A stretch of 42,042 nucleotides of DNA, from assembly GCA_029945855.1 (NCBI GenBank), contig JAQSDJ010000090.1, forward strand, positions 1-42,042. The letters run 5' to 3'. Under the pieces are notes generated by a model, which was given only the letters and a program-made list of their open reading frames with translations, was not told where the DNA came from and made no database searches. The position numbers and the translations under genes were made by a program. The DNA comes from Lacunisphaera sp. (GTDB taxonomy: Bacteria; Verrucomicrobiota; Verrucomicrobiia; Opitutales; Opitutaceae). This document shows, in pieces, positions 1 through 42,042 of this stretch. Positions within the stretch are counted from its first letter, which is position 1. Every line of letters starts with the position of its first letter.

Positions 1-825
1 ATGCTGCCCGGCCCGCCGAACGAACTCCGGCCGATGTTCACCGAGCAGGTGATCCCGCGGCTGACGCAGCGCGGCCTGCTCGCGGAGAGCGAGGCCTACA
101 TCCAGATCCGCAGCGCCGGCGTCGGCGAGTCGGCCCTCGAGACCCTTTTTCAACCGCTCTTCGACCGGCTGCCCGGGCTCGGCATCGCCTTCTGCGCCCA
201 CCTCGGCCAGGTCGACTGCCGCGTCAGCTCGCCCGACGGCCAATACGCCATGGACATCCTCCGCGCGCTGGCCGACGACTGCGCCGCGTTGCTCGGCGAT
301 GATTTCGTCTGTTTCGGGCACGACCGCATGGTGAAGGTCGTGGCCGACCAGCTCCGCGCGCAGAGCCGCACGCTCGCCGTCGCCGAGTCCTGCACCGGCG
401 GCCTGCTGGCCAACTCCTTCACCGACGTCTGCGGCGCCTCCAAGTTCTTCCAGGGCGGCATCGTCTCCTACAGTAATGACTCCAAGATGCTTCTGCTCGA
501 CTGCCCGGAGTGCCTGCTCTCGCAGCACGGGGCCGTCAGTGAAGAATGCGCCGTGGCCATGGCCACCGGGGTCGCGGAACAACTCGGGGCGGACTACGGC
601 GTGGCCATCACCGGCTTCGCCGGCCCGACCGGCGGCGTGGGCGAGAATCCCGTCGGCACGATCTTCATCGGCCTGCACACGCCCGGCGGCTGCTGGGCCA
701 AGAAGCTCACCTATCCCGGCCCGCGCTGCGCCGTGAAGGAGCGCGCCGTGACCGCCGCCATCGACTGGCTCCGCCGCGAGGTGGTCAAGGAGACGCGCCG
801 CGCCGCCCTGCCGCTGGCGAATTGA
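1..825 (+). CDS. cinA: CinA family protein (nicotinamide-nucleotide amidase), 5'-truncated by the window edge
   Basis: The first residues (MLPGPPNEL, then PMF) match the end of the MoaB/MogA-like N-terminal domain of CinA, so the true start lies upstream of the window. The C-terminal CinA amidase domain fills about residues 105-265. It contains the AESCTGG motif with the candidate nucleophile Ser130 and the GxSGxAGPxGG-like stretch ITGFAGPTGG. The family deamidates nicotinamide mononucleotide in pyridine nucleotide salvage, and some members also have ADP-ribose pyrophosphatase activity from the N-terminal domain. The protein is cytoplasmic. The gene is followed after 15 bases by repeat A and then by holA in the same direction. 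Family assignment is secure; only the N-terminus is missing. Confidence 0.93.
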   Translation: MLPGPPNELRPMFTEQVIPRLTQRGLLAESEAYIQIRSAGVGESALETLFQPLFDRLPGLGIAFCAHLGQVDCRVSSPDGQYAMDILRALADDCAALLGDDFVCFGHDRMVKVVADQLRAQSRTLAVAESCTGGLLANSFTDVCGASKFFQGGIVSYSNDSKMLLLDCPECLLSQHGAVSEECAVAMATGVAEQLGADYGVAITGFAGPTGGVGENPVGTIFIGLHTPGGCWAKKLTYPGPRCAVKERAVTAAIDWLRREVVKETRRAALPLAN

Positions 826-840
826 GGGGGTAGGGCCCGG

Positions 841-902
841 GTAGGGGCGCTTGCCCTCAAGCGCCTTTCCTCAAGGGCCGTTGGGGGCAACGGCCCCTAC
901 CG
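841..902. repeat. Interspersed palindromic repeat, family A (copy 1)
   Basis: This copy runs from a GTAGGGGCGCTTG segment to a perfect GGGCCGTTG/CAACGGCCC inverted repeat and ends CCCCTACC. A second copy lies at 7632-7692, and a degenerate related piece lies near 9413-9448. The copy sits between cinA and holA. The ORF could be extended into this repeat, but the extension is repeat-derived and not protein-like. Confidence 0.85.
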
Positions 903-952
903 GTGACTTTTTTCGTGCGCTTTCGCGGGTTTCGTGGGCAAATCCCCGCCCG

Positions 953-2071
953 ATGCCCGCCGCCACCAAAAACTTCGCGTTCCTCTGCGGTCCCGACGAC
1001 TTCATCGTCAACCGCCTCGGGCAGGAGCGCTTCGCGACCCTGGCGGCCGAGGCGAACGCGGACGACTTCTCGCGCGAGATCATCAGCGGCTTCGCGGCCA
1101 ACGTCGACGAGGTCGGCGCGGCGGTGAACCGCTTCCGCGACGCCGTGCAGACCGTCCCGATGTTCGGCGGCAAGCGCGTCGTGTGGTTCAAGGACGTCAA
1201 CTTTCTGGCCGACACCGTGACCGGCCGCGCCGAGGGCACGCTCGAGCAGGTGGCGGCCCTGCAGGAACTGCTGGAAAAGGTGAACGCCGAAGAGGTCGCC
1301 ATCGTCATCACCGCCGCGCCGATCGACCGCCGCCGCTCCTTCCCGAAATGGTGCGAGGGCCATGCCGACTTCACGCTCGCGGGCGGCGACGGCGAGTCCG
1401 CCGGCGACGCGCTGGCGGGCGTGGCGATCGAGGAGGCGAAGGCCAGCGGCGCCACGTTCGGCGAGGGCGCGCTCGAACTCCTGCTCGCCAAGGTCGGCCC
1501 CAACACCCGCCTGCTCACCGAGGAGACGCGCAAGCTCGCCACCTATGCCGGTGCAGGGGCCGCGATCGAGCCGGCGCACATCGACGAGCTGACGCCCAAC
1601 TTCGCCGAGGGGGATTTCTTCGAGTCGGCCGAAAAGTTCTTCGCCGGCGACCTGCGGGGCACCATCGCCGCGCTGGAGCGCCATTTCTTCAACGGCGGCG
1701 ACGCCCGCCCCGTCCTCAGCGCGTTGCAGAACCGCAACCGCATCCTCATCCAGTGCCGCGTCCTGCTCGACACCGGCGAACTCCGCGCCCCCGGCCCTTA
1801 CGGCTTCGACAAGTCGGCCTGGGCGCGTGCGGCGGAGGCCTACGCGCGGCACTTCGGCGGCGACACCGAGAAGAGCGCCTACAACCTTTTCACCCAGAAC
1901 CAGTGGTATGTCGGCAAGCTCGTCAGCTCCGGCCGGCTGCCGCCCTTGCGCCGGCTGATCGACAACCAGCAGGAGTTCATCGCCACCTTCGAGGAGATCA
2001 TCCGCCGCCCCAACGACCAGATGACCGTCCTCCGCGAGATGGCCGTGCGGTGTCTGGCGGCGGGCGGGTAG
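953..2071 (+). CDS. holA: DNA polymerase III, delta subunit
   Basis: A 372-residue protein with the HolA fold. It begins MPAATKNFAFLCGPDDF, matching the usual N-terminal 'FLxGxDxF' strand, and includes FGGKRVVWFKDVNFL and later TRLLTEETRKLATYAG, which correspond to conserved delta-subunit segments. The C-terminal collar domain contains DARPVLSALQNRNRILIQC. The delta subunit is the clamp-loader wrench that opens the beta sliding clamp at the replisome. The ATG at 953 is chosen because the 34 codons upstream lie in repeat A and look untranslated. The stop codon TAG (2069-2071) is supplied by the first bases of a family B repeat. Bacterial delta subunits are usually 330-380 residues, which fits. 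Confidence 0.85.
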   Translation: MPAATKNFAFLCGPDDFIVNRLGQERFATLAAEANADDFSREIISGFAANVDEVGAAVNRFRDAVQTVPMFGGKRVVWFKDVNFLADTVTGRAEGTLEQVAALQELLEKVNAEEVAIVITAAPIDRRRSFPKWCEGHADFTLAGGDGESAGDALAGVAIEEAKASGATFGEGALELLLAKVGPNTRLLTEETRKLATYAGAGAAIEPAHIDELTPNFAEGDFFESAEKFFAGDLRGTIAALERHFFNGGDARPVLSALQNRNRILIQCRVLLDTGELRAPGPYGFDKSAWARAAEAYARHFGGDTEKSAYNLFTQNQWYVGKLVSSGRLPPLRRLIDNQQEFIATFEEIIRRPNDQMTVLREMAVRCLAAGG

Positions 2072-2130
2072 GGCGAATCCTCCGGATGAGCCGCGGTGGA
2101 GGGCGGCTCGTCGAGACGACTCGCCCTACC
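2066..2130. repeat. Family B repeat, two copies head-to-head forming a long hairpin
   Basis: A copy of the GGTAGGGCGA...GAGCCGC unit is followed at once by its reverse complement (GGCGGCTCGTCGAGACGACTCGCCCTACC, written here only to name the 3' half at 2102-2130). Together they form an inverted repeat of about 65 bases. Single copies occur at 9455-9486 and 36319-36348. The left edge overlaps the stop codon of holA, so the hairpin could also act as its transcription terminator. Confidence 0.85.
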
Positions 2131-2141
2131 GACGCCGCCCG

Positions 2142-2200
2142 GTGGGCCAGTGAGCTTGCTCACGCCGGACACCTGCGCCTGCCAGCAGGCGGCCTACGCG
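2142..2200. repeat. Interspersed repeat family D (copy 1)
   Basis: The unit begins GTGGGCCAGTGAGCTTGCTC and ends with a GCCTGCCAGCAGGC palindrome. A clearly related copy lies at 3753-3811, with the same order and spacing of both parts. The first 17 bases recur inside both family C repeats, near 5265 and 6135. It fills the gap between holA and purB. Confidence 0.8.
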
Positions 2201-2249
2201 CTCTTTTCCATTGGCAACCCGCGGGGCCTGTCCTATCGCTTTCGCCGCC

Positions 2250-3689
2250 GTGAAGCCGACCGAACCCTCCGCCGAATCCATCCCCAATGTCCTCGCCGGG
2301 CGCTATGCGTCACCGGCCATGCGCGAGATCTGGTCCGCCCACGGGCGCATTTTGCTCGAGCGCGATTTCTGGATCGCGGTCATGAAGGCCCAGCGCGACC
2401 TCGGCGTCGCCATCCCCGCCGAGGCCATCAAGGACTACGAGCGCGTCCGCCTCGACGTCGACCTCGTCCGCATCGCCGAGCGCGAGCGCGTCACCCTTCA
2501 CGATGTGAAGGCGCGCATCGAGGAATTCTCCGAGCTGGCCAAGCGGCAGTTCATCCACCTCGGCCTCACCAGCCGGGACCTCACGGAAAACGTCGAGCAG
2601 CTGCAGGTGGCCCGCGGGCTGGCGCTCGTGCGGTTCAAGGTCGCGGCCGCCCTCCTCGCGCTGGCGAAGCAGGCCGCGAAGCACCGCGACGTGATGATCA
2701 CCGGCCGCACGCACAACGTCCCGGCGCAGCCGACCACCCTCGGCAAGCGCCTCGCGATGTTCGGCCAGGAACTCCAGCTCGCCCAGGCGCGGCTTGAGGA
2801 CCTCGCCGCCCGCTACCCCGTCCGCGGGCTCAAGGGCGCCGTCGGCACGCAGCTGGACCAGCTCACGCTCCTCGGCGGCGACGCCACCAAGGTCGACCAG
2901 CTCGAGGCGCGCATCGTCAAGCACCTCGGCTTCAAGTCCTCGCTCGCGGCCGTCGGCCAGGTCTACCCGCGCTCGCTCGACTTCGACGTCGTCACCGCGT
3001 TGCACCAGACCGGTGCGGCCGGCGCGAGTTTCGCCACCACGCTGCGGCTCATGGCCGGCGCCGGGCTCCTCACCGAGGGGTTCCAGGAAGGCCAGACCGG
3101 CTCCTCCTCCATGCCGCACAAGATGAACACGCGAAATTGCGAGCGCATCTGCGGCTTCTCCACGATTTTGTCCGGCTACGTCACGATGATCGCCGGCCTC
3201 GCCGGCCACCAGTGGAACGAGGGCGACGTGTCGTGCTCGGTCGTGCGCCGCGTGGCGCTGCCCGACGCCTTCTTCGCCATCGACGGCCTGCTCGAGACCC
3301 TGCTCACGGTGCTGCGCCAGATGGAGGTCTTCCCCGCGGCCATCGCCGCCGAGAACGAGCGCAACCTGCCGTTCCTCGCCACGACCACGATTTTGATGGA
3401 GGCGGTGAAGGGCGGCGCGGGCCGCGAGACCGCCCACGAGGCCATCAAGGAGCACGCCCTCGCCGCCGCCAAGGCGCTGCGCACCGGTGGCGACGCCGAT
3501 CTCCTCGGCCGGCTGGCCGGCGACAAGCGCCTCGGCCTGTCCAAGAAAAAATTGACCGACGTGCTCGCCCAGAGCGAACGCTTCGTCGGCGCCGCCCCGC
3601 ACCAGGTGGATGCGTTTGAGGCGTCGGTCGCCCCGCTCGCCAAGCAGCACAAGGGCGCCGCGGACTACCGCCCGGGAAAATTGCTGTAA
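2250..3689 (+). CDS. purB: Adenylosuccinate lyase
   Basis: A 479-residue fumarase/aspartase-superfamily lyase. It acts twice in purine synthesis, splitting SAICAR and adenylosuccinate to release fumarate. The superfamily signature is present as GSSSMPHKMN, holding the mobile-loop catalytic serine. The TGRTHNVPAQPTTLGKRLA and HLGLTSRDLTEN segments match the other two conserved regions. The start is uncertain. The longest reading frame begins at a TTG (2211), but that lies against repeat D. The GTG at 2250 gives VKPTEPSAESIPNVLAGRY, a typical start for this family. An ATG at 2319 would remove conserved residues. No strong ribosome binding site is visible at any of the three. The gene is followed by repeats E and D, then the phosphofructokinase gene. 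Confidence 0.92.
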   Translation: MKPTEPSAESIPNVLAGRYASPAMREIWSAHGRILLERDFWIAVMKAQRDLGVAIPAEAIKDYERVRLDVDLVRIAERERVTLHDVKARIEEFSELAKRQFIHLGLTSRDLTENVEQLQVARGLALVRFKVAAALLALAKQAAKHRDVMITGRTHNVPAQPTTLGKRLAMFGQELQLAQARLEDLAARYPVRGLKGAVGTQLDQLTLLGGDATKVDQLEARIVKHLGFKSSLAAVGQVYPRSLDFDVVTALHQTGAAGASFATTLRLMAGAGLLTEGFQEGQTGSSSMPHKMNTRNCERICGFSTILSGYVTMIAGLAGHQWNEGDVSCSVVRRVALPDAFFAIDGLLETLLTVLRQMEVFPAAIAAENERNLPFLATTTILMEAVKGGAGRETAHEAIKEHALAAAKALRTGGDADLLGRLAGDKRLGLSKKKLTDVLAQSERFVGAAPHQVDAFEASVAPLAKQHKGAADYRPGKLL

Positions 3690-3712
3690 GATGTTGCAGG
3701 GCGGGATCAGCC

Positions 3713-3745
3713 GTCGCCAAGCCTCTGGCGGACACGGTCGCCGAT
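3713..3745. repeat. Family E repeat fragment
   Basis: The GTCGCCAAGCCTCTGGCGGAC segment resembles the family E unit (CGCCATAGC...GCGACGGCGG and its reverse complement) found at 34684-34731, 35527-35560 and 35670-35704. It is the most diverged member and could be chance similarity. Confidence 0.45.
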
Positions 3746-3752
3746 CCCTCCC

Positions 3753-3811
3753 GTGGGCCAGCGGAGTTTGCTCGCGCCTAAAACTGCGCCCGCCAGCGGG
3801 CTGCCTGCTTA
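3753..3811. repeat. Interspersed repeat family D (copy 2)
   Basis: This begins GTGGGCCAGCGGAGTTTGCTC and ends with the GCGCCCGCCAGCGGGC palindrome. It keeps the order and spacing of copy 1 (2142-2200) with about ten differences. The remainder of the 3690-3922 gap holds no recognisable gene. Its last 60 bases are T-rich and must carry the promoter of the next gene, but I cannot define it. Confidence 0.8.
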
Positions 3812-3922
3812 AGGATTCCCCTCTTTCCAGCCCCCGGGGAGATTTAGTTTGCAACCACCTAGGGCGACCCCTTTTTTGACCCTTCCTTTTGTTTCTTTCC
3901 CAGCTTTAAACCACACCACCTT

Positions 3923-5182
3923 ATGGCAGAAGAATTAGTCGGTAACTGTTTGATCGGCCAATCCGGCGGCCCCACCGCCGTCATCAACGCCAGCGTCGCG
4001 GGCGTTGTTGCCGAAGCCCTTAACCATTCCTGCATCGAGGAAGTTTACGGCTCGCTCAACGGCGTGCTCGGTCTCCTCAACGAGGATTTCGTCGACCTCG
4101 CCGCCGAGTCGCAGCAGGCCATCCGCGGCCTCCGCTACACCCCCGGCGCCGCCCTCGGCACCTGCCGCACCAAGCTGAAGAAGCCCGCCGACTACGACCG
4201 CGTCCTCGAGGTCTTCAAGGCGCACAACATCCGCTATTATTTCCACATCGGCGACGCCGACTCGCAGGAGACCGCCGCCAAGCTCGGCGAGCTCGCCAAG
4301 GCCGCCGCCTACGACCTCCGCGTCATCGGCATCCCGAAGACCGTCGAGAACGACCTCCCCGCCACCGACCACTGCCCCGGCTACGGCAGCGCCCTCAAGT
4401 TCATCGGCGCCACCGTCAAGGAGCTCGCGCTCGACGCCGACGCCATGGGCCAGGGCGACCTCGTCACCATCGTCGAGGTCATGGGCCGCAACACCGGCTG
4501 GCTCGCCGCCGGCGCCTCCCTCGCCAAGCGCCGCGATCACCCGAATGATCCCCCGCACCTCGTCTATCTCCCGGAGGTTCCTTTCACCAACGAGAAGTTC
4601 CTCGATGACGTCCGCCGCGTCCTCAAGCGCGAGAAGCACTGCGTCGTCGTCGCCAGCGAGGGCCTGGTGGACAAGGACGGCAACTACGTCTCCGTCGAGA
4701 CCAGCGCCACCGACACGGCCGGCCATGCCCAGCTCGGCGGCGTCGGCGAGTTCATGAAGGATCTCGTCGAGTCCCAGGTCGGGGCCAAGGCCCGCGTCGC
4801 CCGCCTCGGCGTCGCCCAGCGCGCCGCCGCCCACCTCGCCTCGAAGACGGACGCCGATGAGGCGTTCCTCGTCGGCCAGGCCGCCGTCAAGGCCGCCGTC
4901 AACGGCGAGTCCGACAAGCTCGTCACGCTCGTGCGCGGCGACGGCGACAACTACACCTGCGAGACCGGCCTCTCGGCCCTCACCGATGTCGTCGGCAATC
5001 TCAAGAAGCTGCCCAAGGAGTGGGTCAACGAGGACGGTGTCAGCCTGAACTTCCAGTTCTTCCGCTACGCCACGCCGCTGATCCAGGGCGAGGTCACCGT
5101 GCCCTACGACAACGGCCTGCCCGCCTACGCCCGCCTCGGCAAGGAAGGCGTCAACAAGACGCTGCCCGGTTACGAAGCCTGA
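3923..5182 (+). CDS. pfp: 6-phosphofructokinase, probably pyrophosphate-dependent
   Basis: A 419-residue phosphofructokinase. It opens with IGQSGGPTAVINAS, the N-terminal donor-binding loop of the longer PPi-type clade (GGPT rather than GGDCPG). The donor-specificity position of ATP enzymes is a glycine in GGDG. Here the aligned stretch reads GDADS (residues 110-114), placing Asp113 there, and Lys139 is present in PKTVEND (138-144). Both substitutions are the known signature of PPi-dependent enzymes. MGRNTGW (187-193) forms the fructose-6-phosphate site. The reaction is the reversible phosphorylation of fructose 6-phosphate in cytoplasmic glycolysis and gluconeogenesis. GDADS itself is unusual: GGDDS/T or GGNDS is more common, so the second glycine is missing. 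A second, ATP-type enzyme lies 1.3 kb downstream. Confidence 0.88.
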   Translation: MAEELVGNCLIGQSGGPTAVINASVAGVVAEALNHSCIEEVYGSLNGVLGLLNEDFVDLAAESQQAIRGLRYTPGAALGTCRTKLKKPADYDRVLEVFKAHNIRYYFHIGDADSQETAAKLGELAKAAAYDLRVIGIPKTVENDLPATDHCPGYGSALKFIGATVKELALDADAMGQGDLVTIVEVMGRNTGWLAAGASLAKRRDHPNDPPHLVYLPEVPFTNEKFLDDVRRVLKREKHCVVVASEGLVDKDGNYVSVETSATDTAGHAQLGGVGEFMKDLVESQVGAKARVARLGVAQRAAAHLASKTDADEAFLVGQAAVKAAVNGESDKLVTLVRGDGDNYTCETGLSALTDVVGNLKKLPKEWVNEDGVSLNFQFFRYATPLIQGEVTVPYDNGLPAYARLGKEGVNKTLPGYEA

Positions 5183-5221
5183 GTGTAGGGCCGCCGCTCG
5201 CCGGCGCGCCGCAAATTTTCA

Positions 5222-5342
5222 AGCCGGTCCGCGCGGACCGGCATTCACTTTGGGGTAGGCCAGCGCGCTGGTCCGTGCGACAAGCTCAGGACCCCGAGCC
5301 GGTCGAGGGGCTCGCGCTCTGCGGTCTGGCCGGTGGAACCGG
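5222..5342. repeat. Interspersed repeat family C (copy 1), with terminal hairpin
   Basis: This about 120-base unit begins with the perfect palindrome CCGGTCCGCGCGGACCGG (5224-5241). It continues with the 5' part of family D and contains GACAAGCTCAGGACCCCGAG followed by its partial inverse. Copy 2 at 6102-6219 is about 80% identical over the whole length. The opening hairpin lies 40 bases after the pfp stop and may terminate it, but the T-run behind it is short. Confidence 0.85.
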
Positions 5343-5451
5343 TCCTCCGTGACCGGTTTTCCCGCCGGGCTCCCAACGCGCGTCCAAAACCTGCGCGGAG
5401 CGGGTTCCACCCCCGAGCCGCCCGATCCCGCGCTGCAGTCTTGATCCGGAT

Positions 5452-5502
5452 GTAGCAGCGGCTGTCAGGCCGTTGGTGCAGCCGTCTGACGACGGCTGCT
5501 AC
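5452..5502. repeat. Imperfect inverted repeat (REP-like)
   Basis: The arms GTAGCAGCGGCTGTCAG and CTGACGACGGCTGCTAC pair at 14 of 17 positions around a loop of 17 bases. No second copy is in the window, but the form matches the other intergenic palindromes here. Confidence 0.6.
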
Positions 5503-5612
5503 AAAGTTATCCCGCCCCCCGGTCGGGTAACGCCCCATGGCCGCGGCCGGCGGCAGGGACTAACTTGACCGGTTGGCGATCTCCGCCCGCATCACCACCG
5601 ATTCCGTTCCCC

Positions 5613-6074
5613 ATGAAAACAATCACCCGCGTCCCCGTCCTCCTGCTCGGCTTCGTTTTGCTCACCGCCACCGGTTGCGGCAAAGCCGATCACCAGGATA
5701 AACTCCCGGTCATCCCGCCCCCGGTCGTCGCGGCCCCGGTCCCGCCGGCCGCCGATGCCGCGGCCATCACGGAACAGCTCAAGGCCTTCACCTTCGAGCA
5801 GCGGGCGGAATGCACCGCCCTGGCCCGCGGGCTCGTCCTGCAGGCCGAGGCCGACGTCGCCGCGCTGAAGGCGGGCTACAACGCGATGATGGCCACGCCC
5901 GCCCGCCGCGCCGCCATGGTCGCGCTGGATGCCGCCACCGCCGGCCTGAAGCGCGCCACCGACTTGCTGGACAACGTGAGCGCCGAAACGTGGGGCTCCG
6001 TCCAATCGGGCCTCGTCACCGCCTGGCAGAACCAAGTCGGCGCGCTCGAACAGGCCCGGGCGAATAAGAAATAA
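5613..6074 (+). CDS. Small hypothetical lipoprotein
   Basis: A 153-residue protein starting MKTITRVPVLLLGF, with a hydrophobic segment ending in TATGC. Cys22 is the likely lipidated residue, although the lipobox lacks a leucine at -3. A proline- and valine-rich linker (about 30-50) follows. The rest is alanine-rich and predicted helical: EQLKAFTFEQR, QAEADVAALKAGYNAMM and LEQARANKK at the end. I recognise no domain. The helical, alanine-rich body may form a coiled coil in the periplasm. The ATG at 5613 is preferred because the residues upstream are not signal-like. A strong terminator begins 28 bases after the stop. It is an isolated single gene between two family C repeats. Confidence 0.7.
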   Translation: MKTITRVPVLLLGFVLLTATGCGKADHQDKLPVIPPPVVAAPVPPAADAAAITEQLKAFTFEQRAECTALARGLVLQAEADVAALKAGYNAMMATPARRAAMVALDAATAGLKRATDLLDNVSAETWGSVQSGLVTAWQNQVGALEQARANKK

Positions 6075-6101
6075 GCTCCCCCGCATCACCACGAACTTTC
6101 C

Positions 6102-6130
6102 AGCCGGTCCGCACGGACCGGCTTTTTCTT
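6102..6130 (+). terminator. Intrinsic terminator of the small lipoprotein gene
   Basis: The inverted repeat AGCCGGTCC/GGACCGGCT with a 3-base loop is followed directly by TTTTCTTT. It doubles as the first segment of the second family C repeat, so the repeat family seems to be used as a terminator here. Confidence 0.75.
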
Positions 6131-6219
6131 TGAGTGGGCCAGCGAGCTTGTCCGTTCGACAAGCTCAGGACCCCGAGCCTGTCGAGGGGCTCACGCTCTT
6201 ATGTCTGGCGGATGAAACC
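6102..6219. repeat. Interspersed repeat family C (copy 2)
   Basis: Same order of parts as 5222-5342: GGTCCGCACGGACC hairpin, family D start (GTGGGCCAGCGAGCTTG), GACAAGCTCAGGACCCCGAG with its partial inverse, then GTCTGGCGG. The two copies bracket the small lipoprotein gene in direct orientation, 880 bases apart. Confidence 0.85.
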
Positions 6220-6476
6220 AGTCTTCACGCCGAGCCGCCATCCGGTTCGTGTAGGGGCGGCGCCTTGACGCCGCCCGCGGGCGCCGACCAGCGGCGACCC
6301 TGCAAGCGGAGCGAACCGAGAAGTGGATTCGGTCCTCCTGCCTTTCCTCTGCGACCTCCTGTAAGAGATTCTACCGTGTGTTCCGTGGTGCATAAAGCCC
6401 CTGCTTGAAGATTGAGTTTCATGCCCCGTCCCGCATCATGGGCCGTGGCCGACCACGCCGGCGCGTCACCTTTCTT
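6220..6476. other. Intergenic region upstream of the ATP-type phosphofructokinase
   Basis: No gene seen. It contains a perfect GGGCGGCG/CGCCGCCC-type hairpin (about 6254-6277). It also contains a CCTTTCCTCTGCGACCTCCTG...TTCCGTGGTG stretch (6352-6390), which is low-complexity and resembles short text-like tandem repeats. The promoter of the following gene should lie in the last 80 bases but is not clear. Confidence 0.5.
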
Positions 6477-7580
6477 ATGAAACAACGCATCGGCATCCTC
6501 ACCGGCGGGGGCGATTGCCCCGGCCTGAACGCAGTCATCTACGCGGTCGTCAAGGCCGCTGCCAAGCGCGGTTGGGAAACCCTCGGCATCCTCGGCGGCT
6601 TCGAGGGCCTGCTCGAGCCGGTGCGCACCCGCCCCCTCGACTACCTCGAGATGGACGGCCTCCTCTACCTCGGCGGCACCATCCTCAGCACGTCGAACCG
6701 CGGCCGTTTCGCGGCCAAGGTCGGCCACGGCGAGGCCAAGCAGATCGACCCCGCCATCCTCGCCGAGGCGAAGAAGAACTGCGACGCCCTCGGGCTCAGC
6801 GCGCTCGTCGTCGTCGGCGGCGACGGCTCCCTCTCCATCGGCCTCCAGTGCCTCGAGGCCGGCATCCCCGTCGTCGGCGTGCCCAAGACCATTGACAACG
6901 ACCTCGGCGGCACGGTTGTCACCTTCGGCTTCGACACCGCGGTGTCCTTCGCCACCGACGCGCTCGACCGGCTCCGGCCGACCGCGACGAGCCACAACCG
7001 CGTCATGGTCGTCGAGATGATGGGCCGCTACGCCGGCTGGATCGCCGCGCACGCCGGCATCGCCGGCGGCGCCAGCGTCATCCTCATCCCCGAGATCCCC
7101 TTCAACTACGACAGCATCTGCCGCAAGATCATGGCCCGCGAGGCCGAGGGAAAACATTTCACCCTCATCGCCGTCGCCGAGGGCGCCCGCGAGCAGGACA
7201 AGGACTTCGTCACCTCCACGCCCCCGATGGGCGGCAAGGCCGACGCGCAGCGCGAGGCCCGGCTCGGCGGCATTGCCTCCGTCGTCGCCGCCGAGGTGCA
7301 GCAGCGCACGGGCAAGGAGACGCGCACCGTCGTGCTCGGCCACCTGCAGCGCGGCGGCGTGCCCACGACCTTCGACCGGCTCATCTGCACGCGCTTCGGC
7401 GCCCGGGCGGTCACGCTCATCGCGGAGAAGAAGTTCGGCCGCATGGTCGCGCTCCGTCCGCCCGACACCACCGACGTGGCCATCAGCGAGGCCGTGGGCA
7501 AGCTCCGCACCGTCCCCACCGACGGCGACCTCATCCAGACCGGCAAGGCCCTCGGCATCTGCTGGGGAAACGACTGGTAG
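6477..7580 (+). CDS. pfkA: 6-phosphofructokinase, probably ATP-dependent
   Basis: A 367-residue phosphofructokinase starting MKQRIGILTGGGDCPGLNA, the classic donor-binding loop. The donor-specificity motif is GGDGS (114-118) with glycine, as in ATP enzymes, while PKTIDND (136-142) carries a lysine. This Gly/Lys combination is known from actinobacterial-type ATP-dependent members. MMGRYAGW forms the sugar-phosphate site, and GHLQRGG near residue 285 is the C-terminal signature. It commits fructose 6-phosphate to glycolysis in the cytoplasm. The ATG at 6477 is chosen over an in-frame ATG at 6405 because only the later one begins at the conserved first beta strand. It is paired with the pyrophosphate-type enzyme upstream, which suggests condition-dependent use of the two donors (inference). 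Confidence 0.9.
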   Translation: MKQRIGILTGGGDCPGLNAVIYAVVKAAAKRGWETLGILGGFEGLLEPVRTRPLDYLEMDGLLYLGGTILSTSNRGRFAAKVGHGEAKQIDPAILAEAKKNCDALGLSALVVVGGDGSLSIGLQCLEAGIPVVGVPKTIDNDLGGTVVTFGFDTAVSFATDALDRLRPTATSHNRVMVVEMMGRYAGWIAAHAGIAGGASVILIPEIPFNYDSICRKIMAREAEGKHFTLIAVAEGAREQDKDFVTSTPPMGGKADAQREARLGGIASVVAAEVQQRTGKETRTVVLGHLQRGGVPTTFDRLICTRFGARAVTLIAEKKFGRMVALRPPDTTDVAISEAVGKLRTVPTDGDLIQTGKALGICWGNDW

Positions 7581-7631
7581 GGTGCGGGGGTGGGGCGCGA
7601 CCTCCGGGCGCGCCGGCTCGGCGGGTTTGTG

Positions 7632-7692
7632 GTAGGGGCGCTTGACCCCCAGAGCCCTCAATCAAGGGCCGTTGGGGGCAACGGCCCCTACC
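7632..7692. repeat. Interspersed palindromic repeat, family A (copy 2)
   Basis: This matches 841-902 almost base for base at both ends: GTAGGGGCGCTTG at the left, then GGGCCGTTGGGGGCAACGGCCC and CTACC at the right. It sits between the convergent stops of the phosphofructokinase and the histidine kinase and could terminate both. Confidence 0.87.
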
Positions 7693-7710
7693 TTGCTCCC
7701 TGCGCTTTGC

Positions 7711-9330
7711 TCAGCCCTTCGCCCCGAACCACACCGTGACGCGGCAGCCCCGTCCCGGGGCGGACTCGACCTCGAGGCGCGCGCCCATCTCGCGGACGCG
7801 GGCCGCGATGTTGGCCAGGCCGCTGCCGCTGCCGATCACCTTCGCCGGGTCAAAGCCCGCGCCGTCGTCCGCCACGCTCAGCACCGTCTGCGCGCCCTGT
7901 TGCTGCAGGCGGATCTCGACATGGGAGGCGTTGCTGTGCCGGAGGCTGTTGCTGACGCACTCGCGGGCGATCTGCAGGGCGTGCAGCTCCTCCTGCGCGG
8001 TGAGGGCGTGGGTCGCCGGCGCGGCGATCTCCAGCTTGAGGCGCAGCGGATGCAGCCCCTGCAACGTCTCGACGAGGCTTTGTAACGCCAGGGAGAATTG
8101 CGGCTGGGGTTCGCTCTCCGGTTCGAGGCCGTTGATGAAGCCGCGGACCTGGCCGATCGTCTGGTTGAGGCTCGAGACCGCGGCGCCGAGGCGCTTCTCC
8201 GCCAGCTCGGGTTCGCCGCGCAGCTGGCCGCGCACGCTCTCGAGGCCCAGGCCGGCGGCGTAGATGGATTGGATGACGCTGTCGTGCAGGTCGCGCGCCA
8301 GCCGGGTGCGCAACTGGGTCGAGCGGCGCAGCTCGACCTCGACCCGCATCCGTTCCTCGATCTCCTTCTCCAGCGCGGTGCGGCCGGCGAAGAACGCCTC
8401 GGTCAGCCGCGCCAGCCGCCCGAACTCGTCCTTCTTCCGCCGCAGCGGGCCGAGTGCGGAGGGAGACTTCTCCGTGAGGCTCTGCTCGATGCGCCGGAGC
8501 GGCGCGATGACCCAGAGGGAGAGGTAAAGCAAAATGATCGCCATGCCGGCGATCCCGGCGCCGATGATGTAGAGCAGCTCGGCGCTATTGTGTTCCTGCA
8601 GCTGCGCGAGCGGCGTCGCGGCATAGCGGGCATGCAGCACCGCGACCGGGTGACCGTCCCAGCCCGGCAGCTCGCGGCGGATCGCGATGTCGAAGGGCTT
8701 CCGGTCGTCCGGGGTCTCCCGCCCGGGGGACCGCAGGACCACGTCGCTGGCCAGCACCGTGCCGAGGGATTTGAGCACCGCTTCGTCCCACTGCCGGGTG
8801 ACCAGGAACCAGCCCTTCGGCGGCTGGTTCTGCAGGGCCAAGTCGGAGGGCATGATCGGGGCCGCCCGGATTTCGAGGAGCCCCTCGGCTGATTCGACGA
8901 AGAACTGCAGGTGTTCCTCATGCTGGAGCCGGGGTAAAATCGCGGTCACATCGAAGGGCGGCTGTTGCAGGTTGGCTTGTCCCGGCCGGGCTGCGCCGTA
9001 GGCGAGGCTGCCGTCGGGCCGGAAAACCCAGGCGGCCCGTGCGTGGAAAGTCGGCAGGCTGTCATCGATGTTGATCACCGCCCACGCCTTGTCGCCGGTG
9101 TTCAGGAACGCGACCATGTCGTCCCACCGCGCATAGTCGTTAGCGAAAGTCTGGAGGGATTCCCCCGTGAGCTGCAGGAGGCCCTCCAGCAGGCGCACCC
9201 GCTCCTGCTGCTGCGCGGTGAGTATCTGCCGGGCCTCGCGTTTGTCCAACTGGTGGAGAAGCAGCGCCCCCGCGACAAACGCCACGAGCAGCAGCCCCAG
9301 CAGAAAGGCGAGACGGGTGCGGGTTTTCAT
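7711..9330 (-). CDS. Membrane sensor histidine kinase with CHASE4 and HisKA_3 domains
   Basis: A 539-residue two-component sensor of the NarL/DegS class. It has a transmembrane segment at 8-28 and a periplasmic CHASE4 domain at about 45-240 with the hallmark YARWDDMVAFL (66-76). A second transmembrane segment lies at 252-273, followed by a HAMP linker with IAPLRRIEQS (275-284). The HisKA_3 dimerisation helix contains RDLHDSVIQS with phosphoacceptor His349. The HATPase_c domain spans about 445-538 with N461 (NSLRHS), the G1 box DDGAGFD and G2 SGSGLANI. Such kinases normally pass phosphate to a LuxR-type regulator, but no response regulator gene is in the window, so it is an orphan here. The ATG at 9330 is chosen because the 56 codons upstream are not protein-like and overlap a repeat. 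Confidence 0.9.
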   Translation of the reverse strand: MKTRTRLAFLLGLLLVAFVAGALLLHQLDKREARQILTAQQQERVRLLEGLLQLTGESLQTFANDYARWDDMVAFLNTGDKAWAVINIDDSLPTFHARAAWVFRPDGSLAYGAARPGQANLQQPPFDVTAILPRLQHEEHLQFFVESAEGLLEIRAAPIMPSDLALQNQPPKGWFLVTRQWDEAVLKSLGTVLASDVVLRSPGRETPDDRKPFDIAIRRELPGWDGHPVAVLHARYAATPLAQLQEHNSAELLYIIGAGIAGMAIILLYLSLWVIAPLRRIEQSLTEKSPSALGPLRRKKDEFGRLARLTEAFFAGRTALEKEIEERMRVEVELRRSTQLRTRLARDLHDSVIQSIYAAGLGLESVRGQLRGEPELAEKRLGAAVSSLNQTIGQVRGFINGLEPESEPQPQFSLALQSLVETLQGLHPLRLKLEIAAPATHALTAQEELHALQIARECVSNSLRHSNASHVEIRLQQQGAQTVLSVADDGAGFDPAKVIGSGSGLANIAARVREMGARLEVESAPGRGCRVTVWFGAKG

Positions 9331-9737
9331 GGGGTGGAAACGGGGCATTCTCCCCCGGGCGCCGGGCAAGCCAAGCCCAGAACCGGGCCGGCGGCCGGAG
9401 AATGGCGGACCGTAGGGCCGTTCGTCCCGGGGCGGGGCAACGGCCGGAAGCGAAGGGGTAGGGCGAGTCGTCCCGACGAGCCGCGCCGTGGTTCTCATCC
9501 TCGGGAGCCCGCAAAGTTATTTGGGTCGATCTGTTCTCCACCCTCCTGTCGTTGGAACCCAAAAACCGTGGAGGGAATCAATCGTTGGCCGTGTTTGCCT
9601 CTCGCCCTCTCCGCGGGCAGTGCGCACCGCCGCGAAGCCGACGAAGGCCGCGAGCATGCGGCGGACGCCAGGGAGGAGCGAGCGAGGTGAAGTCTCGCCA
9701 GAACGAAAACTGATTTTGGTCTAAACCTCCGCCCGGT
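9331..9737. other. Intergenic region between cytochrome c and the histidine kinase
   Basis: No gene seen. It includes a degenerate family A piece (about 9413-9448) and a family B copy (9455-9486). The 9487-9737 part has GC content and word use like a decayed coding region, but no frame gives a recognisable product. Confidence 0.5.
9455..9486. repeat. Family B repeat (single copy)
   Basis: GGTAGGGCGAGTCGTCCCGA followed by CGAGCCGC. It matches the right arm of the 2066-2130 hairpin, read on the opposite strand, and the copy at 36319-36348. Confidence 0.85.
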
Positions 9738-10076
9738 TCACTTCTTGAACCTACGGATGTGGGCCACGAGACCCTTGATCTCGCGGGTCGAGAGATCGTT
9801 CTTGTAGGCCTGCATCATCTCCTTGCCGTCCAGGATCACGCCCTCGGCGGTTGCCTTGATGATGTGCTCATCAGAGAGCGCGGCCTGCACCTTGGGATCA
9901 GTGTAGTCGCGGAGTTTGATTTCCTTGCTCGCCGTGCCCTGGCCCTTGCCGTCGACGCCATGGCAGGAGGCGCACTGGGCCTTCCAGTTCTCCGCCGGGG
10001 TGGCGGCAAAACCGGCAGAAGCGGCGAGCATGAGCAGGACTCCAAGGAAGAGCGGGCGACGTGACGTTGTGTTCAT
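9738..10076 (-). CDS. Small periplasmic class I cytochrome c
   Basis: A 112-residue protein with a cleavable signal peptide (MNTTSRRPLFLGVLLMLAAS, cleavage near AGFAA at 22-25). It has one haem-attachment motif, CASCH (35-39). The likely distal ligand is Met87 or Met88 in GKEMMQAY. The fold ends with STREIKGLVAHIRRFKK, the typical C-terminal helix of mono-haem cytochromes. It shuttles electrons in the periplasm; the partner is unknown. The start at 10076 is preferred because it places the signal peptide at the N-terminus. It is transcribed in the same direction as the histidine kinase, but 400 bases separate them, so an operon is unlikely. Confidence 0.88.
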   Translation of the reverse strand: MNTTSRRPLFLGVLLMLAASAGFAATPAENWKAQCASCHGVDGKGQGTASKEIKLRDYTDPKVQAALSDEHIIKATAEGVILDGKEMMQAYKNDLSTREIKGLVAHIRRFKK

Positions 10077-10128
10077 GGGATGAAGTATTGGTGTGATTCC
10101 ACCGCGAGGCGGGAACGGAGACAGAAGC

Positions 10129-10480
10129 TTAAATAGTGCCACCCGGGTTGGGCGGCTTCCCGTAGCGGTCACCCCTTTCTGCCGACTGCCCGGCCTCTTT
10201 GGTGACGGAAAAAACGGCGGATGCCGATGCCCCGTCTCGCTTGGTGGTATCCTCGCAGGAGATCGCGTAGTCCTTCATAATGAGAGAGCTGATGATCACC
10301 ATATCGCGAACCGCGGGGTCGATGGTTTCACCGCGCCGGAAGTATCGATCGATCGATCGAGGGGAGCCAGAAAATAAGGGCAACGATTCCGATGTAGTAG
10401 ATAAACTTAGTTCTCCTGAGATGAGCTCCTCCCTTCGCCCCGTGCTGCGCTAAAATGTTCGTGGCCTGTCTGTCCGATGA
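10129..10480 (-). pseudogene. Possible frameshifted remnant of a small membrane protein
   Basis: On the minus strand two frames abut at a 4-bp tandem repeat of GATC/CGAT (about 10345-10364). The upstream frame reads FIYYIGIVALIFWLPSID, a convincing transmembrane stretch. The downstream frame reads YFRRGETIDPAVRDMVIIS and continues to a stop at 10129. Removing one 4-base unit would join them as ...WLPSIDRYFRRGETID.... No ATG, GTG or TTG is present in the upstream frame before the nearest stop, so as it stands the gene cannot start. I do not recognise the product. The rest of the 10077-10567 gap shows no gene. Confidence 0.4.
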
Positions 10481-10567
10481 GTTACTCCACTTTTAAGCGG
10501 CCAGCCAAGTTTGGGACCAAAGGGGTTGAGGAGATTGGAAGAGAAAGCAGCACCCCGCCCGAATTCA

Positions 10568-12559
10568 TTAATGAGAGGTAAGAGCGGTGGCATTTCGACC
10601 GAGTCTGAGTTCGAAGGGAACAACGGGCAGGCCGGATCTGGTAGAAAGCGCGGCGATCGGGGCATCGGCCCAGGCAAACCGGACCGCGGTCGGGACGAAA
10701 TTCGTTGGCAACGGGAGGCATACGGTGGTGGGCGAAGTGCATCGGGCGGCCACGGGGTGGGTGACCCCCGCCAGATCGACCAGAGCGAAACCCTCGAGGA
10801 GCGCGCCCACCTTACCCGAAAGAGGGGATTCGCCGGGGCCGAAATGAATCACGATACTTTCGGTCGAGCGAACAATTCCCAGGGGTGCAGGCGAGAGTGC
10901 GCCACCCGGGAATCCCTCGAGCGCGAGCGCGGCGTGAGCGGCCCGTTGCCCGACGGCGGCTTTGTCGCGGGGGTGGATGTCGGTGATGCAGCCCGTGTCC
11001 CACGTGACGGCGAGCGCGGCCCGGGGGGTTGAGGCGACGGCGAGACGCTGGGCTTCGCGGAGAGCGGGCCAGGATTCCTTGGCCGGTCCGTCCACGTCGT
11101 AACGGGGCAGCTGAATGACGACGAAGGGCGCGGCGGTGGCCCGGAATTCCTCGCGCCAACCACGCATGAGTTCACCGAGCAAGGTGCGGTAGTGGTCGGG
11201 TCGGCCGAGATCGTTCTCGCCTTGATACCACACGAAGCCGCGCAGCGTGAAAGGCCGGAGCGGGTGGATCATCGCGTTGTGCAGGAGCGTGACGCGGTCG
11301 GGCGCCCGGGTGAGGCGGTCTGGCACCGGGCGTTTGGCGTCGGCGAGCCCGATGCCGCGCCGGGTGCGCCACGGGCCGGCGAGCGGCACCGGCGGGCCGC
11401 CGTCGCATGCGAGGGCGAATTGGTCCGGGCTGTGTCCGAAGCCCGCGTTGGCGTCCCGGGCGAGCAGCCGCACCGCGATCACATTTCGCCCGGCGCGCAG
11501 CGTGCCGGCGGGGATCGGGTAGCGGCGGCGGATGACGCGGTTGGTTTCTGCGCCGACGCGGCGGCCGTTGACGAACGCCGTGTCGAAGTCCCGGGGGAAG
11601 CCGAATTGCAGCACCGCGCCGGCCGCCGCCTGGGCCGCGGTGAGCACGACTTCGTGACGATACCAGACGACGCCGGTGAAATCCGGGTAATGTTGGGTCC
11701 ACCAGCGTCCAGGCACGATTGAGGTCAACCAGCCGGCATCGTCGAGTTCGGGCGCGGCCCAGTGATTATGGTCGGCCGAACCCGGATCGAAATCCGCAAA
11801 CCAAGCGTCGAGGTCGTCCGCGAGAGTGGTCGTGAGCGCGCGTTCGGCGTCGCGCTGTCGCATGACCCCGTCGAGCGCGTCGGCCGAGGCAGGCACACGG
11901 CCGAGGGAGGCGGCGGACATCCACACGTCGATGGAGGTCCCGCCCACGGCGGCGATGATGAGGCCGACGGGCACGCGAGTGTGCTCACGCCATTTGGCGG
12001 CGAAGTGAAATGCGACGGCGGAAACGGCTCCGGCGGTTTGCGGGGTCATCGCGCGCCACCCGACGCCGGCGGGCACTTCCTGCGGCTCGGCGGCGAGTTG
12101 GAGCGGAAGCGAACAGACGCGCACTTCGGGCCAGTTGGCGTGGGCCATGGCAGCGGAGGCCTGATCGGTGTCGTGCAGCGGCATCGCCATGTTCGACTGG
12201 CCGCTGCACAGCCAGACGTCGCCGAAAAGCACATCGTGCGCCACGACGCTCCGGCTGCCGGCCTCCACGCGAAGCTGCCACGGGCCGCCGGCAGGCCGGG
12301 CGGGCAGCGTGATTTCCCAGCGACCGGTGGTTGGGTCGGGTGGGGTGCGCTGCGGGGGCGGTGGTGCGGTGGCACCCGCAAGCGAAACGACGACCTCGTC
12401 CGCCGCCTCGCTCCACCCCCACACGGTCACCGGGCGGTCGCGTTGCAGCACCACGCGGTCGGAGAACAGCGGGTGCAACAACGGGCGGTCGGCCCCGGTC
12501 GCCGCCGCGGAAGTCGCGGCGGCGAGGAGGAACGTGAGGGCGGTGGAGGTGCGGCGCAT
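10568..12559 (-). CDS. Sialate O-acetylesterase (SGNH-type carbohydrate acetylesterase), secreted
   Basis: A 663-residue esterase with a signal peptide (MRRTSTALTFLLAAATSAAA). The SASA/SGNH core shows LCSGQSNMAMPL with nucleophile Ser122, the VWYQGEND block and the catalytic dyad DIHPRDK with His529. A jelly-roll insertion with WYRHEVVLTAAQAA and AGRNVIAVRLLA (about 300-400) separates the two halves, as in other long family members. It removes O-acetyl groups from sialic acid or other acetylated sugars, outside the cytoplasm. It begins 11 bases after the stop of the beta-helix gene upstream and so forms an operon with it, driven by the promoter at 15553-15598. The ATG at 12559 is chosen because the signal peptide follows it. 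The true substrate may be a plant or algal acetylated glycan instead. Confidence 0.88.
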   Translation of the reverse strand: MRRTSTALTFLLAAATSAAATGADRPLLHPLFSDRVVLQRDRPVTVWGWSEAADEVVVSLAGATAPPPPQRTPPDPTTGRWEITLPARPAGGPWQLRVEAGSRSVVAHDVLFGDVWLCSGQSNMAMPLHDTDQASAAMAHANWPEVRVCSLPLQLAAEPQEVPAGVGWRAMTPQTAGAVSAVAFHFAAKWREHTRVPVGLIIAAVGGTSIDVWMSAASLGRVPASADALDGVMRQRDAERALTTTLADDLDAWFADFDPGSADHNHWAAPELDDAGWLTSIVPGRWWTQHYPDFTGVVWYRHEVVLTAAQAAAGAVLQFGFPRDFDTAFVNGRRVGAETNRVIRRRYPIPAGTLRAGRNVIAVRLLARDANAGFGHSPDQFALACDGGPPVPLAGPWRTRRGIGLADAKRPVPDRLTRAPDRVTLLHNAMIHPLRPFTLRGFVWYQGENDLGRPDHYRTLLGELMRGWREEFRATAAPFVVIQLPRYDVDGPAKESWPALREAQRLAVASTPRAALAVTWDTGCITDIHPRDKAAVGQRAAHAALALEGFPGGALSPAPLGIVRSTESIVIHFGPGESPLSGKVGALLEGFALVDLAGVTHPVAARCTSPTTVCLPLPTNFVPTAVRFAWADAPIAALSTRSGLPVVPFELRLGRNATALTSH

Positions 12560-12570
12560 CCGGCCTGGAC

Positions 12571-15504
12571 TTACGGTGTCGCGAGAAAGGCGATCTCGGC
12601 GGGCGTGAGTTGGCGGCGGAAAATGCGCAGATCGTCCACGCGGCCAGGCCAATGGAGCGAACCGGAGTTGACGTTGCGACCGATGTTGAGCGGATCGGCG
12701 GAGCTGAGATCCTGCCCGGCCCAATCGGCGATCGACATCGAGCCGGCGATGACGCCGTCGAGGTAGAGCGTGATGGCTCCGGCGCGGTCGATATTGACCG
12801 CAAGATGCACCCATTGCGCGGTGCCGGGATACGTGGCGCTGAATATCTTGCGGGCCGTGCCGTTGCCGACGGCCACCGAGATCAGCCCGTCGGAACCGAA
12901 GACCGCGTAGCCCGGTTTCGAATCGAGTCCGGCGCCCTTGGACAGCAGACGGAGGTTGGTGATGGCATTGGCGTCACGATAGAACCAGAGCGCGAAGGCA
13001 AAGTCGCCGGTATCGATATCGAGCGAGGGACTGTCCGCGACTTCGGCATAGTCGTTCACGCCGTCGAGTGCGAGGGCGTGCGAACCGACGGGGGCGGAAG
13101 CGGTGTAGGCGGCGCCGTTCAACAGGGAGGCGGTCGCGACATTGCCGGAGGCATCGGCGGCCGAGTTGTCGAACTTCCACCAGCCGCGTTCGCCGTCCAG
13201 CGCCTCGGCGTCGAGCGCGGTGAGTGCGAAGGTGACGGCGTCGGCGCGAACCGGTTTGGTGTCGGAGGAGTTGGTGAGAAGACGGACGGCGCTGTTGGTG
13301 GCGACGCGACCGGCGGCGAAGCGGAAGTTGCCAGCGTAAACCCAACCGGCGGCGCCGGTTTGCTGGTCGACGGTGAAGGACTGCGTGCCGGCGGTGTGCA
13401 GAATCGCGTAGGGCGCGGTGGCGCTGGCCCCGGCGTCGGGGTTCATCCGGTGGATGAAGACGTCGTAATTGCCGGTGGCGGGCAGGGTGGGGCGCCATTC
13501 GGCATAGGGCGCGGCCACGGCGTAGGCGTGGTAGCGACCGTCGCCGCGGTGCAGGCCGGCGATGCTGGAGTCGGCCCAGGCAGGGTCGGATTCACCGTAG
13601 TCGATCGTGTGGTCGTCGGCGACCACGGTGATGGGGTCGTGGTAGGCGGCGGGAAACGCACTGGTCAGGCCGATGTTGGCGTAGTCGATGAGCGTCTCGT
13701 TGAAGGAACCGGTCCAGCTGACGTTGTGGGTCGTCTGGGTCGGGTTGTGGTTCGTGCGAAAGGAGCCTGATTGCGTGGCGGCGATCTTGATGTGGCGGAA
13801 GCTCTGCCCATAGGTGCAGCCCGGGTAGTCGAGGAAGATCCCGTTCGGCTTCTGCGGATCGTCCATGGAGGCGTCGGCATAGGCGCCCGAAACCAGCAGC
13901 TGTTCCCACGTGTTGATGTTGGGGCCGCCTGCGACGTTGACGCCTGCCGAGTGAATCAGGCCGGCGTCGCCGCTGTCCTGCAGGCCGTCGGTGGCGCGAA
14001 CATGGTGGACAAGATTTCCGGTGGTGTAATGGAGGCCGTTGTCGATCAACCCGCCCTCGTCGCGCCAGTTGCCGCGGAGACTGACGGCGTAGCGGGCACA
14101 GTTGGAGAACTCGCTATGGGAGATTTCGTTGTTGCTGGCGGAAACCAGGAGCACACCCGCGCATCCGACGGCCGGGGTGAGCACTTCCCCGATATCACTG
14201 AACTGGCAGTTGGTGATGACGTTGAACTCACTGCGCGCATTCGGGTAGGTGGGATCGCTCCGCTGGACACCATTGTAGAGCCAGATGCCGCCGAGTCCCA
14301 TGTGGCGGATGGAGCAGCCGGTAATGGTGTTGTGGTGGCTGTTGTCGCGCAGGTAGACGGCGCCCGAGCCGAGCTGTTCGAAGAGGCAGTCGCGAACCTC
14401 GATGTTGTGGCCGTAACGCACATAAAGAGCCCCGTCGAAATCATTCAGCGTGATCGTCTGGGCGAGATTCGAGAACGCGCAATTGGTATAGGCGAAAGCG
14501 AGCCCCTCAAATCGCAGGTGGTGGATCGGCAGGGCGGGCGTGCCGCCGCTGACGGTCAGCAGGCGCGTGGCGGTCGGGACGCGGATGTCCTGCAGGTTCG
14601 GATCGCCGTCCTGCGGGTAGTAGTAAAGCAAACCGTCGGTGGGATCGTAAAAGAACTCGCCGGGGGCATCGAGCAGCTCCCGGATGCCCTGCACATAGTA
14701 GCGTTCGCCGGTCCCTGGGGTGGGCGGCGGCGTGGCGGCATCGACGGTGAGCACGAAGTTGCGCAGCGTCGTGTTGATGGACTGGATCGGCGAAGGCTTG
14801 TCGGTGCCCCAGTTGGCGGTGCCGCCGTTGCGCCACCACACGACTTGCGCGGCGGAGGTGAGCGGACCCCAGGCAGCCGGATCGAAATCACCGGGGGCGT
14901 ATTGGAGATTGTGCGTCGTGCCGGATTTGTTGCCACCGGTCGAGACCTTGTAGGCACCGCGGTAGAGCGGGTAGCGCGCTTTCGGCTGGTAGTTGGGTGA
15001 CCGTGCGACCCAGCCGCGCTTATCGTTTTCGTAAAGCGTCCCGAGCTTGAGGCCGGCGTTCAGCTGGATCACCCAGAGCGGACTGCCGCCGCCGAGCGGC
15101 GTCCACGGGTTGCCGTCAGTGCCCACATTGAGGTCGGCGGCACCCACGAGGCGCGCGGCACCGGGACCGTCAGCGCTGCGGTAAACGACGTCGAATTCGG
15201 CGCCGGCCGGACCTCCGCCAGAGTCAAAACGATCAAAGACGACAGGAGCGGTCAGGACATACTCGCCGGCGATGAGATTGATGATGATGTCATCCGCCTG
15301 GGCCGGGCTGTTGCGACCGTTGGTGGTGAGGTAGTCGCGGGCGTGGGTGACCGTCTGCCAGGCCGTGGCCGGGGTAAGGCCGTTGTTGGTGTCGCTGCCG
15401 GTCGGCGAAACCCAGTATTGCTCGGGGGTGGCGGAGGCGGTGAGCGCAGTGAGCGCGAGGCAGGCACCGAGAAGGTGCCGCCGGAACGGGAGCGGGTTTT
15501 TCAT
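12571..15504 (-). CDS. Secreted right-handed beta-helix protein with golvesin-like and LamG domains
   Basis: A 977-residue exported protein. The signal peptide is about 1-26 (HLLGACLALTALTASA). A pectate-lyase-like beta-helix (about 28-640) starts YWVSPTGSDTNNGLTPATAW and has a GH-type core with RELLDAPGEFFYD, HHLRFEGLAF and repeated N-x-I/V-T rungs such as NTITGCSIRHMGLGGIW. A golvesin/xanthan-lyase-like beta-sandwich follows (about 640-765: YDVFIHRMNP, DQQTGAAGWVYAGNF). The C-terminal LamG/concanavalin-like domain is about 770-977 (HALALDGVNDYAEV, VDDLRIFRRQLTPAEI). The layout resembles GH141-type glycosidases, but I cannot assign the activity. It is the first gene of an operon with the acetylesterase and a paralogue of the gene at 22977-24815, which lacks the two extra C-terminal domains. 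Confidence 0.85.
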   Translation of the reverse strand: MKNPLPFRRHLLGACLALTALTASATPEQYWVSPTGSDTNNGLTPATAWQTVTHARDYLTTNGRNSPAQADDIIINLIAGEYVLTAPVVFDRFDSGGGPAGAEFDVVYRSADGPGAARLVGAADLNVGTDGNPWTPLGGGSPLWVIQLNAGLKLGTLYENDKRGWVARSPNYQPKARYPLYRGAYKVSTGGNKSGTTHNLQYAPGDFDPAAWGPLTSAAQVVWWRNGGTANWGTDKPSPIQSINTTLRNFVLTVDAATPPPTPGTGERYYVQGIRELLDAPGEFFYDPTDGLLYYYPQDGDPNLQDIRVPTATRLLTVSGGTPALPIHHLRFEGLAFAYTNCAFSNLAQTITLNDFDGALYVRYGHNIEVRDCLFEQLGSGAVYLRDNSHHNTITGCSIRHMGLGGIWLYNGVQRSDPTYPNARSEFNVITNCQFSDIGEVLTPAVGCAGVLLVSASNNEISHSEFSNCARYAVSLRGNWRDEGGLIDNGLHYTTGNLVHHVRATDGLQDSGDAGLIHSAGVNVAGGPNINTWEQLLVSGAYADASMDDPQKPNGIFLDYPGCTYGQSFRHIKIAATQSGSFRTNHNPTQTTHNVSWTGSFNETLIDYANIGLTSAFPAAYHDPITVVADDHTIDYGESDPAWADSSIAGLHRGDGRYHAYAVAAPYAEWRPTLPATGNYDVFIHRMNPDAGASATAPYAILHTAGTQSFTVDQQTGAAGWVYAGNFRFAAGRVATNSAVRLLTNSSDTKPVRADAVTFALTALDAEALDGERGWWKFDNSAADASGNVATASLLNGAAYTASAPVGSHALALDGVNDYAEVADSPSLDIDTGDFAFALWFYRDANAITNLRLLSKGAGLDSKPGYAVFGSDGLISVAVGNGTARKIFSATYPGTAQWVHLAVNIDRAGAITLYLDGVIAGSMSIADWAGQDLSSADPLNIGRNVNSGSLHWPGRVDDLRIFRRQLTPAEIAFLATP

Positions 15505-15552
15505 GACGTGGGGGTAACTGGCCGCCGGCGGGATGCCGGACGGAGTTTCCGA

Positions 15553-15598
15553 AGAATAGTCCTCTCCCGCGATTGCGCCCAGACGACGATACGGACAA
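15553..15598 (-). promoter_or_regulatory. Regulated promoter of the beta-helix/acetylesterase operon (shared AraC-type operator)
   Basis: Read on the minus strand, TTGTCCGTATCGTC starts at 15598 and a TATTCT -10 element lies at 15558-15553, exactly 40 bases from the first T of the box. The same geometry occurs at three other promoters of the locus (18790, 22149, 25202). The -35 position here (TGGGCG) is poor, which fits activator dependence. The predicted transcript starts about 40 bases before the gene. The rest of the 15505-15710 divergent gap shows no matching site for the GH20 gene on the other strand. Confidence 0.65.
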
Positions 15599-15710
15599 CC
15601 AACCGCAGAATCAGGCCATGCGCGCCGACTGGCGGCGGGCCGGCGCGATAATGCGGCAACGCGTCCCGATTATCCGATGGCGCGGCCGGGGGCGGATGAT
15701 AGGATGAGGC

Positions 15711-17774
15711 ATGCTGACGCAGGGAGACAAAGCGCCCGGTGCAATCGACGTCGTGCCTCTCCCCGTGTCGGTGGAGCAGTTCGCCGGAAGTTGCCCGGTT
15801 TCGGCCGGGCTGGAGTGGCGCGATCAAGGACCGGGTGGGGATCGCGTGCGCGAGGCGAGTGCGAGACTGCTTGCGGGTTGGGAGCGCCGCCTCGGCTGCG
15901 CCTGGACGTTCCGGCCGGGGCGACCACCGAGCCCGGTGCTGGTGGCGTGGGAGAAGGCGGGGGCCGCGATTCCCCTGCTCGGCGAAGATGAATCGTATCG
16001 GCTGGAGATCAGCGCGGCGGGGACGGTGCTGCGGGCGGCGACGGACCTGGGCGCCTTGCGCGGTCTGGCGACGTTGGAACAGTTGCTCGTGGTCGACGGG
16101 GCCGGAGCGTGGCTGCCGGTGGTGAAGATCGCTGACCGGCCGCGCTTTCCCTGGCGCGGGCTGATGGTCGACGTGTGCCGGCACTGGCTGCCACCGGCGG
16201 TGATCCGGCGCACGCTTGATGGCATGGCGCTGGCGAAATTCAACGTGCTGCACCTGCACCTGGCCGACGACCAGGGGTTCCGTTTCGAGAGCCGCACGCA
16301 TCCGCGGCTGCATGAGCGCGGTTCCGACGGGCATTATTTCACGCAGGCGCAGCTCCGTGAAATTGTCGCCGCCGCCGCCGCACGTAGTTTTCGCGTGGTG
16401 CCGGAAATGGACGTGCCGGGACACGCGACGGCCTGGCTGGCCGCCTACCCGGAACTGGCGAGCCAGCCGGGGGCGTATGCGGTCGAGCGCCGCTGGGGCG
16501 TGCATGATGCGGTCCTTGATCCCACGAACGAGAAAGTCTACGGGTTGCTGGCAGATCTTTTCGCCGAGCTGGCGGACGTGTTCCCGGATCCGTTCGTCCA
16601 TATCGGCGGGGACGAGAACAACGGCAAACACTGGGGGGAGAACGCGGACATCCAGAAATTCATGGTCACGTCCGGGCTCGCCGATCACCCGGCCTTGCAG
16701 GCATGGCTCAACCGTCGGGTGCAACGGCTGCTGGTGGGGCACGGCAAGCAGATGGTGGGCTGGGACGAGGTGCTGCACCCCGATCTGCCGCGCGACACGG
16801 TCATCCAATCATGGCGAGGCGCGGATTCCCTGGCGGAGGCGGCGCGGCGCGGGTTCCGGGGGATGTTGTCGAGCGGCTACTACCTCGACCACTGTCACCC
16901 GGCGGCATGGCATTACGGCAAGGATCCGCTGCCGGCCGATGACGTGCTCACGGAAGAAGAGCGGGCGCGCGTGCTCGGCGGTGAAGCGGCGGTCTGGACC
17001 GAATGGATCAGCGAGGAAATGTTTGATGGGCGCACCTGGCCGCGGGCGGCGGCGGTCGCCGAGCGGCTGTGGTCGCCGCGAGCGGTGACCGACACGGCGG
17101 ACCTGGAGCGCCGACTGGCGGTGTTGAGTGAGCGCCTGGCCGAGCATGGTCTGCAACATGAGCAGAACGAGGGCCGGATGATCCGGCGCCTTGCCCAAGG
17201 CGATCCGGCGCGGGCGGCGATACTCGGGATCTTTGCCAGTGCGCTCGCCCCCATCGCGAACTACCGGCGGTCCCGGCTGCAAGTCGGGCACACGCAGGCC
17301 ACCCAGCTGACCGGGTTGGAGGATGCGGTGCGGCCGGACGGCGCTGGCCCGCAACGGTTCGCCCGTGAGGTCGAGGAGTGGTTGCGCGATGGCCAGGCGG
17401 ATGCGGCGCAGGCGCTGGCAGGGCAGTTGCGACTCTGGCGCGGGGCGGCGGCGCAGCTGATCACGACCGAGCACGGGACGCTGGCGGTCGCTCTGGCCGA
17501 TGCCTGCGATGTCGGCCTGGAGGCGTTGTCGTATCCGGACGGGGCGGCGGCCGTGGCGGCGGATTGGGCCGCCGAGGCGATGGACCGGTTGGCCGGGGCG
17601 GCCGCCGTGCGCGCGCCGATGGACATCGCCATCCTCGTCCCGCTGCACCGATTGGTGGCCGCGACGCAAATCGGACGGGGGCCGGAGGAGGGGTTCGCAG
17701 GATGGCGGCGGCGCGTGGAAGATGCGGCAAACCTCACGGATCTCGTGCAGCGCAATCTGCCGCCCCGCGGATAG
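15711..17774 (+). CDS. GH20 beta-N-acetylhexosaminidase, no signal peptide
   Basis: A 687-residue enzyme. The N-terminal GH20b domain spans about 10-140 (VVPLPVSVEQF). The catalytic barrel starts DRPRFPWRGLMVDVCRHW and includes HLHLADDQGFR. The catalytic pair is Asp301-Glu302 in HIGGDENNGKHW: Asp polarises the substrate N-acetyl group and Glu is the acid. The RVVPEMDVPGHA strand and Trp residues near WTEW match the substrate pocket. About 170 C-terminal residues form a helical extension, longer than usual. It releases terminal GlcNAc or GalNAc. A stop codon lies two codons before the ATG in the same frame, so no hidden signal peptide is possible and the enzyme is probably cytoplasmic. A good GGATGAGG ribosome binding site precedes the ATG. 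Its stop lies 2 bases from that of the convergent AraC gene. Confidence 0.93.
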   Translation: MLTQGDKAPGAIDVVPLPVSVEQFAGSCPVSAGLEWRDQGPGGDRVREASARLLAGWERRLGCAWTFRPGRPPSPVLVAWEKAGAAIPLLGEDESYRLEISAAGTVLRAATDLGALRGLATLEQLLVVDGAGAWLPVVKIADRPRFPWRGLMVDVCRHWLPPAVIRRTLDGMALAKFNVLHLHLADDQGFRFESRTHPRLHERGSDGHYFTQAQLREIVAAAAARSFRVVPEMDVPGHATAWLAAYPELASQPGAYAVERRWGVHDAVLDPTNEKVYGLLADLFAELADVFPDPFVHIGGDENNGKHWGENADIQKFMVTSGLADHPALQAWLNRRVQRLLVGHGKQMVGWDEVLHPDLPRDTVIQSWRGADSLAEAARRGFRGMLSSGYYLDHCHPAAWHYGKDPLPADDVLTEEERARVLGGEAAVWTEWISEEMFDGRTWPRAAAVAERLWSPRAVTDTADLERRLAVLSERLAEHGLQHEQNEGRMIRRLAQGDPARAAILGIFASALAPIANYRRSRLQVGHTQATQLTGLEDAVRPDGAGPQRFAREVEEWLRDGQADAAQALAGQLRLWRGAAAQLITTEHGTLAVALADACDVGLEALSYPDGAAAVAADWAAEAMDRLAGAAAVRAPMDIAILVPLHRLVAATQIGRGPEEGFAGWRRRVEDAANLTDLVQRNLPPRG

Positions 17775-17776
17775 AG

Positions 17777-18718
17777 TCAGCGCCGCTTGACCGGGGTTTC
17801 GCGGAGTTTGTCGCGGTATTGCGTCGGCGTGCTCATGAGGTGCTGGCGGAACAGCCGGCAGAAATAACCCACGTCGGTGTAACCGAGGCTGTAGGCGATG
17901 TGTTTCACCGAGTGCTCGGTGGCCGCGAGGAGTCCCTGGGCGGCCTGGAGCTTGCGCTCGAGGATGAACTGCCCGAGCGGCACGCCGTGCTCGCCTTGAA
18001 ACAGCCGGTTGATGTGCCGCACGCTGTAGTGAAAATGGCTGGCGATGTCCTCCAGCTGGATCGGCTGGTGGATGTTCTGCTGGATGAATTCCGCAATGTG
18101 CAGGCTCGAGGTGCGGCTGAATCCATCCGCCTCGGCCGCGGCGGGGTGGGGCGTGGAGGGCAGCGCGCCGGCCACGGTCGCTTCCAGGAAGTGGGCGAAG
18201 TAGAGGTGCAGCCAGGCGTGAAACTTGTCGGCCAGCAATCCGCCGGCGGCGCGCTGGGCGAGTTCGTCGGCCCAAGTGTCGCCCAGGCGCGTGAGCTCGC
18301 GGTTGCGGCGGAAGTGGAACGTGTGGCGGTGCGACAAGTCGTCGAGCGCGCCGACGAGCCGCCGGCCCTCGTCGCCGAGGGGCGTCAGTTTGAGCTGAAA
18401 ACTGCTGATCACGACGGGCGCCTCGACGACATTCCAGCGGTGTTCATAGCCCGGGGCCATGAAGAACAGCTCGCCCGGCCCGAGCGTGTGCGCCTTCGCG
18501 GTGTCGGCATACTCCACGCGTCCCGCCACGAGTTGTGAGAGCTCGAACCAGTCATGCACATGGCTGCCGATGGCGTAGCCGGCGGCGGGGGCGATGCAGT
18601 AATAATAGCGTTGCAGCAGCAGGCGCACGCCCGCGAGCTGCCAGGTGTCCCGGCTCGCGAGCAGGCGGGGCAGCTGCTGGTTGACGCGGGCAAGATTCGC
18701 AAGGTCGGGAGCGGACAT
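17777..18718 (-). CDS. AraC-family transcriptional regulator
   Basis: A 313-residue regulator. The N-terminal cupin sensor (about 35-150) includes GSHVHDWFELSQLVAGRVEY and LGPGELFFMAPGYEHRW. The C-terminal double helix-turn-helix of AraC (about 205-305) contains IQLEDIASHFHYSVRHINRL and the signature IAYSLGYTDVGYFCRLFRQ. Regulators of this type bind a sugar in the cupin and activate catabolic promoters by contacting direct repeats next to the -35 element. It is transcribed divergently from the sialidase-like gene, 128 bases apart, and that gap holds one of the four shared operator sites. It is the only transcription factor in the glycan locus, so it is the best candidate for the regulator of all four promoters (inference). 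Confidence 0.93.
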   Translation of the reverse strand: MSAPDLANLARVNQQLPRLLASRDTWQLAGVRLLLQRYYYCIAPAAGYAIGSHVHDWFELSQLVAGRVEYADTAKAHTLGPGELFFMAPGYEHRWNVVEAPVVISSFQLKLTPLGDEGRRLVGALDDLSHRHTFHFRRNRELTRLGDTWADELAQRAAGGLLADKFHAWLHLYFAHFLEATVAGALPSTPHPAAAEADGFSRTSSLHIAEFIQQNIHQPIQLEDIASHFHYSVRHINRLFQGEHGVPLGQFILERKLQAAQGLLAATEHSVKHIAYSLGYTDVGYFCRLFRQHLMSTPTQYRDKLRETPVKRR

Positions 18719-18768
18719 AACGCGGGGGTTGACCGACCGTGAGGGTTTGCGCCGGCGACGACAAGGCT

Positions 18769-18835
18769 TTGTCCCGCCCGTCTGGCACGATGTCGCGATT
18801 GTCCCATATACGGCGGGCGGGGGTGACGGTATGCT
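18769..18835 (+). promoter_or_regulatory. Regulated promoter of the sialidase-like/MFS operon (shared operator)
   Basis: TGTCCCG (18770), TGTCGCG (18791) and TGTCCCA (18800) are spaced by one or two helical turns. -35 TATACG (18807-18812) and -10 TATGCT (18830-18835) are separated by 17 bases. The -10 element lies at the same distance from the box as in the other three sites. The outermost TGTCCCG is 10 bases further away than at 22140 and 25192, i.e. one extra helical turn. Confidence 0.7.
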
Positions 18836-18846
18836 GGCAAGACCCG

Positions 18847-20718
18847 ATGAATTTTGCTCCTCCTCTCTTTCCTGCTGGGCAACCGGCCGTAAACCCGGCG
18901 GCCGTGGCCCCCACGGCGGCCGCCACCCTAGCGGTGCCGGACGGGCGCCACCTGCGCAATGGCCGGCAGATTCCGTCCGAGCGCTACAGCGATCAGCCGT
19001 ATGTGGTGCGGACGGACGACGGCGCGTGGCTGTGCATCCTGACCACCGGCAGCGGCCATGAAGGGGCGACCGGGCAGCATGTCGTGAGTCACCGCAGTCT
19101 CGACCAAGGCCGGACCTGGACCGAGTCCGCCGAGCTGGAGCCGGCGAGCGGGCCCGAAGCCTCCTATGCCGTGCCGTTGAAAGTGGCGGGCGGCCGGGTC
19201 TATGTGTTCTATAATCACAACACGGACAACCTGCGGGCCGTGCGCGCCGACGATCCCCCTTACCCGGGTGGTTGGTGCGCCCGTGTCGATTCGCTCGGTC
19301 ACTTTGTGTTCAAGTATAGCGATGACCACGGACGCACCTGGTCGGAACGGCGCTTCGTCGTGCCGGTGCGGGAAACCGCGATCGACCGCGCCAATCCCTA
19401 CGGCGGCCGCGTGCGGTTCTTTTGGAATGTTGGCAAGCCGCTGGTCCACGCCGGCGCGGCCTATGTGCCGCTGCACAAGGTCGGCGGTTTCGGCGACGGC
19501 TTCTTCACGCGCAGCGAAGGCTGGCTGTTGCGCAGTGACAATCTGTCCGTGGAGCAAGATCCCGCGAAAATCCGGTGGGAGACCCTGCCCGAGGGCGAGG
19601 TCGGATTGTGCGCGCCGGCCGGGGGCGGGCGGATCGCCGAGGAGCAGAGCATCGTGACGCTCGGCGACGGGACGTTCTATGCGGTCTGGCGGACGGTCGA
19701 CGGCCATCCGGCCACGGCGCGCAGCCGCAACGGTGGGCGCACGTGGACCCCTTCCGCCTACCTGCAGTTTGCCGATGGCCGGCGGATCAAGCATCCGCGC
19801 GCCGCCAACTTCGTCTGGGCGGCCGGGGGTGGACGCTACCTTTACTGGTTCCACAACCACGGCGGACGCGGCTACTCGGACCGGAACCCGGTGTGGATTG
19901 CCGGTGGCATCGAACGGGACACCGCCGAGGGCCGCACGATCGCGTGGAGCGAGCCGGAAATCCTGCTTTACGATGACGACGCCTTCGTGCGCATGAGCTA
20001 TCCGGACCTGATCCAGGAGGACGGCCGGTGGTTCGTGACCGAAACCCAGAAGGAACTCGCGCGGGTGCATGAAGTGGACGGCACGCTGCTGGCCGGCTTG
20101 TGGGCGCAGTTTGGCGAGCCCCTGGTGACGCGCGCCGGTCTCCTCCAGGAGTGGAAAAAATCGTCGGCCACACCGGATGAAGTGGCGGTGGAGCTGCCTG
20201 CGCTGCCGGCGTTCCTGGTTTCCGACGAGGCGGCGGCCGATCTCGGCACCTTGGACAGGCGGGCCGGCCTCAGCCTCGAACTGTGGCTCGAGGTCACAGG
20301 CCCGGTGGAGGGGGGGCGGGTGCTCGCCAGCAACCGCACGGCGGATGGGCGGGGTTTCTCCCTGCGCACGACCAAGACGCAGGGGGTGGAACTGATCGTC
20401 GGCGACGGCCGCGTCGAGAACCGCTGGCGCAGCGATGCCGGGATCCTGGCCGCCGCCGGCCGGCATCATCTCGTCACGACGATCGATGGCGGGCCGAAGA
20501 CGATCACCTTTGTGGCCGACGGCCGCCTGCTCGATGGCGGGGCGGAGCGCCAGTTTGGCTGGGGGCGTTTCAGCCCGCACCTGCGCGAACTCAACGGCCA
20601 GAAGACGCTCACGCTGGCAACCGCCGGGGCGGTGCGCGTGCGGGAGGCGCGGGTCTTCAGCCGGGCGCTGCGCACCTCGGAAGCGGTGTTGAACTATCGG
20701 GCCGGCTCGCTGAACTGA
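18847..20718 (+). CDS. Sialidase-like BNR-repeat protein with C-terminal LamG domain
   Basis: A 623-residue six-bladed propeller. Three Asp-box motifs are present: SLDQGRTW (84-91), SDDHGRTW (158-165) and SRNGGRTW (293-300). AEEQSIVTLGDG (265-276) corresponds to the acidic strand of sialidases. The usual N-terminal RIP motif is not seen (the position reads QPYVV), so true GH33 activity is uncertain. A LamG-like domain fills about 465-620 (LSLELWLEV, VREARVFSRALRTSEAVL). No signal peptide is visible. The ATG at 18847 lies only 11 bases after the -10 element, so the transcript is probably nearly leaderless. A GTG at 18934 is an alternative start. It is followed by the MFS gene after 13 bases, forming an operon. 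It may be an intracellular glycosidase or a lyase of the BNR superfamily. Confidence 0.78.
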   Translation: MNFAPPLFPAGQPAVNPAAVAPTAAATLAVPDGRHLRNGRQIPSERYSDQPYVVRTDDGAWLCILTTGSGHEGATGQHVVSHRSLDQGRTWTESAELEPASGPEASYAVPLKVAGGRVYVFYNHNTDNLRAVRADDPPYPGGWCARVDSLGHFVFKYSDDHGRTWSERRFVVPVRETAIDRANPYGGRVRFFWNVGKPLVHAGAAYVPLHKVGGFGDGFFTRSEGWLLRSDNLSVEQDPAKIRWETLPEGEVGLCAPAGGGRIAEEQSIVTLGDGTFYAVWRTVDGHPATARSRNGGRTWTPSAYLQFADGRRIKHPRAANFVWAAGGGRYLYWFHNHGGRGYSDRNPVWIAGGIERDTAEGRTIAWSEPEILLYDDDAFVRMSYPDLIQEDGRWFVTETQKELARVHEVDGTLLAGLWAQFGEPLVTRAGLLQEWKKSSATPDEVAVELPALPAFLVSDEAAADLGTLDRRAGLSLELWLEVTGPVEGGRVLASNRTADGRGFSLRTTKTQGVELIVGDGRVENRWRSDAGILAAAGRHHLVTTIDGGPKTITFVADGRLLDGGAERQFGWGRFSPHLRELNGQKTLTLATAGAVRVREARVFSRALRTSEAVLNYRAGSLN

Positions 20719-20731
20719 CGTCTCCCGCCCC

Positions 20732-22048
20732 ATGTCGCCGGCCCCTGCCTCGGACCCGCTCGGAAAACCGCCGGTGACGGCGGCTCCGCCGCGCCACAAT
20801 CCCTGGCCGTTCGTGCTCACGCTCTCGTTTGCGAGCGCGTTTCCGAACGCAGCGAGCTCGAGTCTGGCCGCGTTGTTCTACAAGTCGCTGGGCTATTCGA
20901 ACGAGATCGTGGGTTACACCGGCCTGTTGTTCATCCCCTTTGCCGCGTCATTTCTGTGGGCGCCCTGGGTGGACCGGACCGCGAGCAAGCGGGCGTGGTT
21001 GCTGGGGCTCACCTGGGCGCTGGCCGGAGCCTTCGGCGTGCTGGCGGCGACCATCGAGTGCTGGGGGCCGCTGCTGGGCCTGACCCTGGCCGTGATCACC
21101 TTGATCGCGGTGCTGGGGGCGACGGCGGAGCTGAGCATGAACGGCTATTTTCTGCACGCGCTCGACCAGCAGCAGCAGGCGGCCATCTCGGGATTCCGCA
21201 CGGCGGCGATCAGGGTGGGCGGGATATTTGCGGGCGGGCTGTTGTTGAAGGTGTGCGCCGATTACGGCGCGGCCCGCGGGGATGTGGCGGATGGATGGGT
21301 GTTGTTGTTCGGCGTGCTGGCCGTCGCGTTCGCGGTGTCCGGCGCGTATCACAGCTGGGTGCTGCCGCGACCGGTCACGGACCGGCCGGCGCCGGTGACG
21401 ACGGACGGAGGATCGCACCGGCGGGTCTGGGCGGAGTTTCGCCGGGTGCCCGGCGTGGGCCTCGTGGTCGCGTTCTTCCTCATCTATCGTTTTGGCGAGG
21501 GCCTGCTGGTGCGGATGGTGGGACCGTTCCTCCTCGATCCGCCAGCGAAGGGCGGGATGGGCTATACCGTGGCGGACGTGGCGTTCATGCAGGGCACGGT
21601 GGGGGTGGTCTGCTCAATGGCCGGCGGCATCCTCGGCGGCTGGTTGATCAAGTCCCATGGCTTGCGGCGGATGGCGTTTCCCCTCGCGCTCGCCCTGACG
21701 CTGCCGCACGTGCCCTATGTGTGGCTGGCGTGGTATGGCGGATCGACGCTGATGGTGCAGGCCTGCATCGCGATTGAGGCTTTCGGCTACGGCATGGGAT
21801 TTTCGACGATGTTCATGCTGATGGTGGTGCTGGGACGCGGCGAGTATCGCGCCTCGCTCGCGGCCATCTGCACCGGATTGTGGTCGGTCGGGTGGCTGGT
21901 GCCGATCTTCTTCAGCGGGCTCATTCAGGCGCACGTGGGCTATTTCTGGCTCTTCCTGCTGAGTGTCGTGACCGCCCTGCCCGGCCTGGCCTTGGTGCGC
22001 TTCCTGCCCCTGGCCAAGCTTGAAGCGGGCGCCGCCCGGACTGACTAA
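20732..22048 (+). CDS. MFS transporter, AmpG-like
   Basis: A 438-residue inner-membrane protein with about twelve hydrophobic segments. The first half includes LFIPFAASFLWAPWVDR, matching the AmpG/DHA-type loop between helices 2 and 3. A soluble cytoplasmic loop lies at about 215-240. AmpG-family carriers import anhydro-muropeptides or other GlcNAc-containing sugars by proton symport. In glycan loci they often replace an ABC importer. It is translated right after the sialidase-like gene (13 bases), which suggests that it delivers that enzyme's substrate or product. Its substrate cannot be read from sequence. A weak hairpin without a T-run lies 33 bases after the stop. Confidence 0.85.
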   Translation: MSPAPASDPLGKPPVTAAPPRHNPWPFVLTLSFASAFPNAASSSLAALFYKSLGYSNEIVGYTGLLFIPFAASFLWAPWVDRTASKRAWLLGLTWALAGAFGVLAATIECWGPLLGLTLAVITLIAVLGATAELSMNGYFLHALDQQQQAAISGFRTAAIRVGGIFAGGLLLKVCADYGAARGDVADGWVLLFGVLAVAFAVSGAYHSWVLPRPVTDRPAPVTTDGGSHRRVWAEFRRVPGVGLVVAFFLIYRFGEGLLVRMVGPFLLDPPAKGGMGYTVADVAFMQGTVGVVCSMAGGILGGWLIKSHGLRRMAFPLALALTLPHVPYVWLAWYGGSTLMVQACIAIEAFGYGMGFSTMFMLMVVLGRGEYRASLAAICTGLWSVGWLVPIFFSGLIQAHVGYFWLFLLSVVTALPGLALVRFLPLAKLEAGAARTD

Positions 22049-22080
22049 CGTGATGCGACCGGGCCCCAGTCCTGCAATCT

Positions 22081-22098
22081 GCGGCGGCCTGACGCCGC
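22081..22098 (+). terminator. Possible hairpin after the MFS gene
   Basis: GCGGCG/CGCCGC arms around a 6-base loop, with no T-run. It could slow polymerase before the next promoter at 22131 but is weak evidence for a terminator. Confidence 0.25.
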
Positions 22099-22130
22099 CC
22101 GGAGGGGCGGCTGAGCGCACCCCATCCGGT

Positions 22131-22194
22131 GTCTTGAATGTCCCGCCGTTGTCCGAATCGTCCCGTTTACCCCCGGAGGCGCACGGACTATGGT
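22131..22194 (+). promoter_or_regulatory. Regulated promoter of the lyxose isomerase/beta-helix operon (shared operator)
   Basis: Four phased boxes, TGTCTTG, TGTCCCG, TGTCCGA and CGTCCCG, sit about 10-11 bases apart (22130-22165). -35 TTTACC (22166-22171) and -10 TATGGT (22189-22194) are 17 bases apart. The stretch shares ATGTCCCGCC and the following spacing with the site at 25191. Because the promoter lies inside the longest reading frame, it confirms that translation starts at 22246, not at 22138. Confidence 0.75.
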
Positions 22195-22245
22195 CGGGGC
22201 GCGCCACCGCTGCCGTGGTGCGCTGAAAAATCCCCCTTTTCCTTT

Positions 22246-22980
22246 ATGAACGCTCTTTCCGATCCAGGACCGGCGGTGCTGCCGCCGCACCAGGGACCGC
22301 TCACCCGGTCGCTGATCAACCACTGCATCCGCACCGCCATACAGGTGTTCGCCGCCCGGCACCTGCATCTGCCGCCCTTTGCCTTTTGGACCGTCGACGA
22401 CTGGCAGACCAAAGGCCACGAGGCCGATGAAATCCGCGACTGCATGCTGGGCTGGGATGTGACGGATTTTGGCAGCGGCGATTTTCCCCGGATCGGCCGC
22501 ACGCTGTTCACCCTGCGGAACGGGCGCCTGGGCGATGTGAACTATCCCAAGGGTTATGCGGAAAAGTATATCCTCGATCCCGAGGGCCAGCGAGCGCCAG
22601 CGCATTTCCACCGCTCGAAGAGGGAGGACATCATCAATCGGGGCGGCGGGAACATCCTGATCCAACTCACCCGGACGACGCCGGAGAACGGCTGGAGCGA
22701 GGAGCCCTTCACCGTGCAGGTCGACGGCGAGCAGTGGGCGCTGCAGCCCCGCGGCATCGTGCGCCTGCGCCCGGGCCAGAGCCTCACGATCCCGCCGCGC
22801 ACCATCCACCAGTTCTGGGGGGAGGAAGGCTCGGGCTGGACCGTGAGCGGCGAAGTCTCCAGCGTGTGCGACGATCACGCCGACAATTTCTTCTTTGCGG
22901 ACCTGCAGCGTTTTCCGCGACTGATCGAGGACGAACCCCGCCAGTATTACCTCTGCCACGAATATCCCCGCGTCCCATGA
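22246..22980 (+). CDS. D-lyxose isomerase family cupin
   Basis: A 244-residue cupin. The D-lyxose ketol-isomerase signature HFHRSKREDIINRGGG gives metal ligands His120, His122 and Glu127, with a fourth at His188 (PPRTIHQFWG). VSSVCDDHADNFF near the end is also conserved in the family. Characterised members interconvert D-lyxose and D-xylulose and are usually also active on D-mannose. No pentose pathway genes are present here, so the physiological substrate may be a hexose such as mannose. The ATG at 22246 follows the mapped promoter. Its TGA overlaps the ATG of the next gene (ATGA), so the two are translationally coupled. Confidence 0.85.
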   Translation: MNALSDPGPAVLPPHQGPLTRSLINHCIRTAIQVFAARHLHLPPFAFWTVDDWQTKGHEADEIRDCMLGWDVTDFGSGDFPRIGRTLFTLRNGRLGDVNYPKGYAEKYILDPEGQRAPAHFHRSKREDIINRGGGNILIQLTRTTPENGWSEEPFTVQVDGEQWALQPRGIVRLRPGQSLTIPPRTIHQFWGEEGSGWTVSGEVSSVCDDHADNFFFADLQRFPRLIEDEPRQYYLCHEYPRVP

Positions 22981-24815
22981 TCCCCCTTGCCAAACATGCC
23001 CTGCTGGGCGCGGCGCTGGCCGCCGGCGCCCTGGCCGGCGCGCAGGAAATCTGGCTGGCCCCGAACGGGAACGATGCCGCGGGCACGGGCGCACGCAGCG
23101 CCCCGTGGCGCACGGTCGAGCGGGCCCGCGACCACCTCCGGGCAAGCGGACTGGCGGCGCCCCTGGCCGGGGACATCGTCATCAACCTGCTGCCCGGCAC
23201 GTATCCGGTGGCGCAGCCGATCGCCTTTGGCGTGCAGGATTCGGGCCGCAACGGCCACGCCATCGTCTACCGTTCCGCGGACGGGCCGGGGCGGGCGGAA
23301 CTGACCGGCAACGTGCGCATCACCGGTTGGACCCGCGAGAGCGGTAACGTGTGGAAAGCGCCGCTGCCCGGCGGGCGGCTCATCCGCACCCTCTATGAAA
23401 ACGGCCGGCGGGCCTGGCCGGCGCGCACGCCGAATCACGTGCCCAGTGACCGGTATCCCGGCTACAAGGGACCCTATCTGCTCTCGGAGAACGGGGGCGA
23501 GCGTTCCCTCGTCTACCAGGCGGGCGATCTCGACCCCGCGGCGTGGCAGCCGGCGCCGCAGGCCGAACTGCGCTGGTGGGGGCACCAGGGCAAATACAAC
23601 TGGGGCACGTTCGTGTGCCCGATCGAGTCCATCGATCCGGCGACGCGCACGATCGTGTTTCCGAAGCAGGACAGCCGCGCGGCCGCCGGCGAACGATATT
23701 ACGTGGAGGGCTACCGCGAGCTGCTCGACGCGCCCGGTGAGTTTCACGCCGACGCCGCAGCCGGGGTGCTTTATTATTGGCCGCGGGACGGCGACGCCCC
23801 GGGGCAGAGGATAGAGGCGCCCCAGATCGGCGCACTGCTGTGCATCGAGGGCGCGGGCGTGGGCGAGGTCGTGCATGATCTCAAATTCGAGGGCCTCGCG
23901 CTGAGCGGCACCGATTATACCGGACAGAGCGTCAAGCTCGTGGGCGAGCCGCGCGCGGCGGCGTTCCTGCGCCATGCCAGCCGCATCGAGTTCCGTGATT
24001 GTCATTTCTACAACCTGGGCAATCTCGCGATCCGGATGATCGACGACGGGGTGAACAATACCGTCACCGGCTGTTGGATCGAGCGCACGGGTGAGGGCGG
24101 CATCCAGATCTACAACAGCCTCCTGCGGGCGGCCCATCCCGAGGGCCGCAGCAGCGGTCACCGGGTGACCAACAACCGGATCCATGATTTCCATGAAGTG
24201 AGGACCAGCACGCATTGGTGTGCGGTGCAGCTGTTCGCCGTCAGCGAGAGCGAGGTCTCCCATTGCGAAATCTACAACTCCGGCCGCTACGCCATCAGCC
24301 TGCGGGGACATTATTCCACGGAGGAGAAGACGAATCCCGACAACGGCCTGCACTTCGCCCGGGGCAACCGCTTCCATCACCTGCGCGCCTGGCGCTGCGG
24401 GGGTGACAGTGGGGACATGGGGGTGCTGCACGCCGCGCATCTCAACCCGACCGGCCAAGATAACATCAATTATTGGAACCAGATCGTGGTGTCCGACATC
24501 CGGGCCGATCCCTCGATGAACGACCTCGCGCCCGACGGCATTTTCCTCGATCACCCGCAGTCCTGCCAGAACCAGGATCTGCGAAACATCCGGATCGTCG
24601 GGGTGGCGGGGAAACCCTTTCGCACGAACAGAAATCCCGTGCAAACGCTGGTCAACGTGAGTTGGGAGCCGGGTTTTGATGATCGGGCCATGGAGTATGA
24701 ACAGATTGGATTGGCGTCCGATTTCCCGTCGCAATATCGCGGTGAAAAACCGCCCGCCCTGCCGGCCGTCAGCTCAGTGGCCGGGGCCGCGGCCACACCA
24801 CCGGGCGGTCCATAA
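22977..24815 (+). CDS. Secreted right-handed beta-helix protein (paralogue of 12571-15504)
   Basis: A 612-residue exported protein with signal peptide about 1-22 (KHALLGAALAAGALAGA). The pectate-lyase-like beta-helix begins IWLAPNGNDAAGTGARSAPW. It shares with the gene at 12571-15504 the blocks VYRSADGPG, LYEN-R-WxARxPN, YRELLDAPGEF and YY-P-DGD, and the rungs NTVTGCWIERTGEGGIQIYNSLLR. It ends where the paralogue continues into golvesin and LamG domains. It may be a GH141-like glycosidase. It overlaps the lyxose isomerase gene by 4 bases and so is the second gene of that operon. Confidence 0.85.
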   Translation: MIPLAKHALLGAALAAGALAGAQEIWLAPNGNDAAGTGARSAPWRTVERARDHLRASGLAAPLAGDIVINLLPGTYPVAQPIAFGVQDSGRNGHAIVYRSADGPGRAELTGNVRITGWTRESGNVWKAPLPGGRLIRTLYENGRRAWPARTPNHVPSDRYPGYKGPYLLSENGGERSLVYQAGDLDPAAWQPAPQAELRWWGHQGKYNWGTFVCPIESIDPATRTIVFPKQDSRAAAGERYYVEGYRELLDAPGEFHADAAAGVLYYWPRDGDAPGQRIEAPQIGALLCIEGAGVGEVVHDLKFEGLALSGTDYTGQSVKLVGEPRAAAFLRHASRIEFRDCHFYNLGNLAIRMIDDGVNNTVTGCWIERTGEGGIQIYNSLLRAAHPEGRSSGHRVTNNRIHDFHEVRTSTHWCAVQLFAVSESEVSHCEIYNSGRYAISLRGHYSTEEKTNPDNGLHFARGNRFHHLRAWRCGGDSGDMGVLHAAHLNPTGQDNINYWNQIVVSDIRADPSMNDLAPDGIFLDHPQSCQNQDLRNIRIVGVAGKPFRTNRNPVQTLVNVSWEPGFDDRAMEYEQIGLASDFPSQYRGEKPPALPAVSSVAGAAATPPGGP

Positions 24816-25180
24816 AGCTCCGGCGCTCCAGACGCAGCGAGCGGGAAAGATCCAGGATGGGCGGGAGCCCGGATAAACCGGTGCTGGCCGAAAAGTGTCA
24901 CCGCGCATCCGCTTTGTCTTGTGGCGTGCGAGTTACGGAAGTGGCGGCGTTCAAGCCCGTCGCGCCGCGCGCACCGGTGGGTCCCGGCGTTGACCGGCAG
25001 CGATCAGTCCCGCCCGGCAGGGCTTATCCGCCGCCCTGTCCACGGCGCCACACAGCGAGGAAATGGCACGCGCCTTGAATTTCTTATGTTGTCGGGCGAC
25101 CGGCGGGACATCGCGTCCCCATTTGCGCCGGCGGAGAGACGGCGAAGGTTTGGGCGCCGGACCGTCGCCAATCCCCTGTC
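24816..25180. other. Intergenic region upstream of the TonB receptor promoter
   Basis: No gene seen in 365 bases. A GGGCGGGAGCCCG inverted segment lies near 24857-24870 and a GGCAGGGCTTATCCGCCGCCC stretch near 25015-25035. A long reading frame runs through from 24921 into the receptor, but it crosses the promoter at 25182-25247 and is not a real N-terminus. Confidence 0.6.
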
Positions 25181-25181
25181 C

Positions 25182-25247
25182 TTGTCCGGAATGTCCCGCC
25201 CTTGGCCGAACAGTCCCATTTACGGTGGTGGGCGCCTGCTATATTCT
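25182..25247 (+). promoter_or_regulatory. Regulated promoter of the TonB receptor operon (shared operator)
   Basis: Phased boxes TGTCCGG, TGTCCCG, TGGCCGA and AGTCCCA lie 10-11 bases apart (25183-25217). -35 TTTACG (25219-25224) and -10 TATTCT (25242-25247) are separated by 17 bases. It is the best-looking member of the four-site set. The predicted leader is about 45 bases and the receptor ATG is at 25299. Confidence 0.75.
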
Positions 25248-25298
25248 CCGCCGTCGCCAGCAAACATTCGTTTATCCAACCTAGCATTCACCCCTGAC

Positions 25299-28200
25299 AT
25301 GAACTTGATTGAACACCCCGGATTGCCCCCCCTGAAAAAACAATCCACCGCCGCCGCCGCGCTTGGTCGTGGCTGGAGTATCGTTCGGGCCACCGGTCTT
25401 GGTGTCGTGCTTGCGACGGCAGTCTTTTCCACCCGGGCCGCAGAAGTCGCCGCGGAGACAAAGGCAACCCCGGCGAAAGACGAGGTGCTCAAACTTTCGC
25501 CCTTTGTGGTGAATGCATCGCGCGACGTCGGTTTTGTCGCGGCCAGCTCGCTCGCCGGTGGGCGGCTCGCAGGGGACCTGAAGGACACCCCGGTGGCCTA
25601 TTCGGTCATGACGCGCGAGTTGATCGACGCCCTCGGCCTGATCGACCTGACCGAGATGACCAAGTGGGCGACGAACGCGGGCACCCGCGCCGAGGACGGC
25701 GGCGAATATGTGGTCGGCAACTCGATCGCCCTCTCGTCCCGCGGCGTCGCCAGCAACGCGCCGCAGCGCGATTTCTTCCCGGTGTTCTACAACTTCGATT
25801 CCTACAACATCGAGCGCCTCGACCTGGCCCGCGGCCCCAATGCCGTGCTCTTCGGCACCAGTGGCGTGGGCGGCACGGCCAACAGCGTCACGAAGCAGGC
25901 CCGCACGGGCAAGCAGTCCACGGAATTCCGCACCAACTACGGCTCCTGGGCGAATCTCCGCACCACGCTCGACCACAACCAGCCGCTCTCCGAGACGCTG
26001 GCCTTCCGGGTCAATCTGCTTTATCAGGACCGGGCGGGCTGGCGCAACGGCGATGCCGAGACGCGTCAGGGCCTGACCGTGAGCGGCACCTGGAAGCCTT
26101 TTCGCAACACCGAGATTCGCGCCGGGGCGGAATGGGGCACGCTGGCCCGCACGGTCATCACCACGACTTTTCAGGACAACGTGAGCGCCTGGGACGGGGT
26201 GTCGGTCTATAACTCCCGGCTCACAACGTTCCAGACCGCCAAGGGCATTTCCTATGAAGTGACCCGCACGGCGGTATTCACCCCGTCCAACGGAGGCGGG
26301 CTGTTGAATTACGAGGGCTGGTCGAAGACCCTCGGTGGTAACTCGGCCGCGACGGTGCCGGCCGGTGGCGTGATCGTCGTGGGCAATTCCGCCAATATCT
26401 ACAACGCGCCGATCCTCGACCAGATCAACCTGCCCGATTCGCTGTATGATATTGCCGAGGCCAATTCCAAGTTCCGCGTGCCTTCGCGCACGACGTCGAC
26501 CTTCCCGGACGAGAAACTTTTCCAGGTCGACAACCGTGAGATCAACCTGGCGATCACGCAGCGCCTCGGCGACCGTTTCTACGCGGAACTCGCGGGCAAC
26601 CTCGGTAAGGAGGACACCGATTCCGACGTCGGCATCGTGCGCACGATGCAGCGCCTTTATCTCGACCCGAACACTGTCCTGCCCGACGGCAAGCCGAACC
26701 CCAACTTCCTGGAACCGTATGTGCAGGCGTTTTCCTACCCCTACATGCAATACCGGGAGAAGAAAAACCTGCGTCTTTCGCTCGGCTATGTCGGGACGAG
26801 AACCCGTTTCGGTGAGTTTTCCTTCAACACCATCGCCGGTTACTCGACGCAATCATACGACCGCAATAATTTCCGCTATATCCTGAAGCCGGAAGGCACG
26901 GACCCCCGCACCTGGCCCAGCGCGACCGACCTGCCCGTGTGGTATCGTTATTACCTCAACACGGACACGTCCCGCCCCATGCCGCAGCCCGACAGCTGGA
27001 CCTACGTCAATCCGATCACCGGTCAGACCAGCACGATGGCGGCCGGCCTGGTCCGTGATTACCAGAACTCGAACTTCAACCAGCTCCTGAGCATCGACTA
27101 CAAATACGCGCAGGCCGCCGGCAACGCGAAGTTCTTCAAGAATCGCCTGATCGTCCTCGGCGCGGTCCGCCGCGACCAATATCAGACCCATCAGCAGTCG
27201 GAGGTCGCACAATACGACAACCCGGCAGATTGGGACGGCTACACGCTGTATATCAAACCGGAGGCCCCATCCGACTGGAACAGCCTGACCTACCGCCTGC
27301 GCGATACAAACGGCCAGCCCTATGGCGCGGCCTTGCCGGCGGACACCCGCCCGCGGGTCAGCAACCTCCGTGATCCGCGCTATGCGAGCGACCGTTTCCG
27401 GAGCGATTATTCCCCGCCGGACAGCAAGCAAACCGTCGACACGAAGTCCGTCGGCTCCGTCTTCCATGTCACGCACAACCTGAGCGTCTTCGCCAACTAC
27501 GCGGAATCGTTCCAGCCCCCGACGAGCGCGCTGAAGCTGAACGGCAGCATCTTCCAGCCCGAGGCTTCCAAGGGGAAGGACTTTGGCGTGCGCGTCACCC
27601 TGTTGGACGGGGCCATTGTGGCGAACCTGATCCGCTATGACGGCTATCAGAACAACGCGCCGCTCAATGCCGGAACCTACTACAATTACTTCACGGCGAT
27701 GATCAAGGCCCGTAAACGCGAGGACCCGGTCCTCGTCGGCGGGATCAATTCGCGGGGCCTGCTCCCGGTGCCGATCTACACCGACACGGCCGAGCTGAAG
27801 ACCGAAGGCTGGGAGCTGGAGATCACCGCCAACATCACGAAAAACTGGCGCCTGATGTTCAATGCGGCCACGCCCAAGGCCACGCAGAACGAACCGTATG
27901 CCGAGACCCGCGCCTACTGGGCGGAGAACAAGGAAACCTACCGCCAGGTGGTCAAGGACGCCGGCGGCGTGTTCAACGGCGATGTGGCCACCTATGACAA
28001 TGCCACCACGGTGCCGGCGGGTTGGTCCCCGGGGAATGACGGCACCGCTTCCGTCAATGCCTGGAACAATCTCAACAACGCCCTCGCCGGCCTGGCGAAC
28101 AACCAGAAGCTCAATCGGCTCATCGAGGTGAACGCGAACCTCTACACCGACTACGCGTTTCGCACCGGCAAGCTGAAGGGTTTCCGCATCGGCGGCGGCG

Positions 28201-28559
28201 TTAACTACCGCGGCCGGGAAGTGATCGGCACCCGCGGGGCCGACACGATGCGCAATCCGGCCAACCCAAACACGGCGATCGATAATCCCGCGGTGGGCCC
28301 GATGGACTACGTCTACAACGATCCCTACACCATGGGCACACTGACGTTCAACTACACGCGGGTGCTCAAGAAAAAATACACCCTCAGCATCGATCTGCGG
28401 ATCAACAACCTGATGGATCACGATGAGCCGTTTTATTTTAACACCATCCTGCGTCCGGAGGGCGGGGACCTGACCAATCCGGCCCGGGTGGCGACACCTT
28501 ATGCCTACGGCTGGCACACGCCGCGCAACTACATCCTCTCCACCACCCTGAGGTTTTGA
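25299..28559 (+). CDS. TonB-dependent outer-membrane receptor
   Basis: A 1086-residue receptor. The signal segment is about 25-50 (VRATGLGVVLATAVFSTRAA). It is followed by LKLSPFVVNASRDVGFVAAS and the typical verrucomicrobial start of the plug, SLAGGRLAGDLKDTPV. The plug (about 80-215) includes NIERLDLARGPNAVLFGTSG. The 22-stranded barrel closes with NYILSTTLRF, ending in the outer-membrane Phe. It imports glycan fragments in a TonB/ExbBD-energised way. No SusD-like lipoprotein is encoded beside it. It is the first gene of the operon TonB receptor, GDSL esterase, NagB-LmbE, ROK kinase, PIG-L deacetylase. Confidence 0.93.
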   Translation: MNLIEHPGLPPLKKQSTAAAALGRGWSIVRATGLGVVLATAVFSTRAAEVAAETKATPAKDEVLKLSPFVVNASRDVGFVAASSLAGGRLAGDLKDTPVAYSVMTRELIDALGLIDLTEMTKWATNAGTRAEDGGEYVVGNSIALSSRGVASNAPQRDFFPVFYNFDSYNIERLDLARGPNAVLFGTSGVGGTANSVTKQARTGKQSTEFRTNYGSWANLRTTLDHNQPLSETLAFRVNLLYQDRAGWRNGDAETRQGLTVSGTWKPFRNTEIRAGAEWGTLARTVITTTFQDNVSAWDGVSVYNSRLTTFQTAKGISYEVTRTAVFTPSNGGGLLNYEGWSKTLGGNSAATVPAGGVIVVGNSANIYNAPILDQINLPDSLYDIAEANSKFRVPSRTTSTFPDEKLFQVDNREINLAITQRLGDRFYAELAGNLGKEDTDSDVGIVRTMQRLYLDPNTVLPDGKPNPNFLEPYVQAFSYPYMQYREKKNLRLSLGYVGTRTRFGEFSFNTIAGYSTQSYDRNNFRYILKPEGTDPRTWPSATDLPVWYRYYLNTDTSRPMPQPDSWTYVNPITGQTSTMAAGLVRDYQNSNFNQLLSIDYKYAQAAGNAKFFKNRLIVLGAVRRDQYQTHQQSEVAQYDNPADWDGYTLYIKPEAPSDWNSLTYRLRDTNGQPYGAALPADTRPRVSNLRDPRYASDRFRSDYSPPDSKQTVDTKSVGSVFHVTHNLSVFANYAESFQPPTSALKLNGSIFQPEASKGKDFGVRVTLLDGAIVANLIRYDGYQNNAPLNAGTYYNYFTAMIKARKREDPVLVGGINSRGLLPVPIYTDTAELKTEGWELEITANITKNWRLMFNAATPKATQNEPYAETRAYWAENKETYRQVVKDAGGVFNGDVATYDNATTVPAGWSPGNDGTASVNAWNNLNNALAGLANNQKLNRLIEVNANLYTDYAFRTGKLKGFRIGGGVNYRGREVIGTRGADTMRNPANPNTAIDNPAVGPMDYVYNDPYTMGTLTFNYTRVLKKKYTLSIDLRINNLMDHDEPFYFNTILRPEGGDLTNPARVATPYAYGWHTPRNYILSTTLRF

Positions 28560-28568
28560 GGTCGCGGC

Positions 28569-30011
28569 ATGCTGCGCGCTCATGTCACTCCAGCCGGACC
28601 GGGGCGGCACCTGAGCGCGCTTCGCCGCCGCTTTCCGATCCGGCTGGCGCTCGCCCTGCTCCTGGGGCCGGGCAGCGCGAGGGCGACCGAACCGCCCTTG
28701 TTTCGCGCTGGGGAGCACTGGCTGGCGTTTGGCGACAGCATCACCCAGCGCGGACTTTATCACGCTTACGTCGAGCTCTACTACGCAACGCGATTTCCGG
28801 AGCGCGAGCTCACGGTGTCGAACAGCGGCATCGGGGGCGACCGGACCACCGGGGCGGTGCGACGGGTCGGGTGGGACGTCCTGGCGAAGAAACCGACCGT
28901 GGTCTCGGTGATGTTCGGCATGAACGATGTGGACCGCTTTCTCTACGATGAAGGCAAGGCGGGCGCGGAAGTCGACGCGGCGCGGCGGCAGGCGTTCGAT
29001 GTCTATCGGGCAAATCAGCGGGCAATCGTGGCCCGAATTCAGGCCAGCGGGGCAAAGGTGATCCTCCTGACGCCGACGATCTTTGACGACACCGCGGAGC
29101 TGGCGGCTCCGAAGCAAACGGGGATCAACCGGGCGCTGGAAGAATACGCCGCGGCCGTCGAATCGCTGGCGCTCGAAACCGGGTCGACCTGCGTGAATTT
29201 CCACCGGCCCATGCACGCGCTCAACCAGGCGCTCCAGGCCGTAAACCCGGCGTTCACCGTGGTCGGACCGGACCGGATTCATCCCGGGCCGCCGGGCCAC
29301 CTGCTCATGGCCTATCTTTTCCTCAAGGCGCAGCACAGCCCCGCGCTGGTCAGCCGCCTGGAGTTCGACGCGGTGGGCGGCCGGGTGCTCGCGGTCGAGA
29401 ACGGGGAGGCGACGGGGGAGGAGGGGTCGCCGGCGGGCGGCCTGGTGTTTCGCTGGAAGGCGCACGCCTTGCCCTTTCCGGTGGAATCCGCCGCCGTGGC
29501 CGTGCGCGCCTGGGTGCCGTTCGACGCGGAGCTGAACCAGGAAATTCTGCGGGTGGTCGGGCTCGCTTCAGGTCGTTACGCGGTGAAAATAGACGGCAGC
29601 GAGGTGCGCGTTTGGACGGCGGAGGAACTGGGCCTGGGCGTGAATCTCGCGCTGGAGCCGGCGACGCCGCAATACCGGCAGGCGCAGGAGGTGGCGCAGC
29701 GGTTACGTCAGCGCTTTGATCTGGTGGCGGGAGTCATCCGGTCCCTGGCCATGGCCGAGCACCTGTATGGTCCGCGCGATGACGGACCATTCACGATCGA
29801 GCGCATGGAGCCGCTGCTGGCGGGCGCCCGGGAATCTTGGAAGGGCAAACCCCCGGCCCGGAGCATCCAGGATGCGGTCGAACGCTATACCGAGCGCAAA
29901 GGGAAAGAGGCCGGGTTCGAAGCGACCGCGCGACAGCTGGCGGGCGAGGCGCGGGAACTGGCCCGCCCGCGTGAGCACCGGTATGAAATAATCCCGGCGA
30001 CCGGCCGCTGA
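28569..30011 (+). CDS. Secreted GDSL/SGNH esterase
   Basis: A 480-residue esterase. The signal peptide is about 20-39 (RRFPIRLALALLLGPGSARA). The four SGNH blocks are visible: FGDSIT with nucleophile Ser57, NSGIGGDR with glycine, FGMNDV with Asn, and DRIHPGPPGH with the Asp-His pair. About 190 residues after the core are mostly helical and have no recognised domain. It probably removes acetyl groups from the glycan outside the cytoplasm. It starts 10 bases after the TonB receptor stop. An in-frame ATG at 28581 is an alternative start. Confidence 0.87.
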   Translation: MLRAHVTPAGPGRHLSALRRRFPIRLALALLLGPGSARATEPPLFRAGEHWLAFGDSITQRGLYHAYVELYYATRFPERELTVSNSGIGGDRTTGAVRRVGWDVLAKKPTVVSVMFGMNDVDRFLYDEGKAGAEVDAARRQAFDVYRANQRAIVARIQASGAKVILLTPTIFDDTAELAAPKQTGINRALEEYAAAVESLALETGSTCVNFHRPMHALNQALQAVNPAFTVVGPDRIHPGPPGHLLMAYLFLKAQHSPALVSRLEFDAVGGRVLAVENGEATGEEGSPAGGLVFRWKAHALPFPVESAAVAVRAWVPFDAELNQEILRVVGLASGRYAVKIDGSEVRVWTAEELGLGVNLALEPATPQYRQAQEVAQRLRQRFDLVAGVIRSLAMAEHLYGPRDDGPFTIERMEPLLAGARESWKGKPPARSIQDAVERYTERKGKEAGFEATARQLAGEARELARPREHRYEIIPATGR

Positions 30012-30054
30012 CCAATGGTTTCGCGCCCATGGCCAGTCGCGGCATTTACATCCC

Positions 30055-31977
30055 ATGATTCCTCATTTCACTGAAGCCCGGCAGCGCGAACGCGTTCCGA
30101 CCGAGATATCCGCAAGTGCCGAGGGGGCCTGCGTCCGGCTCGCCGACGAGATCGCGACCCTCATCCGGGCCAACGATGCCGCGGGGCGCCCCACGGTGTT
30201 CGGGCTCGCCACCGGGTCGACCCCCGTGCCGCTTTACCGTCAGCTGATCCGGTTGCACCGCGACCAGGGCCTGAGCTTCCGGCACGTCATTACCTTCAAT
30301 CTCGACGAGTATCACGGCCTGCCCCGCACCCATCCCGAGAGCTACTGGTGCTTCATGCACGAGCAGCTCTTCAACCACGTCGACGTGCCGCCGGCTCACA
30401 TCAACATCCCCGATGGCATGGTCCCTCGCGACCAGGTCTATGAGTGGTGCCGCACCTACGAGGAGAAGATCAAGGCCGCCGGCGGGCTTGACCTGCAGAT
30501 CCTGGGCATCGGTCGCACGGGGCATATCGGTTTCAATGAACCCGGTTCCGGCAGTGATTCGCGCACGCGCCTCGTCACGCTCGATGCGCTGACCCGGCGG
30601 GATGCCGCCCGCGATTTCCTGGGCGAGGCCAATGTGCCGCGCCATGCCATCACGATGGGCGTCGGCACGATCCTCGAGGCGCGGCGCATCGTCCTGCTGG
30701 CCTGGGGCGAGGCCAAGGCGGGTGCGCTCGCGGGCGCCGTGGAAAATCCGCCTACCGAGGCGCTGCCCGCCAGTTTTCTGCAAACGCACCCGGACACGGT
30801 TTTCTACGTCGACGCGGCCGCCGCCGGCGAACTCACCCGGCTGCGGCATCCGTGGCTCGTCGGTCCGGTGGCCTGGTCTCGCCCGATGACCCGGCTCGCC
30901 GTGGTCTGGCTTTCCCAGCAGGCCCGCAAGCCCATCCTCAAGCTGCTCGACGAAGACTACAGCGAACACAGCCTGGCCGATCTGCTCACGGAGCAGGGTC
31001 CCGCCTACGGCCTGAACATCCGCATTTTCAACGAACTGCAGCACACGATCACCGGCTGGCCCGGCGGTAAACCGAACGCGGACGACACCAACCGTCCCGA
31101 GCGCGCCACACCGGAATCCAAACGGATCGTGGTGTTCAGCCCCGAGCCATCCAATGACGTCCTCGGCATGGGGGGCACCCTGCGGCGGCTCGTCAGTCAG
31201 GGACATCAGGTCACCGTCGCCTACATGACTTCCGGCAACCTGGGTGTGCCCGATGAGGAGGCCGCCATGGCCGCGGAACTCGTGCTGGAGTTTGACCTGA
31301 GCGCGGGTGGGGCGGGCAGCCCCGGGGCGGTCTTCGCGCGGGAGGTCAGGCAGCAACTCCAGGGCAAGACCGCTTATGCGGCCGACAGCACGGAGGTGCG
31401 CAAGCTGAAGGCCATTATCCGTCGCAACGAAGCCCGTGCCTCGCTCCAGGCGTGCGGAGTGGATACGGCCCGGGTCCGCTTCCTGGAACTCTCGTTCTAC
31501 GAAAAAGGCCGCTATCGCCGGTTCAAGCCCACCCCGGACGATGTCAGCCGCATCGTCACCCTGCTGGAGGAGATCCAGCCGCATCAGATCTTCGGCACCG
31601 GCCAGATCGCCGAGCCCAGCTCGGTGCCCGCGTTATGCTTCTCTCTCCTGCGCCAGGCGCTCGATGCCTGCCAGACATCGCCCTGGCGGAAGGATTGCCA
31701 TGTCTGGCTTTACCGGGAGCCCGACCGGATGTGGGAGCCCGCCGAGATCGCCATGGCTGTGCCGCTCAGCCCGCGCGAACTCACGCAGAAGATCCAAGCC
31801 ATCTACCAGCACAAGAGCCAGCGCAGCCAGAGTCCCATGCTGGCCCAGGGCCTGCACGAACTCTGGCAGCAGGCGGAGCATCACAACCAGGCTATCGCGA
31901 AGCTTTACGATGCGCTCGGCCTCGCCGAATACGAAGCCATCGAGGCTTTCCAGCCAATGGTCTCGATCCAAGGCTAG
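30055..31977 (+). CDS. nagB: Glucosamine-6-phosphate deaminase fused to a degenerate LmbE/PIG-L domain
   Basis: A 640-residue fusion. Residues 1-340 are a NagB domain with LATGSTP, FNLDEYHGL (Asp84) and GIGRTGHIGFNEPGS (151-165), carrying the ring-opening His157. The residue equivalent to E. coli Asp141 is Thr155, which I believe is usual in this fused subfamily. Residues 355-640 match LmbE. The normal zinc motif HPDD is replaced by EPSN (364-367), and the second PHGTH-like motif reads PSSVP (521-525), so deacetylase activity should be lost. NagB turns glucosamine 6-phosphate into fructose 6-phosphate and ammonia in the cytoplasm. It is the third gene of the operon, 43 bases after the esterase. 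Confidence 0.88.
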   Translation: MIPHFTEARQRERVPTEISASAEGACVRLADEIATLIRANDAAGRPTVFGLATGSTPVPLYRQLIRLHRDQGLSFRHVITFNLDEYHGLPRTHPESYWCFMHEQLFNHVDVPPAHINIPDGMVPRDQVYEWCRTYEEKIKAAGGLDLQILGIGRTGHIGFNEPGSGSDSRTRLVTLDALTRRDAARDFLGEANVPRHAITMGVGTILEARRIVLLAWGEAKAGALAGAVENPPTEALPASFLQTHPDTVFYVDAAAAGELTRLRHPWLVGPVAWSRPMTRLAVVWLSQQARKPILKLLDEDYSEHSLADLLTEQGPAYGLNIRIFNELQHTITGWPGGKPNADDTNRPERATPESKRIVVFSPEPSNDVLGMGGTLRRLVSQGHQVTVAYMTSGNLGVPDEEAAMAAELVLEFDLSAGGAGSPGAVFAREVRQQLQGKTAYAADSTEVRKLKAIIRRNEARASLQACGVDTARVRFLELSFYEKGRYRRFKPTPDDVSRIVTLLEEIQPHQIFGTGQIAEPSSVPALCFSLLRQALDACQTSPWRKDCHVWLYREPDRMWEPAEIAMAVPLSPRELTQKIQAIYQHKSQRSQSPMLAQGLHELWQQAEHHNQAIAKLYDALGLAEYEAIEAFQPMVSIQG

Positions 31978-32001
31978 TTGCCGGCCGATTTCTCATTCTT
32001 C

Positions 32002-33399
32002 ATGGCCCTGCACGTCCGTCACGTTCCCGCCCTTGATCCGGAATTTCTGCCGGCGGTTCTCTGGAACCGGGGCTATCGCGAACTCGTGGCCCAGGACAAA
32101 GGCGCCCGCCCGATCGCGCTTGCCCTGCTGCGGGCCGATGGCACGGGTTCCGTTCACGAGGATCGCGTTCTGTCCCGTGAACACCCGGCGGCTGGCTCGA
32201 CCCTGCGCTATGTCGAGCGCCTCCTGAAATTCCTGCTCTGGCAGAGGGGCGCCTGCTCGGTGCTGGTTGCGGGGGCGGAGGGTATAGCGGTAGCCTTGAA
32301 AGAAATTTACTCACCGGCCGGCGCCCGCCACTTCGACCATCATTTCATGGGCCGCACGGTCTGCGGGCAGGAGTTCTCGGTGAGTGCCTGCAGTTGGGAC
32401 CAACTCCCGGTTCCGGCCGAGAGCAACTCGAGCCTGGGTCGGCATCTCGATGGTTGCCGGATCGGTTTCGACCTGGGCGGAAGCGATCGCAAGGCCGCGG
32501 CCATCATCGATGGCCAGGTCGTCTTCTCCGAGGAGATCGCCTGGGACCCCTATTTTCAAAAAGACCCCCAATACCACATCGGCGGAGTTCATGATTCCAT
32601 TGCCCGTGCCGCCGCCCACCTGCCCCGGATCGACGCCATCGGCGGCTCCGCGGCGGGCGTCTATGTGAGCAACGAGGTGCGCGTTGCCTCCCTGTTCCGC
32701 GGCGTCCCGGCGGAGGAATTTGCCCGGCACATCCGCCGGATGTTCTTCGATCTGCAGGCCCGCTTCGGCGGCGTCCCGTTCGCGGTCGCCAACGATGGCG
32801 AGGTCACGGCCCTTGCCGGCTCGATGTCGCTGGACTCCGGCGCCGTGCTCGGGATCTCGATGGGCACGAGCGTCGCCGGTGGTTACGTCACCCCGGCCGG
32901 CACGATCACCCCCTGGCTCAATGAACTCGCCTTTGCCCCGGTCGACTACCGGGAAAATGCCCCGCTCGACGAATGGTCCGGTGATGCCGGCTGCGGGGTC
33001 CAATATTTCTGCCAGCAGGGCGTCAACCGCCTGGCGCTCCGCGCCGGCTTCGTGTTCCCCGCCGCGCTCCCGCTCGCCGAGCGCCTCGGCGAAGTGCAGC
33101 AGGCCATGCAGTCCGGTGATCCCCGGGCCCGCGCCGTCTACGAGACCATCGGCACCTGCTTCGGCTACAGCATCGCCCACTACGCCGAGTTCTACGATCA
33201 CCGCCATCTCCTCGTTCTCGGACGCGTCAGCTCCGGTGCCGGCGGTGACCTGATCCTCGCCACCGCCGCGGCGCTGCTGCAGGACGAATTCCCCGCCCTC
33301 GCCGGGAAAATCAGCCTCCACATGCCCGACGAGCAGAAAAAGCGCCACGGCCAGGCTATTGCCGCGGCCAGCCTGCCCGCTCTCCGGCCACCAACGTAA
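32002..33399 (+). CDS. ROK-family sugar kinase-like protein with N-terminal extension
   Basis: A 465-residue protein. The ROK/ASKHA core starts at FDLGGSDRKAAAI (156-168), the phosphate-1 loop. It continues with FAVANDGEVTAL and ISMGTSVAGGYV, the adenosine-site glycines. The canonical ROK zinc motif (GHxxx...CxCGxxGC) is absent; LDEWSGDAGCGVQYFCQQG stands in its place. The first 150 residues form a domain of unknown function. It may phosphorylate GlcNAc, GlcN or ManNAc to supply NagB, or act as a sensor. The ATG at 32002 is preferred to a TTG at 31978. It lies 24 bases after the NagB fusion in the same operon. Confidence 0.75.
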   Translation: MALHVRHVPALDPEFLPAVLWNRGYRELVAQDKGARPIALALLRADGTGSVHEDRVLSREHPAAGSTLRYVERLLKFLLWQRGACSVLVAGAEGIAVALKEIYSPAGARHFDHHFMGRTVCGQEFSVSACSWDQLPVPAESNSSLGRHLDGCRIGFDLGGSDRKAAAIIDGQVVFSEEIAWDPYFQKDPQYHIGGVHDSIARAAAHLPRIDAIGGSAAGVYVSNEVRVASLFRGVPAEEFARHIRRMFFDLQARFGGVPFAVANDGEVTALAGSMSLDSGAVLGISMGTSVAGGYVTPAGTITPWLNELAFAPVDYRENAPLDEWSGDAGCGVQYFCQQGVNRLALRAGFVFPAALPLAERLGEVQQAMQSGDPRARAVYETIGTCFGYSIAHYAEFYDHRHLLVLGRVSSGAGGDLILATAAALLQDEFPALAGKISLHMPDEQKKRHGQAIAAASLPALRPPT

Positions 33400-33424
33400 A
33401 TCCAGGCCCGCCGCTCTCTCCGCC

Positions 33425-34264
33425 ATGAAATTCTCCCAGCCCAACGCCGACATATTCGTTCCCGAGAACGAACTGCCCCCGCCGGAGGCCCTGGCGCGCT
33501 CGACCCACCTGTGTATCGCCGCCCACCAGGACGACATCGAGATCATGGCCTATCATGGCATTGCGGCCTGCTTTGGCCGGACCGACCGGTGGTTCACGGG
33601 CGTCGTGGCGACCAACGGTGCGGGCAGTCCGCGGGCCGGAATTTATGCCGGGTTCACCGACGCCCAAATGCAGGCCGTGCGCCGCCGCGAACAGCGCAAA
33701 GCCGCCACCGTTGGCGACTACAGCATCCAGCTGCAGCTCGCGCACCCGAGTGCGGCGGTCAAGGACCCGGCCAACGCAGCCGTGCAGGCCGACCTTGCCG
33801 CGATCTTCGCCGTCGCCACGCCCGAGGTGGTCTACCTTCACCAGCCGGCCGACAAGCACGACACGCACGTCGCGGTTTTCACCCACGCCCTCACGGCCCT
33901 ACGCGCGCTCCCGGCGGCCCGCCGCCCCAAGCGCGTGCTCGGCTGCGAAGTCTGGCGCGACCTCGACTGGTTATGCGAGGCCGACAAGGTGCTCCTCGAC
34001 GTGAGCGCCCATCCCAATATCGCCGCCGCCCTGGTGGGGGTGTTTGATTCGCAGATCAGCGGTGGCAAACGCTACGATCTGGCCACCGCCGGCCGGCGTC
34101 TCGCCAACGCCACCTACCACACGGCACACGCCACGGACCAGCATCAGGGCATCAGTTGGGCCATGGATCTGACCCCGCTCGTGCTCGATCCCGCGCTTTC
34201 CGTCGACGATTACACCCAGTCGTTCATCCGGCGCTTCGCCGCCGCCGTTGCCCGCCGCCCATGA
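33425..34264 (+). CDS. PIG-L/LmbE family N-acetylglucosamine deacetylase-type hydrolase
   Basis: A 279-residue enzyme. The zinc motif is intact as AAHQDD (33-37: His34, Asp36, Asp37), and the second ligand region reads PADKHDTHVAV with His144 and His147. Family members remove the N-acetyl group of GlcNAc-containing substrates. No signal peptide is visible, so it acts in the cytoplasm. It is the last gene of the TonB operon, 25 bases after the ROK gene. Because the LmbE half of the NagB fusion has lost its metal ligands, this gene may supply the deacetylation step (inference). Confidence 0.87.
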   Translation: MKFSQPNADIFVPENELPPPEALARSTHLCIAAHQDDIEIMAYHGIAACFGRTDRWFTGVVATNGAGSPRAGIYAGFTDAQMQAVRRREQRKAATVGDYSIQLQLAHPSAAVKDPANAAVQADLAAIFAVATPEVVYLHQPADKHDTHVAVFTHALTALRALPAARRPKRVLGCEVWRDLDWLCEADKVLLDVSAHPNIAAALVGVFDSQISGGKRYDLATAGRRLANATYHTAHATDQHQGISWAMDLTPLVLDPALSVDDYTQSFIRRFAAAVARRP

Positions 34265-34567
34265 TTCTGGCGCCACCGAGCCCGAAATGGGATGGTAGCG
34301 CCTTGGACTGACGTTCGTCATTACCCGCCGGCCCCCAGGGGGCGCGCAAAGGGCCCAAGATTACAACGCCCGCCTGTCTGCCATTCCTCCCTGTTTTGGG
34401 CAAACCTGTCCGGGCGGACAGGGACTTCGGTCCCCCAAGTAACTTGCTCGGTGCGACGAATGAGGGGCAACGGCACACCAGTGAACGCGGAGCGACCTCG
34501 CTGAGCCCGAGCTGAAGCGCGAAGCCCCCGATCGGCCGACAACAGGCCATTCCAGCCGGACGTCAGG
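34265..34567. other. Intergenic region with two stem-loops after the glycan operon
   Basis: No gene seen. The perfect stem CCTGTCCGGGCGGACAGG (34405-34422) is followed at once by GGGACTTCGGTCCC (34420-34433). They could end the operon, although no T-run follows. The GACAACAGGCC element near 34538 recurs at 35508. Confidence 0.5.
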
Positions 34568-34643
34568 TGGTGGGCCCACTCGGATTCGAACCGAGAACCA
34601 AGGGATTATGAGTCCCCTGCTCTGACCATTGAGCTATAGGCCC
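34568..34643 (-). tRNA. tRNA-Ile2 (anticodon CAT, lysidine type)
   Basis: A 76-base cloverleaf on the minus strand. The acceptor stem is GGGCCTA/TGGGCCC, the D-arm begins AGCTCAATGG, and the anticodon loop is CTCATAA between GGGGA/TCCCT. The T-arm is CTCGGTTCGAATCCGAG. The CCA end is encoded (34568-34570). The GGACTCATAATCC anticodon arm and GGGCC acceptor are typical of the minor isoleucine tRNA whose CAU anticodon is modified by TilS, not of methionine tRNAs. Confidence 0.9.
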
Positions 34644-34683
34644 CCAATGGCGCGACTTTGTCGCGATTCAGTGACCGGTGACA

Positions 34684-34731
34684 AGCCTCCTTCGCCAAGG
34701 CTTCCGCCGTCGCCGAGGCTATGGCGGACAG
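34684..34731. repeat. Family E repeat
   Basis: GCCTCCTTCGCCAAGGCTTC followed by CGCCGTCGCCGAGGCTATGGCGGAC. It shares the GTCGCC...GGCTATGGCG core, in reverse orientation, with the copies at 35527 and 35670. Confidence 0.65.
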
Positions 34732-34779
34732 GTCTGCGCCTTGGGCGACCCGCGGACGGCCCTGCCCTCCGTCTGGATC

Positions 34780-35235
34780 CTAGTTTGCGCTCCCGGCCCG
34801 GAAATCATTCAAATCCAGCCGGCCTTCCTCGCTGACCCTGATCGTGCCGGCGGGCTGGCTGGCGTAGAGCTGGCCGGTGATCCGGTAGTCCAGGATCTTG
34901 GACTCGAGCAGCGGCCGGATGCGGGTGGCGATGCGCCAGTGGCTCAGGTTCACGCTCACCGTCATCGTGCTGGAGCCGAAACGAGGCAGGGTGACCGCCT
35001 CGGCGCTCACGCCGTCACCGACGAATGCGCCGTTGAGGTAGATCTTGAAGGCGCCGCCGTTGAGCGTGAGCGGCTCGGGCTTGGCATTCGTCAGGCGGAG
35101 GGTGAACTGGGCGTTGGTCTCGAGTGCGGTCGCCGCGCCCAGCTGGACGTTCACGAGGCTGACGGCCGGCGGCTGGATCGTGGTGCAGCCCGCGAGCAGC
35201 AGCGCGGCCGCAAGGACAAGGAGGGGTATCTTCAT
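34780..35235 (-). CDS. LEA14-like lipoprotein
   Basis: A 151-residue lipoprotein. The lipobox LLAGC places the lipidated Cys at 17 (MKIPLLVLAAALLLAGC). The body is one LEA type 2 (water-stress/LEA14) immunoglobulin-like domain: VSLVNVQLGAATALETNAQF, then LTNAKPEPLTLNGGAFKIYL and VNLSHWRIATRIRPLL. Bacterial LEA14-like proteins are thought to stabilise envelope components, but no reaction is known. It is monocistronic, with a 390-base repeat-rich gap upstream. Confidence 0.85.
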   Translation of the reverse strand: MKIPLLVLAAALLLAGCTTIQPPAVSLVNVQLGAATALETNAQFTLRLTNAKPEPLTLNGGAFKIYLNGAFVGDGVSAEAVTLPRFGSSTMTVSVNLSHWRIATRIRPLLESKILDYRITGQLYASQPAGTIRVSEEGRLDLNDFRAGSAN

Positions 35236-35626
35236 GAGGAGGAGGTGATCGTCTGGTGCCCCGGCCTGGGCGGCACCAGGGTGGCGGCGACGCGGGGGGG
35301 TTATGGGTTGTTGGGCAGGAATCAGGGGCTGGGAGTCCTGCCTGACGCCGATCTACGACATCCCCTCAGATACTTGGTCTCAGAATTTTTTGTCTCGGAG
35401 TATGCTGAAGGACACCATGCCGGGCCATAGCTTCAAGCGCCGGCCGGAGCTCCGAGGACATGCGCCCCGGCGAAGGCTGGTGGACGAATCTTGGGTCGGC
35501 AGCAGACGACAACAGGCCACACCGGGCTTGCCGCGCCATAGCCCGCAGGGCGACGGCGGGCCTCTTTGACGGCACAAGCAATCCGGCGTATGGTCTGACC
35601 GGGTAGTCACCCAACCAAGGTCCGCC
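35236..35626. other. Repeat-rich intergenic region between divergent genes
   Basis: No gene seen. It contains the family E copy at 35527-35560 and GACAACAGGCC shared with 34538. AGTATGCTGAAGGACACCATGC near 35400 is not recognised. The promoters of both flanking genes must lie here. Confidence 0.5.
35527..35560. repeat. Family E repeat (copy next to the gene that also contains one)
   Basis: CTTGCCGCGCCATAGC, then CCGCAGGGCGACGGCGGG. It lies 110 bases upstream of the closest copy (35670-35704), which falls inside a coding sequence. Confidence 0.8.
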
Positions 35627-36304
35627 ATGAAAACCACCGCCCTCGTCAGCCCTTTGTCCTCCCCCTCTGCTTGTCGCGCCATAGCTGCCCGGAGCGACGG
35701 CGGGTTCTCTGGCTTTTACGCCTTCGCCCTCGCGGTCATCGTCACTTTGCTGGCCAGCCTCGCGGTCCCGCGCGCCTTCGCGCAGGAACAGCCCGCGGCC
35801 GACCCGGACCAGGCGGCCTCGGCGGAAAACACCACCGCCCTGCCGGTCGTCAGCCGGCTGGTCTACCTGCCGCAACTGCCCACGGCCGCCAGCCTGCAAA
35901 AAGAAGCCGCCGCCTCGGGCGCGAGCATCGTGCGCCTCGACCGCACGGACGACAGCGTCGTGGTGATCTACCAGCACGCCGACGGCCGCACCGAGAACGT
36001 GGGTTACACAATCCTGTCACCGGACAGCACACGGGAGGAACCGGCGGTCGTCGCTACCCCGATCCGACCGGCCCCGGAGATCACGGTCGTTTCCGCCCCG
36101 CCGCCCACGATCATCTATCGCGAGCGCGCGCCGGTCTATTACGAGACCCGCTACTATGATCGCGCCGACAACTTCTGGGCGCCGCTCGCGCTCGGGTTCG
36201 GCCTCGGCTACATCAGCCACGGTCACGGCACGAATTATCGCGGCTACGGTCGCGGCTACTCGTTCCATCGCGGCGGTCACAGTTCCGGCGGCCGTCGCCG
36301 CTGA
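35627..36304 (+). CDS. Secreted hypothetical protein, Arg/Gly/Tyr-rich C-terminus
   Basis: A 225-residue protein. The N-terminus carries 28 residues before the hydrophobic signal core (FYAFALAVIVTLLASLAV, cleavage near AFAQE). Residues 15-26 are encoded by a family E repeat. The mature part has a small domain with VVSRLVYLPQLPTAASL and HADGRTENVGYTIL, then a PxPEITVVSAPPPTIIYRE linker, then a Tyr-, Gly-, His- and Arg-rich tail (YRGYGRGYSFHRGG). I do not recognise a family. The tail resembles surface or matrix-binding low-complexity segments. Confidence 0.7.
   Translation: MKTTALVSPLSSPSACRAIAARSDGGFSGFYAFALAVIVTLLASLAVPRAFAQEQPAADPDQAASAENTTALPVVSRLVYLPQLPTAASLQKEAAASGASIVRLDRTDDSVVVIYQHADGRTENVGYTILSPDSTREEPAVVATPIRPAPEITVVSAPPPTIIYRERAPVYYETRYYDRADNFWAPLALGFGLGYISHGHGTNYRGYGRGYSFHRGGHSSGGRRR
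35670..35704. repeat. Family E repeat inside the coding sequence of the secreted protein
   Basis: CTTGTCGCGCCATAGC, then TGCCCGGAGCGACGGCGGG. It differs from 35527-35560 by a few substitutions and one inserted base. It is translated as roughly ACRAIAARSDGG at residues 15-26, upstream of the hydrophobic signal core. Confidence 0.8.
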
Positions 36305-36318
36305 GTCCGCCGCCGAGA

Positions 36319-36348
36319 AGGGTAGGGCGGGTCGTCCCGCCGAGCCGC
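36319..36348. repeat. Family B repeat (single copy)
   Basis: GGGTAGGGCGGGTCGTCCCG then CCGAGCCGC, 15 bases after the stop of the preceding gene, where it could act as a terminator-like hairpin. Confidence 0.8.
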
Positions 36349-36652
36349 GCGCCGAGTGATTCGGCGGCTAGGCGCCGCGCGACGGCAGACGGGGAATGAC
36401 GTCGACGGCCTAATAGCGGATAGAGCCTGGCGTTTAACCACCTCGCTGCGGGGGTTTCGGTCTCGCGCGGCCGGCCGGCCCAACTAGGTTCCGTGCGGGC
36501 CAACGCACGCCGACGTTCACTCCGCCATGGTCCCTGCAACACGGGACAGGCCCGAGTTTCGGCGTTAATTCTTTTCCTCGGGCTTGGATATCCGAGCCTG
36601 TATCGCTCATGGCCCGTTATCGTCGTCCGAAGAAATGATGCCGGGCGGCGGG

Positions 36653-36668
36653 CAGAACGTTTGACGCC
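36653..36668 (+). promoter_or_regulatory. Duplicated leader element (copy 1)
   Basis: CAGAACGTTTGACGCC, 105 bases before the NERD ATG. The TTGACG inside it could be a -35 element, but no clear -10 follows at 17 bases. Copy 2 is at 37734-37749. Confidence 0.4.
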
Positions 36669-36688
36669 TCCGGCTGAATGACCGACGC

Positions 36689-36723
36689 TTCTCCTTTCGC
36701 CCTCCGCCTTGTTGCGCTTCTGC
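36689..36723. repeat. Degenerate heptad (7-bp period) repeat, pyrimidine strand
   Basis: Successive 7-base units such as TTCTCCT, TTCGCCC and TCCGCCT. It is the weakest member of the heptad family found downstream. Confidence 0.35.
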
Positions 36724-36772
36724 GTGAACAGGGGGCCGCGGATGGCGGTGCTGGCATTTCCAACCCCTTACC

Positions 36773-37672
36773 ATGACCTGGACCCAAGGTTTCTTCGCCA
36801 TCGGATATTTCATTTTCTTTCTCCTGTGCGCCATCGCCCTCGTGTGGTGGCAGCGGCGGCAGCGGAAGACCCGCAAGCCGTTCGGCGACGACACCCGGCT
36901 GCTGCGCACCGCGGGGGAGACCCAGTTAAAGATTTTCACGAAGTTTGATGAGGACTTTGCTCAGTGGCTGGCAATCGCCGCCGGGGTGCCGGCGCTGATC
37001 GTTGGCACGATGCTGCCTCTGACCCTGAAAATGCCCGGCATCCTTCAGTGGGCTTGGCTGGGCCTCACGGTGGTGGTCTTCGTCGCCTCCTTTTATTTCG
37101 CCGTGCGCTGGTTCGCCAAGAAGACCGAGGAGATGAGCAACCGCTATCTCGGCTATTTCGGCGAGCGGATCGTGGCGGAGCATCTGGAACCGCTGAAGCA
37201 ACAGGGCTGGCGGATCTTTCATGACGTGCCGTGCCAGAACAACGGGACGAAGTTCAACATCGACCACATTGCCGTGGGTCCGAACGGGGTCTTTGTCATC
37301 GAAACAAAAACGCGGCGGAAGGGCGGCGCCCGGCCGGGGTTCGACGACCACAAGGTCTATTTCGACGGCCGCGCCCTCGTCTGGCCCTGGGGCGAGGACA
37401 ACCACGGCCTCGAGCAGGCGGAGCGCAACGCCGTCTGGCTAAAAGACACGATCAAGGCCGAGATCGGAGAAAATATCTTCGTGACCCCGTTCCTCACCCT
37501 GCCCGGCTGGTGGGTGGAGAACAAACCCAGCCGTGACTCCCGCCTCTGTCGCGTGGTGAATTCCAAGGTGCTGGCGAAGTTCCTGCCGAACGGCCCCGCG
37601 ACTTTAGGGCAGAAGCAAATCGACGCCCTCGCCGCCAAACTCGAAGCCCGCTGCCGGGATGTGGAGTATTGA
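36773..37672 (+). CDS. Membrane-anchored NERD-domain protein
   Basis: A 299-residue protein. Transmembrane segments are at about 7-26 (FFAIGYFIFFLLCAIALVWW), 65-85 and 92-112 (WAWLGLTVVVFVASFYFAV). The nuclease-related NERD domain spans about 120-260: LGYFGERIVAEHLEPL, IDHIAVGPNGVFVIETKTR with the Asp and the E-x-K motif of PD-(D/E)XK nucleases, and LEQAERNAVWLKD. NERD proteins are predicted nucleases of unknown role, and this one faces the cytoplasm. It shares a duplicated leader with the small membrane protein gene that follows. Confidence 0.85.
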   Translation: MTWTQGFFAIGYFIFFLLCAIALVWWQRRQRKTRKPFGDDTRLLRTAGETQLKIFTKFDEDFAQWLAIAAGVPALIVGTMLPLTLKMPGILQWAWLGLTVVVFVASFYFAVRWFAKKTEEMSNRYLGYFGERIVAEHLEPLKQQGWRIFHDVPCQNNGTKFNIDHIAVGPNGVFVIETKTRRKGGARPGFDDHKVYFDGRALVWPWGEDNHGLEQAERNAVWLKDTIKAEIGENIFVTPFLTLPGWWVENKPSRDSRLCRVVNSKVLAKFLPNGPATLGQKQIDALAAKLEARCRDVEY

Positions 37673-37674
37673 AC

Positions 37675-37723
37675 GAGAGGGGAGGGACGGAAGGCGGAAA
37701 GAGGAGGGCGGAAGAAAGGAGGG
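37675..37723 (+). repeat. Heptad repeat, seven purine-rich 7-bp units
   Basis: Units such as GAGGGAC, GGAAGGC, GGAAAGA, GGAGGGC and GGAAGAA follow directly after the NERD stop codon. It is part of a family with a strict 7-base period. Confidence 0.6.
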
Positions 37724-37733
37724 GAGTGGTGGT

Positions 37734-37749
37734 CAGAACATTTGACGCC
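37734..37749 (+). promoter_or_regulatory. Duplicated leader element (copy 2)
   Basis: CAGAACATTTGACGCC, 86 bases before the next ATG. It matches 36653-36668 with one mismatch. Confidence 0.4.
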
Positions 37750-37834
37750 GGGGAGTGATTGCTCAAGCGTCGGCCATTCGCTTGGGGCCACGGGCGGATT
37801 GCCAGATTGTGTGCAGATTCCAACCCATCCCACC

Positions 37835-38317
37835 ATGACTGAACTCCCTCCGTTGATGCGTGACCAGCGCAAGGTCGATGCCGGGCACCTGAAGCTGATC
37901 GGCATCTTTCACCTGGTCCTGGCGGGCCTCTCGATCGTCGGCCTCGGGTTTATTTTTCTCCACTGGTTGTTCATGGATTCGATCATGTCCAATCCCGAGA
38001 TGTGGAAACAGCAGCCCAACCAGCCGCCGCCACCCAAGGAACTCTTCGCCATGTTCAAGTGGTTCTATCTCTTCATGGGCGGCTGCGTGGTCCTGGCCGG
38101 CATCGGCAATCTGGTCTCCGGCTGGTGTATCATGAAACGCCGCGGGCGGATCTTTTCCCTGATCGTGGCGGGGCTCAACTGTCTCTGCTTCCCCTTCGGC
38201 ACCGTGCTCGGCGTGTTCACGTTCGTCATCCTCCTGCGGGATTCGGTCGTCGAGGTCTACGAAGCCGCGGCCGGAAAGCCGGGGGGTGAGGATGGAGGCT
38301 TGAGGTCTGAGGCCTGA
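37835..38317 (+). CDS. Small hypothetical membrane protein
   Basis: A 160-residue protein with three transmembrane segments: about 20-45 (IGIFHLVLAGLSIVGLGFIF), 75-100 (MFKWFYLFMGGCVVLAGIGNL) and 110-135 (IFSLIVAGLNCLCFPFGTVL). The last ten residues (GEDGGLRSEA) are encoded by a 7-base-period repeat, so the C-terminus is repeat-derived. No domain is recognised beyond a DUF-type membrane protein. It is followed by the cold-shock/DUF1294 gene after 9 bases, so they are probably co-transcribed. Confidence 0.75.
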   Translation: MTELPPLMRDQRKVDAGHLKLIGIFHLVLAGLSIVGLGFIFLHWLFMDSIMSNPEMWKQQPNQPPPPKELFAMFKWFYLFMGGCVVLAGIGNLVSGWCIMKRRGRIFSLIVAGLNCLCFPFGTVLGVFTFVILLRDSVVEVYEAAAGKPGGEDGGLRSEA

Positions 38318-38318
38318 G
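38284..38318 (+). repeat. Heptad repeat overlapping the 3' end of a gene
   Basis: Five units (GGGTGAG, GATGGAG, GCTTGAG, GTCTGAG, GCCTGAG). They encode the last residues and stop codon of the membrane protein gene. Confidence 0.65.
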
Positions 38319-38326
38319 GATTTGCC

Positions 38327-38926
38327 ATGGCGCTAACGGGACGAATCCTCGAATGGAGTGGTGCGCGCGGGTTCGGCTATCTGGAGCATGAGGGTCGCCG
38401 GGTTTTCCTGCACATCCGTGATTTTACCGAGCGGCCGCGGACGCCCGAGCCCGGGGACCCGGTGTCGTTCGTGCTGGGCGCCGACCGCCAGGGCCGGCCC
38501 TGTGCGCAGCAGGCGGTCTTCCTCGGCGACGCCGGCCGGATCAAGGCCGCGCATTTCCTTGTTTTGGTTTTCCTGCTCCTGCCGGGCAACGCCGTGTTTG
38601 ACCGCCTTGGCCTGACGGGGGTCGTTTACGCAGGGGCCTGGGTCGCCCTGATCTCCATCATCACCTATATCATCTATGCGGTGGACAAGCGCCGCGCCCG
38701 GGCCAAGGCGCAACGGGAGCCGGAGACAAGGTTGCACCTGCTCGAACTCCTGGGCGGCTGGCCGGGCGCTTTCTTCGCGCAACGCCGGCTCCGGCACAAG
38801 TCGGCCAAGGGATCGTATCAATTCGTCTTCGTCCTGATCATCGGCCTGCACCAGTTTCTCGCCATCGATGCCCTGCGTGGCTGGCCTTTTTTTCAGCTGC
38901 TCGTCCGCGCGATCAGCAAGCTTTAG
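38327..38926 (+). CDS. Cold-shock-like domain fused to DUF1294 membrane domain
   Basis: A 199-residue protein. Residues 3-68 resemble a cold-shock domain (GRILEWSGARGFGYLEHEGR and VFLHIRDF match the RNP1- and RNP2-like strands). Residues 78-195 form the DUF1294 membrane module: KAAHFLVLVFLLLPGNAVFD, YAVDKRRARAKAQREPE, then LLELLGGWPGAFFAQRRLRHKS. This fusion occurs in many bacteria; its function is unknown. It starts 9 bases after the preceding stop. Confidence 0.87.
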   Translation: MALTGRILEWSGARGFGYLEHEGRRVFLHIRDFTERPRTPEPGDPVSFVLGADRQGRPCAQQAVFLGDAGRIKAAHFLVLVFLLLPGNAVFDRLGLTGVVYAGAWVALISIITYIIYAVDKRRARAKAQREPETRLHLLELLGGWPGAFFAQRRLRHKSAKGSYQFVFVLIIGLHQFLAIDALRGWPFFQLLVRAISKL

Positions 38927-39118
38927 GTGTCAAACTCGATGTCCTTGGCGCTCCTTGGCGTCCTTCGTGGTTAAAAAATAGTCCGGGGTAGCAACTGAAG
39001 GGGAATGCAGGAATTGCAGGTCATGCGCCAGGTAAGCTCGGATGACTGTCGGTCGAGTGGAGCGGAAGGCCGCGGCTTCATTTCGGCTGGCCTGCGTTAC
39101 GGATTGGTTCCAAAACAC

Positions 39119-39153
39119 TGTCCTTTGTCCTCTGGCTGCTGTCCTCTGCTCCC
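39119..39153 (-). repeat. Heptad repeat in the GH5 leader, pyrimidine strand
   Basis: Five units, TGTCCTT, TGTCCTC, TGGCTGC, TGTCCTC and TGCTCCC, end 7 bases before the GH5 ATG. They are the reverse strand of the purine-rich units seen elsewhere. Before it, 38940-38972 carries a TCCTTGGCGCTCCTTGGCG tandem. No gene lies in 38927-39160. Confidence 0.65.
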
Positions 39154-39160
39154 ACCCCCC

Positions 39161-40360
39161 ATGCCCCACCGCATCAACCGCCGGCAGTTCATCCAAACGT
39201 CCACCGTCGCCGGGCTCGGCCTGGCGGGCGGCGCCTTGTTCGGCGCCACGGCCGGCGCCCAACCAGGCGCCAAGAACAAGCTCCCGCGCTGGCGGGGCTT
39301 CAACCTGCTGGATTTCTTCTCGCCCGATCCGCAACACCAGCGGCCGGCCACGCCGGAGGACCACCTGCGCTGGATCGCGGACTGGGGCTTCGATTTCGTG
39401 CGGCTGCCGATGGCCTACCCTTACTACCTCGACATCGACCGCACCAAGCCGGTCACCCCGGAGGATGTCCGCCGCATCGATCCGCGCCGCGTCGACGAGA
39501 TCGACCGCCTCGTGACCCTCGCGCACAAGCACGGCCTCCATGTGAGCCTGAACCTCCACCGCGCCCCGGGCTACTGCGTCAACGCCGGCTTCCACGAGCC
39601 GTTCAACCTCTGGCGGGACCAGGCCGCGCTCGACGCCTTCTGTTTCCATTGGAACCTGTGGGCCGAGCGCTACCGCCACGTGTCGCCGGACCGCATTAGC
39701 TTCGACCTGGTCAACGAGCCGGGCATGCGCGAGGACATGAACGACCAGCATTCCCCGCGGAGCTCGGTGCCGGGCGCCGTCTACCGCCGGGTCGCCTGGG
39801 CCGCCGCCGGCGCCATCCGCGCGGCCAATCCCGCCCACCGCGTCATCGCCGACGGCAACGACACGGGCTCGAGCGTCATTCCCGAGATCGAGGATCTGGA
39901 CATCGCCCAGAGCTGCCGCGGCTATCACCCGGCGCTCATTTCCCATTTCAAGGCGCCGTGGGCCTTCAAGGACGCCGAGCACATGCCGGAGCCGCGCTGG
40001 CCGGGCGACATGGAGGTGCGCGACGTCGATCCGGCGACCGGCCGGGTCACCGTGCGGACGGTAAAGCTCAGCCGCGCGATGCTGGAGGATTTCTACCGGC
40101 CGTGGATCGAGATGATGCAACGGGGCGTGGGCGTGCATTGCGGCGAGTGCGGCTGCTGGACCAAGACGCCGCATGCCGTGTTTCTTGCCTGGTTCGGCGA
40201 CGTGCTGGATATCCTCACGACGCACGGGATCGGCTATGCCCTCTGGGAGTTCAGCGGCGACTTCGGCGTCCTGAATTCCAACCGCGCCGACGTGGCCTAC
40301 GAGGACTGGCACGGCCAGAAGCTCGACCGCCGGCTCCTCGACCTGCTGCGGAAACACTAG
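39161..40360 (+). CDS. Tat-exported GH5-family glycoside hydrolase
   Basis: A 399-residue enzyme. A twin-arginine signal peptide is present (NRRQFIQTS, then AGLGLAGGALFGATAGA). The (beta/alpha)8 barrel begins RGFNLLDFF. It has the strand-4 motif FDLVNEPG with acid/base Glu186 and the strand-7 motif HCGECGCW with nucleophile Glu329. NLHRAPGY and FVRLPMAY are also typical of GH5. It is probably an endo-glucanase or beta-mannanase-like enzyme; the substrate is not readable. The ATG at 39161 is chosen because the Tat signal begins there. An upstream extension to 39005 is not protein-like. Confidence 0.88.
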   Translation: MPHRINRRQFIQTSTVAGLGLAGGALFGATAGAQPGAKNKLPRWRGFNLLDFFSPDPQHQRPATPEDHLRWIADWGFDFVRLPMAYPYYLDIDRTKPVTPEDVRRIDPRRVDEIDRLVTLAHKHGLHVSLNLHRAPGYCVNAGFHEPFNLWRDQAALDAFCFHWNLWAERYRHVSPDRISFDLVNEPGMREDMNDQHSPRSSVPGAVYRRVAWAAAGAIRAANPAHRVIADGNDTGSSVIPEIEDLDIAQSCRGYHPALISHFKAPWAFKDAEHMPEPRWPGDMEVRDVDPATGRVTVRTVKLSRAMLEDFYRPWIEMMQRGVGVHCGECGCWTKTPHAVFLAWFGDVLDILTTHGIGYALWEFSGDFGVLNSNRADVAYEDWHGQKLDRRLLDLLRKH

Positions 40361-40388
40361 GCCGCCCCGCCAAACCGCCGCCCGCCTG

Positions 40389-40426
40389 ACCGGCAATTGG
40401 ACGCTCAGCTAACCGGCAATTGGACG
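40389..40426 (+). repeat. Short direct repeat, two copies of ACCGGCAATTGGACG
   Basis: Perfect 15-base copies at 40389-40403 and 40412-40426, 8 bases apart, between the GH5 gene and the palindrome cassette. Confidence 0.75.
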
Positions 40427-40508
40427 TCCGGCTTTGCCTCGCCCCCCGCCTCTGCGCCGGGCCCCGCCGCCCCTTAGGCCTCGCCCCACCCATCTCCGTC
40501 CAAGCCAG

Positions 40509-40529
40509 ATGTCACCTAATAAGTGACAT
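40509..40529. repeat. 21-bp palindrome P1 (ATGTCAC-7-GTGACAT)
   Basis: Arms of seven bases around CTAATAA. It is the first of three copies around a small gene. Confidence 0.9.
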
Positions 40530-40567
40530 TGGGCCTGGGGGCATCCGGGGCTTGCGTGTGCCGGAGG

Positions 40568-40588
40568 ATGTCACTTAATAGGTGACAT
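40568..40588. promoter_or_regulatory. 21-bp palindrome P2 overlapping the start codon of the small gene
   Basis: ATGTCAC, core TTAATAG, GTGACAT. The final AT are the first two bases of the ATG at 40587, and the AGGTGA within it is the only ribosome-binding-site-like sequence. The arms could pair in mRNA or be bound as an operator, either of which would block translation or transcription. Confidence 0.75.
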
Positions 40589-40949
40589 GCGCGTAAGCCC
40601 GATTCACCCGTGGTTTGGTGTCGCCGTCATGGAGGCCCTCCTGGATGCGGCTGAGAAGATGGCGCAGCCGACCCCCAAGAAAACCCGGGTTGCACGCAAG
40701 CGCGGGGCGCGGGGCGGACGCACGCTGCGCCCGGGCAAGGAGACCCCGCTCTGGAACAAGCTGCGGGCCCAACTGCGCCCCGAATTGCAGAAATACGGGC
40801 AGCAGGTGAATCTGGGTCGCGTCCTGGGCCTGCCGCGCCAGCGGATCAACGCCTTCGTGACCGGCGGCGGACAAATGCCCGATGCCGAGCGCACCCTGCA
40901 GCTGCTCGCCTGGCTCATGTCCGTCCGCCAAGGCAAACGTCCGAGCTAG
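40587..40949 (+). CDS. Small basic HTH-like protein bracketed by palindromes
   Basis: A 120-residue protein with no firm family. The N-terminal third is basic (TPKKTRVARKRGARGGRTLR). The C-terminal half, VNLGRVLGLPRQRINAFVTG and PDAERTLQLLAWL, has the spacing of an XRE-type helix-turn-helix: a helix, a turn at GLPRQ, a recognition-like helix, then a packing helix. It is probably DNA-binding (inference). The ATG at 40587 overlaps palindrome P2; an ATG at 40629 is an alternative. Copy P3 lies 12 bases after the stop in inverted orientation, so the gene is a compact unit between identical palindromes, as in an autoregulated or mobile cassette. Confidence 0.6.
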   Translation: MRVSPIHPWFGVAVMEALLDAAEKMAQPTPKKTRVARKRGARGGRTLRPGKETPLWNKLRAQLRPELQKYGQQVNLGRVLGLPRQRINAFVTGGGQMPDAERTLQLLAWLMSVRQGKRPS

Positions 40950-40961
40950 CGGCAAAGCCAC

Positions 40962-40982
40962 ATGTCACCTATTAAGTGACAT
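40962..40982. repeat. 21-bp palindrome P3 (exact inverse of P2)
   Basis: ATGTCAC, core CTATTAA, GTGACAT. Its reverse complement is identical to P2 over all 21 bases, so P2 and P3 form terminal inverted repeats around the small gene, 415 bases from end to end. Confidence 0.9.
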
Positions 40983-41152
40983 TGTCCGGGACGAGTGAAG
41001 GAATGGGAAAGTCTACACCTCGCGCCGCCTACTACCGGCCGAGGGGGGGCCGGGTCCAAGGGTGGTGAACCTAGGGCATGGGGGCGGTCCGGAATCAAAG
41101 GTGATAGGTTGACCGCTGGCGGGGACGCGGGTTGGCTTCCGGGCGGGTTATC

Positions 41153-41878
41153 ATGAAAATATTGTCCTCTTTGGTTCTCCTGGCGGCGCTGATCCCGCCG
41201 GTCGTGCCGGCTTTCGCTGTGTCGGAGGGGCAGACGGAACGCGTCGGGGCGGCTTTCGTCCTCGCGCTGGGGCGGGCGCCGGCTGCCGGCGAGATCGAAC
41301 TCTGGGGCAAACAGGAAAAAATGTCGGTCGCCGATCTGGTGGCGCGGTTGCCGGCGCAGGGCGAGAGCGTCGTGGAAAAAGCCTGCGCAGATGCTTTCGG
41401 CCGCGGGCCGACGGAAGAGGAGCGCAAGGCCTGGGCAGCCGGCCGACCGACCTACACCGCGTTGATGAAGCAGCACGTGCAGTGGCTGGCCGGGCATCCC
41501 GAAGAATACGCCAAGGTTATCGGGCGCGCGTATCAGCTGGTGCTGGGCCGAGAGGTTTTTGACGTCGAGCTCACCTACTGGCAGGCGCAGCCGCCGCTGT
41601 CTTTTGCCCTGTTGAACGGCTGCATCGAGAATTGGGCGCGTCGCAATGCGCCGGGCCTGACGGTGACGTCCGGCCGGGCGACGATTTCCGTGAACAGCGA
41701 ATGGCTCACGGCGATCCGGCTCTCACCCGCGGTCGCCGCCGAGGTGCGCATTGCAGCGAAGCTTTTCCCTGCGGGAGACGCGAACCTGGCGGCGGCCACC
41801 GGACAAAATGTCATCGCGGCCGGTGCCGGTGGCGTGGATTCCGCCGGCGGCATACATTTCGTGGCGGCGGGGAAGTAG
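41153..41878 (+). CDS. Secreted protein with degenerate DUF4214-like repeats
   Basis: A 241-residue protein with a signal peptide (MKILSSLVLLAALIPPVVPA). Three repeats of the pattern A-x-x-x-x-hGR-x-P/V...E-x-x-x-W are visible: FVLALGRAPAAGEIELW, CADAFGRGPTEEERKAW and YQLVLGREVFDVELTYW. These resemble DUF4214 (LGRxPDxxGLxYW) units found in surface and adhesin proteins. The C-terminus is small-residue rich (GQNVIAAGAGGVDSAGG). The ATG at 41153 puts the signal peptide first. Function unknown. Confidence 0.75.
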   Translation: MKILSSLVLLAALIPPVVPAFAVSEGQTERVGAAFVLALGRAPAAGEIELWGKQEKMSVADLVARLPAQGESVVEKACADAFGRGPTEEERKAWAAGRPTYTALMKQHVQWLAGHPEEYAKVIGRAYQLVLGREVFDVELTYWQAQPPLSFALLNGCIENWARRNAPGLTVTSGRATISVNSEWLTAIRLSPAVAAEVRIAAKLFPAGDANLAAATGQNVIAAGAGGVDSAGGIHFVAAGK

Positions 41879-41883
41879 AAGCG

Positions 41884-41974
41884 AAACCTGAAAGCTGAGA
41901 CCTGAAACCTGAGGAGGGAAGCAGGCAGAGGACGGAAGTCGGAAGTCGGAAGTTGGAAGTTGAAAGTTGAAAGT
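41884..41974 (+). repeat. Heptad repeat, thirteen 7-bp units
   Basis: The longest member of the family. Units move from AAACCTG-like through AGGAGGG to CGGAAGT (three in a row) and TGAAAGT (two in a row). It starts 6 bases after the stop codon of the DUF4214-like gene. Confidence 0.8.
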
Positions 41975-41999
41975 TGATCCCCGGCCCCGGTGCAACCAA

Positions 42000-42037
42000 G
42001 ACATCCTATCCACTTTGACTTCAGGACATCGTATCCA
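42000..42037. repeat. Paired GACATCSTATCCA units at the window edge
   Basis: GACATCCTATCCA (42000-42012) and GACATCGTATCCA (42025-42037) are direct repeats 25 bases apart, start to start. They resemble the outer end of an insertion sequence, but the element itself would lie beyond the window. Confidence 0.4.
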
Positions 42038-42042
42038 GTGGG

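Follow-up and report, generated by a model that had tools for sequence, protein, structure and literature searches.

The window analysed here, 42,042 nucleotides of a Lacunisphaera sp. contig, contains a glycan locus in which four promoters appear to carry one and the same upstream element, which raises the question of whether they form a single regulon and which protein would read it. In this regard, a previous sequence-only reading had advanced a candidate AraC regulon, and this is still the best-supported reading, since the motif recurs beside a relative of the regulator in an independent genome. The shared element is thus quite probably the operator of the AraC protein encoded at 17777-18718, class II activation being the mode of action that best fits it.

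The locus and its probable regulator

The features of the locus are collected in Table 1, where sites A to D are named. The window has a G+C content of 67%. Genes of the presumed site B operon are closely spaced and include one for a 473-aa protein (31978-33399) without a family match. The sialate O-acetylesterase-family gene probably has its real start further inside the listed frame. The GH20 gene at 15711 is devoid of an operator site in its own orientation. A sensor histidine kinase is encoded at 7711-9498, outside the locus. The claim that the AraC protein is the sole regulator of the locus held, as no other DNA-binding regulator was found among the 13 locus genes scanned.

The C-terminal domain of this protein matches PF12833 (residues 225-303, 3.3e-21) and contains the two helix-turn-helix (HTH) motifs of the AraC/XylS family, with RamA, SoxS, MarA and AraC as PDB relatives of residues 207-306. 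Its N-terminal domain matches PF02311 (residues 43-99, 1.9e-07) with 31.3 bits against a cut-off of 21.1. The named AraC-family members of NCBIfam (AraC, RhaS, MelR and others) scored no higher than 70 bits, where the cut-off is 200, among the families listed (25 of 32), the score for AraC itself being 60.1 against 208.

Table 1. Positions in the window of the candidate operators, their promoters and the genes of the locus
Feature	Position	Strand	Sequence	Remarks
Site A box	22149	+	TTGTCCGAAT	-10 TATGGT
Site A proximal unit	22149..22165	+	TTGTCCGAATCGTCCCG	
Site A distal unit	22129..22145	+	GTGTCTTGAATGTCCCG	20 bp upstream; 12.6 bits, reached by 2.3e-5 of control positions
Promoter A	22166..22194	+		-35 TTTACC 22166-22171; 17-bp spacer; -10 TATGGT 22189-22194
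Site B box	25202	+	TTGGCCGAAC	-10 TATTCT
Site B proximal unit	25202..25218	+	TTGGCCGAACAGTCCCA	
Site B distal unit	25182..25198	+	TTGTCCGGAATGTCCCG	20 bp upstream; 21.2 bits, 0 control positions as high
Promoter B	25219..25247	+		-35 TTTACG 25219-25224; 17-bp spacer; -10 TATTCT 25242-25247
Site C box	18790	+	ATGTCGCGAT	-10 TATGCT
Site C proximal unit	18790..18806	+	ATGTCGCGATTGTCCCA	araC/BNR intergenic region
Site C distal unit	18769..18785	+	TTGTCCCGCCCGTCTGG	21 bp upstream; 2.1 bits, reached by 0.2% of control positions
BNR-MFS promoter	18807..18835	+		-35 TATACG 18807-18812; 17-bp spacer; -10 TATGCT 18830-18835
Site D box	15598	-	TTGTCCGTAT	-10 TATTCT
Site D proximal unit	15582..15598	-	TTGTCCGTATCGTCGTC	second half weak
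Site D possible distal unit	15603..15619	-	ATGGCCTGATTCTGCGG	21 bp upstream; weak: 5.7 bits, 5e-4 of control positions
Promoter D -10	15553..15558	-	TATTCT	
AraC-family regulator	17777..18718	-		313 aa; candidate operator-binding protein; N-terminal AraC_binding/cupin, C-terminal double HTH
BNR-repeat (sialidase-like) gene	18847-20718	+		first gene of presumed site C operon (18847..22048)
AmpG-like MFS transporter gene	20732-22048	+		13 bp after BNR gene; presumed site C operon
D-lyxose isomerase-family gene	22246-22980	+		presumed site A operon (22246..24815)
Beta-helix protein gene	22977-24815	+		overlaps preceding gene; presumed site A operon
TonB-dependent receptor gene	25299-28559	+		first in presumed site B operon
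Presumed site B operon	25299..34264	+		after TonB gene: GDSL esterase, NagB/PIG-L fusion, 473-aa protein, PIG-L deacetylase
Beta-helix/Golvesin_C/LamG protein gene	12571-15504	-		presumed site D target (10568..15504)
Sialate O-acetylesterase-family gene	10568-12814 (as listed)	-		overlaps preceding gene; presumed site D target

Form and geometry of the candidate operator

As originally claimed, each of the four boxes is followed by TATNNT at positions 41-46, counted from the first base of the box, and -35 hexamers with a 17-bp spacer were confirmed at three of them, the fourth showing TGGGCG at that place. Such a constant -10 offset is not due to chance, because TATNNT is rare both in the four intergenic regions (8 of 1,988 positions, both strands) and in the control (322 of 562,514). 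The upstream periodicity had to be redrawn: the GTCC-like boxes are not spaced regularly at 10-11 bp, but start at steps of 9, 11 and 9 bp at sites A and B and of 9, 12 and 9 bp at site C, and therefore correspond to a bipartite unit repeated after 20 or 21 bp. What actually repeats is a 17-mer in two parts, close to TTGTCCGAAnnGTCCC(A/G), with GTCC-type halves 9 bp apart and an end that abuts the -35 element. At sites A, B and C the proximal unit ends at position 17, the -35 hexamer occupies positions 18-23 and the -10 element follows at 41-46. Upstream lies a tandem copy of the unit, good and 20 bp away at A and B, poor and 21 bp away at C and D. The outer box at 18770, previously placed one further turn away, is rather the first half of the distal unit of site C, which stands 1 bp further out than those of A and B and combines a good first half with a poor second one (GTCTG).

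This two-unit tandem has the form of an AraC-type two-monomer operator. Class II AraC-type repeats, with bipartite half-sites 20-21 bp apart, are strongly represented at A and B and partially at C and D, and a proximal half-site next to the -35 element at a fixed distance from the -10 occurs at A, B and C, whereas D keeps the -10 and lacks the -35. When each site was scored against a matrix of the others, in which D never took part, the control positions reaching its score were 1 for A, 2 for B, 6 for C and 50 for D, out of 562,074. The main support for D comes from its likeness to A and from its -10 element; a pattern taken from these two sites with TATNNT at 41-46, drawn after both had been seen, finds fewer than three mismatches only at those two places in the whole genome, and the membership of D in the regulon is moderately supported. 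A recent duplication of promoters A and B is not a simple answer to their resemblance, as their flanks (10/30 identical positions upstream, 7/17 in the spacer and 8/14 after the -10) are less alike than their operators (16/20 and 18/23). The weak 13.1-bit site at 24884, which precedes B by 318 bp, was discarded as a looping site, about 1.3 such scores being expected in the window.

Occurrence of the motif in the genome

Whether the motif occurs at random sites genome-wide depended on how much of it was considered, the 18-base pattern being specific and the 10-base box not. With up to three mismatches, the former matched the own genome only at A and B (none in the reversed control), whereas the box TTGTCCGAAT alone appeared five times, once in the locus (reversed control, 0), the four outside copies carrying neither GTCCC at positions 12-16 nor TATNNT at 41-46. 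The sequence TGTCCNNANNGTCCCAT with up to one mismatch was found at seven places, three of them C, A and B, and again at none in the reversed control. The remaining four were rejected as regulon members, as they have no TATNNT at 41-46 and lie inside stop-free frames of 424-687 aa, a criterion that is soft in G+C-rich DNA, where a 377-aa stop-free frame covers site A too. A pattern including the -10 element gave five matches (A, B, C and two others) versus eight in the reversed control. A near-match at C102:36518 has TATGCC and lies about 50 bp before the likely start codon of a sensor-kinase-like gene. No equally good sites, and no convincing further members of the regulon, were found by these pattern searches elsewhere in the genome.

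Recurrence beside related regulators

A clear relative of the regulator exists in two of 252 family genomes, the own one included; the other, G115, belongs to a different genus and encodes a protein 45% identical. A sample of 372 genomes of the order (1e-40) yielded only G169 besides the own genome, and a sample of 387 genomes of the phylum (1e-45) yielded G169 and G743. Only the best 15, 9, 6 or 5 AraC-like candidates per genome were scored, depending on the survey. A search of genome contigs with the AraC protein alone had no match, and the same search with the two-protein alignment yielded, beyond the G115 locus, a Neobacillus match over residues 210-302 only. The own and G115 regulators have 18 identical residues in common in HTH1 (PIQLEDIASHFHYSVRHI) and share DVGYFCRLFR in HTH2.

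In G115 the setting is repeated, with the motif present both in the interval between araC and a BNR-repeat gene and in front of a TonB receptor gene. The proposed matrix scan of related genomes recovered it at scores absent from the control: over 40 kb of G115, the top three positions for the matrix of A, B and C are all promoter regions, upstream of a second BNR gene (15.8), in the araC/BNR intergenic region (15.2) and upstream of the TonB receptor (13.3), and none of 561,874 control positions reaches 13.3. The TonB site has TATGAT at 41-46, the other two have no TATNNT there, and distal copies are fair only at the araC/BNR site (6.2 bits; 0.0 and negative at the others). In the reverse scan, the G115 matrix ranked C, A and B second, fourth and fifth in the window, the first and third ranks being taken by a coding-region match at 14133 and by the weak site at 24884; six of 561,874 control positions reach the scores of A and B. 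When the matrix was built from A and B only, the TonB site of G115 fell outside the top eight.

In G169, whose regulator and BNR protein are 32% and 48% identical, the 30 kb scanned contain no clear promoter-type site. The best match precedes the start of araC by 26-42 bp, and a -10 element at 41-46 would there coincide with the start codon; the nearest match (TTGTCCGGAAAGTGACA) keeps the first half only, and the second HTH is altered in the G169 regulator. The second-ranking match, at 2384 (13.9 bits), stands 76 bp ahead of an open frame, has no TATNNT at 41-46 and was set aside; about one such match is expected in G169, since 9 of 562,074 control positions reach 13.1. The scan of G743 gave nothing convincing and no clear promoter-type site. 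At most one match per search was obtained in each of 250 family genomes (exact pattern; 149 also with the 18-base pattern). The exact motif occurs seven times in the 252 genomes, versus six in the reversed control, and twice in one genome only in G115, this pairing at one locus being the only signal of that search. Moreover, the 18-base pattern with up to two mismatches matched 13 of 150 genomes (the window's and 12 with single matches, among the 149 others) versus 21 matches in the reversed control, and the motif was rejected as a genus- or family-wide promoter element.

Proposed mechanism and alternatives

In the mechanism suggested by the geometry of the sites, one AraC monomer would occupy each 17-bp unit, its two HTH motifs reading two successive major grooves, and the unit 20-21 bp upstream would hold the partner monomer, which would place a dimer along a single face of the helix. 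Once bound, the dimer would most likely recruit RNA polymerase through contact with the sigma subunit, because a poor -35 follows immediately on the proximal unit and the -10 stands at a fixed distance. The trigger for activation would be a sugar that is set free from the target glycan and sensed by the N-terminal domain, and we infer that promoters C, A and B, and probably D, would be switched on jointly, while site C, in the divergent araC/BNR region, may also adjust araC itself.

A repressor, or a loop-forming dual regulator, which leaves or rearranges on ligand and whose bound dimer excludes polymerase, seems an improbable role for the local AraC protein. An operator adjoining the -35 is compatible with hindrance of polymerase, and the position of site C between araC and the BNR gene makes autoregulation plausible; nevertheless, the proximal unit ends before the core promoter and not over it, the -35 hexamers are poor at A, B and C and missing at D, as expected for activator-dependent promoters, and AraC-family sugar regulators are mostly activators. 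It is more doubtful still that the motif is bound by a regulator encoded elsewhere and that the neighbouring AraC protein is incidental: AraC-like genes are indeed numerous, with 17 first-look candidates in the own genome and up to 105 in a relative, but clusters of motif sites were seen only in the two family genomes with the regulator (the other 250 searched with the exact pattern), both keep the araC/BNR intergenic site, and a two-site direct repeat is typical of AraC-type domains. That GTCC words in a stretch of 67% G+C just happen to precede TATNNT is scarcely credible and, in our judgement, is refuted for A, B and C and possible for D. Single weak matches do occur everywhere, and neither the 149-genome scan nor the exact-motif total exceeds its reversed control, but chance would have to explain the clustering at the locus and at promoters as well as the reappearance next to a related regulator in another genus, with scores that the 281 kb of control never reach.

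A broader proposal can be put forward tentatively, though it is rather unlikely to hold. Here, a rare AraC protein (2 of 252 family genomes) and its bipartite 17-bp operator would constitute a portable regulatory module. Several promoters in two glycan loci of different make-up, each from another genus, would have retained or acquired the operator, the conserved HTH1 reading its promoter-distal GTCC half and the second HTH its proximal GTCCC half.

Relation to known systems

The araI1-araI2 half-sites of E. coli are adjacent direct repeats with a spacing of about 21 bp, of which the proximal one extends to the -35, and their sequence differs from that of the operator described here. The likeness to this system consists of adjacent direct-repeat half-sites, a dimer (proposed here) and a sugar operon. 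Use of I1 and I2 and the release of a loop are described for E. coli AraC (PMC4486848), whereas at this locus no distant looping site was established. The AraC-type domains of Bacteroides hybrid two-component systems (HTCS) recognize a direct repeat of two conserved sites at an average distance of 21 bp (PMC3878776). This repeat stands in front of genes for glycan degradation and outer-membrane uptake close to the regulator, and the monomers have been suggested to line up along the same side of the DNA. The tandem repeat and the glycan setting with uptake genes are shared with our locus, a likeness of form and setting that leaves out the motif letters; in contrast to those membrane sensors of another phylum, our locus encodes a one-component AraC protein that carries a cupin domain. 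A sugar-alcohol responsive activator of the AraC/XylS type, MtlR of Pseudomonas fluorescens, binds 37 bp or more of DNA upstream of the -35, including two similar 15-bp blocks with direct repeats, as described for a single promoter on the basis of mutation, EMSA and footprint (PMC4514859); the resemblance to our two direct-repeat blocks concerns the layout, not the block sequences.

The statement that no operator of this form had been described is consequently true at most of the sequence, as tandem repeats about 21 bp apart were already on record (PMC3878776). The architecture of the operator is known, and its sequence and regulon appear to be new: no title among the papers listed by a full-text literature search describes an operator of a Verrucomicrobial glycan locus, and the titles among the matches listed for the motif strings were unrelated.

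Significance

Altogether, the locus offers a concrete operator with a likely regulator and a cross-genus check, and the predicted regulon covers most of a 24-kb catabolic locus. One purified protein and four short DNA fragments would suffice for a direct test of all this. Moreover, two regulators that agree in their HTH residues and in their sites may provide a route to how AraC-type domains select their DNA targets.

Promoter Geometry of the Glycan Locus

The four boxes and -10 elements are found at the positions claimed in the sequence-only reading, with TATNNT at positions 41-46 from the first base of the box in 4/4 sites (here A to D), and a -35-like hexamer at 18-23, followed by a 17-bp spacer, in sites A, B and C and absent from site D. 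The frequency of TATNNT is 0.4% in the four intergenic regions (8 of 1,988 positions) and 0.06% in the control (322 of 562,514), and from this rarity we infer that the constant -10 offset goes far beyond chance, the choice of offset being allowed for.

The window is the entire contig C90 (42,042 bases) of a draft genome of 5.0 Mb in 330 contigs. The locus, at ~10.5 to 34.3 kb, comprises 13 genes, in this order: sialate O-acetylesterase-family, beta-helix, GH20 enzyme, AraC regulator, BNR-repeat (sialidase-like), AmpG-like MFS transporter (below the model cut-off), D-lyxose isomerase-family, second beta-helix, TonB-dependent receptor, GDSL esterase, glucosamine-6-phosphate deaminase/PIG-L fusion, a protein without family match and PIG-L deacetylase. 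As had been claimed, the AraC protein is the sole DNA-binding regulator found among them; its closest named relative is in the Opitutaceae MAG ACE_VER3. The last genes are an amino-sugar catabolic set, with a deaminase domain fused to a PIG-L deacetylase domain, then a 473-aa protein that matches no family, then a further PIG-L protein. No strong solved relative was found for the BNR-repeat protein (best, anhydrosialidase, E 0.004), which has a 48%-identical, nearly full-length homologue adjoining an AraC gene in G169, a genome from another family of the order, and is possibly a glycosidase of unrecognised specificity.

Features of the window and of the matches outside it
Feature	Position (strand)	Best upstream copy	Distance (bp)	Bits	Control positions reaching score
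Site A	22149 (+)	GTGTCTTGAATGTCCCG	exactly 20	12.6	2.3e-5 of positions
Site B	25202 (+)	TTGTCCGGAATGTCCCG	exactly 20	21.2	0
Site C	18790 (+)	weak	21	2.1	0.2%
Site D	15598 (-)	weak	21	5.7	0.05%
Weak extra unit CTGGCCGAAAAGTGTCA	24884
AraC regulator (313 aa)	17777-18718 (-)
BNR-repeat protein	18847-20718
Amino-sugar set	30055-34264
Near-match GTCCCAATCGTCCCGT	G000:C102:36518 (minus; L029)
G169 best match TTGTCCGGAAAGTGACA	L051:14742-14758 (minus)

Tandem Bipartite Units

The ladder of boxes every 10-11 bp proposed previously is better described as a 17-base bipartite unit, close to TTGTCCGAAnnGTCCC(A/G), with two GTC-type halves 9 bp apart. Given the upstream copies at 20-21 bp, the operator form is read as two tandem predicted monomer sites, the proximal of which ends at the -35, like AraC-type class II operators. 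A further weak unit, at chance level, shares the intergenic region with site B, 318 bp farther upstream.

This arrangement is already known: in Bacteroides polysaccharide loci, regulators carrying AraC-type domains are predicted to have operators of direct repeats, on average 21 bp apart (PMC3878776), similar to the spacing here, and for MtlR a pair of 15-bp blocks lies upstream of the -35 (PMC4514859), as with the present tandem units. The earlier statement that no operator of this form had been described fails for the arrangement and holds at most for the sequence of this operator, of which a limited literature search, mostly at listing level, found no published description.

Specificity within the Genome

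The 10-base box TTGTCCGAAT alone is unspecific: of its 5 genomic occurrences, 4 fall outside the locus and lack both the second half and the -10. Within the genome, pattern searches gave a clean result with the 18-base pattern TTGNCCGAANNGTCCCNTTTAC (<=3 mismatches), which matched A and B only, with 0 in the reversed control, but a less clean one with a longer pattern including the -10 (<=2 mismatches), with 5 matches, three of them A, B and C, against 8 for the reversed control. With TGTCCNNANNGTCCCAT, from which A, B and C each differ by one base, 7 places were found at <=1 mismatch (reversed control 0), the other 4 showing no TATNNT at 41-46 and sitting in stop-free frames of 424-687 aa; this frame criterion is soft, since a 377-aa stop-free frame also covers site A. 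An isolated near-match on contig C102, with TATGCC at 41-46, lies upstream of a sensor-kinase-like gene, ~50 bp from its likely start codon, with no tandem copy noted by eye.

Site D was not found by TTGNCCGAANNGTCCCNTTTAC, TGTCCNNANNGTCCCAT or the longer -10-containing pattern, and the matrix of the other sites gives it 9.8 bits, a score that 50 of 562,074 control positions also reach. A pattern from A and D plus TATNNT, drawn up after the fact, matched only these two genome-wide with <3 mismatches, and 10 further places (one being site B) with 3 mismatches, against 5 for the reversed control. Membership of site D is probable, not proven.

Related Regulators in Other Genomes

With scoring limited to the top 9 candidates of each genome, relatives matching the regulator at E 1e-35 or better appeared in 2 of 252 family genomes, the window's own and G115, where the protein is 45% identical. 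In the latter, araC and a BNR-repeat gene diverge; GDSL-type esterase and TonB receptor genes come next, and farther on lie a second BNR gene and the genes of an RraA-like and an enolase-superfamily protein. The motif was spotted there by eye, and afterwards a matrix from sites A, B and C only was run over 40 kb; its three highest scores belong to the region upstream of the second BNR gene (15.8), the araC/BNR intergenic region (15.2) and the region upstream of the TonB receptor gene (13.3), and 0 of 561,874 control positions drawn from the window's genome score >=13.3. The TonB site has TATGAT at 41-46, the other two no TATNNT there, and a fourth match scores 11.4, a level that chance alone should give once. 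A matrix from A and B alone gave a weaker result, ranking two of the three sites second and third and leaving the TonB site outside the top 8. In the reverse scan, the G115 matrix ranked C second, A fourth, B fifth and the distal unit of B sixth in the window; a coding-region match at 14133 came first and the weak 24884 third, and scores as high as those of A and B occur at 6 of 561,874 control positions.

Exact TGTCCNNANNGTCCCAT shows no excess across the family (7 matches in 6 of 252 genomes, 6 for the reversed control). Only G115 has two, both at the regulator locus, and the five other matches lack TATNNT at 41-46 and lie within long stop-free frames; hence, within the limits of the patterns used, the clustered motif was seen only in genomes with the regulator.

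Among more distant relatives, G169 has a 32%-identical regulator adjoining its BNR protein and no clear promoter-type site in 30 kb. Its best match (15.1 bits, a score reached by 3 of 562,074 control positions) lies 26-42 bp upstream of the araC start and retains GTCCG as its first half but differs in the second; another (13.9), 76 bp before an open frame and with no -10, does not exceed chance level. The first HTH is much alike in the window, G115 and G169 proteins and the second differs in G169, which would suit the changed second half, although one site proves nothing. No convincing site was found in G743.

Proposed Regulon

That the sites represent a real shared operator is well supported. 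On the best explanation, a dimer of the AraC protein would occupy two tandem units, activating three or four promoters that adjoin poor -35 hexamers; activation, ligand and stoichiometry are what we infer for this system. GH20 (15711) and araC itself show no site of clear own orientation. Judging from gene spacing, the controlled units would be BNR-MFS, lyxose isomerase-beta-helix and TonB receptor-to-PIG-L, and probably also the beta-helix/esterase pair.
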